Below, one piece after another: positions 1-64,000 of a stretch of DNA of 64,000 bases. Numbering within the stretch: position 1 is the first letter of the stretch; each line of letters opens with the position of its first letter. The notes under the pieces were generated by a model. It worked only from the letters and a program-made list of their open reading frames with translations. It was not told the DNA's origin and made no database searches. Both the position numbers and the translations under genes were made by a program. The DNA is from Chondrosia reniformis. Taxonomy: Eukaryota; Porifera; Demospongiae; Chondrillida; Chondrillidae. The DNA lies in the NCBI GenBank assembly GCA_947172415.1, contig OX359197.1:558001-622000 (forward strand). The letters run 5' to 3'.

Positions 1-3000
1 TTCTAGTCTTTCGTCTGGACCTTCTCGATAGAATCCTAAACCCCCTCATTCAGGAGCAGATAGACGAGGTACCCATATGGAGATAGCTAGCTTCATCCGT
101 AACTAGTTGTGTTTTTACTTTTGAATGCGTATGACCTTCCTCGCCTTAGTATGATTGTGTTGCATAAGGTAGTGGTACCTTTTCTTTTCAGCTGGTGAGG
201 ATCTCTTAATTATTTTGTGATCGGCACGTGATGCTAGATCTTCTCACTGGGAACAGAATAAATATGTAATTGAATTATGTGACAGTCTGTTTATTTTTCG
301 TTGACCTTTGGTCACTTAATTGTCTTTTTTATTAGAAACCTCACAAACAACTACTGTCCTTTTATAACAACATATTTTTTATAATTTTCTTTTTTCTTTT
401 AAAATAACTTGTATTGTTATCATGTCTGTTAATCTCATTTCCTTATTTGGTATGTAGAAGGTTCAGCTATTGCCAAACAGCCAAGGAACAGAGCAGTGGG
501 TTCACGCTTCAACTGAAATATACGCCAAATTTTACTTCTTCAATCTGACAAACCCAAGTGATTTTCAAAATGGAGCCAGACCTGTTTTCAAGGAAATAGG
601 CCCCTTCGTATACAGGTACAAAGTGTGGGATCATAATGAACGTGGGAATGATGCTCCTTGAGTGTTCTGTCCCATGTTATATGTGTAATGTAATCAATCC
701 TGTCTAAAGTTGGAAAACCAAATTCCTATTATAATATGTACATGATATAATAGTTGTAACAACATTAGCAGTCAATCATTGGTCAATTTTCAAGAAAAAA
801 ATCATTGGTGTGGGCATTCGAGATTTTGGTCAGCCATCTTGTCTGGATACCAAATCTATTTTGTTTCTTAATTGTTTGGCCCCAGGGTGGAGTTTGTAGA
901 AGAAGGGATAGAGATGTTTCAAACCTAAGAGTTATTTTCAGCCATTTAGACGATATTCTCAAGAGCTTAATTGATATTGAATGGCTATTGCACTTTTATT
1001 GATTTGAATACATCTAGCAAAATTGAAGGAGAACAAATTTTACACTTTTTAGCAGCTTTTCATTTTTATGCATTTTAGGGAGAATAAGACTAAAGTTAAC
1101 ATGAAGTGGACAATGGATGAGACGGAGGTTGGTTATAATTTGGAAGAATCTTTCGTCCTTGATCTTGAAAAGTCTATGGCTGATCCGCACAATGTGGAAG
1201 TAGTGCAAGTTAACACTGTAATTGTGGTAAGTCTGTGTACAAAGGAGAGTCCATTGTTATCTAGTCTCATTCCCAGCCCACTACAGTAAAAATGGCGGCC
1301 GGAAGTGGGATGGGAATGAGACTAATTGTTATCCTCAATCTTATCAGCTGATGCCACCTCTCCTTTTATAGGCACTGCTAAATAAGATAGAAGAAATCGT
1401 GAAACATTCTATAGAAAAGGACCTGATAAGCTTGTTCCTGAAAGCAGCAGGAAGTCTGCTAGAGGAAACCTTTATAATTAAGCATAGTGTTCACGACTGG
1501 CTTTGGGGATATAATGATAAACTATTGGAGGACATAGACAAGATTGTAAAAATTTTTAATGAAATTTTCCGTACTCATATTGTGGTACCACCTTCCCTGA
1601 CAGCTCTGCAGGTATGTTTTGTGAAATCTGTAGTGTACGTATTTTGTAACCAACTTGTTCATTTTGGTAATCCCCCTAGCAAAATAACAGTCTGAACAAT
1701 TCCCAAGGTTGGAGCATTGTTAAAACGGGCAAGAATAACCTCACTCACATCGCCTGGTACACTCAGTGGAATAGTGTTACACACATTAATGGCTGGCTGG
1801 AGGATGGGGGCGTGTTCATGGGCGGGGAAGGCATAATGTTTCAGCCTGCCCTATCCCGTACAGACATTATCTATGCCTTTATAAATCAGCTATTTAGGTG
1901 AGGCGGCCATTTTGTTGTTAATGAGATTATGTTCTTGACTTTATTGTGTGGGCGGCATCAAGGGGTTTTCCCAGTGAGAAGAAAGTTACATATAACCTCG
2001 TCCTAAATTAATAGTAAATTTAGATACTGAAATTTTGGCAAATCTGTAATTGTCATTTTGTATCAATGATACACGCACTCGCCTCAGGTGCAAAGTGACA
2101 TTGTATAACTGTTGCTGTAAATCCCTTATTATTAAGCGTGCTGTTAAATTTAGCTATATTAGCGATTTGACATTTACCGCTAAAATTAGAGTTCGGTAAA
2201 TATAGTACTACTACTATACTGTATTACTGTAATTAACTAACAAAACTTCCATGCATCTTGTAAGTTGCTAATATTAAATTCCGCTATGTAGGGGTAAAAT
2301 CCAGTTTCGCTAACTTTTGGTTCCGCTTAGATAAAGGGATTTACAGTATACACTCTGCCCCTAGGCTTTTGGTGTTTACTGAGCTATCGGTGGGATATCG
2401 CACTGTATGACTATAATAAGAGGCCAAAGTGCCTCTTATTATAGTTATATAACGGTTGTGGAATATAATTTGCCTTGGTTGCCTAGCAATGGAGTGTATA
2501 TTGATACAACGACTGTCTTTTTATATTGTTTGAGAAATGTGATTTCTCTATAATTCAGGTCTGGTTACTTCACCTTTTCTGAGGATATATCCTTATATGG
2601 AATAGACTTGTTCAGGTATGTGATACCAGTGGAGGAACTGCAGAACAAGACACAGAATCCGGCCAATGCCAAGTACTACGCTAATGGTCCCTCTGGAGTG
2701 TTGAACCTTACAAGTGTATTCCCATTGAGTGAGTGATAATAGAACCACAAGTGTATTCCCATTGACTGAGTGATAATAGAACCACAAGTGTATTCCCGTT
2801 GAGTGAGTGATAATAGAACCACAAGTGAATTCCCATTGACTGAGTGATAATAGAACCACAAGTGTATTCCCGTTGAGTGAGTGATAATAGAACCACAAGT
2901 GTATTCCCATTGAGTGAATGATAACAGAACCACAAGTGAATTCCATTGAATGAGTGATAATAGAACCACAAGTGTATTCCCATATATTTGTTATCACATG

Positions 3001-4443
3001 ACGGTATCACCCTCAGATGCTCCAGTGTTCGCTTCAAAACCCAATTTTTTGGATGCGGATCCAATTTATCTTCGGAATGTTGAAGGCCTCCATCCAAATA
3101 GAACGTTGCATGACTCTCACCTGGACGTGGAACCAGTTAGTACCAGTTGTTAAGCACTTTTGTGTCCATTCAGATGACTGTTTATATAGTATGTGTGTCC
3201 ATTCAGATGACTGTTTATATAGTACATATGTGTGTCCATTCAGATGACTGTTTATATAGTACATATGTGTGTCCATTCAGAAGACTGTTCTTATAGTGTG
3301 TGTGTCCATTCAGATGACTGGTGCCGTGCTGAACGCTGCTAAGAGGATACAGCTAAATTTCTTGCTGAAAAGAGATCCAAAACTAAGGTAATTAGTAGAC
3401 ATTTTTATACAAGTCCAATCATTGTTAGCCATGTTCATATGTATATATATGACCTTATTTTTATTGATTTGTTTAGATGGAACACTCATGGTTTAATTTA
3501 GATGGTACAATATGTAGAAAAATCGTCATTTTGTAATAGCCTATAATGTGTGTCCACAATTTTGGTTCTGTAGTCCTATAGAGCATATTCAAGATGTCAT
3601 GTTCCCGGTGTTTTATGCGTGTGAAGAAGGCGGAGTCACCCCTTCACTTGCCTCACAATTTAAGAGCACCATTGATGGTCCAGTGGATATGATTCATAAA
3701 CTAGTGCTTGCAGCGGTGATTCTCTTGGGTAAGCCATTGGTAAAGTATTCAAATTGTACATACCTCATCCAAAGCTCTCACTAGGTTTAGTTCTTCAATA
3801 TAGGCCTTTACTCGAAAATAGATGTAGCATGTAAGAAAAATGGTACATGCATGAGTTTGGTGTGTCAGAATGAACATTGGTGCACTAAATCTGTTTACCC
3901 CCTTCATTTCTATTATCATCCCCCCTCCCTTCCTAAATACTCTGAAAGAAACACTGGCGGTGATTCTTAGCTAGTGTCATTGCTAGTTCCCCTCAATCAT
4001 ACTTGAACATCATTACATACTGACTCTGGATTATACACTGCCTGTCTCGTGAGGAACAAAATGTCTCCCCTTAACCACTTAAGCAGCTGTTACTTGAATG
4101 AATGTACTATGAAACACTCTACTGAATTTTATTTTTTTGTTTTTTTTGCTCACAAAATCTACTATAGGAATGTGATTATATGCATTGAAAATTATATCAT
4201 TCTCTACAAGAAGGGTTTTACCCATTTAAATGAGATGCTTTCGTAAAAGCATACAATCTTTACAACTGCAACTCCCTGTTATACATGTTGCTATGGTTAC
4301 CTTGTGTAGGTATTTTGACTGGCATGTGCTGTTTATGCACTGTGGGTGTTCCGTGTTGTGTTGTATGCAGAAGAAAGAGAAAGGGTTGCAGAAAGGGTGT
4401 TCCTTTAACGAATGCAATAAACGAGAACACTCCATTACTTTAG
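1..4443 (+). CDS. CD36/LIMP-2 family scavenger receptor, 3' part of gene
   Basis: Two-pass membrane glycoprotein of the CD36/SCARB family, which binds lipids or lysosomal enzymes. The 5' end, including the first membrane segment, lies outside the window. Exons that join in frame: up to 68, 458-615, 1079-1226, 1372-1611, 1680-1897, 2559-2713, 3017-3135, 3314-3387, 3574-3728, 4310-4443. Family hallmarks read in order are a FYFFNLTNP block, EIGPFVYR, GYFTFSEDISLYGI, and an LDVEP-MTGAVLNAAKR block that matches the family's DIEP-TG region. The last two exons encode the C-terminal membrane helix (LVLAAVILLGILTGMCC), a cysteine-rich juxtamembrane stretch, a basic tail and a terminal NTPLL. A dileucine tail is typical of LIMP-2-type lysosomal sorting, so a lysosomal location is inferred. 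Two introns (2714-3016 and 3136-3313) are largely minisatellite. The gene converges on the CBM48 gene downstream. Confidence 0.9.
1260..1324. repeat. Short inverted repeat in CD36 intron
   Basis: The sequence TAGTCTCATTCCCA near 1261 is repeated inverted as TGGGAATGAGACTA near 1311, with about 35 bases between. It lies in the intron between the exons ending at 1226 and starting at 1372. It could be a tiny foldback element or a MITE remnant. No coding function is visible. Confidence 0.6.
2115..2346. mobile_element. MITE, family 1 (CTGTAAATCCC termini), copy a
   Basis: This non-coding element of about 230 bp has terminal inverted repeats CTGTAAATCCCTTATTA / TAAAGGGATTTACAG. A second copy with the same interior lies at 52979-53229. 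TA follows the right end; the left flank is TG here, probably mutated. TA target duplications are typical of Tc1/mariner-type MITEs. It sits in the CD36 intron between exons 1680-1897 and 2559-2713. Confidence 0.85.
2407..2443. repeat. Short perfect hairpin
   Basis: ACTATAATAAGAGGC is followed almost immediately by its inverted copy GCCTCTTATTATAGT, giving a 15-bp stem with a loop of a few bases. It is intronic in the CD36 gene. Function is unknown. Confidence 0.6.
2706..2985. repeat. 37-bp minisatellite beginning at a splice donor
   Basis: About 7.5 copies of a 37-bp unit with the landmarks GTGTATTCCC, GAGTGATAATAG and AACCACAA. The first unit begins at the exon boundary at 2713, and each unit repeats the exon/intron junction context ACAA|GTGTATTCCC. 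The array therefore contains several copies of the gene's own 5' splice site. It fills most of the 2714-3016 intron. Reverse-strand reading frames across it are repeat artefacts. Confidence 0.9.
3147..3313. repeat. 35-bp minisatellite ending at a splice acceptor
   Basis: About 4.5 copies of a 35-bp unit containing GTGTCCATTCAGATGACTG and TTTATATAGTA. The last unit ends at the acceptor at 3312-3313, and the exon begins ATGACTGG. Each unit thus repeats acceptor plus first exon bases (CATTCAG|ATGACTG). The array occupies nearly all of the 3136-3313 intron. Confidence 0.9.
3776..3846 (+). repeat. Fragment of the dispersed 57.1-kb repeat
   Basis: The motifs CTCTCACTAGGTTTAG, TATAGGC, GTAGCATGTA and AAAATGGTA occur in the same order as in the repeat at 57054-57293, and in its copies at 31026, 32559 and 36771. 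Only the 3' portion is present; the hammerhead-like core is missing. It lies in the last CD36 intron. Confidence 0.6.
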
Positions 4444-5186
4444 TCATTTGTACTAGTTGCAGATTATAGCTGTAAACTTGACTATGCAAAGGTGCTACCT
4501 GTGCATGAATGCTTGTATTTTCACTGTCAATTATTGCATGTGCAACAGCATTATGAAATGTTAAGGAATCTGTGATATAGAGTTTTGCATGGTTCTGCAT
4601 CAGCGCAATACTAGTTACAAACATTAGAATGTTTCAACCCCCAGGTCATTCATTCATTGTTGAAGAAGGAACTACCAACCCAACCAAATTCTTTTGTGTA
4701 TATGACTAGTGTGTTGTTGATGTGGAGTTAAGAGAAATTGTGCCTTTATATTCCTATGACTACAAAATCTCTTGATCTGTATAATACTAAACTGGAACTA
4801 TATAGCACACAAATGTTCACAGTCACTTATATTATGAAAGAGTATACGTAGTGGAGTATTTGTTGTGAACATTGTACTGCATGGTATGTATGATTTATAT
4901 ATGGAGCACCAGTGTTCACAGTCATAGTATATACGGCTATGTATGCATTATTATTATATGCACACATTGCACTCAAATAATAATAATAACATAGCTACGT
5001 ATGTGTATGGTGTGTATATATAGTTGAAATAACGACATGCAGCATAAGTAAACAACAGATTTGGAAGGACTACGTACTTACATATAACATAATGCTTAAA
5101 AAATAGAGTGTTATAAGACTTCTTAATCCAGTTAATATGATTTAAATTATAGAGATGGTTGCCAAAAAGTGTAATTTTGAGAAATT
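4444..5186. other. Convergent intergenic region, no gene seen
   Basis: This lies between the stop of the CD36 gene (+) and the stop of the CBM48 gene (-). AT-rich sequence with simple AT runs. It probably holds both 3' UTRs. I see no reading frame with family resemblance and no clear repeat. Confidence 0.6.
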
Positions 5187-8100
5187 CTACAAAACATTGA
5201 TGAAATTATTCAAGTGTCCTTTTCCATCATCCTCAGTCTCCTAATAAGGAAGAGAATTTAACATGTGACAGTCTACCAATCATGTTAGCGTTATTCCTCA
5301 TACAGTGCATGGATTACATTAGTTATTATACATAATTATCAGGAGAGTCCTAAAGAATAGAAAATTACAATTTTGAGAATGTCCAACTTGTCCGTTTAGT
5401 GTTTACAAAGTAAAAGTACACATATGATGGCCCCTCCCACAGGAAATGTCTATGATTAGCACAGGAAATGGCTCTATATAGCAGGTATTCAATATCTCTC
5501 TATTTGGCTCAGGGCTGGTTTAATATATATTATAGGGACTTACTCTTCCTTCATCACAGGCCCACTCTCCGTCAATCACAAACTTGTAGACATACTTTCC
5601 AACTCGCAGCCTTTTTTGTAAGCGAAATACACCATCCTCACTGCAGAGAAGGAAAACACCTTTCAAATATATCCTCCTTGATATACACTCTCTCACCTCC
5701 CTTCCCCCACACACTCCCTCTCTCCCCTCCCCTCCCCCTCACTCCCTCACTCACCCTTTTCTCATGTCTTCTGGTGTCCACTCGTTAAAGCTACCAGCCA
5801 CCGCTACTATATTAGCACTACCACTCCATTCAAACAAGATGACACGATCATTAATTTCAACTTCCCCAACTTCCTGTAAATATTTAAATCACATGATGAT
5901 CACATGATAATCACTTGATAACACACACATATAAATATATATTATGTAGGCATTCAACTAAAAAGTTGACACAAAGTTAAAAGCAATTTGTTTCTTCTAA
6001 GAACTAACCTCTTTGCCAGTTTTGGGTGCAAAGTACTCCTTAATGCCTTCTGGTGCCATCTTGTCATCATCTCCTGTTTTATCAGAGGCAGATATTTTCA
6101 TGAACTGCCTGCCTCTTCCTCCACTGGACTGTCTCCCACCACTGCCTCCTGAAAAGTTACCATCATTCTCTGACTTCTATCAAATAAATATAATGAACAA
6201 CTAGTATACAGTACGTACATTATGTTTATCAAATGGTAGCCTGTAATATATTACACATATATACGTACAAGTACATAAACTTTCTAGTAGAAGTAACATT
6301 TTACAATTTGTAAAAAAGATCTCTGTAAGCATGTATAAAACATCTAAATAATATCTAATATACATACATCGCATTTTAGATTTATGAGCTAATGAATATG
6401 ATTAAGGGTGAGAATGTCATAAAATCATTAACGTAGCCGCTAAGTCCAGGAGTAGTATTATTTACATTGTATGACTGATCAAGACTTACATTTGGAGATA
6501 CTAGCTTGGCAGTGTCGTGATCGGCTTCATCTTCATCTTCATCTCCCATGTCACCCCAAGTGAAAGTGATGGATTTGTCTAAAGGCAATGACAAAATGCA
6601 CATTATGTAACTAGCAGAACTCCTATGTAAATCAGTATGTACATACATAAACATAGTATTGTACAAACTATACATTATGTAAGTATTTTATAAACTTCAC
6701 TTTACTACTTGTGGTTGAAACATCCTGCCTTTTGTATTTATCCTGTTAACCATCATCAACACATGATACAGTGGATATACAGTGGATATACAGTGGATAT
6801 ACAGTGGATATACAGTGGATATACAGTGGATATACGGTGGATATACAGTGGATATACAGTGGATATACAGCGGATATACAGTGGATATACAGTGGATATA
6901 CAGTGGGTATTACCTCCTTCAGAGGCTTCGTCTACCTCATTGTCAAAGGAGAGGAGCGCCTCCTGAGCTTCACTGTTTGGTAGACTTTCTCTCCTCATGC
7001 TGTCCCATATAGGATCATCTTTCTCCTCTTGTGTTACCTAGCAACCAAAGGGAGGGTACAGAAATTCTAATGACTTTATGTACTTGCCTAGGTAGACTTG
7101 CTCTATGAGGATGTCCATAATACCTTTGCTGATCCATTCTCTTCATTTTTCATCTTTTGAGATGAATCAGACTTTAAAGGATTGGATAAGAATAGTTTAA
7201 GTGCATAATGGAGAACCAAATTATTACAGTATTCCTGGAGGAGTGTATGGGGTAGCTAGTACAGTGTTCCTAGAGGAGTGTATGGGTAGCTAGTACAGTA
7301 TTCCTGGAGGAGTGTATGGGGTAGCTAGTACAGTGTTCCTAGAGGAGTGTATGGGTAGCTAGTACAGTATTCCTGGAGGAGTGTATGGGGTAGCTAGTAC
7401 AGTGTTCCTGGAGGAGTGTATGGGGTAGCTAGTACAGTGTTCCTGGAGGAGTGTATGGGGTAGCTAGTACAGTGTTCCTGGAGGAGTGTATGGGGTAGCT
7501 AGTACAGTGTTCCTGGAGGAGTGTATGGGTAGCTAGTACAGTGTTCCTAGAGGAGTGTATGGGGTAGCTAGTACAGTGTTCCTAGAGGAGTGTATGGGTA
7601 GCTAGTACAGTATTCCTAGAGGAGTATATGGGGTAGCTAGTACAGTGTTCCAGGAGGAGTGTATGGGGTAGCTAGTACAGTATTCCTAGAGGAGTGTATG
7701 GGGTAGCTAGTACAGTGTTCCTAGAGGAGTGTATGGGGTAGCTAGTACAGTGTTCCTGGAGGAGTGTATGGGGTAGCTAGTACAGTGTTCCTAGAGGAGT
7801 GTATGGGGTAGCTAGTACAGTGTTCCTGGAGGAGTGTATGGGGTAGCTAGTACAGTATTCCTAGAGGAGTGTATGGGGTAGCTAGTACAGTGTTCCTAGA
7901 GGAGTGTATGGGGTAGCTAGTACAGTATTCCTGGAGGAGTGTATGGGGTAGCTAGTACAGTGTTCCAGGAGGAGTGTATGTGGTAGCTAGTACAGTGTTC
8001 CTAGAGGAGTGTATGGGGTAGCTAGTACAGTGTTCCTAGAGGAGTGTATGGGGTAGCTAGTACAGTGTTCCTGGAGGAGTGTATGGGGTAGCTAGTACAG

Positions 8101-10638
8101 TGTTCCTAGAGGAGTGTATGGGGTAGCTAGTACAGTGTTCCAGGAGGAGTGTATGTGGTAGCTAGTACAGTGTTCCTGGAGGAGTGTATGGGGTAGCTAG
8201 TACAGTGTTCCTGGAGGAGTGTATGGGGTAGCTAGTACAGTATTCCTGGAGGAGTGTATGGGGTAGCTAGTACAGTATTCCTAGAGGAGTGTATGGGGTA
8301 GCTAGTACAGTATTCCTAGAGGAGTGTATGTGGTAGCTAGTACAGTATTCCTGGAGGAGTGTATGTGGTAGCTAGTACAGTATTCCTGGAGGAGTGTATG
8401 GGGTAGCTAGTACAGTATTCCTAGAGGAGTGTATGTGGTAGCTAGTACAGTATTCCTGGAGGAGTGTATGGGGTAGCTAGTACAGTGTTCCTAGAGGAGT
8501 GTATGTGGTAGCTAGTACAGTATTCCTGGAGGAGTGTATGGGGTAGCTAGTACAGTATTCCTGGAGGAGTGTATGTGGTAGCTAGTACAGTATTCCTAGA
8601 GGAGTGTATGGGGTAGCTAGTACAGTGTTCCTGGAGGAGTGTATGGGGTAGCTAGTACAGTGTTCCTGGAGGAGTGTATGTGGTAGCTAGTACAGTATTC
8701 CTGGAGGAGTGTATGGGTAGCTAGTACAGTATTCCTAGAGGAGTGTATGGGGTAGCTAGTACAGTGTTCCTAGAGGAGTGTATGGGGTAGCTAGTACAGT
8801 GTTCCTGGAGGAGTGTATGGGGTAGCTAGTACAGTGTTCCTAGAGGAGTGTATGGGGTAGCTAGTACAGTATTCCTGGAGGAGTGTATGTGGTAGCTAGT
8901 ACAGTATTCCTAGAGGAGTGTATGGGGTAGCTAGTACAGTATTCCTGGAGGAGTGTATGGGGTAGCTAGTACAGTATTCCTGGAGGAGTGTATGGGGTAG
9001 CTAGTACAGTATTCCTAGAGGAGTGTATGGGGTAGCTAGTACAGTGTTCCTAGAGGAGTGTATGGGGTAGCTAGTACAGTATTCCTAGAGGAGTGTATGG
9101 GGTAGCTAGTACAGTATTCCTGGAGGAGTGTATGTGGTAGCTAGTACAGTATTCCTAGAGGAGTGTATGGGGTAGCTAGTACAGTATTCCTAGAGGAGTA
9201 TATGTGGTAGCTAGTACAGTGTTCCTGGAGGAGTGTATGGGGTAGCTAGTACAGTGTTCCTGGAGGAGTGTATGGGGTAGCTAGTACAGTATTCCTGGAG
9301 GAGTGTATGGGGTAGCTAGTACAGTGTTCCTAGAGGAGTGTATGGGGTAGCTAGTACAGTGTTCCTAGAGGAGTGTATGGGGTAGCTAGTACAGTATTCC
9401 TAGAGGAGTGTATGGGGTAGCTAGTACAGTGTTCCTGGAGGAGTGTATGGGGTAGCTAGTACAGTATTCCTAGAGGAGTATATGTGGTAGCTAGTACAGT
9501 GTTCCTAGAGGAGTGTATGGGGTAGCTAGTACAGTGTTCCTAGAGGAGTGTATGGGGTAGCTAGTACAGTGTTCCTATAGGAGTGTATGGGGTAGCTAGT
9601 ACAGTATTCCTGGAGGAGTGTATGGGGTAGCTAGTACAGTGTTCCTAGAGTAGTGTATGGGGTAGCTAGTACAGTGTTCCTAGAGTAGTGTATGGGGTAG
9701 CTAGTACAGTGTTCCTAGAGTAGTGTATGGGGTAGCTAGTACAGTGTTCCTAGAGTAGTGTATGGGGTAGCTAGTACAGTGTTCCTATAGGAGTGTATGG
9801 GGTAGCTAGTACAGTGTTCCTATAGGAGTGTATGGGGTAGCTAGTACAGTATTCCTGGAGGAGTGTATGTGGTAGCTAGTACAGTGTTCCTAGAGGAGTG
9901 TATGGGGTAGCTAGTACAGTGTTCCTAGAGGAGTGTATGGGGTAGCTAGTACAGTATTCCTAGAGGAGTGTATGGGGTAGCTAGTACAGTGTTCCTATAG
10001 GAGTGTATGGGGTAGCTAGTACAGTGTTCCTAGAGTAGTGTATGGGGTAGCTAGTACAGTGTTCCTATAGGAGTGTATGGGGTAGCTAGTACAGTATTCC
10101 TGGAGGAGTGTATGTGGTAGCTAGTACAGTGTTCCTAGAGGAGTGTATGGGGTAGCTAGTACAGTGTTCCTAGAGGAGTGTATGGGGTAGCTAGTACAGT
10201 ATTCCTAGAGGAGTGTATGGGGTAGCTAGTACAGTATTCCTGGAGGAGTGTATGGGGTAGCTAGTACAGTGTTCCTAGAGGAGTGTATGGGTAGCTAGTA
10301 CAGTGTTCCTGGAGGAGTGTATGGGGTAGCTAGTACAGTGTTCCTAGAGGAGTGTATGGGGTAGCTAGTACAGTGTTCCTGGAGGAGTGTATGGGGTAGC
10401 TAGTACAGTGTTCCTGGAGGAGTGTATGGGGTAGCTAGTACAGTATTCCTGGAGGAGTGTATGGGGTAGCTAGTACAGTATTCCTGGAGGAGTGTATGGG
10501 GTAGCTAGTACAGTGTTCCTGGAGGAGTGACTAGTAATATAACATAATTATATAGCTATTGAGCAGTAAATGATGTTTACATACTTGTCTACGTGGTTGT
10601 TCAACAACTGCTTTCAATTTTGTTTCCTCATCGGCCTC
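5187..10638 (-). CDS. CBM48 (AMPK-beta-type glycogen-binding) protein; first exon uncertain
   Basis: Seven exons join in frame on the minus strand: 10638-10585, 7037-6914, 6578-6490, 6176-6009, 5873-5755, 5640-5544, 5240-5187, giving 233 residues plus stop. The N-terminal half is acidic (GDEDEDEADHD) with a Gly/Arg-rich patch (GGSGGRQSSGGRGRQ). The C-terminal ~85 residues form a CBM48 domain: VILFEWSG, VAVAGSFNEWTP, GKYVYKFVIDGEW, then GHLNNFINVL. This aligns with the carbohydrate-binding module of AMPK beta (SGSFNNW, YKFFVDGQW, VNNIIQV). The AMPK-beta C-terminal alpha/gamma-binding domain is absent, so this is not a canonical beta subunit. Glycogen binding is inferred. The first exon seen starts at an acceptor in phase 0 without an ATG. 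Upstream exons may be those of the cysteine-cluster gene (11658-12896). One intron holds the giant 35-bp array. Confidence 0.8.
6769..6908. repeat. 11-bp tandem repeat abutting a splice donor
   Basis: About 12 nearly perfect copies of TGGATATACAG. On the coding (minus) strand the array starts within a few bases of the donor of exon 7037-6914. All reading frames stay open across an 11-bp repeat that lacks stops, so the ORFs here are artefacts. Confidence 0.95.
7226..10529. repeat. Giant intronic minisatellite, 35-bp unit, about 94 copies
   Basis: Uninterrupted tandem array of a 34-35-bp unit with the landmarks GTAGCTAGTACAGT, TTCCTGGAGGAGTG and TATGGG. Variants include CCTAGAGG, CCTATAGG, TAGAGTAG (clustered near 9640-9770), ATTCC versus GTTCC, and TGGGG versus TGTGG. 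The length of about 3.3 kb makes up most of the intron between CBM48 exons 10638-10585 and 7037-6914. The array ends about 55 bp from the donor. Spacers are absent and units are adjacent, so it is not a CRISPR array. Confidence 0.97.
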
Positions 10639-11657
10639 CTACATAGCATGTGTTCATGTGACAGTCATGTGACAGTCATGTGTACATATTCATACAATAG
10701 TCTATGCACATGTGACAGTGTGTGTGATAGTCATGTGATAGTCATGTGACAGCATGTGCACATGGGACACAAGTACATCACCTAGTACATATATATATAC
10801 ATAAGGAAGTGTAAAAACATATGAATACACTACTAATTGTTATGGCATTGACAACACATTCAGTGACATTATCTGATTAAACAACAAATAATTTGGAATA
10901 ATTATTATTACAGTATGAAGCTGAGATGGAAGGAAGAAAGGAAGAGGGCGGCCAAGAAAGAAATGGAACGATAATTTTAAGCAATGACACATTAACGATA
11001 TATATGTAACTATACCGTCTTTTATACGTATGGCTATTATAAGGACAAACTTCTGGGAGACATTGTCCAGTTGATTGGCTGATAATTTGGACTACACTAG
11101 TATAATCACAATTGCAACAGGCCATGGGATATAATAGAGTGTCCTCAAAGCTTTGTAAATACAGTACTAGTTGTGCCAGCCTGTGAAGATGTACGTACAA
11201 GATTAAGTGGGGGAGTCCTACAAATACATTTCCTTAAGGTGGGAATCTGCCTTTTAATTACACTTTTGATTACATCATGCTGGTCTCCTAGGCAACAAGG
11301 AAACCCAATCTACATCAAATAACATTTGATTAGGGAACTGGTGAAAACATATTCCAACAGTAAAGTTTACCAGCTCCAAACGGAAATGGACTTAATAGTT
11401 GAATTAACTGTAAAAGTATTGAATGAAGGGGTAAAGTGAGATTTACATATATGTATATATAATGCAGTGGTTTTATACAATCAGTCCCTTCTGAATTATT
11501 GGTACAAAGTTTAGCAGTACTTTCTAGATTTCAGTCAACTATGTATTAAGGAATGTACACTTGGAGAAAATCCATCGAAAAGAGAAAGATTGGTAACTTC
11601 TCTGTTTTATCAATTATCCGATTTAGTCACTTGCTGAGGGTCAACAAAACATCTTAT
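10639..11657. other. Intron or intergenic sequence, no firm gene
   Basis: This lies between the first visible CBM48 exon and the terminal exon of the cysteine-cluster gene. It contains short CATGTGACAGT-type direct repeats at 10650-10760 and AT-rich runs. On the plus strand a short Lys/Arg/Glu-rich frame follows an acceptor-like site near 10917 but has no partner exon. If the upstream exons splice to 10638, this whole stretch is intron. Confidence 0.5.
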
Positions 11658-12896
11658 TCACTTCCTCTTTGTAGCCTTTGCACGGTTTAGTGCAATCTGT
11701 AAAAGAGCCATATATCTATGGTGCAATATACTCCATTATGCCACTTATACAGTACATCTACAGGAGTACGATAATGCCATTACATTTTAATTGAATAAGG
11801 ATCTACAATGTGGACAAACGATATACTATACAACACTGTAAGAGTGTGATGCTGGTAATACGAGCTATAGGGGGACAGTTTACAAACAGCTATTCATCCA
11901 TAGATAAAACATGAGACCTCAATTCGGGGGTCAAAGGTCAATATACACAAGGTCCTATAATGTGGGCTCACAGTTCAATAACATGTTAGTGAAACTTTTC
12001 CTTGCAGAACAGATTTTTACTAACACTCAAAGTGCTTTGGGGAAGAAGATTCCATTTTAGGGGGTAATTTGAGGTACTAATTACCTATTTCATCTAGGTC
12101 CATGGGTTATACAGCAATAATAGATAGAATTCAGTAATAAAATTTAGGGCAAGGAGGAAAAGATATTTCACTACCTTTCAACTGTATGAACAGCAATATA
12201 AAACTGCCTAACGTGGCAACATATCATCTCGTGTCATTACTATACTAAAGCTCCCATTAGTCAAGATATGGCTATGCACAGCAACGGTCAGTGTAAAGTT
12301 AAACAAATCAAGCAATTTATACATACAGTTATCTGAGAGTTAATCAAATAAAGTTCAAATTGCTGCTTCTTCTGTAACTAATTCTCCCCTGCTATGTTAA
12401 TAATGCTTGTATATTTATCAAATTAAGGGTTTCTGATGTGAATGTACAGTCCATACAAGGACCATCTATAGATGTACAGACAGACAGATATACAGACAGA
12501 TAGATGTACAGCTCGCACTTTCCTTTATAATCATTACATCTCTACTAACTGGCACGTGCATTTCCGCATCGCTACCAGTTACTAAATCGGAATTCAGCAA
12601 GTCACTCGATACGTACGTACGTAAACTCACATCGACCCGACTTACCGAATCTTCAAGCTTAGGAGACTCTATTAGACGCGTGTGCCCCTCTTCTACCAGC
12701 TTGCGATGATGTGCGCAACAAGGGCAGCACTCGCAACAGAGGCAGCACTCGCACATGAAACAGCAACATGCGTAATAGAGAAACTCTCCAATGTCCTCCT
12801 GTAAAGAAAGGGGATATTCTAATACAGAAATGAAAGAAGATTGTGATAGCAATAACTGTATGAGTCGCGCTTTACCATCAATGAACGGTCGCTCAT
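11658..12896 (-). CDS. Small cysteine-cluster protein (70 aa), function unknown
   Basis: Three phase-0 exons on the minus strand: 12896-12876 (MSDRSLM), 12798-12646 and 11696-11658 (ending NRAKATKRK, stop). Donors (GTAAAG, GTAAGT) and acceptors are good and the model closes at 70 residues. The middle exon encodes CCCFMCECCLCCECCPCC, which is 12 cysteines in 18 residues. There is no signal peptide or long hydrophobic run. Such clusters are often palmitoylated membrane anchors or metal-binding; that is inference. I do not recognise the family. The donor at 12645 is also in phase with the CBM48 exon at 10638, so the first two exons may be shared and 11696-11658 may be an alternative terminal exon. 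Reading past the donor gives a longer open frame to 12466, which I treat as intron. Confidence 0.6.
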
Positions 12897-13021
12897 CTCG
12901 GTCGACTGTTAATGAAATCAGTTGTGCGTCTAAGGACGGCCCCTTCTGTCATCTGATGGTCACGTGATTGTGCCCATTTCACATTCTTTCAATTTGATCG
13001 TGAAAAGGAATTTGAATAAAG
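12897..13021. promoter_or_regulatory. Divergent promoter between cysteine-cluster gene and Rab
   Basis: Only 125 bp separate the two start codons, which point away from each other. A GTCACGTGAT site at 12959-12968 is an E-box matching nine of ten bases of the palindrome GTCACGTGAC, the CLEAR/USF-type motif bound by MiT/TFE bHLH factors in animals. There is no obvious TATA box. Shared regulation of the two genes is inferred. Confidence 0.6.
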
Positions 13022-15852
<2,831 letters not shown>

Positions 15853-16645
15853 TTCAATTACTTTAGCAATTGAACTTAGTGCACATTCTTTTCTGACTTT
15901 TTTATGCATTTTGTATTAACTTGCATTATATTGCTTACTGTATAATTTAAGTACTTTAAATGAGATTGAAGGAATCCGTACTGACAAAAACATCTTGCAT
16001 GATTGATTATTCGTAATGGTCACGTAGGATGTAGTCTGATTAATGATGATACAAAACAAACCACCTACCTAATTGGTTACTACCCTAGTACATATTAATG
16101 TGTATCAAATTGTGGCTTTCATTTTCAGAACCTGAGTATATCATTTACGTCATCAGTGGACTATGGATTTACCCCACCCACCCACCCTGAGGAGCTTGAT
16201 GAGCTAATGGGTGGAACCCAAGTTCACTTAATGGGAACCAGAATCTCCTCTTTGTCACTCAAAAAGATGGGCGAACTGTAGACAGCTGCTCTGCCCTTAT
16301 TAGTATGGCATACATTGGAAATCTGGATGGCTACTCTCAGACTGCTAATTCAAAAAGCTTGTGGTTTCCTTATCAGCAGAGTCACTGAAGATAACATATG
16401 AGCTCAAGATCAGCTTTCGATCTTAAAGTAAAAATTTAAGGGTTTTTCTGTATCAATTTCGTCAGGCACCATAGCTGTGTCTATATAGAGACTGCATTGA
16501 GCGAACGTTAAAAAATTCGAGGCTTCAATTCGCGATTACGTAAGAGTATATTACATCCGCTGGGGTGATGTAAGGTTACATAATACATTCAGCTTTATTT
16601 AACTAGTAGAGTGCGAAAAAAGATCAGCAAGGCTTTACAGGCAAA
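15853..16645. other. Intergenic, likely Rab 3' UTR and next promoter
   Basis: This lies between the Rab stop and the start of the first coiled-coil gene. It contains no convincing reading frame or repeat. A short TAATG-rich, then more GC-balanced stretch near 16180-16330 has no family resemblance in any frame. Confidence 0.5.
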
Positions 16646-17513
16646 ATGAAAAGACAGTATCAGTGTCGTGGTAAGTCTATAGTTATAACAGTATGTAGTG
16701 TAGTCGTACCGCATGATACAGGTTGCCATGATACTAATTTGACTAATGTTAGAAGTCTATCAGTTGTCCTCACTAATTTTAATCGTGTATGTAGTTAGTA
16801 TTATTATAATCTACATTGTTTTTGAGGCTGAAGATCTTCGATTTTAAGCCTATAGATGGCACCTATACAGAGTATTGAAATTATTACAGAGAGTATTGAC
16901 TTAATTATAGATACAAATAGCTACTGTGCAAGTAGATAAAATATTTAAAGATGTAGTACATAAATTGAAGACACATGCATGCACGTGCATTTAAGAAATT
17001 TCTAAATAGCTTTTACCAATTTATATTTATCCGTGTATAAATACCAATTATAAATGTATTTCTCTAATGATAGATGATATTTCTGAAAACGAATCATTTA
17101 GTGGTCGGGAGAGTGATCTAGAATCGAGATCAGAAACGCAGTCGTATGCATCGTCCTCTAAAAGGTCCAATGCATCATTCAGGAGTAGAAGTTCAAGGTC
17201 TGCAAAAGAGTCGCGCTTAAAATTAGGAAAAGTCTGTGCTGTAGAAAATGTCAAGCTACGTTCTGAAGTTGCAGTTTTAAGGGAAGAAGTCAACACTTTA
17301 AGGCAACTTCTTAATGATGCTAATTCTACATTATCCATGTGGATGCAGAGTAGTGCAAGGCCACCTGCTGGTCCCTCCTACAATATGTCAGGGTTTAATC
17401 AAGGGATCCACTCTTTACCATCCAATTATACAATGTATTCAAGAACTGTCTACAATCCTGAAAACACTCAAGTACCGACTACCTATCATTATGGACCAGA
17501 TTGCCCACGATGA
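16646..17513 (+). CDS. Small coiled-coil protein, paralogue 1 of 3, function unknown
   Basis: Two exons, 16646-16670 (MKRQYQCR) and 17074-17513, joined in phase 1, give 154 residues. The N-terminal third is Ser/Glu/Arg-rich (for example SKRSNASFRSRSSRSAKESR). A conserved block follows, beginning LGKVC, with a leucine-zipper-like heptad run ENVKLRSEVAVLREEVNTL. After it comes a conserved PPAGPSYNMSG motif and a Tyr/Asn/Ser-rich tail. There is no signal peptide or membrane segment. Two paralogues lie at 22389-23012 (-) and 25659-26413 (+); this one is the most divergent. The coiled coil suggests dimerisation. I do not recognise a known family. Confidence 0.75.
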
Positions 17514-18599
17514 TAGAAAATAGCTTGCATAGACACATGTACACACTCTTGAAATTGACCACATATCACATTGTTCTTTGTTCTATTGTAATAATATGTA
17601 TATGAACAATCAAAGTGATAAGCAAACCACAAGTAATTACAGTCATAAAAAAGGTAGAAACAATATTGAAATTAGGTATTAAACATTAACTAGGTAACAA
17701 GCAACATGCATGCATGAACCCTATGGGTTTCCCTGAACATAAATATGGCTGCCTACTCTATGTAAATAGAATGTATACAAACATAGGATTGCCACAGGAA
17801 ACTATACATTCTAAAAATTATTTTACAACAATGTGTTATAACACATAACACATAACAAATTGTCCATATTTTTCAATGAATTCAGTCATACCTATAATTT
17901 TTTTTCAAATGCTAACAATGACAACAATAACAACAAAACAAAACAAGTCAATGAGTTGATATATTACTAAATGATAGATTTAAAAATGGAGTACATATAG
18001 AGTTAGTAAACTGGGTGACTTTCAGTCAATCCCAGTGTAATATTATCATTATAATTAGCTTTGATGGATCTGTTACCTCTAATACACATGAATGCTGATT
18101 TGACCAGAGAGAAAGATATCTTATAGCTCATTTGGGGGAATGTTTACAGTGTTGATGTTGGTGTTAATAAAGCTTGTCTAAATGTGCTTATGTTGTACAT
18201 CTTGTTTAGTCTCCCTTTATTTATTTATATAGAAACGTCTCCATAACAACCAAAGTCCCTGGCAACCATTCAAAGTAATCAATTGTTCATGTGGCTGCAC
18301 TTGTAGAACAAACTTCACACATGTAAGTCAAGCAGTATATCTTAGCTGATCCCAATATTGAAAAAGGCAGTTTCTCCAAAGTTATCATTACTGGATGTAT
18401 ACAAAAGAAACTAACAAACATTAATTTGTTGCATGTAAAGGTGATATGTGTTCCTATATATACTTCATGTGCATGTCCTTTTAACAGGACTTACGTATCT
18501 GTGACTTCTATTTAGGTGGAGAATTACTTTGTAGATTGCCATTGACACTTTTCTGTCCAACTGTTTCACTGTAACATTGCATGACATGTTTTGGCAGGA
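17514..18599. other. Intergenic, no gene seen
   Basis: This is the 3' flank of coiled-coil paralogue 1. AATAAA occurs at 18166-18171, a possible but distant polyadenylation signal. The sequence is otherwise AT-rich and lacks coding character in any frame. Confidence 0.5.
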
Positions 18600-19330
18600 T
18601 TTGTGTCTGAGCATTCACTAATTGAATAACAACTTCTTTGGGAATGCCTTCTTGTTATAAGTCTATAGAAAAAGTTAAAATTTATAATCCCTTAAACTAG
18701 ACACTGCATTGGAAGGTAGTCATAGCAACCTTAACTATACATTGTAGACCTTTATTTTGTAATGTTATGTGTATGTAGTTGTCAATAGGTTTAACAAGAC
18801 TGTGAAGTTTGACTGCATTGAAATACATGCATAGTTAGTGGGTTATAGACCAATTTGTAACATAAGGGATTTTACATTACATTAAGGCCTTTCATGACCT
18901 ACCAGAAAGCAAGAGGGAGGTCACTTTAATTATTTCAAGAGGCCTAGGGAGGTCATTTTTATTAATATTAATTACATTGAGTATGCAAAAAGGTAAAATG
19001 GGACTTGTACAGGAAGTGTATTAATTTATACTAGTCTTTAAAGTAAAGTATTTATGTACATGCAAACCATACCAAACACTACAGGATTGGATTAGGTGTA
19101 GGAAGACCACGAGGTGAACTATGAGTATGCACACTACACACTTGGCTCACACATCGCAAATTATTGGGGTTTTACCATGGGTATATAATACTGGTAGGCC
19201 AGCCCATACTAAAAAATATGGCTGCTTCCTGTAATACCTACACAAAATGGGAGACTAAAGATTTGAAGTTCCTAAACTTCTAAATTAATTAATTTAGAAG
19301 CAAACAGTTCCACAAGTACTACTTAGAAAT
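18600..19330 (+). repeat. Left arm of a large inverted duplication around tyrosinase
   Basis: This segment is repeated in reverse complement at about 23985-24920. Matching landmarks include the GATTGGATTAGGTGTAGGAAG block near 19086, CCAGCCCATACTAAAA near 19199, and AATTGAATAACAACTTC near 18620. The arms are clearly homologous but diverged. The right arm is longer because of an insertion near 24425-24690. The arms enclose the tyrosinase gene and coiled-coil paralogue 2. Confidence 0.85.
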
Positions 19331-19527
19331 GGTCTGCCACAAGATTATGCCAAATTCCATATATCTTCAGTAAGGATATAAGTACGTACATGTGGTAAAC
19401 AATCAAGGAAATCGGTTACCTGAATTTTGTGCATTATTACTGCCTATTACAAAGTGTTTATGATATAATAGTTGGGTATTAGCGTATATGGTATATATAC
19501 AGTATAGTCAGAGATAGAGACAAGGAG

Positions 19528-21138
19528 ATGAAGGTTAGTATTCTTCTATTGACATTCCTCTTATCTTACAAGGTTGGCAATGCCAAAGGCCAGTTCCCTT
19601 CAGTCTGTAACACTCAGGAGAACCTTGATAATAAGATATGCTGTCCAAACAACTGTAATGCTGACAGAGGAAGGGGAAACTGTACAAATATTGAAGAACT
19701 TGCCAGGAGACAATGGGGGCTGGCTAACAGAAGGATAACTACAGCTCTAACAAGCACTATTCCTAATCTGTTTGGTAAACAGGACAGCCGTGTCACTTGG
19801 CCTTCAGCTGTCTTCAGTCAAGTATGTGTATGTAATGATCCATACTTTGGCACAGATTGTGGTGAATGCGTATTTGGTAGAATGGGTGAGGAATGCAACG
19901 AAGAGAAGACGATAATAAGGCGGAGATTTACCAGTCTATCTAATGAGGAAAAACTTCGTTTTAGAGATGTCTTAATTCAATCAAGAGGTGAATCTGAGAA
20001 GCAATGGGCAGTAATCACAGATGAACCAGATGTTGGCAGTTCAGACTCAGTTACCTTGCAAAATGTTAGTACTTACAATCTATTTGTATATTTGCACTCC
20101 TTTTCAGCTCGTGAAAATAATGCAGCATGCTCCTCGACCCTCTCCATGCTGATAGATTTTGCACATGAAGGTCCTAACTTTCCAACATGGCACAGATATT
20201 TCATGTTAATTGTGGAGCGAGAGCTACAAAAGATTTCGAGAGATCCTAATTTTTCCTTACCTTATTGGGACTGGGGAGAGGAGGACGGGACTAGCATTCT
20301 AACAGATGAGTATCTAGGCAGATTTGACTTTGAAGGAGAAGTGCCCAGTGATGAATGTATTGCAAATTTGGTCATAGACGGTAGAAATTGGCTAACAGTA
20401 TGTGATACTATTATTAGAATACCAGAGGCAGATTGTGCAACACTTAGGGCTGCATGCAATGTTGAGAGAGATCTATTGAATAACAGCACATTGTGCAGAC
20501 AAGGAAGGGCTAATACTACAAGTGAACGCAGCCTTCCTGCACCATTTGAGATAGTTGAAGCACTTAAGGAAGACATTTTTAATAGTCCAGACCCTGATGG
20601 AAATTGGACTATCAAATCTACAGATTTTAGAAATAAGTTAGAAGGCTATGTGGGTATGAATTGTACTTCCGATGGCTCCAGTATAAACACTACATCTGAT
20701 CCTGTGGGTAATCTCAATGGAGCTCACAACTTCCTTCATAATCAAATTCATTTATTTATTGGAGGTCACTTGGCGGCAGTTCCTGCCTCTAGTAATGATC
20801 CCATTTTCTTTTTGCATCATGTCAATGTCGACAGGCTTCTTGAGATTTGGCTAAGATTGTACTACCTAAATGCTTCTCAGAACACTTACCAGCCTATATC
20901 AGGGGCACACCCAGGACATAATCGTGATGACTGGCTTGTTCCATTTCTACCCTTGGCTACCAACAGTGACATGTACAACAGATCAAGTGCTTTTGGCTAT
21001 GAGTACGATAGCCTGCAAATACCGCAACCAAGAACCTGTGGACGACGACAAGAAGCTACCACACCAAGAAAAATTCCTCTAATTGTGCCCATATTGCTAT
21101 TAATTGCTGTCATATTCTTTATTATTTACTGTAGGTGA
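19528..21138 (+). CDS. Tyrosinase, membrane-anchored, intronless
   Basis: Type-3 copper monooxygenase that hydroxylates phenols and oxidises catechols to quinones (melanin or cuticle-type chemistry). The 536-residue frame is uninterrupted. A signal peptide is followed by the Cys-rich N-terminal region typical of vertebrate-type tyrosinases (ICCPNNCNADRGRGNC, then CVCNDPYFGTDCGEC, EGF-like). CuA ligands are inferred as His190, His213 and His222 in YLH / FAHEGPNF / WHRYF. CuB ligands are His400 and His404 (HNFLH) and His431 in the NDPIFFLHH motif. The spacing matches the family. A C-terminal hydrophobic helix (about 514-534) anchors the protein, with the catalytic part lumenal or extracellular. 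A TATA-like GTATATATAC lies at 19491-19500, close to the ATG. AATAAA at 21517-21522 is a possible polyadenylation signal. Lack of introns contrasts with most of its neighbours. Confidence 0.95.
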   Translation: MKVSILLLTFLLSYKVGNAKGQFPSVCNTQENLDNKICCPNNCNADRGRGNCTNIEELARRQWGLANRRITTALTSTIPNLFGKQDSRVTWPSAVFSQVCVCNDPYFGTDCGECVFGRMGEECNEEKTIIRRRFTSLSNEEKLRFRDVLIQSRGESEKQWAVITDEPDVGSSDSVTLQNVSTYNLFVYLHSFSARENNAACSSTLSMLIDFAHEGPNFPTWHRYFMLIVERELQKISRDPNFSLPYWDWGEEDGTSILTDEYLGRFDFEGEVPSDECIANLVIDGRNWLTVCDTIIRIPEADCATLRAACNVERDLLNNSTLCRQGRANTTSERSLPAPFEIVEALKEDIFNSPDPDGNWTIKSTDFRNKLEGYVGMNCTSDGSSINTTSDPVGNLNGAHNFLHNQIHLFIGGHLAAVPASSNDPIFFLHHVNVDRLLEIWLRLYYLNASQNTYQPISGAHPGHNRDDWLVPFLPLATNSDMYNRSSAFGYEYDSLQIPQPRTCGRRQEATTPRKIPLIVPILLLIAVIFFIIYCR

Positions 21139-22388
21139 GATCTTTAGTTAATTTGCTTTAAAAGTTAGAAAATTTCATGCAATATTAGCTTAATTTACTC
21201 TTAGAAGCTGATAACTCTAGATCTTAATTTGGCTGTGTGTGGTTTACACTGATTAATATATATGCTATAACAATGCTTACATGAATGTTTACTTTTAATG
21301 TATTATGATTATAGTGTAAAGGAAAGATCAAAAGTGTAAAACAATATTTTTCATGCAAAATTGAAGAAAACTGACGATCCTATATAGCTGTAGAGAAGAT
21401 TACATATATATATCATGCACTTTTGTTACAGGAGCCCAAAGATCAAGCTATAGCTGCTATACATATATACACCTAAGACACATTTATATGTACATTTGTC
21501 TACCTTGATATATTTTAATAAATAATTGAAGTGATAATCAAGCCACAAATAATTATTCTCAAACATCCATAAAGCATATACTACATGCCAGGGATTCACA
21601 AAAGATCAAGAAGAAGAACGAAGGGTGGAACAATCTAGAACACCATATTTCAAAAATTTATGGTTTACTTAATTCCATGCATGATCTAGGGTATGATTGC
21701 ATTTCATGCACTACCAACTCTTATTCAAATATCAGATTTTTATGGGTTTCAGTCACTTCCCTATGTATTGCATATATGTATGTATTTACTTCCTGTATTG
21801 CATATATATATGTATGTATTTACTTCCTGTATTGCATAATAATGTGTAGGAAAATTATAGATGCACGCACCTATTGTGACACACTGTTATATAATAATTT
21901 TTATAATGCATGCATATACATGGCCTCATGGTTCCTAATATAAGTAGTATCAGATGCCATACTATCTAAGTATTAAAAATACAATTTATATATGGACTAA
22001 TATATAGGTATATAATATGTGCTCTAAATTGCATTAATGGTATATACATGCATGGCTCAGATTGTAAATCAATTTTTTCATATAAGTTTACACTAGCATT
22101 GAAAGAGAGCCAAAGCTTTACATATATATACATGGCCACCCATGCATGCCTTACTTACCAGATCTGTACGTATTTGATTGCTATATATAGCTTTAGTCAC
22201 AAATAAGTTTGCTTACTGCATTATTTGTGTACAGAAAATACATCAAATATACCACCTTAATATTCTTCGACAAGTTAAACTATTGCCTATTATCAATTTG
22301 AAAATATATAAATTTCTTGCAAAAAAGTTGTTGTTTTTCTATATAGAACAAAGGATATGCACATGCTCCTTTGCTTAAAGTTTGAACT
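21139..22388. other. Intergenic, no gene seen
   Basis: AT-rich sequence between convergent tyrosinase and coiled-coil paralogue 2. It includes a tandem CTTCCTGTATTGCATA repeat near 21790-21840 and, at 21592-21640, a short match (GGATTCACAAAAGATCAAGA) to the dispersed repeat at 57054. The reading frames here are short and unconserved. Confidence 0.5.
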
Positions 22389-23012
22389 CTAATATTGACG
22401 GTTATAATTTTGATAGGAACTTGATTCTTGCATGTTTGCTGAATTGCAATCAACACATGGATTTGAGTCAGGATAGGCTATATAAGATTGAATTCCTCCA
22501 TTATCTCCTGACATGTTGTAGGAGGGACCAGCAGGTGGTCCTGCATATGCAGTACTGCTCCATGTGGACAATGTGGCATTTGTATCACTGAGGAGTTGCC
22601 TCAAAGTTTCAACTTCCGCTTTTAAAACTGCCACTTCAGAACGTAATTTGATATTTTCTTCTGAACATACCTTTCCCAATTGTGAAACTGATTCTCTGTA
22701 GCCTTTGGGAGATTTTTTATACGATGAAGTCAATAGCTGGGATGACGGCTTTGAAAATATACTAGAATATTGATCGGTAACTGATTCATTCATTGTGTCT
22801 TCATCTATAAATGTATAAAACGCATTACGTGTATGCTGACAGCACCTATAATATACGAGCTGTGCAGGTGGCCTAATGTTCAGATTGTATCGATACATAC
22901 ATGCACGATCGGACAAATTGCAAAACTAGCAGTGGTTAGCTGGTCCTTTCTCCTTACATGCTTCTCTTTCACGTGTACGACTACTATTCTTTCTTTGTTC
23001 TTCTTTGTCCAT
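22389..23012 (-). CDS. Small coiled-coil protein, paralogue 2 of 3, with GC splice donor
   Basis: Exons on the minus strand are 23012-22931 (MDKEEQRKNSSRTRERE...) and 22804-22389, giving 165 residues in phase 1. The second exon is nearly the same as in paralogue 3: SSIFSKPSSQLLTSSYKK, LGKVCSEENIKLRSEVAVLK and PPAGPSYNMSG. The donor after CACT reads GCTAGT instead of GTAAGT (the paralogue 3 donor). It must therefore be a rare GC-AG intron or a splice-dead copy; without splicing the frame stops two codons later. The exon frames are intact, which argues for function or recent inactivation. Located convergent to tyrosinase inside the inverted duplication. Confidence 0.7.
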
Positions 23013-23408
23013 TACAGCCGGTTATGTAATGGATTACTAGGTCTATATAGGCTTGTGGTATACCTAATAGGCTTATTTATAACTCAAAGATAACCACAAG
23101 TGTCGCTATACGTTGCGTACTTTATACGGAAATGAAGTGGGAGAGGCCTATGAGCAAACAAACTACTTTACTAGCTATATAGCTAAACAATAATAATTTG
23201 AGACAACCCCGCATTCGAATTACTTGGTCAATTTAAGGAATATATATAGTAGTAATCTTAACGATTTCTACCCTCATACATCCTCAAAATCATTAAGAAC
23301 GGCAAAAAACTTAAGGTTACCGAACGACGCCATTTGCAATTACGTATAAATGAAGTTTTATGCATATAACTTAGCTCTACCTGTCCATATAATTCCATAG
23401 AAGGGAGT

Positions 23409-23471
23409 GATTAGGTGCATTTAGAGTCGTAAGTTTAACTCCTCAAACTGACTCTAAATGCACCTAATCAT
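23409..23471. repeat. Perfect 21-bp inverted repeat
   Basis: TGATTAGGTGCATTTAGAGTC at 23409-23429 is repeated exactly inverted at 23451-23471, with 21 bp between. This may be a minimal foldback or MITE end pair. Upstream of coiled-coil paralogue 2. Confidence 0.85.
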
Positions 23472-23984
23472 GTAACTCAAGAAAGAGATGAATCTAGACC
23501 ATCCTAGACCTTCTTACCACTTTACTTCACCAAAGACCAACTCCTGAAGCTACTTACGTTATAAACAAACTCATCATAGAACTTGAAACTACCTCTTCAG
23601 AACCAAGCCTTCTTAAGTTTAACAAAGGTTTACCACATTCTATACCATCAAGTCTGAAGTTGATGATCACAGCCTTAATAATACAAGACACTACGGCCCA
23701 TTCCCTAAACCTTATATAGTGGAAGAGTGTTTTGTTCTTTCTGTAGAAAAGAGCTGAAGGAGGCCCAGAGAAAATGGCTGGCCTGTAACAGATCAGATCC
23801 AGCTAGACTACATTTATGGCAAATATTCGGAATGCTTTTGACACCCTGCATGGTCAGACATAAAAGTAGAATGTATCAAAATGGACCATTTTAGCATGGG
23901 CAATTCACAGAAATTTTGGAAAATTACTTGTACCCAGGAAAAAACATCACATGAAGATAATGAAATTTAGTAAAATCATTTCTA
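23472..23984. other. Unassigned sequence
   Basis: Less AT-biased than its surroundings, with CCTTCTTACCACTTTAC-type C-rich text that might be a decayed coding sequence. I found no frame with family resemblance over a useful length. Confidence 0.4.
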
Positions 23985-24920
23985 AGTAGTACTTGTGGAA
24001 CTGTTTGCTTTTAATTTATTAAGAAATTTAGGAACTCCGGGACTGGATCCAAATCTTTAGTCTCCCATTTTATGTATAGGTATTACAGGAAGCAGCCATA
24101 TTTTTTTAGTATGGGCTGGCATATACCCATGGTAAAACCCCAATATTTTTGTGATGTGTGAGCCAAGTGTGTAGTGTGCACACTCATAGTTCACCTCGTG
24201 GTCTTCCTACACCTAATCCAATCCTGTAGTGTTTGGTATGGTTTGCATGTACATAAATACTTTACTTTAAAGACTAGTATAAATTAATACACTTCCTGTA
24301 CTAAAATGACCTCCCTCTTGCTTTCTGGTAGGTCATGAAAGGCCTTAATGTAATGTAAAATCCATTATGTAACAAAATGGTCTATAACCAACTAGCCATG
24401 CATGTGCTTACATGTATATTTCACAGGTTTAAATTTCAGGTTTCACATAGCATGAAACCTACGTGTTTGAAATTTCTTGAACAGCCAGGTTTCAAAGGGT
24501 GCTCAAGTGTGTGCTTATAGATTAATTTCACGGGTATCAAATTTTAACAGCCCCCTTTCTGGTTTTATACATGTTTTCATACCTTTTGAAACCTGGCTGT
24601 TTAAAGAGTTTCAAATAGGTTTCATGCCTTCTGAAACCTGCATGACATTTGATCCTGTGTTTCAAACATCATGGTCTTGCTGACCTATTGACAAGTATAT
24701 ACATACACGTAACAAATGATAATAATTTATTACAAAATAAAGGTATATACAGTGTATATAGTGTAGTAAGTTAAGGTTGCTATGACTATATATATACCTT
24801 CCCATGCAGTGTCTTAGTTTAAGGGATTATAAATTTTAAGTTTTTCTAAACTAATAACAAGGCATTGATTGTAACCCCCAAAATGTTGTTATTCAATTAG
24901 TGCATGCTCATGCAGACACA
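23985..24920 (-). repeat. Right arm of the inverted duplication around tyrosinase
   Basis: Reverse-complement counterpart of 18600-19330. The match is interrupted by about 250-300 bp (24425-24690) rich in AGGTTTCA / TGAAACCT motifs, including an inverted pair AACAGCCAGGTTTCAAA / TTTTGAAACCTGGCTGT (24480-24600). That insert looks like a foldback element inserted into this arm after duplication. Confidence 0.85.
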
Positions 24921-25658
24921 AAACTGATCTATAGGATATAGAGAACCTGCGAACCTCCTCCAACTGAACTAGCAATATGCTGAACTATATGCATGGTAGC
25001 TAGGAGTTATTAGTTACTAGATCTCCATGCAATACTTTTTTAAATATCTTTTCCCCACCTGAGTGAGTTAACCCAATAACATAATGATTCCCCATGCACC
25101 ACTCAGTCCTTCAACTTTCTTAATTGGACATGTTGCTAGGTAATGTCAATTTCCATGACAATTCTTCTGTATACAGCAAATAAAGTATATAGGCTAGTAT
25201 ATAGACAACCATGCAAATTGTACTTGGAGTACAACTTAGCTAAATTTTGAACAGTTTCACAAGTATTCTTAAAAGTAAAGATGCTAATCAAAACATTGTA
25301 ACTTAAAAGCTAATTATAGACTCCGGCTTAAAGCGGCGCTGTATGTATAGTTTGTCTGATTTCTAAACAAGATAATATAACCTACGAATCAGTGTATATA
25401 TGCAACTGCAATTGAGCTCCAGTAGCAACGAATTCACTAATTGATTGAGCAATAGAATAATTGAACTTAAACTATAAACCAAAAGACAATATGCCACTTC
25501 TAACGTACTTTCTTAAATTGGGTGGCCATGTTTTTTCGGTCGTATACCAAAAAAATTTGCCACTCGTAACATTTCTGCATCGGACCACTTTCAAAATGCT
25601 TCCTATGCGCCCCTGTAAACCGCAAGCTTACTAATCATTACATAACCACCAGACTAGT
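24921..25658. other. Intergenic, upstream of coiled-coil paralogue 3
   Basis: AT-rich, with no coding signal or clear repeat. It presumably contains the promoter for the gene starting at 25659. No TATA box could be chosen with confidence. Confidence 0.4.
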
Positions 25659-26413
25659 ATGGAGAGAGAAGGACAAAAAAAGAATACTCGTCTTGGGAAA
25701 GTAGCCTGCAAAGAGACAAGATCAAGCGACCACTGTAAGTTTAGCAGCAAATATATTGCTTTGTATAGATTGTATCAATTTAATGCTTATAAAATATATT
25801 TCTAGGAACATGTATATATATGCCTGCATGTATACAGCACCAGGTTATAGCTAATATACGTACCCGAACATGCATGTATTTTCTGATTCTTTACCTCCAT
25901 TCGAATTTAATATATAAGCACAGAATGCATGGACCCTATACATCTACAGATCTAAAGACTCTGTATTATGTCTATATAGGTGAAGATATGTATGAAAATA
26001 ATTCAGTTACTGATCAAAAAAGGAATGATCAATATTCTAGTATATTTTCAAAGCCGTCATCCCAGCTATTGACTTCATCGTATAAAAAATCTCCCAAAGG
26101 CTACAGAGAATCAGTTTCACGATTAGGAAAGGTCTGTTCAGAAGAAAATATCAAATTACGTTCTGAAGTGGCAGTTTTAAAAGCTGAAGTTGAAACTTTG
26201 AGACAACTCCTCAGTGATACAAATGCCACATTGTCCACATGGAGCAGTACTGCATATGCAGGACCACCTGCTGGTCCCTCCTACAAGATGTCAGGAGATA
26301 ATGGAGGAATTCAGTCTTATATCACCAATTATGACTCAAATCCACGAGTTGATTGCAATTCAGCAAACATGCAAGAATCAAGTTCCTATCAAAATTTTAA
26401 CTGTCAATATTAG
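25659..26413 (+). CDS. Small coiled-coil protein, paralogue 3 of 3, function unknown
   Basis: Exons 25659-25734 (MEREGQKKNTRLGKVACK...) and 25980-26413 join in phase 1 to give 169 residues. The donor is a canonical GTAAGT and the acceptor TATATAG. The second exon carries SSIFSKPSSQLLTSSYKK, the coiled-coil run ENIKLRSEVAVLKAEVETL, a PPAGPSYKMSG motif and a Ser/Tyr/Asn-rich tail ending NFNCQY. It is closest to paralogue 2. No targeting signals. An in-frame extension upstream of 25980 is intron read-through. The function is not known to me. Confidence 0.77.
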
Positions 26414-26999
26414 ATAGCAAATTAGACTTTAAGTGAAGAAATATGCATCTATATGATTATCCAATTTTGCAAAAAGGAATATTTTCTATTTATAATTTTT
26501 TACATCTAACTCGAAAGCAAAGAAGTATTATTTACTGATATGTGCAACTAGATATATTATTTATATGGCTGTTTAATATTCAAAAATATCTATAGATTTG
26601 ACAAGATACGTAATGCTTGCATGGATGCTGCATGTACTGAAATGTATATGGATGCAGCTTTGACTTATATACATGCATTCTTTTTTCACCATCATGATCA
26701 TGCATGTATGTGTACTTGCAAAAATATTATGAGTCTGCATGGCTTTAAATATATACCATTCGTTCAATTACAAACACACATTGAATGAATTTTATTAGTG
26801 CTAATAATTTGAAACCATGAATCTAATTAAATATGCTCATATTCATGCATTATAAAAACTATTATACAATATTGTGTCATAATGTGCGCGTGCATGGTTT
26901 TCCTACGTGTTATATATACAATAGGAACTAATCTATAGCTAGTCTGTCTAGTAACAAGTATATATATTGCTGACCTTGCATGAGTTAACTGTGTATATA
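26414..26999. other. Intergenic, no gene seen
   Basis: AT-rich sequence with many TGCATG motifs, between coiled-coil paralogue 3 and the LINE. No supported feature. Confidence 0.5.
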
Positions 27000-29744
27000 T
27001 ATAATAAATAAGAGTAAGAAGCATAAGGTTGTGATTAATAGACTTAAGTATAGACAGAAAGTAGTTACAAGTAAGAATGAAGTAATAAAATGTCTAGTTA
27101 GCCATTTTAAGGATACACTTATTATGATAGTGGTAGTCAGGAAATGGGTCTGTTAAAAAATATAATATCCTCCCTGAACACCAAGAGATAGCACCAGACA
27201 TTTTGGATAGGAAAATAAGTCTCCTAGAGGTACAGCAAGCAGTATATTCCCTTAAATCATATAAATCCTTCGGACATGATGGGGTACCTGGAGAAGCTTT
27301 ACAAAATAATTTAACGATTCGATTTTTGGCGGCTTTTTTCGATCTATGTTTGGAAAAATCACTTAGTCCATTAGAATGGAGAAAGAGTATAATTATTCCT
27401 ATTCCTAAAAGTAACAATTGTATAGAAACTAATAATCTTAGAGGCATTTCCCTAGTATCGGTAGTGTATAAAGTATACTGTTCAATTCTTAATCATAGGC
27501 TAACTGAGTGGCTTCAATTAACTAATTCATTAAATGAAGTACAAAGTGGTTTTCGACCCGGTAGGTCCTGTATGGACAATATTTTTACTCTTACTAATGT
27601 GATACACAGTAAATTGTTGGATGGAAAGGAGTGCTTTGTGGCTTTTATTGACTTAAGGAAAGCTTTTGACTCGGTAGACAGAAGACTGCTATGGCAGAAG
27701 TTGCTGGGAATTGGCATCTCTGGTAAAATGACTAGTATATTGAGAAACTTATATGAAGAGACATCATGTTGTATCAAGATAGACAATGATAAAAGTGACT
27801 TCTTCCCTGTAAATCAGGGGGTAAAGCAAGGTTGCATCTTGTCTCCTCTGTTATTTAATCTTTTTATAGATGATTTATGTAATGACTTGCAATCTGATCT
27901 TGGAATTCAGCTAGGGGAGTTTCTATTCAATTGTTTATTATATGCTGACGATTTGGCCTTAATGGCCGATAATGAAAAAGCACTGCAGATTCTCCTACAA
28001 AGGGTAGGAGACTGGTGCAATAAGAATTTATTGAATATTAATAATCAAAAGTCAGCAATTGTACATTTTAGAAATAAGAAGGCTCCAATTTGCAATTTTC
28101 AGTTTTCCATGAATGGAAAGCCAATTAGAATTCAAAATGAGTACAAGTACCTTGGGGTAGTCATTGATGAACATCTTGATTTTGACAAGATGGGCAATAT
28201 GAATCTTGAGAAAGCCAAAAGAGCATTTAATACAATTAAACAGGAATGGTACAGGAATGGAGAAATGAGTCCAATCATATTCAAGAAGGTTATATCCACT
28301 TGCATATTTCCAATTTTTGATTATGGCTGTCCCCAATGGAGCATGTTTGTAATGAGATTAACTAAGGAGGCTTTAAACCTCAAGATTGCAAGATTTTTCT
28401 TGGGAGTGTCTAGATTACACCCCATACCTGCCCTAGAAAATAATATGGGCTGGAGGAGTGCCTCAGAAAGACAATTAGTACAAGCAGTACTATTTTTTAG
28501 AAAGGTATCCATCATGGAATCAAACAGATTGTGTTATATGATACTACAATATATGAAGAGGAAAAATAACCCCAGAAGTTGGTGGGGTAAGATGAAAGAT
28601 AAATTATCTGAATTGAGTATACCTGTTGATTATTTATTAAATCACCAATTCAATGAAGTCAAGTATGTTATCAATCAGAAAGTGATGGTACAAGAGCAAC
28701 AAAGATGGACCAATGAGGTGCAGAAAAAGCCTAAGCTCAATTTTTATCAAAAAATGTTTGGTTTCAGATCCCTCCCCATAGCTGATCAGATTAATTTGAG
28801 ACAGGTTCGCAGTTTTTTGTGTAACCTAATAGGTGGCACTTTGCCAATCAGGGAAGAAACTGGGAGATTCTCTAATGAGGCTAGAGAAGACAGATGGTGC
28901 AGAATTTGTAGTAATTTCTCAGAGATTGAGGACACTATCCATTTCCTAGCAATTTGTCCCCAACTGTCTGATAGTAGGCAAGCGATCCTGAGGTGCCTGC
29001 AGTGGGATGGCACTTCCTTTTCATCCAGCAAACACCTAGCCGTGTGCTTGGCTGCAGCTGGTGTGTCGGATGAGTCAGTGGCTATGCGGTTAAGGGCGTT
29101 TTATAAAGTAAGGTGCGATATAGGAGAATGAGGATATAATACTTAAATTGGTTTAATACAAGCTCCCTCCAGTACCATGGTGACATGAATATAGATAGGT
29201 AGGCATGCAGTAATTTTAATATATGCATATCATTTATGATGACTCTTTAAAGTAATTTATTGATGAATTGATGCATGAGACTACTACATGCAATAGGGTA
29301 ATTCAAGATAAGAGGTTAGACTGTTATACATTTAGAATTTAGGTAGGTGTACACGTAGATGATCCTCTGGGTATTAGTTTATTTTATTTGTATTGTACTC
29401 TTATCTGTATACACAATGACCTGTATCCTCAGCAGACCCATTTAGGCTTGAGAACATTGGAGTGTTGATAGTACCTTACTATATGGTGTCAATTTTCCGA
29501 TAAATGTGTCAGATATATATATTACAGTCATCAATAGAGACCCAAGTCCATATGCATGCAATTGCAAGAAATCAAGGAAGAGATATAGTAATATTGATTG
29601 AAACTCTTTAGATGTAGCTTCGATTCTGATCTGTGTTATGGTATTTTAACTGACCCTTGTATTTTATATTTTATAGTGACTCATGGGCCCAGTCTGGCCT
29701 AGTGCATACATCATATTTTGATTTGCACGTGTCACTCTAATAAA

Positions 29745-29780
<36 letters not shown>
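27000..29780 (+). mobile_element. 5'-truncated non-LTR retrotransposon (LINE)
   Basis: The element runs from an uncertain 5' boundary near 27000 to a (ATT)n tail at 29747-29780, preceded by AATAAA at 29739-29744. A simple-sequence 3' tail is typical of several non-LTR clades. The apurinic endonuclease domain that normally precedes the reverse transcriptase is missing, as expected for a 5'-truncated insertion. Frame-shifted remnants of the upstream protein (for example VTSKNEVIKCLVSHFKD) can be read at 27010-27130. The clade was not determined. Confidence 0.85.
27137..29131 (+). CDS. LINE reverse transcriptase, C-terminal part of ORF2
   Basis: A long open frame of about 660 residues that enters after a stop at 27134, without a proper start. 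Reverse-transcriptase motifs in order: GHDGVPGEAL, NLRGISLVSVVYK, EVQSGFRPGRSC, catalytic A FIDLRKAFDSVDR, B GVKQGCILSPLLFNLF and catalytic C LLYADDLALMAD. A C-terminal zinc-knuckle-like CRICSNFSEIEDTIHFLAIC follows. The frame is intact for nearly 2 kb, so the insertion may be young. The region before 27137 continues the same protein in another frame, so the copy is defective even apart from truncation. Confidence 0.9.
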   Translation, partial: SGNGSVKKYNILPEHQEIAPDILDRKISLLEVQQAVYSLKSYKSFGHDGVPGEALQNNLTIRFLAAFFDLCLEKSLSPLEWRKSIIIPIPKSNNCIETNNLRGISLVSVVYKVYCSILNHRLTEWLQLTNSLNEVQSGFRPGRSCMDNIFTLTNVIHSKLLDGKECFVAFIDLRKAFDSVDRRLLWQKLLGIGISGKMTSILRNLYEETSCCIKIDNDKSDFFPVNQGVKQGCILSPLLFNLFIDDLCNDLQSDLGIQLGEFLFNCLLYADDLALMADNEKALQILLQRVGDWCNKNLLNINNQKSAIVHFRNKKAPICNFQFSMNGKPIRIQNEYKYLGVVIDEHLDFDKMGNMNLEKAKRAFNTIKQEWYRNGEMSPIIFKKVISTCIFPIFDYGCPQWSMFVMRLTKEALNLKIARFFLGVSRLHPIPALENNMGWRSASERQLVQAVLFFRKVSIMESNRLCYMILQYMKRKNNPRSWWGKMKDKLSELSIPVDYLLNHQFNEVKYVINQKVMVQEQQRWTNEVQKKPKLNFYQKMFGFRSLPIADQINLRQVRSFLCNLIGGTLPIREETGRFSNEAREDRWCRICSNFSEIEDTIHFLAICPQLSDSRQAILRCLQWDGTSFSSSKHLAVCLAAAGVSDESVAMRLRAFYKVRCDIGE

Positions 29781-29783
<3 letters not shown>

Positions 29784-30228
29784 CGGTATTGACTGCTGTT
29801 TATATATAGTACTAACCTTATTGATTGCTATTTATATATAGTATTTACCTTATTGATTGATTGCTATATATTTATAGTACTTACTTTATTAGCTGTGTTA
29901 AATATTATGTAATTGTAACCTTTGCTAGGGCGGTTTTGATTTAATTTGCTGTACACGTGGCCATCTTTTGTAAGCTGTTCTATTATAATTATTGATTAAG
30001 TACTTGTTCATCTTTCATAATTTCGTGCTACATCATATTATATACACATATGCACATGTGCACATACATTATACATAGATAACATTGGCATATATACTAA
30101 TATAAATTGTAAATATAACATAACATTTAATTATAAGAGTTAGTGATGCATGATCAATTCAAAACCTAAATTACCATATGCACATATGCATATAGGTATA
30201 TATATTATGCATGTATACATTAAAAGTT
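29781..30228. other. Intergenic with short AT tandem repeats
   Basis: Imperfect tandem copies of a TTATTGATTGCTATTTATATATAGTA-like unit lie at 29790-29885. The rest is AT-rich 3' flank of the minus-strand transporter. No gene is visible. Confidence 0.5.
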
Positions 30229-33200
30229 CTAGATAAAAGTTCCGTTAGGATTACAGATTATAATGCTTTCATTGCTGGAAATTTGTGCTGCCTGTATGAT
30301 GGTGGTTACCGTGGTAATGATGGCTGCTGCTATTCCAAATACAAAAACCACACCATTAAAAATGGATACATACTTTGACTTGATTTTCCTAAACAGCAGA
30401 ATGTGGAACAATGGAGGTAGTATGAAAGCTGATGATGCGGTAGCCAGTCCTCCAACTAAAGTAATTACCAACTCAAAACGTGGTATAATGGCAGCAAGGG
30501 TAAAGGCAAGGAGAACTAAGATAGCCCTCCCAAAGCACACCAGTGCGTAACGGATAGATTTATGAATATTGCCTCTAGTTTTTGTGTATGGTTGGCATAG
30601 ATATTGGATTGCACCCCTGCACTGAATACAACAAGTCTATATATAAATGAAGATAACACTAATATACATATATATAGATCTAGATTTTTGTATATATGTA
30701 CAATATAAATGTGCATAGTTTCATAGTTTATATGTCTGTAGACAATACATTATACAGTAAATCTCTAGGACTCCTATATTATACTAACTAATATAGTAAC
30801 AAAACTAGAACTCCGTAAATTACATATACACTCAAATGGTACGTGGTAAGAGGTATATGCATAATATTTACAAATATTGACTGAAGATATATATATAAAT
30901 AGATGCACAGCAATAGACTAAAATGCACAAATTAATTTGTTGGTAAATAACTTACCCTATTTCTTTCAGGTTGTGATTTTTCATGCTATAAAACAATGGA
31001 AAACCAAGATCATTTAAAAAACTGCAGACATGACCCAGTGGAACAAAAGAAGAAGGAGAAGAAAGCTCTCACTAGGTTTAGTACCTTATACGCTATTTAA
31101 TTATTACAGAGTAGGTATACTGTATATAGCATATGCATGTGGAAGAATGGTGTATTATATAGATTATTCATACATGCATAATATATATATACAGCTAGGT
31201 CATATTATAGCATATATAGTAACCATGCATATACCTGATGTAAATGACTTCTTGGTCATGCATGTTAAACTTACTGCCCAATCATAAATAAGTGTTGAAA
31301 CCTCTTCCACAATATTACAGGCAGGCTTCAAAACAATTGGGAAGGTCACAGTCAGTTCAAATGCCAGTATTAGACTAAAAAACATTTAAAATGCAACCAT
31401 ATACGTATATACATACATATGTATATAATTGGCAATGCATTAAATATATAGATAATTATTAATTACACAATTTATTAACCATATATATGCATCCTGAACT
31501 ATCTATTTCAAAAATATATATATACAGGTTCAATGTACTGTAAAGGCTCATTGCTGCGCGGAGGGTACTGGTTATAGATAGTTATTGAGCATAATCGCAG
31601 TGACTGGAATACACAATGAACAATTCACAATTCTGGAAATTAAGTGAATTAAGTGAATTGTTCATTGTGTATTCCAGTCGCTGCGATTCCACTAAATAAC
31701 TATCTATAACCAGGTTCAATGTAGTACATGTGTATGTGTGTATAAGAAGTATATTATATTCAGCTATATAATTATATGCTCGGATATATTATATATATTA
31801 TATAGCTAATTACATAGACACACCTCAAAATATCAGGAAAGAGTCCAGTAAGATTTTTAAAGCTAAATCCTTCCACAGTGTTCCCAAATAAAAAGTATAT
31901 ATAGACAGCAAATGGAAGATTCACAATTAAGACCACCAGAACAGCACAATCTATAAGATGTTTCATAGTTTTAGGTCTCTTCATTGAAGACTGAATTGGA
32001 ATTACCTACATACAGAATGCAATTGAGTGTATTTATAAATAGTAAAAGTGATATATATATATATGTAGCTTGCACTGTATAATATAGGTCAGCCATGTAT
32101 GTGAGATACGTATGTAATATCATTTACAATTTTTACAAGGATTTGCACAAAAATAAAATAAAATACATATACGTAGGGTATATGAGAAATGTACCGTTGC
32201 ATAGCGATGATTATATGTATTCCAATGTTCTATATAAGTAAATTATGCCTATAACATTTACCATTGTGTGTGTGCAGAATATAAATGTTGCCACTCCAAA
32301 AAATAGAGGCAGTGTGTCAAATTTGTAGTAAGCAATAGCAAATTCTTCCGTCTCCAATCCAACAAAGACTTGTCCACTTGTACTTACAAAAGGATAGATG
32401 ATCATTGTCTATTATGTGTATATAGAACATGCATTAAATATATATATTATGCAGAAATGGAAGTGCTACAATTTAATGATATAAAGGAATATACTCATAC
32501 TATAAGTGCAAATGAATTGGAAACGCTTATAGACATGTATAATACGTATATATTCCCAGAAATGGCTGTCTGACCCAGTGGAGAAGAAGATGAAAGAAGG
32601 GAGACAAAGGAAGAAAAGACTCCTGTAACTTCATCTAAAGCTCTCTTCAGGTTTAGTTCCCCTATAGGCTCTTTTACAGGATAGGCATAGCATGTAGGAA
32701 AATGGTATCTTATCTATGGCACATTACAACTTACCACCATTGCTATAACAAAGAAAATCATTCCACAGTATGCAAGATAGGCCAAGTATTTAAAGGATGG
32801 CAAGAATGTGAGCAACATCAGTATAGGAATCTCCAAGGAGTATACCTGCCCTAAGAAAACATTATTCCTTTCTCCAACAGTCACAAGTGGTAGGCACGTT
32901 AGAGCCCACTGAATGAAACAGAGGAAACTATATATAGTGAGAATTAATCATTGGTCTATATAATATACATTTATACACATATGCATGTGGTCAAACTTAA
33001 ATATAAGTTTCCACTCTAAAAAAATGGTGATATTGTACATAGGAACATGTGCTTAACACTTCACTAGCAATTGAAGCAAATTTAATATATAGTTTTACTT
33101 TTTTGTAGTCATTTTGTTGGAGTGGAACTTACTTTTGAGCACATACACATATTCGTATACCCAGGGAAATAATACATGCATGCAGCACTGCATGAACGTG

Positions 33201-35750
33201 TTACATATTTACTACTTTAATATTTTAACAAGGAAATGAGTTTTAGTTTTATATTTGACTATTTATATAAATGCCAAACCCATGCATATAAGAAATATGT
33301 GCGGCTATATAGCTATAACACCTATAGACACTATAAGTGCACTCCGTAACTTGTCAGCTTTTGCAATCAATATATATACTTCATTGTTCCGTTTTTTATA
33401 AATACAGTACATGTACATATATATATATTTATATGCTCTACTAACTTGAAGATTGGAGGCAATAAAGACAGTATATCCAGCACAAACTCCGACATTAGTA
33501 AATAAGGTGCAGACATCCACACTCCATTTTCCTATCCACCCTCCTGCAGCCTTTCCAATCTCAGTGAAAGTGAAGTTCTTCCTTCTCTTAGCACTCAATT
33601 CACGTGAAGCATAATGTTTGCATTGCAACAGAAGCTGCATTGTATAGGCACTACATAAACATGTATATATTATGAAGTGGATATATATATATATAGGTAC
33701 GTATATTAACTCATACATATTATTATCATTATATGCACATTGTATATATATATATAGGATGCATACACATACCCAGTGATTCCTAAGAGGATCAAACCTG
33801 CTGCCCCCAGGAGTAAGCCACTTTGAGCCAAAGCCCAGGGTAGGGCAAAAGAACTTGTACCAACTGAAGCTTTTGTAAATGTAACAAAAGCAGCAATTTT
33901 GCTATTTAAAATGGATCAATCAAGAAAATCAAAGAAATTCTAATTCAAATTAAAATGTGCAAATTAACTATATATATATAATAATTCCATGAAGAATTAA
34001 CACTCTATACATTCTATATATGTATAGAGGAAGTTTATTGTTACATGAATAAATATTCCTCCCATATAATATATTCACACCAATGAGAATGGTTACCACA
34101 TTTTAGCAGTGTACTACACCATTAATTGCATCTAAACTATATAGTTAAATTTCATTATTTATATAACTATATATAAATCCAAGCAAAGCAATAAAGCTAA
34201 GCAAAGGTTAGAAGAGATGAGTAGCAGTAGAGTGACAAAGAAAGTGCTCGATGGTGAGATCCCAGGAAAATAACTTTGAATAATTATTAACATTGTACAT
34301 TGATACAGGAAATCATATTCTACGCTAGTATAGTTATAAATATTAAACTCTGTCCGTAGAAAACTCTATATTTGTTTGTTTGTAATCAGGGCGACCTCCC
34401 ACTTGGGAGATAAAACCCTTCATCTTGTTTTGATTGATTGATTTGATTGAACTCCGTTATAATATACATCTTATATACGTATATACAACCATGCATGTTT
34501 AAATTGCATGGGTTATATATATTATATACCTTCATATGGTTACATATACAGGTTATATATTATGGTTGCATGTAACTTTAGCTGTGCATATATGTACATA
34601 TATTATATCATGATACTTCCAGGAGAGGATTATGTAAAAAATAGGCATACATGGGTTAACATTGACGTTATTGCAACTTGTTACATTACTGTTATGCATT
34701 ATTACAGACATTTAACTGTGAGCCGCATACATTACCACAAGGGGAAGGAAGGAGGAAGAGCATATATATATTTAGGAAACCTAACCCTATATTCCTTATA
34801 GACACTTTGGATAGAGCTGTATATATATAATGTGTGGCAGGAATATAGGAATAATGTACCAGGTATTATTGTGTATTATGTAATACCTGAATTATATCAT
34901 GAATTTGCATGATTAAGTACGTATATAAATTATTTTATATACCATTCAATGTTATATGAATATCACATCATTTGACAAAGATTTTACCATATATAGAGCT
35001 ATACCTATTTGTGTCCCTGAGGAGTGACCCTCAAGTTTTTCATGATCAATGGGTACACATTATATCCATTAGCTCATTGACATTGCCCTCCTTATATATG
35101 CACACGAGAGGGTGCATAAGGTAAATCCATGTCAAATGACGAATGATAACATTTCAAACTCCCTTCACAACATGTACATGCAGTTGTATTGCACATTAAA
35201 TTAATAAAATAGTACATGTATGATCACGTGCATGCGAATACGTATATACCTATATATATTTGCATGGGAATTGCAAGAAGTTTAATTAATATATAGGTAC
35301 CTTCGGGTCCGCGATTGTATACATGTATATTTCACTCATTTATAGGAGACAAAAGCAGCAATCGCAAACAGTTAACGTTAAATTAATATCTTACTTGGTT
35401 CCCTTCAAATTTTTAGTTGAATCAGAGAACTTCGGCGCTATGCCTATGGGTGTTCCATTCGCCAGCGGTGCGCCATTCGTCAGCGGTGCGCCATTCGTCA
35501 GCGGTGCGCCATTCGACAGGGATCCTGCGTCCGATATGGGTACTCCATTCGCCAATGTGATAGTTGATTCTTCTACGGCAACTCCATTTGACAAGGAAAA
35601 TTTAACCGCTATTCCAGGGGTATTTGAACAACCTGATTCCATGCAGACATCATTACTTTGTCTTGAACCATAATTGCACTCATTCGAGTGTTGCAAGAGG
35701 GGTGTTCCTTCTCCTTCATCCAAGAGATCCAATCCACTCGTACCTTCCAT
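30229..35750 (-). CDS. AAAP (Aa_trans) amino-acid transporter, SLC36-like, paralogue 1
   Basis: Nine exons on the minus strand: 35750-35395, 33901-33773, 33650-33446, 32908-32735, 32408-32262, 32005-31824, 31374-31275, 30985-30956, 30621-30229. They close exactly to 571 residues. The family belongs to the amino acid/auxin permease superfamily (SLC32/36/38), proton- or sodium-coupled carriers with about eleven helices. Seen: FTKASVGTSSFALPWALAQSG (helix 1 signature), NVGVCAGYTVFIASNLQ, FLPSFKYLAYLAYCGMI, the FIFCTHTMVIP / SSMKRP helix-6/7 region, and FELTVTFPIVLKP. The ~118-residue N-terminal tail is cytosolic, with six-residue repeats of the type LTNGAP. It also has an EGTPLLQ stretch, a possible acidic dileucine-like sorting signal. 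Intron positions match those of the paralogue at 36274-41543. Substrate and membrane cannot be told from sequence; lysosome or plasma membrane are both possible. Confidence 0.9.
31026..31172 (+). repeat. Dispersed 57.1-kb repeat, partial copy
   Basis: The order GACCCAGTGGA, AGAAAGCTCTC, AGGTTTAGT, then TAGCATATGCATGTGGAAGAATGGTGTATTAT parallels 57140-57290. The hammerhead-like 5' part is missing. Lies in a transporter-1 intron. Confidence 0.65.
31568..31713. repeat. Foldback element with ~60-bp arms
   Basis: CTGGTTATAGATAGTTATT... at 31568-31628 is repeated inverted at 31653-31713 with a few mismatches. The loop contains a tandem TTAAGTGAA. The flanking text CAGGTTCAATGTA occurs at both sides (31526 and 31711), consistent with a target duplication or nested copy. 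Located in an intron of transporter 1. Confidence 0.85.
32559..32718 (+). repeat. Dispersed 57.1-kb repeat, partial copy
   Basis: Begins AGAAATGGCTGTCTGACCC, immediately after where the hammerhead-like core would end, and runs to AAAATGGTATCTTATCT. Very similar to 57131-57293. A copy that starts at a ribozyme cleavage or processing point is what one might expect for Penelope-like debris, but this is inference. Confidence 0.75.
35425..35540 (-). repeat. 18-bp coding repeat in transporter 1 N-tail
   Basis: Three to four copies of an 18-bp unit (plus-strand GCCATTCGTCAGCGGTGC) encode the six-residue unit LTNGAP on the minus strand. Diverged units continue on both sides (SLSNGAP, LANGTP, LANGVP). 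In-frame expansion lengthens the cytosolic tail. Confidence 0.85.
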
Positions 35751-36273
35751 CTGTTCTCTCAACTGGCTAGTCCTTCACGTCAATGAGCATTAACTGATAT
35801 AGTGCATCAATAAATACTAAAAGTCATTTCCTACTGAATGTAACACACGATCACGATCTGTAACTATAGACACACTTGCACACGACGTGCCTTACATTGA
35901 ATACTTTATAGACATATATATATAGCAAGTAGATATATTGATAATAGGATGCAATTGTTATGATCATGATGAGAGTTGGCAAAGTTACTGTTGGCACTCA
36001 ATAACTTAGCTAACTTATACAGGTCTATAGCACTCACAGGCCACCTGATAAAAACCAAAATCCTGTAATTATAACAGCAGATATCTTCCATTCAGTCAGC
36101 ATCTGAGAACAATTATCCAAATTAGGTTGCATAACTATGTTCACTTAAACAATCAGTTTCATGTTATTAGTGTATATATGGAGATACAATATAAACTTTC
36201 ATACAAACATGTTACAGTCTAGTAGTATAGCTTAATAAATTGCACTTGTAGAAAGTATCAAACAAAGAGCAGT
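35751..36273. other. Spacer between the two transporters
   Basis: Holds the promoter of transporter 1 and the 3' flank of transporter 2, both on the minus strand. No additional coding exon, TATA box or E-box of the GTCACGTGAC type is visible. The two genes are a tandem duplication. Confidence 0.5.
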
Positions 36274-39200
36274 TCAAAACACAGTTCCATTGCAGATAAT
36301 AGCAGTACTGTTACTACTGGGCGGCTTTACAGCCTGTATGATGGTGGTTACCGTGGTAATGATGGCTGCTGCTACTCCAAATACAAAAACCACAGCATTA
36401 AAAATAGACATGTATTTTGGTTTAATTTTCCTGAACAGCAGAATGTGGAACAATGGAGGTAGTATAAAAGCTGCAATAGTGGTAGCTAGTCCTCCAACCA
36501 AACTGATAACCAACTCAAAACGAGGTATAAGAGCAGCAAGGGTGAAGGCAAGGAGAACTAAGATAGCCCTCATAAGACAGACTAAACAAAATCGGACAAC
36601 TGTACGAAGACGACCTTTAGTCTTTGTGTAAGGTTTGGAGATAAAGCAGACGAAGTTCTTGCACTGAGTAGGACATCTCTATATAGAGAAAGCAATGTTG
36701 TTACTGACAATGCAAAAGGAGGGTGCATGCATAATCATAGGTACATAAACCAATGTCATACTCTCTTTATATAGGATTCACAAAAGATCAATATCAAGAA
36801 AAAGACAAAGATTCCCAGGGGCACTGCATGATGAAGGGTGGAATTCCCAGAAACACCTGTCTGGCCCAGTGGTGCAGAAGAAGAAAGACTCCTGTATATC
36901 TTTGTCCACAGCTCTCTACAGGTTTATTTCCCTATAGGCTTTTTAGGGCATAGCATGCAGGAAAATGGTGTATTATGTAGGTTATTCATGCATTTAAAAG
37001 TTGGATTATAAACCTTCTTCAAAACTGCTACACTCACCTTATATTGCTTATCAATGTTAACATACCCACTCTCGTTATGCTAATAGAAAGGAATGAGTAG
37101 AAACCTTTAAATACACACACATACGTACATGTATCATGTATACAAAAAGCATCTACTATGAGAAAGATTAATATTAAGAGGTTGGATGACAATGTGGTTC
37201 AACCTATACGTATGTACATGAAATACAGCATTACATTATAAATTCCAGATCAAACCAACTGCATCCTTTGATGCTCAAAAAATGAAATGATAAACCATTC
37301 AAAAAGAAAAGTTCAATGTATGTAGTTTTAAGAAATGCTGATTCTGCAGTGGCATTGGTTTACAAAGAGAAGAATCTGAGAGATTTAGACAGCATACTCA
37401 ATTTCAACATAATAGGTTTATAAGTCCTTTTTTCCAAAAGACTTCTACATTACATCCAACTCATGCAATTTCAAAAAATGTCGCCTCTGAATATTATGGT
37501 TCTCTTCCTATACCCAAAGCATGCCTAAACCTACAGTAAGTATCTGACATTGACTTACTGCCCAATTGTAGATGAGAATGCCAATTTCTTCTATAACATC
37601 ACTTGGAGGTTTTATGACAATGGGAAACGTCAGAGTCAGTTCAAAGGCAAGAGTCAATCTACAAGAGAGACAGTAGGAAAGAATTGTGACTGAGTTGGGC
37701 ATTATTAAAATAAATTACCAGCATTTAATACCTGTATATCCACTCTAACTAAACGGCAGCAGAAAGTATGTATTATTAAGCCTAATTCATTTAATATGAA
37801 ATTTATTAAATTACTAGCAGTTCAAATTTTGCTATGTACATACATAGTTGTTGCACTAAATATTTGTATCATGTTAGAATGAGGTAAAGTTGCAATCCAG
37901 TTTTCATCATCAATTCTTTGAAGACAAGAGCATGGGAATCAAAGGAGACTACATCGCAGGTATACACCCACCTACCTGACAATGTCTGGAAAGAGGCCGG
38001 TTAAGTTCTCAAAGCAGTACCCTCTCACAGCATTGCCAAAGAGGAGATAGGCGTAGATGGCAAAGGGAAGGTTCACAACTACCACAATCAAGGCTGCAGC
38101 ATCAATGACATACTGCATATTGCCGGGTCTACTCATGGAAGATTCCAGAGGAACCACCTACACCAGAGCAGGACATGAGTAGTTGATATCAAAACTTTAA
38201 ACACCCAAAGACTCAAATTAGACAATGAGATATTGAAACTAGAAAATTGATGGTGGGGGTAGACCCTAGTAATTAAATAGTAATCAGGTTGTGCATGCAA
38301 TCCATTACATGTGGATGCAGGTTATACTGTATGTACATTAAAACACTCAAAGATTCAAATTAGACAACTTGAGAGACAAATGAAATGATTTCCATTAGAC
38401 CAATAGACAATAAACAAGATTGACTTTATAGAATTATGTAGAATATATGGAAACTTTGAGGATTAAACAATGGTAATTAAGAAACATGATTAGAAAGGAA
38501 AAAGCTAAACAATCCATATACAATAAAAGTGGTATGATCAATTAGCATAATTATTCATTAACACTGAAATAAATAATAATTTATTTGACAGCAATAGAAA
38601 CTTAAATATGACGTTGGTTGCTACTTACCATAGTGTGAACACAGAAGAGGAAGGCGGCAGCACCAAAGAACTGAGGAAGCGTCTTCCACTCATAATAACT
38701 CACACTGTACATGTTATCGGCACTTATTGGAATACCCTCAAAACCTTGATTTGGTGTGCTGACAGCTGGATATATGTACACAGTCTACAAACAATAAATA
38801 GAGAGGTACACAGCCGTGGAGCATGCAATGTCAGGGGTAGGTCTCGATTATGTGAAGAGGAACAGAGAATACTTATTGTTAACTGACTCTGTGGAAGCCA
38901 TTTTTATGATTAACTGTGACTAATTTAAAGAGGTAACTTTACTCAAAAGTTGTACATTGCTTTGTTTTTAGACAGTCATTTTGGGCATTATTCTATATTT
39001 GTAACAAGCATTACAAATATTTTCTTATTAATCTTGTAAATATATACGTACGTATGTATATACATTCTGACACAGCAAATACCAGCAGCGTTGGGTACAG
39101 TGTAAGGCCTCATTGTATTTGAGTCTCATAGATTATCATGCAACTGTTTTAATCTTTGGAGTCTAACTGCTGAGGAAGAGCCTTGGGGTCAAAATGTTTG

Positions 39201-41543
39201 ACAAAAAGATTTGAGGCAAAACTTCCTCTTTAGACACTCAAAGAATTGAAAGATGTACCACTTCAAAAGACCATTCATCACAGTTAGAAGGTATCCCTAC
39301 TTCATTAGGTATCTGTATGTGACTGTTTCAGCATCAACTCACCACCATGGCGACCACCAGGAACACCATTCCCACGTAAGCAAAGTAGGCAAGGTACTTG
39401 AAGGAGGGAAGGAATGTTATGAGTATAAGGATGGGAATGAGGTAGGCATAGACCTCTGGCAGGGTGATAGTTGCCTTGGAACCAACTGTAAACACTGGTA
39501 AACAAGACATAGCCCACTGTGCGTATACAGAGGAGAAGACAAACAAGAACATTAATTGTTATAAGATACCCAAGAGTTATGTGATACTGTACATATAATT
39601 AATATACAATCTATTATATTACTTCAATATTTCCCTATAGAACATACAATTGTTCCTTACCCCTCCCCACTTCTACCCTCTCTCAGCCTTGCCCCTCCCC
39701 TTCCTACTCCTCCTCAGCCCCTCCCCCTTCCTACTCCTCCTCAGCCCCTCCCCCTTCCAACCCCTCCCTCAGCCCCTCCCCCTTCCTACTCCTCCTCAGC
39801 CCCTCCCCCTTCCTACTCCTCCTCAGCCCCTCCCCTTCCTACTCCTCCCTCAGCCCCTCCCCCTTCCAACTCCTCCCTCAGCCCCTCCCCCTTCCTACTC
39901 CTCCTCAGCCCCTCCCCCTTCCAACTCCTCCCTCAGCCCCTCCCCCTTCCTACTCCTCCTCAGCCCCTCCCCTTCCTACTCCTCCCTCAGCCCCTCCCCC
40001 TTCCTACTCCTCCCTCAGCCCCTCCCCTTCCAACTCCTCCTCAGCCCCTCCCCTTCCAACTCCTCCCTCAGCCCCTCCCCTTCCAACTCCTCCCTCAGCC
40101 CCTACCCCTTCCAACTCCTCCCTCAGCCCCTCCCCTTCCAACTCCTCCTCAGCCCCTCCCCCTTCCAACTCCTCCCTCAGCCCCTCCCCCTTCCAACTCC
40201 TCCCTCAGCCCCTCCCCCTTCCAACTCCTCCCTCAGCCCCTACCCCTTCCAACTCCTCCCTCTCAACATATCAACCCAGATGCTAACCTGAAGATTGGAA
40301 GCTATAAATACAATATATCCAGCACATACTCCAACGTTACAGAGTATAACTGAGAAATCAACACTCCACTTTCCAATAACTCCACCTGCAGACCGCCCCA
40401 CGTCAGTAAATGTAAAGTTCCTCTTCTCCTCTGGACTTAGGTTCTTGGTAGCGTACTGCTTACACTGCAGGATCAGGTGCATCGTGTAGGCACTGAAAAA
40501 CACAAAAATGTGAAGAACTTCTACATAGCTGCGTACGTTCTTTCATTTTGAGTTTATTCAGAACTACCTAACCATCTTGTTAACAGATTTCAAACAGTTT
40601 GACCCAACCCAGGGTCTTAATCAGTGAAAGTAGACTCTAATTTCAGTAATGAAGCAATGGTCATTTTATGATATTACAAGCATACGAATAGACTACATTA
40701 GGACATTTAGTCTGAGACGTGCATATAATCTAATTCTAAACTGGTTTGGATTGAGATGATGAAATCGTTCATAAAAATAGACTACATTAACACATTTAGT
40801 CTGAGACATATATATATATACGTAATCTAATTCTAAACTGGTTTGGATTTAGATGATGAAATCACTCATAAAAATGGCGAGCAGTTACATGATGAAATAT
40901 ATATTTTAAACACAAAGATGACGAAATTTGGCTAACTGTGTGGTATGCCAATAAGATGATGCAACTAAAGCATGCCATGTGTACCTGATTATCCCCAGGA
41001 GTACCAGACCGGCAGATCCTACAATAAGACCACTTTGAGCCAGCGCCCATGGAAGGGCAAATGAACCAGACCCAATTGAGGCTTTAGCAAAGTTGAAGAA
41101 AGTTGCAATCTCACTATAAACACAAACAATTCAATAAAAAGAAAGATAAAAAAGCCATTTTACACAGCCGCACTATTACCTTATCTAACAAAAGACGTAC
41201 ATATATTTAACTGAGAGTGATAAAACGAGGCTTAAAATTACCAACAAGTTAAATAATTATATTTAGGTTGAATCAAGATTTATTGGAATCAACTATAGGA
41301 TCACGTATAATAGATTTTAGGAATATAGAATATATCAACACCGTCATATGGCCATTCTTATAAGCTATCAACTCAAGCAAGACGCTCCAAACACCATCCT
41401 ACCCTTGACAAGCCGCAACCACCAGATAAGATAGCCTAAACTCACTTTGATCCACTCCATTTCTTCTTCTGCTCGTAAGAATGGAGGGTAAACGAATCAG
41501 AGCTGTTGGACACTTTTGAGGAGAGCAACCTTTTATCAGACAT
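36274..41543 (-). CDS. AAAP (Aa_trans) amino-acid transporter, SLC36-like, paralogue 2
   Basis: Nine exons on the minus strand: 41543-41446, 41113-40985, 40492-40288, 39516-39343, 38784-38629, 38157-37976, 37658-37559, 37079-37038, 36663-36274. They close exactly to 491 residues. Every intron phase matches paralogue 1, and exons 2, 3, 4, 6 and 7 have identical lengths. Motifs: FNFAKASIGSGSFALPWALAQSG, NVGVCAGYIVFIASNLQ, FLPSFKYLAYFAYVGM, FLFCVHTMVVPLESSM, LFPDIVRLTLAFEL. The N-tail (MSDKRLLSSKVSNSSDSF...) is only 33 residues and unrelated to that of paralogue 1. The start codon sits 26 bp from a perfect GTCACGTGAC palindrome. The gene is divergent from SRCR receptor copy 1, and its first exon is duplicated at 48538-48635. 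One intron contains a G-rich minisatellite on the transcribed sense strand. Confidence 0.92.
36771..36995 (+). repeat. Dispersed 57.1-kb repeat, nearly full copy
   Basis: Collinear with 57054-57293 from GGATTCACAAAAGATCAA through AAGGGTGGAATTCCCAGAAAC to the ATAGCATGCAGGAAAATGG end. The hammerhead-like core at 36828-36854 is changed at its start (CATGATGA instead of CTGATGA). It lies between the last two exons of transporter 2. Confidence 0.8.
39655..40265. repeat. Pyrimidine/G-rich minisatellite in transporter 2 intron
   Basis: More than 20 imperfect 23-28-bp units of the type CCCCTCCCCCTTCCAACTCC. On the transporter's sense (minus) strand this reads as repeated GGGGGAGGGGCTGAGGGAGGAG, so the pre-mRNA would be strongly G-rich. 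It begins about 20 bp downstream of the donor at 40287. The Pro/Ser/Leu-rich open frame on the plus strand is an artefact of the repeat. Confidence 0.95.
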
Positions 41544-41814
41544 CACCTACCTACCTACCTAAACCTGAGTCACGTGACGGGATAATCAAGGATACGCTTG
41601 GCTTATATGGCCTTCGTTCTACTAGTCTGACGAAATTAGACCTTTCATTACAAGTGGCGATGATTTATACGTGTCCAGGTATAGCCCTGTGCCCCTTAAA
41701 CAGTATTATTGGTTGGTATTTATCTTCACATTAACTTATATGCATAGGCACGTTTAATAATCGTAATAATCATAATATAAGTGGTTATTTCGCAATTTCC
41801 TGTTGCTGATTTCA
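41544..41814. promoter_or_regulatory. Divergent promoter of transporter 2 and SRCR receptor 1 (interrupted)
   Basis: A perfect E-box palindrome GTCACGTGAC at 41569-41578 lies 26 bp from the transporter start codon, preceded by a TACC tetranucleotide run. The same region is duplicated at 48636-48969, where only 334 bp separate the two start codons. Here the interval has been interrupted by 1.4 kb of retroelement sequence (41815-43228). Bidirectional use is inferred from the head-to-head layout. Confidence 0.6.
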
Positions 41815-43228
41815 CAAATAACAATAATATATATAATAGCTGCAATAGCTGCCACAAAGGTCTGAGACCCCAGTGCAGCCCCTAGATGTCTCTGCCCTTC
41901 TCTGGTAATCTGCACATCAGTACCTTGAAACAGTTCAGCAGCCCGGGCTGTATGTTCCTCCTTGACAATGAGCCAAGACTTTGTGGCATTCGCATGATAA
42001 CCAAAGTCTGGTCCAATCTCCTCCATTTTATCCCACCAATGTTTAAGCTGATGGAGTTGGCCACCGGCAGAGGCATCATCAGCGAACCAGACTTGCTTTA
42101 CCTGACTCAACTTGCCCAGTTTGTGGATGAGAGGTATAGTGGCAATGGCATACATTGCCACTATACCTCTCATGGCATACATTGCCATTGCCATTGCCAG
42201 GGGATCACCCTGAGTCGTACCCTCTCTGGAGTAAATAACTTCTCCGTCAACAAACAGCTGGGCATCAGCACAGTACGTATTCACTATTGTAGAGGCAATT
42301 GACGGGCAAAGATGCAAGACGTTCTGAAGGGCAACTTGTCTGTTCAGGGAGTTGAAGGCGTTCGTTGCATCTACCAGCAGTACTGCCTCACTGTTGGCAT
42401 CCTGAAAAATGTGTCTCAATGCATGGACAGCTGCTTCACTCCCTCCATGTTGCCCTGCACATACTTGCAATGCTCCCATCACCTCTTGGACTTGTGGGCC
42501 TGCAGCAGCCAACACTGCTTTGCCGATAATCCTTCTGACCACTTCGCCAATCCCTATTGGTCTAACCCCAGGACAATTTGTCTAGGGCCACTAGTCTACA
42601 GGCAGTGAAGGCATCCAGGCCGGTGGGATCCACAAATTGCTGGCAGATGCGACGTGCTACCATAGCCACTGCTTCACACAGATCAGCCGACTCCTTTCTA
42701 AATGATGACAGAAGGCGCCTCCAACCAGCAGCATCCATTCCTGATGGCCCTGCAGCCCCGTTGTTTCTTAGGGCAATATGATGTATTAGAGGGCCATTGA
42801 TCTGTTCATATAGGATAGGATGGGGAGTCTTGGTGGAATATTCTTCATTTGTAACTACAGATATCTTGAAGGATTGTGCTTCCGGATGCTTTTCCATCAA
42901 TACCTCCCGAACAGTCCTACTTTCACCAGCACCACCTGGGACACAACTGTTTAGGCTCAGTCTCCCTCCTCTGCTGTGATCGCCCAGAAGTCGAATGGCC
43001 GTTTGAACATTGCCCATGAACATGAGGTTGGCAAAGGAACGTGCTACCTGTGCATCGGACCTTTCTCTGGAGAGATCATTCGGGAGTTGGTTCAGTATAG
43101 TGCACCCTTCATGAAGAAGGGCATCGATATCTCCATGTTTCCACGATGTCAGCCTGCGCTGTAGGCATATGGAATGCTCCTTTGTTTTGGCAGATCTATG
43201 TGGCTTCTGAAGTAGTGAGGCAGGCAAT
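41815..43228 (-). pseudogene. Reverse transcriptase fragment inserted in divergent promoter
   Basis: Minus-strand coding in two frames. 43227-42562 carries the N-terminal part (LLQKPHRSAKTKEHSICLQRR, then GPSGMDAAGWRRLL, CRLVALDKL). After a frameshift near 42550, 42542-41815 carries the catalytic part (LLVDATNAFNSLNRQVAL, GTTQGDPLAMAM, VWFADDASAGG). The FADD box replaces the usual YADD. Elements of this type recur in invertebrate genomes; I could not assign the clade. Comparison with 48838-48965 shows that the fragment replaced about 60 bp of the ancestral promoter. Both ends are truncated and no tail or terminal repeat is visible. An inverted duplication within the RT domain is described separately. 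Confidence 0.85.
42129..42171. repeat. Perfect 19-bp hairpin inside the RT fragment
   Basis: GAGAGGTATAGTGGCAATG at 42129-42147 and its exact inverse at 42153-42171 are separated by five bases. The inserted arm adds an extra peptide (MYAMRGIVA) between MAMA and MYAIATIPL in the reverse-transcriptase frame without breaking it. It looks like a templated inversion or local duplication. Confidence 0.85.
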
Positions 43229-43237
43229 GCTCTAGTT

Positions 43238-46200
43238 ATGGTGCTGGTACCAGAATTGACTCTTTTGTTGCTTTCAGGCTTAATTCAAGGTGGGACAGGT
43301 ATTTTATAACAATTAATAGTTATTATTAATTGTATCCTTGAATATTTAGTAGTTTACAGTCAGAACGTTCGATTGGTTGATGGAAGGAACTCATTCGAAG
43401 GACGAGTGGAGGTCTTCTCCGGCGGCAGATGGCAAGCAGTGTGTGATGATGGATGGGACCTTAATGACGCTAATACTGTGTGCGCAGAATTAAATTATGG
43501 TTATGCCATTTCAGCGGTTACGGGCTCTGGTTTTGGTGATGGAAATGACAGAGAGACCATTCGATACAACTGTGGCTCATTTGACGACGAATTGTCCGAT
43601 TGTCCGACAACGACTCTTTCCTCTTGTTCAAACAGTGTTGGTGTTATCTGCTCTAATATCGGTTAGCTAACAAGTATTGGTGTGTATGAATAGACACGCT
43701 TTTTGTGTGAGGCAATGCCACAAGTTATGAGAAATGCACACAGTAGTACAATTATGTACAGTACATGGTGCAATACATTGGCATGAAAATAAGATTATAT
43801 GTCCTACTGTGTGTATATAAACATTGTTCTTAGAGAAATTCCTTTCTAGATATCATTATACGTCTCAAGTGTATACTTCTGTTGATGTGTTAAGTACTGG
43901 AATGGTATAGATATATGCATACTTTATAGGTATATTATTGGGCAATAGTTTGATGTTTTTTGATAATTATATTAATACAATACAACATTTCAGTTCTTCT
44001 TATATTGATATTTGTATGAGCAATCAAGAGCACCATATTTCAATATATATGACTATGATGCCTATGAAGTAATGTACGTATGTACGTATCTTTCAGTTGT
44101 AATATTAAGGATAAATTTGTTCATCTGTACTGCATTATCATGTTACATTATACATGTTTTAGTTTTTAAAGATGGCTCCCTCAGATTAGCTGACAGTGGG
44201 CCATCCATCACAGGCGGACGTCTGGAGATACACAAGGATGGGTCCTGGGGAACTATCTGTGACCTGGGGTGGGACTCCAATGATGCGCTGGTGGCTTGCA
44301 AGCAGCTCGGCTTTGCCAATGTTGAAGCAGAACAGAGTGAATCATTTCCAACTGGTTCTGGTAGTATTCTCCTAACTAGTGTAAGATGTAATGGAGACGA
44401 AGCAAGCATCATTTCTTGTCCAAACAGTGGATTTGGAAATACACAAGGATGTTCACATTCACAAGATGTTAGAATAATTTGTTCAAGTATGTCTGCATTC
44501 AAATCAGTGAAAAGTAATAATATCAGAGAGTACGGTAGTACTCTCTATGTAGCGATGGTACTGGTTGTTTCGTTTTCTCCATACATTGATATAGGAACGA
44601 AATTCCGAAATAGGCTGAAAATTCATGTTTATTTAAAATTTATGTTAGGAGACATATGCATGTTACACAGTGAAGCATTAGCTATATATGCATTGAATCA
44701 TACAACACCCTTTCTTGTTTCTGTGCTTTTTGTGCCATCCCTACATCCTCACTATTTTTGTAGAAAATTTTTATTCTCTTATTTATATACAGTGGGATCT
44801 CAATATAACGAAATCGCTTATAGTGAATGTCTCAGTATAGTGAAGTACTATACAATAAACTTTCTTTATAACAAATTGGTTTATAGTGAATTTCTCACTA
44901 TAAGGAGGTATTTCTAAGTCCCCGCTGATTTATTTATAGATTTATAACAATTTACACTACAGACACAATAACTAAAGGAGTAACTCACCTTTTCTTAAGG
45001 CAAGAGGTGTTAATTGAGTGAAACCCTACATTTAGGTAATTATACTGTTAACCAGGTGAAGAAGCTGCTCCACAGAAGGAACAAGGGAACTTTTGGGGTC
45101 CTAGGGCTTCACTATAATGAGATTCCACTGTATGTACACATTACTACACGACCGATAATGATTCCCCTTATTCCTGTAAAGTCAACATTGACTGCATAAG
45201 AAACCCAACTTTAAGCATAGGAATGACCGTATAGTATTAGTATTAGAAAGGGGAGGGTTTTGATGCATTCTAAACAATCAATAGTGTTATATATATATGT
45301 GTAGGTGTATGTATAAATGAAAGGTTTTGATACATTCTACAATCATTAAAATGTTATACCCCACAGTGCAGGAGTATATAGCATAGTATACAACATAAAA
45401 TAACAGCAAACAAAAAAAACAGAGAGAAACAATAATAAACAACACAAATTAAGACACCTCAGGTGTCTTATGTTTGGCCTTGTCAGCGCACCTTCCACTC
45501 GCTACGCGATCCTCGCTCTCTGTATCTTCCCGTGCTTCAGAATCGCCCCTGCCTCCGACTTCGTTCACGCTCCGATCCTCGCTTGCACTTCGCTCTTCTT
45601 CCATACGTCTGACGTGGTCCTCTTCGTCGTTTTCGTCGCTCGCACATCGGTCTTCCGGGACAGTTGGCAACTATGTATTTCCTTCCGCAAGGGACATCAT
45701 ATAACATACGTATAGGCCTTGCATGGCCTTTTATGTCCTTGCGTACAAGTTACAAAATGGTCTCTAACCCTGTTGATTATGCGACATATACATGCAACCG
45801 ACCGTCGGTATTCTTAGCTCCCTCACAATGCAGCTGTGGTTATTAGCAGAGACCCCTTTAAGATGTTGATATATGGCATGCAGATGCATCATCTTCAGTC
45901 TATAATAAGGTGTGAAAAGGTAATTGGTAGGCCATGTGTTCTATATAGCTTGCAATTGGATGATCTGTATCAACTACTATTCTCTATGCAGTAGTTGAGG
46001 ATTTCAAAGCCTGCAACTATACGTACTATTTAAAATAGTGATTATCCTAGGGATCACTTGGATTTCTAACTTGCACTGTGTAGCTAGTACTTGATTGTAA
46101 CTTTAATATATATAGATGGAAGATCATTTGAAGTTGAAATTCGAGCAGTCAATGAACAAGGAGCAGCAAGAGACATTGATACTGCAAGCCTCACTGTTGA

Positions 46201-48400
46201 GACACAATCTGAAGGTTTCAATAATTATTTATTTATATGTATATACACTATATATGAGTCCTTTACCATAGCAATGAATATAATTACGTATATATGTCTT
46301 AGCATGTAAGCCTGCTTTGGCTTTGACATGTACGCATTCCTTGTATCCACCTGTAGTACCAAATGTTCCTGAGCTGACTGCTGTTGTGCCGCTGTTTAGT
46401 ATAGTGTACCTGACTTGGGCTGAACCTACTCCTTTTGTGGGGGAAATCACTAACTATGAGGTTAGCTACACAATCGGCAGTGGGTCTCCAATGGATAAAC
46501 AAGTTGTTGGAACAGTGAGAACAACTTCCTATGCAGTGACAGAAGAAAGTGCTGGACAGACACATTCCATTAGAATACGTGCAAAAACCTCCCAAGGGTG
46601 GGGTGATTTCAGCAATCATTTCACATATACTTTTCAACCTGTTGGTAAGTGCACAACTCAGTAAATACATCTCTATAAGTAAATAGTACTGGCAGAGCAC
46701 AGTTAACCGCATCTTCACCACTATTCTAACTGCTATAATAGCTACAGTTACAGTGTCAGCAGAAGATTGTGACACTCTCAGTGTGTCTTATCAAGTTAAT
46801 CAATTTCCGGAAGTCAACTCTGAGAATTCCATCACCTTTTTGCAGAAGATGCTAAGCTTTAGAATTACCAAGCTAACTGGAACAGCAGATCTCATTAGAA
46901 GAAACATAATACTCAATGCTCAGAATAGAAATGGACAGATTACTGTAGATGTCAGTACGGCAGGAGTTGGTTACAGAGTACGTTATGGAGTGGACTATTC
47001 AACCTCCACTAACCTGACTTTAGGAGCTAACACCAAAGAAATGGAAATAACTCTACCTTCAGAATGTAACCCCATTTCATCCAGCAATCCAACAACAGCT
47101 CCAACTGAAGAAGGTAAGTAGTTATAAAAAAAAATATATATATATATATATACGCAAGTACCTCAACCTACAGAGTCAAGCTCCATTTCATCCAGCAATC
47201 CAACAACAGCTTCCACTGAAAGGGGTAAGTATATATATACAAATATATAATTACAATCAAGTACTACACAGTACAAGTTACAAATTTAAGAGGTCCAAGT
47301 GACTATATAATATTAAAATTACAATCACATACTAGCTACACATGCAGTGTAAGTTACAAATTTAAAGAGATCCAAGTGACCCATAGGATAATCAGTATTT
47401 TAAACAGTACAAGACTTTAGTCACATTGTTGCAGGCTTTGAAATCCTCAACTACTGCATAGAGAGTAGTAGTTGATACAGATCATCCAATTGCAAGCTAG
47501 AACACATGGCCTACCAATTACCTTTTCACACCTTATTATAGACTGAAGATGATGCATCTGCATGCCATATATCAACAAAGGTTCCAGTCTTAAAGGGGTC
47601 TCAGCTAATTATAATAAAGGGAACTTTTGGGGTCCCTGGGACTTCACTATAATGAGATTCCACTGTATGTACACATTACTACACAACCAATAATGATTCC
47701 CTTTATTCCTGTAAAGTCAACATTGACTGCATAAGAAACCCAACTTTAAGCATAGGAATGACCGTATATAGTATTAGAAAGGGGAGGGTTTTGATGCATT
47801 CTAAACAATCAATAGTGTTATGTATATGTGTAGGTGTATGTATAAATGAAAGGTTTTGATGCATTCTAAACAGTCAATAGTGTTATATATATGTGTGTAA
47901 GTGTATAAATGAAATGGAGTTTGTGCTTGTTATAATGAAGGGTGTGGAATTATCTTCTTGATCTTTTGTGAGTCCTTGGTACCATGTATTATGTATACTA
48001 TATATACTGTGTTTCTGTAGCAACTCCGCCTAGTGATTCAAGTGGTGTAGGAGGTATTGTTGGAGGCGTTATTGGAGGCATTATGGTTATACTTGTTGTA
48101 GTTGTAGTAGTTGTGGTTGTTATTATCTGCATCAAAAAGAAGAAAAAGAGTACAGTACCTACTGGTAATGGAAGGAGATCACCAGAAGCTAGACATCAGC
48201 CAGGTGGATATGAAGAATCTACACAGCAAAATCTCACCGACAGTCAACCTCCCCAAATACAACCGCTACCTTATCCAGCCAATAGCCCCCCTCCATTTAA
48301 TCCAGATGCCAGTTACCCACCCTCTGCCCCACCCCCAGGTGCATGGGGACCCAATTTTGACGAGGAACCACCACCATATCCAATTGCAATCCATTTGTAA
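43238..48400 (+). CDS. SRCR receptor copy 1: signal, 2 SRCR, FN3, membrane helix, PPxY tail
   Basis: Exons: 43238-43298 (signal, MVLVPELTLLLLSGLIQ), 43350-43661 (SRCR 1, VRLVDGRNSFEGRVEV to CSNSVGVICS), 44163-44486 (SRCR 2, GSLRLADSGPSITGGRLEI to DVRIICSS), 46116-46214 (C-terminal half of an FN3), 46357-46644 (complete FN3), 46748-47113 (unrecognised extracellular segment), 47174-47224 (Ser/Thr linker), 48021-48400 (helix, tail). All junctions are phase 1 and the model closes at 626 residues. The tail is Pro-rich and ends DEEPPPYPIAIHL, a PPxY ligand for WW domains. SRCR domains mediate ligand or microbe binding at the cell surface in animals; the ligand here is unknown. No exon for the front half of the first FN3 was found, so that domain is probably broken. 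Paralogous to 48970-51659. Confidence 0.85.
44790..45130. mobile_element. MITE, family 3 (CAGTGGRATCTC termini), copy a
   Basis: The terminal inverted repeats CAGTGGGATCTCAATATAACGA / CTATAATGAGATTCCACTG are flanked by TA on both sides. No coding capacity. The end type resembles Tigger/pogo-like elements. A second copy is at 50277-50665. A 3' fragment occurs at 47617-47663. Lies in the intron after SRCR 2 of receptor 1. Confidence 0.9.
45083..45345 (+). repeat. Direct repeat flanking the FN3 block, left copy
   Basis: AAGGGAACTTTTGGGGTC ... ACTTTAAGCATAGGAATGACC ... AGGTTTTGATACATTCTA is repeated in the same orientation at 47617-47880. The left copy includes the 3' end of MITE family 3. The two copies bracket the four FN3-region exons of receptor 1. 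Receptor 2 has only one copy, at about 50610-50870. Confidence 0.88.
45445..45675. other. CpG- and GC-rich island in an AT-rich intron
   Basis: Roughly 230 bp with frequent CG dinucleotides (CGCTACGCGATCCTCGC, CTTCGTCGTTTTCGTCGC), unlike any nearby intron. It begins at a 19-bp palindrome AAGACACCT-C-AGGTGTCTT (45451-45469). The minus strand has a charged open frame (EDRCASDENDEEDHVRR...) of 73 residues, without a recognisable domain. It may be a small element of different origin. It is not part of the receptor's spliced frame. Confidence 0.6.
45849..46017. repeat. Inverted repeat flanking the FN3 block, left arm
   Basis: About 170 bp, from GACCCCTTTAAGA through AATTGGTAGGCCATGTG and GATGATCTGTATCAACTACTA to TTTCAAAGCCTGCAAC. 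Repeated in reverse complement at 47428-47603 with few differences. Together with the right arm it immediately brackets the FN3-region exons, nested inside the direct repeats. Confidence 0.9.
47428..47603. repeat. Inverted repeat flanking the FN3 block, right arm
   Basis: Reverse complement of 45849-46017; the outer end runs directly into the right direct repeat (47617-47880). Confidence 0.9.
47617..47880 (+). repeat. Direct repeat flanking the FN3 block, right copy
   Basis: Same orientation and content as 45083-45345, including the GAGATTCCACTG end of MITE family 3. It lies between the linker exon (47174-47224) and the membrane exon (48021-48400) of receptor 1. Confidence 0.88.
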
Positions 48401-48537
48401 TTATCTACACATTTATATTTTACCAGCTTCAAATTAAACTGTTACAGTATTGTTTTACTCATTTATATGCATTTATATATCATTCTACCCTTGACAAGCC
48501 GCAACCACCAAGATAAGATAAGATAGCCTAAACTCAC

Positions 48538-48635
48538 TTTGATCCACTCCATTTCTTTTTCTGCTCGTAAGAATGGAGGGTAAGCGAATCAGAGTTGTTG
48601 GACACTTTTGAGGAGAGCAACCTTTTATCAGACAT
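48538..48635 (-). pseudogene. Orphan duplicate of transporter 2 first exon
   Basis: The minus-strand frame from ATG at 48635 to a GTGAG donor at 48537 encodes MSDKRLLSSKVSNNSDSL... and ends SGS plus two bases. It is the same length (98 bp) and frame as exon 41543-41446, with two or three residue changes. No further transporter exons follow on this strand; receptor copy 1 lies there instead. It is a by-product of the duplication that copied the divergent promoter and the SRCR receptor. It could still drive a transcript or splice over receptor 1 to distant transporter exons, but this would be unusual. Confidence 0.85.
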
Positions 48636-48969
48636 TACCTACCTACCTACCTAAACCTGAGTCACGTGACGGGATAATCAAGGATACGCTTGGCTTATAT
48701 GGCCTTCGTTCTACTAGTCTGACGAAATTAGACCTTTCATTACAAGTGGCGATGATTTATACGTGTCCAGGTATAGCCCTGTGCCCCTTAACCAGCATTG
48801 GTTGGTATTTATCTTCACATTAACTGTATGTATAGGCACGTTAATAATCGTAATAATCATAATATAATTGGTTATTTCGCAACTTCCTGTTGCTGATTGC
48901 ACCATGGTTGGATCATGGATCAGATGTCGTCACACTTGACCCAATCAGAGGTACGACTGCTCTCTAGTT
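48636..48969. promoter_or_regulatory. Duplicated divergent promoter, uninterrupted copy
   Basis: It contains the palindrome GTCACGTGAC at 48661-48670 and text homologous to 41544-41812 plus 43229-43237. This shows the arrangement before the reverse-transcriptase fragment disrupted copy 1. The distance between the orphan ATG (48635) and the receptor ATG (48970) is 334 bp. Confidence 0.65.
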
Positions 48970-51659
48970 ATGGTGCTGGTACCAGAACTGACTCTTTTGT
49001 TGCTTTCAGGCTTAATTCAAGGTGGGACAGGTATTTTATAACAATTAATAGTTATCATTAATTGTATCCTTGAATATTTAGTAGTTTACAGTCAGAACGT
49101 TCGATTGGTTGATGGAAGGAACTCATTCGAAGGACGAGTGGAGGTCTTCTCCGGCGGCAGATGGCAAGCAGTGTGTGATGATGGATGGGACCTTAATGAC
49201 GCTAATACTGTGTGCGCAGAATTAAATTATGGTTATGCCATTTCAGCGGTTACGGGCTCTGGTTTTGGTGATGGAAATGACAGAGAGACCATTCGATACA
49301 ACTGTGGCTCATTTGACGACGAATTGTCCGATTGCCCCACGACTACTCTTTCCTCTTGTTCAAACAGTGTTGGTGTTATCTGCTCTAATATCGGTTAGCT
49401 AACAAGTATTGGTGTGTATGAATAGACACGCTTGTGTGAGGCAATACCACACGTTATAAGGAATGCACACAGGAATACAATTATGTACAGTACATGGTGC
49501 AATACATTGGCATGAAAATAAGATTATATATCCTGCTGTGCGTGTATATAAACATTGTTCTTAGAGAAATTCCTTTCTAAATATCATTATAAGTCTCAAC
49601 TGTATACTTCTGTTGATGTGTTAAGAACTGGAATGGTATAGATATATGCATACTTTATAGGTATATTATTGGGCAATAGTTGATGTTTTTTGATAATTAT
49701 ATTATTACAATGCAACATTTCAGTTCTACATACTTTATCTTAAATTGATATTTGTATGAGAAATCAAGAGCACCATATTTCAATATATATGGCTATGATG
49801 CCTATGAAGCAATGTACGTATGTACGTATCTTTCAGTTGTAATATTAAGGATACATTTGTTCATCTGTACTGCACTAACATGTTACATTACACATGTTTT
49901 AGTTTTTAAAGATGGCTCCCTCAGATTAGCTGACAGTGGGTCATCCATCACAGGCGGACGTCTGGAGATACACAAGGATGGATCCTGGGGAACTATCTGT
50001 GACCTGGGGTGGGATTCCAATGATGCGCTGGTGGCTTGCAAGCAGCTTGGCTTTGCCAATGTTGAAGCAGAGCAGAGTGGATCATTTCCAACTGGTTCTG
50101 GTAGTATTCTCCTATCTAGTGTGGAATGTAATGGAGATGAAACAAGTATCATCTCTTGTCCAAACAGTGGATTTGGAAATACGCCAGGATGTTCACATTC
50201 ACAAGATGTTAGAATAATTTGTTCAAGTATGTCTGCAATCAAATCAGTGAAAAGTAATGATATATATATATATATACAGTGGAATCTCAATATAACGAAA
50301 TTGCTTATAGTGAATGTCTCAGTATAGTGAAGTACTTTGCTAGCCCCTGCTAAAGTTGTATGCTTTTATATACAATATATATACAATATACTTTCTTTAT
50401 AACAAATTGGTTTATAGTGAATTTCTCACTATAAGGAGGTATTTCTAAGCCCCCACAGATTTATTTATAGATTTATAAAGAATTTACACTGCAGATACAA
50501 TAACTGAAGGAGTAACTCACCTTTTCTTAAGGCAAGAGGTGTTAATTGAGTGAAACCCTACATTTAGGTAATTATACTGTTTACCAGGTGAAGCAGATGC
50601 CCCACTGAATGAACAAAGGGAACTTTTTGGGGCCCCTGGGGCTTCACTATAATGAGATTCCACTGTATGTACACATTACTACATAACCAATAATGATTCC
50701 CTTATTCCTGTAAAGTCAACATTGACACAGGGCGTAAGAAACCCAACTTTAAGCATAGGAATAACCTACACTAGGGAAGGTTTTGATGCATTCTAAACAG
50801 TCAATAGTGTTATATATATGTGTAGGTGTATGTATAAATGAAAGGTTTTGATGTATTCTAAACAGTCAATAGTGTTATATATATGCGTAGGTGTATGTAT
50901 AAATGAAAGGTTATGATGTATTCTAAACAGTCAATAGTGTTATATATATGTGTAGGTGTATGTATAAATGAAAGTTTTTGATGTATTCTAAACAGTCAAT
51001 AGTGTTATATATATGCGTAGGTGTATGTATAAATGAAAGGTTATGATGTATTCTAAACAGTCAATAGTGTTATATATATGTGTAGGTGTATGTATAAATG
51101 AAAGGTTTTGATGCATTCTAAACAGTCAATAGTGTTATATATATGTGTAGGTGTATGTATAAATGAAATGGAGTTTTGTGCTTGTTATAATGAAGTGTGT
51201 GGAATTATCTTCTTGTTGATCTTTTGTGAGTCCTTGGTACCATGTATTATGTATACTATGTACTGTGTATCTGTAGCTACTCCGCCTAGTGATTCAAGTG
51301 GTGTAGGAGGTATTGTTGGAGGCGTTGTTTCAAGCATTTCGGCTATACTTGTTGTAGTTGTAGTAGCTGTGGTTGTTACTATCTGCATCAAAAAGAAGAA
51401 AAAGAATACAGTACCTACTTGTAATACTAATGGACGGAGATCACCAGAAGCTAGACATCAGCCAGGTGGATATGAAGAATCTACACAGCAGCAAAATCTC
51501 CCCGACAGTCAACCTCCCCAAATACAACCGCTACCTTATCCGGCCAATAACCCCCCTCCATTTAACCCAGATGCCAGTTACCCACCCTCCGCCCCACCCT
51601 CAGGTGCATGGGGACCCAATTTTGACGAGGAACCACCACCATATCCTATCCATTTGTAA
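48970..51659 (+). CDS. SRCR receptor copy 2: signal, 2 SRCR, membrane helix, PPxY tail
   Basis: Exons 48970-49030 (signal), 49082-49393 (SRCR 1), 49903-50226 (SRCR 2), 51277-51659 (membrane helix and tail) close to 359 residues, all phase 1. SRCR 1 is almost identical to that of copy 1, and SRCR 2 differs by a handful of residues (for example SSVECNGDET versus TSVRCNGDEA). The FN3, unrecognised and linker exons of copy 1 are absent; SRCR 2 would splice straight to the helix (CS-T-TPPSDSSGVGGIVGG). The tail again ends DEEPPPYPIHL with a PPxY motif. It is probably a cell-surface receptor with a short stalk, and the pair may be functionally diverged by ectodomain length. The intron before the last exon carries MITE family 3 and a 65-bp minisatellite. 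Confidence 0.87.
50277..50665. mobile_element. MITE, family 3, copy b
   Basis: The ends CAGTGGAATCTCAATATAACGA / CACTATAATGAGATTCCACTG match copy a (44790-45130), with TA on both flanks. Slightly longer because of an internal TATATACAATATATATACA stretch. Located at the orthologous intron position, so it was present before the receptor duplication. Confidence 0.9.
50780..51170. repeat. 65-bp minisatellite in receptor 2 intron
   Basis: About six copies of a 63-65-bp unit with the landmarks AGGTTTTGATG, TTCTAAACAGTCAATAG and GTGTAGGTGTATGTATAAATG. Receptor 1 has two units in the corresponding place (47800-47915) and one to two at 45260-45345, so the array expanded in copy 2 after duplication. 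Confidence 0.92.
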
Positions 51660-51806
51660 TTATCTACACATTTATATTTTACCAGCTTATTCGAATTAAA
51701 CTGTTACAGTATTGTTTTACTCATTTATATGCAATACATGTAGTACATTGTACATACCTTCGTATAATAATCCAAAGATCACGCCTCCTACGATACGTAT
51801 CTCAAG

Positions 51807-54057
51807 ATGGCTACTTTCCTACAATTTATTTTATTTACAGTAAGCCTAGTACGGAGTACCACAGGTAGGTTTTAGAAATTATACCTTCTATGTACATTAG
51901 ATGATCGGGATTTACTCTAACTGCGCCAAACTTGTCTTTGAGAAACTAAAGAATACCCGCTCTCAAGAAAGCAAACTGCTTCACTACAGAATAATACAGA
52001 ATTCTCAAAGATGTTCATATGCGTATCTCCAAGATGGTTCAACTTAGTCTTTTGAGCGTCTGTGATGCTTTCTCGTAATTAGTATTCTAATTTACTGAGA
52101 CTCAGCAACAATTGTATTTGAACAAAACTGAACGTTTCGACCCGGAGGTCTTCATCAGCATAATTATTATTATTATAGATTATGCTGATGAAGACCTCCG
52201 GGTCGAAACGTTCAGTTTTGTTCAAATACAATTGTTGCTGAATCTCAATAAATAGGATACTTATGAACGCAACAAAATCCCTTATCATTTTCTCGTAATT
52301 TTAATCAGATTATCTTATTTTTGTAGACAGTAAATGATAGTTTTAACTTAATATTATCACCACTATGAAAAGTAGTCATTACTACATTATAGTTGATTAA
52401 GTAAAGTTTACCTTTAACTACCTACTATGCAGATTGTTGCTGTATAATTTCAAGGATTTACTAGTTAACTCGGGATATTTGTAGATCATTGTTATGTTAC
52501 TATAACTACATTTGTGTTTAATTTGGTTTAGCCCAAGTCAAAGATGTTCGCTTGGTAAATGGTGAGAATGAGAGAGCAGGGCGAGTGGAAATTCTGCTTG
52601 ACAATAGTTGGACAGCTCTGTGTGCTGACGGTTGGACTGGTGAAGATGCTGAAGTTCTGTGCCAGCAGCTCTTCAATGTCTCTTATTCTACTATCAGTAC
52701 AACAGATCATTATGGTTCTGTTTCGTATGTGTCAGGCTCTAGCATATCCTGTCGAGGCTCGGAAAAGAAGTTATCTGATTGTCCAATTAATTGACCTTCT
52801 ATACTTGCATATGAGCCTCCATGCACCGATGGTGTTGCTAGGGTTATTTGTGAGGGCGGACCTCCAGGTGATTTGAACCAATCTTATGAATTCATCCCAT
52901 AGTGTGTACTGAATCATATATACTGCTTATTTATTGAGAACAAGCAATTTAAGACAAATTTGCTTCTTTTATCGTATACTGTAAATCCCTTATTATTAGT
53001 GTGCTTTTAAATTTAGCTATATTAGCGATTTGACATTTACCACTAAAATTACAGTTCGCTAAATATAGTATTACACTACTAAATAGAGTACTACTGTAAG
53101 TATTTATTACTGTAATTAACGAACAAAACTTCCATGCATTTTGTAAGTCGCTAACATTAGATTCCGCTATGTAGGGGTAAAATCCAGTTTCGCTAACTTT
53201 TGGTGCTACTTAAATAAACGGATTTACAGTATACAGTATAGAGGTGTTTAATTATTTTAGTTTAAAATCACTTCTCTCACATTTGGTTTTCCGATACTGT
53301 AACATGTACGTCCTTTGGACATGAAAGTATATGTGACATTATATTTATTTATTCCATTTGTATAGACAATCTTGCCCTGATATTTGGCCTTGGATTTTCT
53401 ATTGGAATTTTAGTTCTGGTTTGTTGTCCACTGATTTTGTGTATTTGCTATCATGTTGTCTTTAACAAGAAGAAGAAAACTACTTCCACTGCAACAAGAT
53501 CCATTCATACTTTGACATCAAATCCTATTCCCACTGGGACGACTAGAATAACAAGTGAAGAGGCAATGCCTTTGAATCCAGCACTTAATTCTGAGGAAGA
53601 TCTTGAAGAACAAGAGGACCGTAAAGAGGATGCAACTGATGGTATCTTCAGAGCTGTAGTCTTTAGGACTACATCTAATCCATTAGCCTTCAGCGACTCT
53701 TTGGTGCAGCAGCACAAATCAGCTGCTGAGAGAGGATTCAAATATGTTAGGCTTGAAAACCCTGTTGAACCGCCTCAGGCTCCCAGCACCGCAGAACCTC
53801 CTCCCCAGTTGTCAGGACCTGCCAGCACTGCAGAACGTCCTCCCCAGTTGTCAGGACCTGCCAGCACTGCAGAACGTCCTCCCCAGTTGTCAGGACCTGC
53901 CAGCACTGCAGAACGTCCTCCCCAGTTGTCAGGACCTGCCAGCACTGCAGAACGTCCTCCCCAGTTGTCAGGACCTGCCAGCACTGCAGAACCTCCTCCA
54001 CAGTTGTCAGGACCTGCCGAGTGTCGTTATGACCCACCCCCACCTTATGACGTGTAG
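51807..54057 (+). CDS. SRCR receptor 3: signal, 1 SRCR, membrane helix, repeat tail; in-frame TGA
   Basis: Exons 51807-51864 (signal, MATFLQFILFTVSLVRSTT), 52532-52867 (one SRCR, DVRLVNGENERAGRVEI to GVARVICEGG), 53366-54057 (membrane helix LIFGLGFSIGILVLVCCPLILC, KKKK stop-transfer, long tail). The model closes at 361 codons but codon 107 is TGA (52792-52794), inside the SRCR domain between DCPIN and PSILAYEPPC. The frame continues in register on both sides, so a single Trp-to-stop change is the simplest explanation. The tail has an acidic stretch, six copies of a 13-residue repeat (STAERPPQLSGPA type) and ends DPPPPYDV, a PPxY motif. It could be a recent pseudogene, a polymorphic null allele, a read-through gene, or a sequencing error. 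Confidence 0.75.
52102..52241. repeat. Perfect 63-bp palindrome with hammerhead-like cores on both arms
   Basis: The arm 52102-52164 is the exact reverse complement of 52179-52241, with a 14-bp AT spacer. Weaker inverted similarity extends further outward. Each arm contains CTGATGA, an A, the stem-loop GACC-TCCG-GGTC, then GAAAC (52185-52209 on plus, 52134-52158 on minus). This is a hammerhead core apart from one extra A. Located in intron 1 of SRCR receptor 3. Perfect arm identity implies recent formation or gene conversion between arms. Confidence 0.9.
52979..53229. mobile_element. MITE, family 1, copy b
   Basis: The ends CTGTAAATCCCTTATTA / GGATTTACAG with flanking TA (52977-52978 and 53230-53231) and the same interior as 2115-2346 (for example AACAAAACTTCCATGCAT). 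It lies in the intron between SRCR and membrane exons of receptor 3. Confidence 0.9.
53784..54016 (+). repeat. 39-bp coding minisatellite in receptor 3 tail
   Basis: Six tandem 39-bp units encode PST/AST-AE(P/R)PPQLSGPA. Units are almost identical. Because the unit is a multiple of three, copy number can vary without frameshift. The other frames also stay open, giving spurious ORFs on both strands. Confidence 0.95.
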
Positions 54058-54539
54058 TAGTGTGCATTTACAGAATTCTTGAACCAAAATAGAATGATAA
54101 CATCACATTGGCTTTAATTTCTTCATTGCTCATGCAGAGTGTAATAGTTTTATTCAAGTTTAATGATGTGAACTGTTGAGTTGTGTGTATTGCTTGCATC
54201 AATGCATGTTCAATAAGAATAATATGCTTTACAAAGAAATGGATCCTGGACCAACTCTACTATAATACAGTCAATTAGTAGTGTTACAACAAATAGATTG
54301 AGGTGGATCTATTATATATAGAAATTATTTTAATATTTAATGAACACTATATATAAGCTGTTTAAAGTATAAAAATGGTTTGGCCATAAGGCCTCTACGT
54401 ACTTTGAAGTGGTTCTGGATCCAGCAAGCAGCGGTGCCTTGTATACTAGCTGACATATATATACTCAGTTTGTAGCTTTTTGCTTCATCTGTATCATGTG
54501 GACTTAACGATAACATTAAAGGCGTTGGCAATATTTCAA
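54058..54539. other. Receptor 3 3' flank and element boundary
   Basis: No gene. AATAAGAATAATATGC-type AT-rich text may include the polyadenylation region of receptor 3. The left boundary of the following retroelement could not be placed exactly. Confidence 0.4.
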
Positions 54540-56848
54540 AACTTAAAAAAGAAATCATCGTATGGAACCTTTTTAATCGCTTATCTCATAAAAGACGGCA
54601 TCGGCGCTCCAATCTAAAATCGACAGGCAGTAGTAATAACGCTGCCTACGACCCTGAATGGCTCAAAGAACGACTACCACTTTACAAGAACGTTGGCTTT
54701 CTAGCCAAACTTAAACGCGATACTTTTGCATTACCAGCTCGACACCTTCATCGTTTGTTAAACTCGGTACAATGTCTCATCGATACCCCAGAAACACCTT
54801 TTCCGCTTAGACTTATGCTAATGATTAAAGACGTTATTAAAGCACGCGCTTCAGCCAGCCTTCCCAAACACCCAACGAAAACGACAAGTCCAGAAGGGTT
54901 TCTTAAAATCGTGTTTCATAATAAAGGTGTAGAAAAATAGGCCTCTCAGGTATCTTAAACCAAAAGTTAGTGTTAGAAACTGTCCCACCCTTTATACAAA
55001 ACAAAGAGCCCCCATGTGTAGTATATAAGTATACCCAACCAATAGGACCTCAAATCTTTAACTTTTCACAAGCCTCCAAGTCAGATGTTTTTAGAAAACC
55101 AGAACCATGTGAGTGTCACAAGTCCCCCTTCATTTACAAGCCCCTAGGCCATGTTTTAACAGGTGATCTACGTATTGTTAGTAACCCAAAACTTAGAAAA
55201 CTTCTTAAGAAAGGACCAAAATTTAGAGAACCTAATAACTTTAATTGGGTAACTGCTTTAAAAATGTGTAAGGAAGGTCTTAGAAAATATAAGATTACCT
55301 GGGCCCGTAGAGAAAATGTATCTACTTCTGTATTTAGTGAGTGGGAAAATGCTGTACTTAAGAAAATTAATGATAGAATCTCTAAGCTGTCTAAATCGTA
55401 TACCAAATCCTCAGTAGCCAAGAAGACCCTTACTTGCCCCAAAAAGTAAGAAATTCTTAGCAGACCTACATGATAAGTATGTTATAGCCCCTGCCGATAA
55501 GGCCTCTAATAATATAATTTTTATATGTAAGTCCTACTATAGACAAATTATTAATGAAGAACTAGGCAGTACCTCCACTTATGCTAAATGTGCAGTAGAA
55601 CCCCAACAGTTAATTAGGAAACACATAGATTTCTTAAAACTAGAGAACTTAGAACCTAAACCAGACTGGTGTAACCTTCCCTCTTTTTACTGGATGCCTA
55701 AGCTACATAAGAACCCTTACAGCTACAGATTCATAGCCGCCTCTCACAAATGTACTACCAAACCCCTTTCTAGATTTCTAAATTCGGCGCTCAGACTAAT
55801 TCTCAAACATTTTAGAGAATACTGCCTAGGTATATATAGGAATACTGGTGTTAATGCCTTTTGGATAGTAGAAAACTCACTAGAAGTCTTAGATAGTCTT
55901 AGGTCTATACCCACTAGAAAAGCCCAGCTAGCTAGTTTTGATTTTTCTACATTATATACAGCGATCCCCCATAATCTACTAAAAGATAAGATTACTAACC
56001 TAATTCATAGTGCCTATACCTGTAGAAAGTCCCAATATATAGAAGTCTGTCAGGATAAAGCCTTTTGGTCTAACAATGTCTCCAATAAAGCAGTCACAGC
56101 TGTTCATTTAGTAGAGCTCTTTAATTACCTTATTGACAACATTTATGTATGTGTAGACGGTTCTGTATTTAAGCAATGTGTAGGTATCCCTATGGGTACT
56201 GACTGTGCCCCTGTAGTTGCTAATCTTTTTCTGTTTGCCTATGAGTATGAGTTTATGAAAGGACTACTTAGGGATAACATCACCCTAGCTATTAAATTTT
56301 CCAATACTTATAGGTATATTGATGACCTTTTATGTATTAACAACAAGGATTTTGAACTGTCAATTAGTGATATTTACCCCAAAGAACTTATTCTTAAAAA
56401 GACAAATACCAGCCCTAAAAAATCCCCCTTTTTAGACTTAGATATAACCATTATTAACAATCAATTTATCACTAAAGTATATGATAAGCGAGAGGACTTT
56501 AACTTTGATATAGTAAATTTCCCCCATTTAGATAGTAATATTTCTAATACCCCAGCCTATGGTGTTTTTATTTCACAACTAATTAGGTATTCTAGAATAT
56601 GTAGTGACTTCTCCAGTTTTCAGGCTAAAAGTTTGCAGTTATGCAGTAGGCTTATTAAGCAGGGTTACAAATACTTGAAGCTAAAATCAACCTTTAAAAC
56701 CTTCCTATCCCGGCTGCCTCTAGTTAGAATCAAGTATAAGCAAAAAGTAGCTAGTATGCTTAAGGACTGTCTTGTGTTACCCCATATTGTGTTACCCCAC
56801 CTCCAAAGAAATGTTACTACTAGAAGACCTAAGGGTAGACTTACGTAA
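54540..56848 (+). pseudogene. Decayed reverse transcriptase of Penelope-like or related element
   Basis: One protein is readable in three frames. 54540-54940 encodes a basic N-terminal part (KRRHRRSNLK, YDPEWLKERLPLYKN). 54945-55442 encodes SPFIYKPLGHVLTGDLRIV, KGPKFREP and WARRENV. 55448-56848 encodes the RT: KYVIAPADKASNNIIF, FYWMPKLHKNPY, ASFDFSTLYTAIPH (motif A), GIPMGTDCAPVVANLFLF (motif B), TYRYIDDLLCIN (motif C, YIDD), FLDLDI. Frame breaks fall at an A-run near 54935 and in CCCCAAAAAG near 55440. The class is tentative: this RT type recurs in invertebrate genomes, and the adjacent hammerhead-like repeat favours a Penelope-like element. No GIY-YIG endonuclease was recognised. Confidence 0.8.
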
Positions 56849-57053
56849 TATGTACTACTTGTGTCTATAGTTATGCTGAGTCTGTTTTACCTGTACAAGC
56901 AAGATTACTAATAGATTTATAATTAATTCATAAAAGTTAATTGGACCTACATTCCTTTCATAAAATTAAATTTCATCATGTGTCTTAGTTAACACCTTAT
57001 TTAACTTTTGGCGCCAAAATAGTGTATATAAGGCCCCTAGATTTAGCATAGTG

Positions 57054-57293
57054 AGCCAAGGATTCACAGAAGATCAAGATAAAGAAAAAGACAAAGACTC
57101 CCAGGATCACTGATGAAGGGTGGAATTCCCAGAAACGGCTGTCTGACCCAGTGGAGAAGAAGATGAAAGAAGGGAAAAGAAGGAAGAAAAGACTACTGTA
57201 TCTTCATCTAAAGCTCTCTTTAGGTTTAGGTTTAGTTCCCCTATAGGCTCTTTTTACAGAATAGGCATATAGCATGTAGGAAAATGGTATCTT
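57054..57293 (+). repeat. Dispersed repeat downstream of the RT (candidate terminal repeat)
   Basis: About 240 bp from GGATTCACAGAAGATCAAG through a hammerhead-like core to GTAGGAAAATGGTATCTTA, beginning about 205 bp after the RT stop. Partial or full copies occur at 3776, 21592, 31026, 32559 and 36771, all without an RT gene. This is the pattern of a retroelement terminal repeat with solo or truncated copies. Confidence 0.75.
57110..57136 (+). ncRNA. Hammerhead-ribozyme-like core in dispersed repeat
   Basis: CTGATGA, A, GGG-TGGAATT-CCC, A, GAAAC. It fits the CUGANGA...GAAA hammerhead scheme with a three-pair stem II and an A/A mismatch at its base, so it may be weak or inactive. A changed copy is at 36828-36854. 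Confidence 0.4.
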
Positions 57294-57705
57294 AGATTTT
57301 TCATGTATAATTATATACTGCATGTTGTGCTTATAATTTGTTCCTGTTCATGCATACACTTTGTTGTGAATAGCGAGGCTGCTTGCATTTTGAATGTTGA
57401 TATAACACATGTACACATGTTTGTTACACAATATCCTTTTTGCTTGTGAAAACCTATATATACATGTGTTTGGAATATTCTTTCAGTATATCATTTTTGT
57501 TTACTGTATATGTATATGTCCGAATAGAAGCCCGGGCCTCTATTCAAGACCCGGCCTCTATTAAAGAATTGGCCTCGGCACCCTGGCCTCTATTTGAGCC
57601 CGGCTTCTATACGGACATATACGGTATATTATCTTTGGAAAACATATATTAATGCATTTGCAATTGATTTTGTTGCCAAGGGTATACGTTAGTAAAATAT
57701 ATAGA
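57294..57705. other. Upstream region of SRCR gene 4 with palindromic element
   Basis: AT-rich, except for a palindromic, GC-rich element at 57512-57622 with ends GTATATGTCCGAATAGAAGCC / GGCTTCTATACGGACATATAC and internal GGCCTCTATT repeats. It looks like a small MITE. The rest presumably holds the promoter for the gene starting at 57706. Confidence 0.55.
57512..57622. mobile_element. Short MITE or palindromic element (GGCCTCTATT repeats)
   Basis: The 22-bp terminal inverted repeats differ at one or two positions and enclose alternating CCGGCCTCTATT-type units. GC-rich relative to its surroundings. No coding capacity. Confidence 0.8.
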
Positions 57706-60700
57706 ATGCTGACTATGTCTATTGCTGGATACGTATACATATGTCTCAGTCTTTTGGTATATTTCTCCAGAGACATCTCAGGTCAGTTAATGTGACTCTA
57801 TATATGTAGACTTATATACCTTGGTAGGTGTATAATTTTAATTTCTGTGTCATTCTCCTAACCAACTATGTAGTGCAGCAATTCAACATTAAGAAATACA
57901 TTTTTGTATTCGTATAGTCCACTGAATTTAATCTGCTTTTGTTGAATAAATAAATTTCTTTCTAATATAATAATAATATTATGTAAACTTCATGCAAATT
58001 AGCTGTGTTGTAATTGCATGGGAATCTATATTATAATTGCACCATGCAGGGAGTATATCTGGATAGTATGCAATCAGATAGCTGCTAATTTTCAGCTTGT
58101 ATATAATGCCTATATATAATTAGTATAAATTGTGACTATTCATTTACTTCAATTGAAACATATATTTACTTCAAAGTTAGTATAATATATCAGAAGGGAA
58201 ACCTAAATGGAGCATTGCTGTGGCAATTGAGGATCGTTATTAGTGGCAGAGCACCGGTGGTCATAACCAGCTGTTGATTCCTATCACAATTGCATGCTCC
58301 TTTGTGTTGATATTTGACTTCTAATGTATACATTTTCAATGTTATGTTTATTTGATAATTAGGTAATCAGTAATGGTATATTTTGTTTCTTTTAGCAAAA
58401 CAAATTCGCTTGATGGATGGACCCAATTTGGCCAATGAGGGTCGTGTGGAGGTATATGACAATGACCAGTGGTACGGTCTTTGTGCCTATAACTGGGATA
58501 CCCATGGTGCTGATGTTGTTTGTAGACAACTTGGATACTCTTATGCTATAATTGCCAATCGCAATCATTACGGGTCATCTGGGAGAACTTCAAACTTTAG
58601 TTTTAACTGCACTGGACAAGAACGTAATACAGCTGACTGTTCAACGACAGTAGGCACAAGTGACAGCTGTCTGAGTGGTACTGCTGGAGTAGTGTGTTCT
58701 TCTTGTAAGTCATGCAATATTAAGGTACACAGAATCATTAAAAATGCCGAAGGTGAAAAATATGCATTAACACTATAACATTTACATTAAATGTCCTTTA
58801 TTGTATTAAATTTGTAACCAAACTCATGCATCATTAAAATAATACATACATATAATATATATATAACTTGCACTGTATATATATATATATATTTAGCTCC
58901 CTTAGAAAATGGAGCCTTGAGGTTAGCCTTTTATGTACTTCGATATGGTGGTCGATTGGAGTATTACTTTAATGGACAGTGGGGAACAGTGTGTGACAGT
59001 AATTGGGACTATGTTGATGCTAAAGTAGCTTGTAAGAAGATGGGATTCCTTAATGCAGAGTATTACAAATTATACAGTCCTTCTGGATCTAGCAGTCAGC
59101 CAATTTGGGTTAATAATGTTGAGTGTACAGGAAATGAAATGCATCTAACTGATTGTTCTGGAACCTTTGGTGGAACTAGCAGTTGTACTCACACAGAAGA
59201 TATAGGAATAAGCTGTTCTCGTAATGGTAAGGAGATTATATGTATTTAATTTAATTTCTATATCAGTGTGAATAATTTACACATTCAATTTAGATTGAAG
59301 ATGTTGTGTTGCATCTTAGGACATGTGTTGATTACATGACCAAACAATTGTTTTGTGTCAAATATACTCATCATATTCATGGTCATTTATACAGTGATTA
59401 TATAGTTACTGTAAATATATGTACTTGTATAAAAAATCATTCACTGTCTCATTTGCATTTATCCAGTGGGTTTCTGTGGCAATTCAGCTATATATATATG
59501 CCTTGAGATCTGTCCTGGACACAACTGGGCAGCTATAGCGGCATGCTCTTTACAATCATTGAGTTATATAGTATTACTTTAATATGTATTGGCTATTGTT
59601 TATTAGTCATATATATAACCAATATATAAACAATTCATTATCAACAGTATACATATACTGAATATGCATATGCATATATGTCATTTATTTCTTCATTTAT
59701 ATATAGCACACATATTTTTTAAATTGGTAAATGGTCCCAATGGAGTCAGTCTCAATGAAGGAAGAGTACAGATATATGCATATGCAAACACCATAAACAG
59801 ATGGAATTGGCATGATGTGTGTGCAGATGAATGGGATCTGTCTGATGCAGATGCTGTGTGTCTACGTCTAGGTTACCCTTATGCACTTGTTGCTAGTAAA
59901 GGCAGTCAATATGGAACCCATATTTTTAGGATTTTTACATGGGAATTTGACCTGCACTGTGGAGTTACTGATGTGATTCCATCTGAGTGTTCCTTCAGTA
60001 ATTCTACCACATGCTCTCAAGGAACAGCTGGAATACTATGTTCGACTGGTTAGTAATTTAATTATATATATTTAATATGCTAAACATGTATACAAATATG
60101 ACTCTACAGTAAATATAAATTTCATATCATTTTTCTAGTGCTATATATAGATAGGAAAACAAGCCTTGAAGTACAATAAAATTGGTTCTGTCACAACTTG
60201 TATTATGCCCTGCTTCTCCCCATTCCTTATCATATATATACACAACACATGAGGTCACATGTACACACAGGTAGTGTTTAAATATACTTTCCATTTAGAA
60301 CGTAGAAGTGATGGTTCCTTGAGGTTAGCTGATGGTGGATCAAAACGCTATGGTGGTCGATTGGAGTACTCTATCGGCTCTCACTGGGTAACATTATGTT
60401 ACAATGGATGGAACATTACGGATGCTCAAGTGGCTTGCAGACAAATGGGATTTGATTCTGTGATCTCCTTATATAAGACAGCCAGAACTTTAGCTTATTC
60501 TGTCAGTCTTGGAGAACTGTCATGTAACGGATCTGAACAATCACTGCAGTACTGTCCTGGAACAAACATCTCTTTATGCTCTGATAGTGAGCATGTCGGT
60601 ATCATCTGCTCTAGTGAGTGCATGTGTTATATACGTTTATGTATGTTGTGCAGTGAATTACCCATTATTTGATAATAAGGTATTCAGTAATGGTATTTTG

Positions 60701-63501
60701 CTTCTTTTAGCAAAACAAATTCGCTTGATGGATGGACCCAATTTGGTCAATGAGGGTCGTGTGGAGGTATATGACGATGACCAGTGGTACGGTCTTTGTG
60801 CCTATAACTGGGATACCAATGGTGCTGATGTTGTTTGTAGACATCTTGGATACCATTATGCTATAATTGCCAATCGCAATCATTACGGGTCATCTGGGAG
60901 AACTTCAAACTTTAGTTTTAGCTGCACTGGAAATGAAAATAGTATAGATGAATGTTCAACAATAAGTTTAAACCTTTGCCAGAGCACTGCTGGAGTAGTG
61001 TGTTCATCTTGTAAGTCATGCAATATTAAAGTACACAGAATCGTTAAAAATGCAGAAGGTGAAAATGTATATAACCATTAACACTATATAACATTTACAT
61101 TAATAAATGTCCTTATTGTATTAAATTTTGTAACCAAACTCATCCTTAAAATAATACATTATTTAGCTCCCTTAGAAAATGGAGCCATGAGGTTAGCCTT
61201 TTATGTACTTCGATATGGTGGTCGATTGGAGTATTACTTTAATGGACAGTGGGGAACAGTGTGTGGCACTAATTGGAACTATGTTGATGCTAACGTAGCT
61301 TGTAAGAAGATGGGATTCCTTACTGAAGAGTATTACAGATTAAACAGTCCTTCTGGATCTAGCAGTCAGCCAATTTGGGTTAATAATGTTGAGTGTGCAG
61401 GAAATGAAACGAATCTAATTGATTGTTCTGGAACCTTTAATGGAACTAACAGTTGTACTCACACAGAAGATATAGGAATAAGCTGTTCTCGTAATGGTAA
61501 GGAGACTATACGTATGTATTTAATTTAATTTCTATATCAGTGTGAATATTTGACACATTCAATTTAGATTGAAGATGTTGTGTTGCATGTTAGGACATGT
61601 TGTGTTGCATCTTAGGACATGTGTTGATTACATGACCAAACAATTGTTTTGTGTCAAATATACTCATCATATTCATGGTCATTTATACAGTGATTATATA
61701 GTTACTGTAAATATATGTACTTGTATAAAAAATCATTCACTGTCTCATTTGCATTTATCCAGTGGGTTTCTGTGGCAATTCAGCTATATATATATGCCTT
61801 GAGATCTGTCCTGGCCACAATTGGGCAGCTATAGCGGCATGCTCTTTACAATCATTAGGCTATATAGTATTACTTTAGTATGTATTGGCTATTGTTTATT
61901 AGTCATATACCCAATATATAAACAATTCATTATCAACAGTATACATATACTGAATATGCATATTCATATATGTCGTTTATTTCTTCATTTATATATATAT
62001 AGCACACATATTTTTTAAATTGGTAAATGGTCCCAATGGAGACAGTCTCAATGAAGGAAGAGTACAGATATACGCATATGCAAACATCATAACCAGATGG
62101 ACTTGGCATGATGTGTGTGCAGATGAATGGGATCTGTCTGATGCTGATGCTGTGTGTCTAAACCTAGGTTACCCTTATGCTATTGTTGCTAGTAAAGGCA
62201 GTCAATATGGAACCCATATTAATGGGACTACTTGGGAATTTGACCTGCACTGTGGAGCTACTGATGTGATTCCATCTGAGTGCTCCTTCAGTAATTCTAC
62301 CACATGCTCTCAAGGAACAGCTGGAATACTATGTTCGACTGGTTAGTAATTTAATTATATATATTTAATATGCTAAACATGTATACAAATATGACTCTAC
62401 AGTAAATATAAATTTCATATCATTTTTCTAGTGCTATATATAGATAGGAAAACAAGCCTTGAAGTATATACAATAAAATTGGTTCTGTCACAACTTGTAT
62501 TATGCCCTGCTTCTCCCCATTCTTTATCATATATATGCACAACACATGAGGTCACATGTACATACATAAAGTGTTTAAATATACTTTCCATTTAGAACGC
62601 AGAATTGATGGTTCCTTGAGGTTAGCTGATGGTGGATCAAAACGCTATGGTGGTCGATTGGAGTACTCTATCTTCTCTCAATGGGTAACATTATGTTATA
62701 ATGGATGGAACATTACAGATGCTCAAGTGGCTTGCAGACAAATGGGATTTGATTCTGTGATCTCCTTATATAAGACAGCCAGAACTTTAGCTTATTCTAT
62801 CAGTCTTGGAGAACTGTCATGTAACGGATCTGAACAATCACTGCAGTACTGTCCTGGAACAAACATCTCTTTATGCTCTGATAGTGAGCATGTCGGTATC
62901 ATCTGCTCTAGTGAGTGCATGTGTTGTAGATGTATATGTTGTGCAGTGAATTACCCATTATTTGATAATTAGGTAATCAGTAATGGTATATTTTGTTTCT
63001 TTTAGCAAAACCAATTGCAATTCGCTTGATGGATGGACCCAATTTGGCCAATGAGGGTCGTGTGGAGGTATATGACAATGACCAGTGGTACGGTCTTTGT
63101 GCCTATAACTGGGATACCAATGGTGCTGATGTCATTTGTAGACAACTTGGATACCATTATGCTATAATTGCCAATCGCTATCATTACGGGTCATCTGAGA
63201 GAACTTCAAACTTTAGTTTTAGCTGCACTGGACAAGAACGTAGTACAGCTGACTGTTCAACGACAGTAGGCACAAGTGACAGCTGTCAGAGTGGTACTGC
63301 TGGAGTAGTGTGTTCTTCTTGTAAGTCATGCAATATTAGGGTACACAGAATCATTAAAAATGCAGAAGGTGAAAATGTATATACCCATTAACACTATATA
63401 ACATTTACATTAATAAATGTCCTTTATTGTATTAAATTTTGTAACCAAACTCATGCATCATTAAAATAATACATACATATAATATATATATATAACTTAC
63501 A

Positions 63502-63538
<37 letters not shown>

Positions 63539-64000
63539 GCTCCTTTAGAAAATGGAGCCATGAGGTTAGCCTTTTATGTACTTCGATATGGTGGTCGATT
63601 GGAGTATTACTTTAATGGACAGTGGGGAACAGTGTGTGGCAGTATTTGGGACTTTGCTGATGCTAACGTAGCTTGTAAGAAGATGGGATTCCTTACTGAA
63701 GAGTATTACAGAATAAACATTCCTTCTGGATCTAGCAGTCAGCCAATTTGGGTTAATAATGTTGAGTGTGCAGGAAATGAAACGAATCTAATTGATTGTT
63801 CTGGAACCTTTAATGGAACTAACAATTGTACTCACACAGAAGATATAGGAATAAGCTGTTCTCGTAATGGTAAGAAGACTATATGTATTTTAATTTAATT
63901 TTCTATATCAGTGTGAATTTTTTACACATTTAATTTAGATTGAAGATGTTGTGTTGTATCTTAGGACATGTTGTGTTGTATCTTAGGACATGTTGTGCTA
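57706..64000 (+). CDS. Multi-SRCR receptor or secreted protein, at least 10 SRCR domains, 3' incomplete
   Basis: Signal exon 57706-57781 (MLTMSIAGYVYICLSLLVYF) then ten single-exon SRCR domains, all phase 1-1: 58396-58704 (A), 58897-59226 (B), 59707-60048 (C), 60299-60613 (D), 60711-61010 (A), 61167-61496 (B), 62003-62341 (C), 62596-62910 (D), 63006-63320 (A), 63540-63869 (B). Types: A begins IRLMDGPNLANEGRVEV, B GALRLAFYVLRYGGRLEY, C KLVNGPNGVSLNEGRVQI, D GSLRLADGGSKRYGGRLEY. Each has the typical cysteine pattern, e.g. WGTVC, VACKKMGF, DCSGTF, GISCS. Domain order and introns repeat every ~2.3 kb. The gene continues beyond the window, so membrane anchorage is unknown. Such multi-SRCR proteins in animals act in recognition or adhesion; the ligand here is unknown. 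Confidence 0.92.
58396..64000 (+). repeat. Tandem 2.3-kb gene-internal duplication of a four-SRCR unit
   Basis: Unit 1 begins at 58396, unit 2 at 60711 (2315 bp later), unit 3 at 63006 (2295 bp later) and is cut by the window end. Introns as well as exons are nearly identical (for example the ACATGTGTTGATTACATGACC text at 59320 and 61618). This shows recent unequal exchange rather than exon shuffling. The A exon of unit 2 is shorter (300 versus 309 and 315 bp), with a diverged C-terminal third. Confidence 0.95.

Follow-up and report, generated by a model that had tools for sequence, protein, structure and literature searches.

Three small genes of the kidney sponge Chondrosia reniformis carry a PAR/NFIL3-type leucine zipper and may encode antagonists of a PAR bZIP transcription factor

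What are the three small genes that lie around a tyrosinase gene in the kidney sponge, Chondrosia reniformis? The window, the whole stretch of 64,000 nucleotides analysed here, falls in a region matching chromosome 9 and contains three small two-exon genes, henceforth referred to as copies 1 to 3. Their splice sites were inferred from the sequence, and the intron is in phase 1 in all three. Predicted protein lengths are 154 aa (copy 1), 156 aa (copy 2) and 169 aa (copy 3). These genes were present as an earlier note on this DNA had placed them, as was the intronless tyrosinase flanked in mixed orientation: the order is copy 1 (+), tyrosinase (+, one open frame), copy 2 (-) and copy 3 (+). The coiled coil and the PPAGPSYNMSG motif described there were likewise recovered in every copy, with copy 3 reading PPAGPSYKMSG. 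The features are as follows.

16536..16543, D-box TTACGTAA, 110 bp upstream of the copy 1 ATG
16576..16583, D-box TTACATAA/TTATGTAA, 70 bp upstream of the copy 1 ATG
16646..16670, + strand, copy 1 exon 1, 25 nt, phase-1 donor GTAAGT (splice sites inferred from sequence)
17074..17513, + strand, copy 1 exon 2, with a Ser/Arg-rich stretch (possible basic-region relic), leucine zipper, PPAGPSYNMSG and tail
17235..17342, + strand, copy 1 leucine zipper, heptad offsets -7 to +28 (coordinates by hand from the exons)
17361..17393, + strand, copy 1 PPAGPSYNMSG motif
19531..21138, + strand, tyrosinase in one open frame (PF00264, E 9.2e-39), flanked by copies 1 and 2 and regarded as a neighbour rather than a component of the system
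22389..22804, - strand, copy 2 exon 2
22506..22538, - strand, copy 2 PPAGPSYNMSG motif
22560..22667, - strand, copy 2 leucine zipper (coordinates by hand)
22958..23012, - strand, copy 2 exon 1, 55 nt, GT donor (a GC donor after 22931 would give 165 aa)
23022..23029, D-box, 17 bp upstream of the copy 2 ATG
25638..25645, D-box, 21 bp upstream of the copy 3 ATG
25659..25734, + strand, copy 3 exon 1, 76 nt, phase 1
25980..26413, + strand, copy 3 exon 2
26027..26414, + strand, copy 3 tract 96% identical to 22775-22388 on the other strand, a gene-conversion candidate
26135..26242, + strand, copy 3 leucine zipper
26264..26296, + strand, copy 3 PPAGPSYKMSG motif

A Pfam search of the three copies gave no match above the curated cut-off, and no Pfam bZIP model was listed for them at E values up to 1. 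Assignment to a known Pfam family was rejected, as the only matches were sub-cut-off ones of coiled-coil type (e.g. TBCC_N, Rabaptin and Cnn_1N). An RLGKV repeat in exons 1 and 2 of copy 3 was also dropped, because exon 1 of copy 2 has no RLGKV. The claim that the family is unrecognised thus stands at the level of Pfam but fails for the coiled coil, whose ancestry can be traced. Sequence comparison identifies it as a leucine zipper of the kind found in PAR/NFIL3-type bZIP transcription factors.

The relevant relative, L004, is a two-exon bZIP gene on chromosome 2 that encodes 218 aa, matches bZIP_2 (E 9.4e-13) and is labelled here PAR/NFIL3-type, a label that does not separate PAR from PAR-L as distinguished in part of PMC4736632. 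It retains 7 of the 7 base-contact residues, the double Asn included, that excerpts of PMC10941009 list for NFIL3. In genome searches the copies and L004 found each other reciprocally (E 1.3e-6 to 6.5e-10), and a search started from the bZIP of L004 placed the copies ahead of all other bZIP matches of the genome. The genome bZIP set comprised 19 bZIP_2 rows, of which the 7 below the cut-off were unused and all 12 above it were scored for zippers. Since the exon ends within the zipper in L017 and L021, these two did not enter the charge counts, the interface control or the trees. Zipper scores of the copies were 108-112 against L004 and at most 51 against the other 11 of the 12 bZIPs. Register-preserving shuffles reached a maximum of 80, and for each copy none of 20,000 attained the observed score. 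Less favourably, the top match of a PDB profile search was a coiled-coil construct of NEMO (E 0.0013), followed by ATF-2 (0.0045) and the PAR protein VBP (0.062). Zipper trees of 40 columns separated the copies plus L004 from the rest with a bootstrap of 55 or 62, weak values that are not relied on.

Compared with the PAR/NFIL3 bZIPs (L004; NFIL3, TEF/VBP, HLF, DBP), with L004 as the reference, all three copies show EN-x-x-L, Leu at d in three heptads, Asn, Val, Val and Leu at a, Glu at three g positions and Lys/Arg at three e positions. The gene layout is also shared: in L004 a phase-1 intron precedes an exon 2 that holds the whole bZIP, and the zippers of the copies likewise lie in exon 2. 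The copies differ in their decayed basic region, which is not preceded by the PAR-type KDDKYW stretch, and in a different tail carrying PPAGPSY(N/K)MSG. Hence the three genes most likely descend from a PAR/NFIL3-type bZIP gene like L004, with the zipper kept and the DNA-reading basic region lost. A bacterial or viral origin was rejected, since none of the 72 pattern matches in genome contigs and 43 in viral contigs was confirmed.

The DNA-reading residues are missing from the copies. In zipper register, the N-x2-A-A-x2-(S/C)-R signature is present at 5/5 positions in L004, 1/5 in copy 1 and 0/5 in copies 2 and 3. The former basic region of copies 2 and 3 contains Pro and Gly, while that of copy 1 is without Pro. 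Upstream of the zipper, no basic-region similarity was detectable in copies 2 and 3 (about 6,600 of 10,000 shuffles scored as high), and copy 1 showed modest similarity (137 of 10,000). Copy 1 may be an intermediate with a trace of the basic region. An AlphaFold2 model of copy 3 predicts a single helix over the zipper. This helix starts just after a proline, residue 38 of the protein encoded by exon 2, that lies where the basic region used to be.

The dimer interface, by comparison, is kept. The copies are identical to L004 at 17 of 19 interface positions but at only 3-4 of the 14 other zipper positions, and nine other bZIPs match L004 at no more than 8 of the 19. Conservation at a/d/e/g also exceeded that at b/c/f between L004 and the nine other bZIPs (p 0.013 to 0.24); the bias is thus common among bZIPs and alone is no proof of partner choice. 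The explanation we favour, with a probability of roughly 0.58, is that the copies are PAR bZIP-derived, zipper-only dominant-negative antagonists of a PAR bZIP, CHOP- or Id-like in their logic. With the zipper kept and the basic region lost, each copy is expected to pair both with itself and with the PAR bZIP, in a parallel zipper of the same a/d/e/g code. Since a heterodimer with the PAR bZIP would possess at most one working DNA-contacting arm, the copies would most likely act as dominant-negative antagonists and so as a brake on such a switch. Expression of the copies, their nuclear location, heterodimerisation and inhibition of D-box genes are elements of this reading that we infer.

The kept zippers could also serve homodimers alone. 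Homodimeric coiled-coil adaptors outside transcription, in which the zipper self-associates and the motif and Tyr/Asn/Ser-rich tail bind another partner, are a rather unlikely reading. The zipper suits itself as well as L004 (a charge count of 6 in either case), PPAGPSY(N/K)MSG shares one constrained block with the zipper, and the tail differs from the L004 tail. Against such adaptors, the copies retain every one of the PAR-zipper residues Glu at g, Lys/Arg at e and Asn at a; in a cell that also contains L004, they could hardly escape pairing with it. In addition, a PAR-type D-box (TTAYGTAA) occurs within 110 bp upstream of the start codon in all three copies, a suggestive hint, and only that, at feedback and PAR control.

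CHOP (DDIT3, C/EBP zeta) offers a precedent for two different outcomes. In excerpts of PMC5712004 and PMC10941009 it is described as carrying Gly and Pro within its basic region, lacking key DNA contacts and keeping its zipper; without N83, N84 and R91 its DNA binding was undetectable and the dimer still formed (PMC10941009, in part). Passages of PMC5712004 also report that CHOP activates in some settings. By analogy, the copies could be activators or retargeters whose heterodimers with PAR, C/EBP-like or other bZIPs bind altered sites, with the tail as an activation or repression domain. In line with this, the Ser/Arg-rich stretch of copy 1 has a net charge of +6 versus +7 in L004, copy 1 shows 4/7 base-contact residues in a gapped alignment, and among the other nine bZIPs the best charge partners are L020 (4) and the C/EBP-like L013 (3). 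This possibility is nevertheless distinctly unlikely given the signature lost in zipper register, and the 0/7 contact residues in copies 2 and 3 with Pro and Gly in that stretch.

Selective constraint was focused on the zipper and PPAGPSY(N/K)MSG, where dN/dS (NG86) for the three pairs was 0.07 (0-0.33), 0.27 (0.11-0.50) and 0.20 (0.08-0.39), while the tails evolve loosely. The core is constrained in every pair. Decaying duplicates of a bZIP gene, i.e. pseudogenes, are accordingly very unlikely. In favour of decay, dN/dS between copies 2 and 3 over the whole gene is near 1 (0.82, 0.43-1.60) and compatible with neutrality, copy 2 has no GT donor at the site used by copy 3, and neutral drift at 0.055 changes per site left the frame open in 4,399 of 20,000 simulations. 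All three frames are open, however, and at 0.5 changes per site only 17 of 20,000 neutral frames stayed open, even without indels.

Copies 2 and 3 had been described as nearly identical and as a sign of continuing duplication. The identity was observed (96% over 388 bp) but is confined to exon 2 and extends no further than the stop codon. Introns and flanking sequence resemble each other at close to the background level, and exon 1 agrees at about 64 of 90 aligned bases. Because the likeness covers exon 2 only, gene conversion of this exon between inverted copies that are themselves older accounts for it better than fresh duplication does, with duplication of exon 2 alone as an alternative. 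Recent whole-gene duplication was rejected, as flanks and introns did not align above background. An inverted repeat in non-coding sequence (18600-19335 / 23977-24922) is made up mainly of dispersed repeats, with 43 genome matches listed, the locus included. It thus gives no reason to think that the genes were copied together as one block.

The idea that the zipper proteins are scaffold partners of the neighbouring tyrosinase, also raised in the earlier note, receives almost no credence from us. Proximity favours it, yet the zipper genes adjoin only 1 of the 10 tyrosinase matches in the genome, which makes the association uninformative. Furthermore, the zipper is descended from a transcription factor, and no D-box was found in the 500 bp upstream of the tyrosinase. 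On visual inspection, the zipper proteins lack a signal peptide and the tyrosinase looks secretory and membrane-anchored.

Natural antagonists with a dimerisation domain and without DNA binding include Id (HLH), CHOP (C/EBP) and LITTLE ZIPPER (HD-ZIP III), as described in parts of PMC5381583 and PMC5712004. The copies resemble CHOP as bZIP relatives with a retained zipper and a basic region without key contacts (PMC5712004 and PMC10941009, in part); CHOP is a C/EBP member, whereas the copies are PAR-derived. The plant LITTLE ZIPPER (ZPR) microProteins are small zipper proteins acting on a larger zipper transcription factor (excerpts of PMC5381583), the same logic as proposed here. They belong with HD-ZIP III, while the copies are bZIP-derived and longer (154-169 aa); membership was rejected, since the zipper is not HD-ZIP III-related and its nearest genome relative is a PAR-type bZIP. 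Id proteins dimerise with a larger relative and inactivate it (PMC5381583, in part) and are close in size (ID4, 161 aa), but are HLH rather than bZIP-derived proteins. The miPFinder cut-offs for microProteins given in excerpts of PMC5381583 are at most 140 aa, with an ancestor of at least 250 aa. Both the copies (154, 156 and 169 aa) and L004 (218 aa) lie outside these sizes; as the single-interaction-domain criterion asks, the copies share their zipper with a larger relative, L004. Among open-licence papers, no account of zipper-only PAR-bZIP-derived proteins in sponges was found, which does not prove absence from print.

PAR-type bZIP switches are linked to light and clock responses, and in mouse and fly delayed negative feedback is supplied by the E4BP4 and VRILLE repressors. 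A sponge light/clock feedback brake can be proposed tentatively, as a doubtful extension of the antagonist reading: the PAR bZIP would activate the zipper-only genes via the D-boxes and would then be titrated by their products, so that negative feedback would set in with a delay. In Aplysina, cycling has been reported for PAR-bZIP and cry2 alone among clock genes, and likewise in Amphimedon as cited there (passages of PMC12879404), so a built-in PAR-bZIP brake, if true, would be relevant to how oscillation could arise in a clock of which so few parts are known. An antagonist of PAR-bZIP, if confirmed, would represent a separate origin of such antagonists in an early-branching animal, and the feedback brake, if true, could be one of the pieces still missing from a minimal animal clock.

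The earlier note had described three small two-exon genes (copies 1, 2 and 3) around a tyrosinase gene as an unrecognised coiled-coil family, and the three genes, with phase-1 introns inferred from sequence, were confirmed where it had placed them. In copy 2, GT is absent at the donor place of copy 3; another phase-1 GT donor lies within exon 1, and a GC donor is an alternative splice choice. Analysis covered one genome of 117,379,552 bases in 15 contigs, with C9, the contig holding the genes (the window spans C9:558001-622000), at 7,702,672 bases and C2 at 10,288,994; the text of PMC12181767 gives odChoReni1.1 of Chondrosia reniformis 14 chromosomes and a mitochondrion, with chromosomes 9 and 2 at 7.70 and 10.29 Mb. 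Queried with part of copy 3 (E <=1) or with copy 1 (E <=10), the genome yielded the three copies and one further place, on chromosome 2, referred to as L004. These genome searches ran exon by exon with the best candidates scored, and a bZIP split within its zipper could escape them.

L004 is a PAR/NFIL3-type bZIP gene of 218 aa (bZIP_2, E 9.4e-13); its exon 1 measures 133 nt (phase 1), and its exon 2 carries the whole bZIP. Among PDB sequences it is matched best by C/EBP beta and NFIL3. The base-touching residues of NFIL3 listed in PMC10941009 are R80, N83, N84, A86, A87, S90 and R91, and L004, with the basic region KKDDKYWERRKRNNLAAKRSRETKR, is identical at 7 of these 7.

When the L004 bZIP was used as query against the genome, the three copies ranked next (7.7e-10, 5.7e-7 and 6.3e-7), ahead of the following bZIP, a C/EBP-like place on C14 (8.0e-5). 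Zipper scores of the copies against the 12 bZIP_2 places above the curated cut-off were 108-112 for L004 and no higher than 51 for any of the remaining 11. When the L004 zipper was shuffled with its heptad classes preserved, the highest scores were 75, 75 and 80, and 0 of 20,000 shuffles per copy reached the observed score. The shared stretch, EN-x-x-L-x-S-E-V-x-V-L-x-x-E-V-x-x-L-R-x-L-L-x-D-x-N-x-T-L-x-x-W, is more than a generic coiled coil. Other results added nothing to this case. Pfam bZIP models were not listed for any copy; a PDB profile search placed a NEMO coiled-coil construct on top, with ATF-2 and VBP after it. Trees on 40 columns were weak, grouping the copies with L004 against the rest at support 55 in one and 62 in another.

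The DNA-binding part has decayed in the copies. In zipper register, the five-residue basic-region signature is present at 5/5 positions in L004, 1/5 in copy 1 and 0/5 in copies 2 and 3, which carry Pro and Gly within the former basic-region stretch. Gapped protein alignment recovered four of the seven contact residues in copy 1 (N84, A86, S90 and R91, via one-residue gaps) and 0/7 in copies 2 and 3. The copy 1 trace is modest as similarity, being equalled by 137 of 10,000 composition shuffles; by the same test, basic-region similarity was absent in copies 2 and 3. An AlphaFold2 model of copy 3 exon 2, built from a 4-row alignment, displayed one helix at residues 39-92, beginning directly after Pro38 (mean pLDDT 63.1, pTM 0.34; 40 residues at pLDDT >=90). 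With such a basic region, the copies formally are not bZIP factors. CHOP, whose basic region includes Gly109 and Pro112 (as described in PMC5712004), lacks N83, N84 and R91; its DNA binding is reported as undetectable while the dimer is still formed (in a passage of PMC10941009).

Over heptad offsets -4 to +28, each copy is identical to L004 at 17 of 19 a, d, e and g positions and at 3 or 4 of 14 b, c and f positions (Fisher p 1.6e-4 to 6.4e-4). For nine further bZIPs of this genome, taken as a control, agreement with L004 came to 5-8 interface positions (out of 19, or a smaller number in rows that stop short) and 0-2 of the other positions, with p between 0.013 and 0.24. Interface bias is usual in bZIPs; the near-identical interface of the copies with L004 is unusual. 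Charge counts over the four g-e' junctions were 6 for copy-L004, copy-copy and L004-L004 alike, and the copies are therefore predicted to dimerise equally well with L004 and with themselves. Against the other nine bZIPs the best count was 4, with L020, and the C/EBP-like L013 reached 3; the predicted pairing with L004 is less clearly separated from these two.

Constraint differed along the genes (NG86 dN/dS, bootstrap range in brackets). The zipper with the PPAGPSY(N/K)MSG motif C-terminal to it gave 0.07 (0-0.33) for copies 2-3, 0.27 (0.11-0.50) for 1-3 and 0.20 (0.08-0.39) for 1-2. Tails gave 0.68, 0.71 and 1.26; N-terminal parts 1.52, 0.24 (dS 2.7, saturated) and no value; and whole genes 0.82 (0.43-1.60), 0.42 (0.23-0.64) and 0.40 (0.22-0.65), in the same order. 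In neutral simulation without indels (20,000 runs at each rate), the frame stayed open 17 times at 0.5 changes per site and 4,399 times at 0.055; the youngest divergence is therefore by itself no proof.

The likeness of copies 2 and 3, previously taken as continuing duplication, is limited to exon 2 (96% over 388 bp, background level outside; about 64 of 90 aligned bases match in exon 1). Gene conversion between these inverted neighbours is a better fit than new gene duplication; duplication of exon 2 alone is a further possible source. An inverted non-coding repeat pair (window 18600-19335 and 23977-24922), largely dispersed repeats with 43 matches listed in the genome, has a symmetry centre different from that of the exon-2 pair.

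D-box-like sites were spotted by eye in the upstream DNA and afterwards counted with three patterns. Counts of TTAYGTAA, the PAR-type site, placed it as follows.

Positions of TTAYGTAA upstream of the copies
Copy 1: -110 and -70
Copy 2: -17
Copy 3: -21

The sequences TTACGTAA and TTATGTAA are given as sites of NFIL3 and DBP/E4BP4 in parts of PMC10941009 and PMC6687812. Outside the three genes, TTAYGTAA occurs in 2.25% of 150-bp windows (10 other sites). When each 150-bp upstream stretch was dinucleotide-shuffled 5,000 times, at least as many sites as observed appeared in 1, 194 and 101 shuffles for copies 1, 2 and 3. The three patterns are mildly enriched across the whole window (17 against 9.3 expected, 10 against 4.3, 7 against 3.0), with as many matches in 3, 1 and 6 of 100 shuffles. 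These sites are suggestive of regulation; against this, the motif was chosen after data inspection, copies 2 and 3 have common ancestry, their sites at -17 and -21 may be part of the 5' leader, and L004 itself has no D-box within the 982 bp upstream examined.

No functional tie to tyrosinase, an association raised earlier as speculation, was found: the zipper genes adjoin one of 10 tyrosinase matches in the genome (E <=0.01). Five of the 10 form a cluster on C7 at 4.846-4.879 Mb (G000:C7:4846401-4878534), with four long open frames and one stop-broken. Other features of the window are as follows.

Other features in the window
15442-15849, + strand: Ras-family exon upstream of copy 1 (PF00071, E 8.3e-18)
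27137-29131, + strand: reverse-transcriptase open frame (PF00078, E 3.5e-43)
41757-42581, - strand: reverse-transcriptase open frame (PF00078, E 7.2e-8)
55418-56845, + strand: reverse-transcriptase open frame (PF00078, E 6.6e-6, below curated cut-off)
44009-44914, 49749-50324 and 60494-61078, + strand: three SRCR-domain open frames (PF00530)

The first two SRCR frames, starting ~5.7 kb apart, are very similar by eye. A Pro/Ser/Leu-rich tandem repeat at 39565-40353, open in three frames simultaneously, is probably a repeat and not a gene.

The best supported reading is that the copies are putative zipper-only antagonists of the PAR bZIP, which they would antagonise by the same logic as Id, CHOP and LITTLE ZIPPER; they are larger than the miPFinder definition of a microProtein, as worded in PMC5381583, allows. 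In Aplysina aerophoba, the only circadian genes described as showing a clear pattern over the day are PAR-bZIP and cry2, and the same two genes are stated for Amphimedon (both in PMC12879404). The boldest reading left open is that the PAR-bZIP's own D-box targets would encode a brake on the PAR-bZIP.
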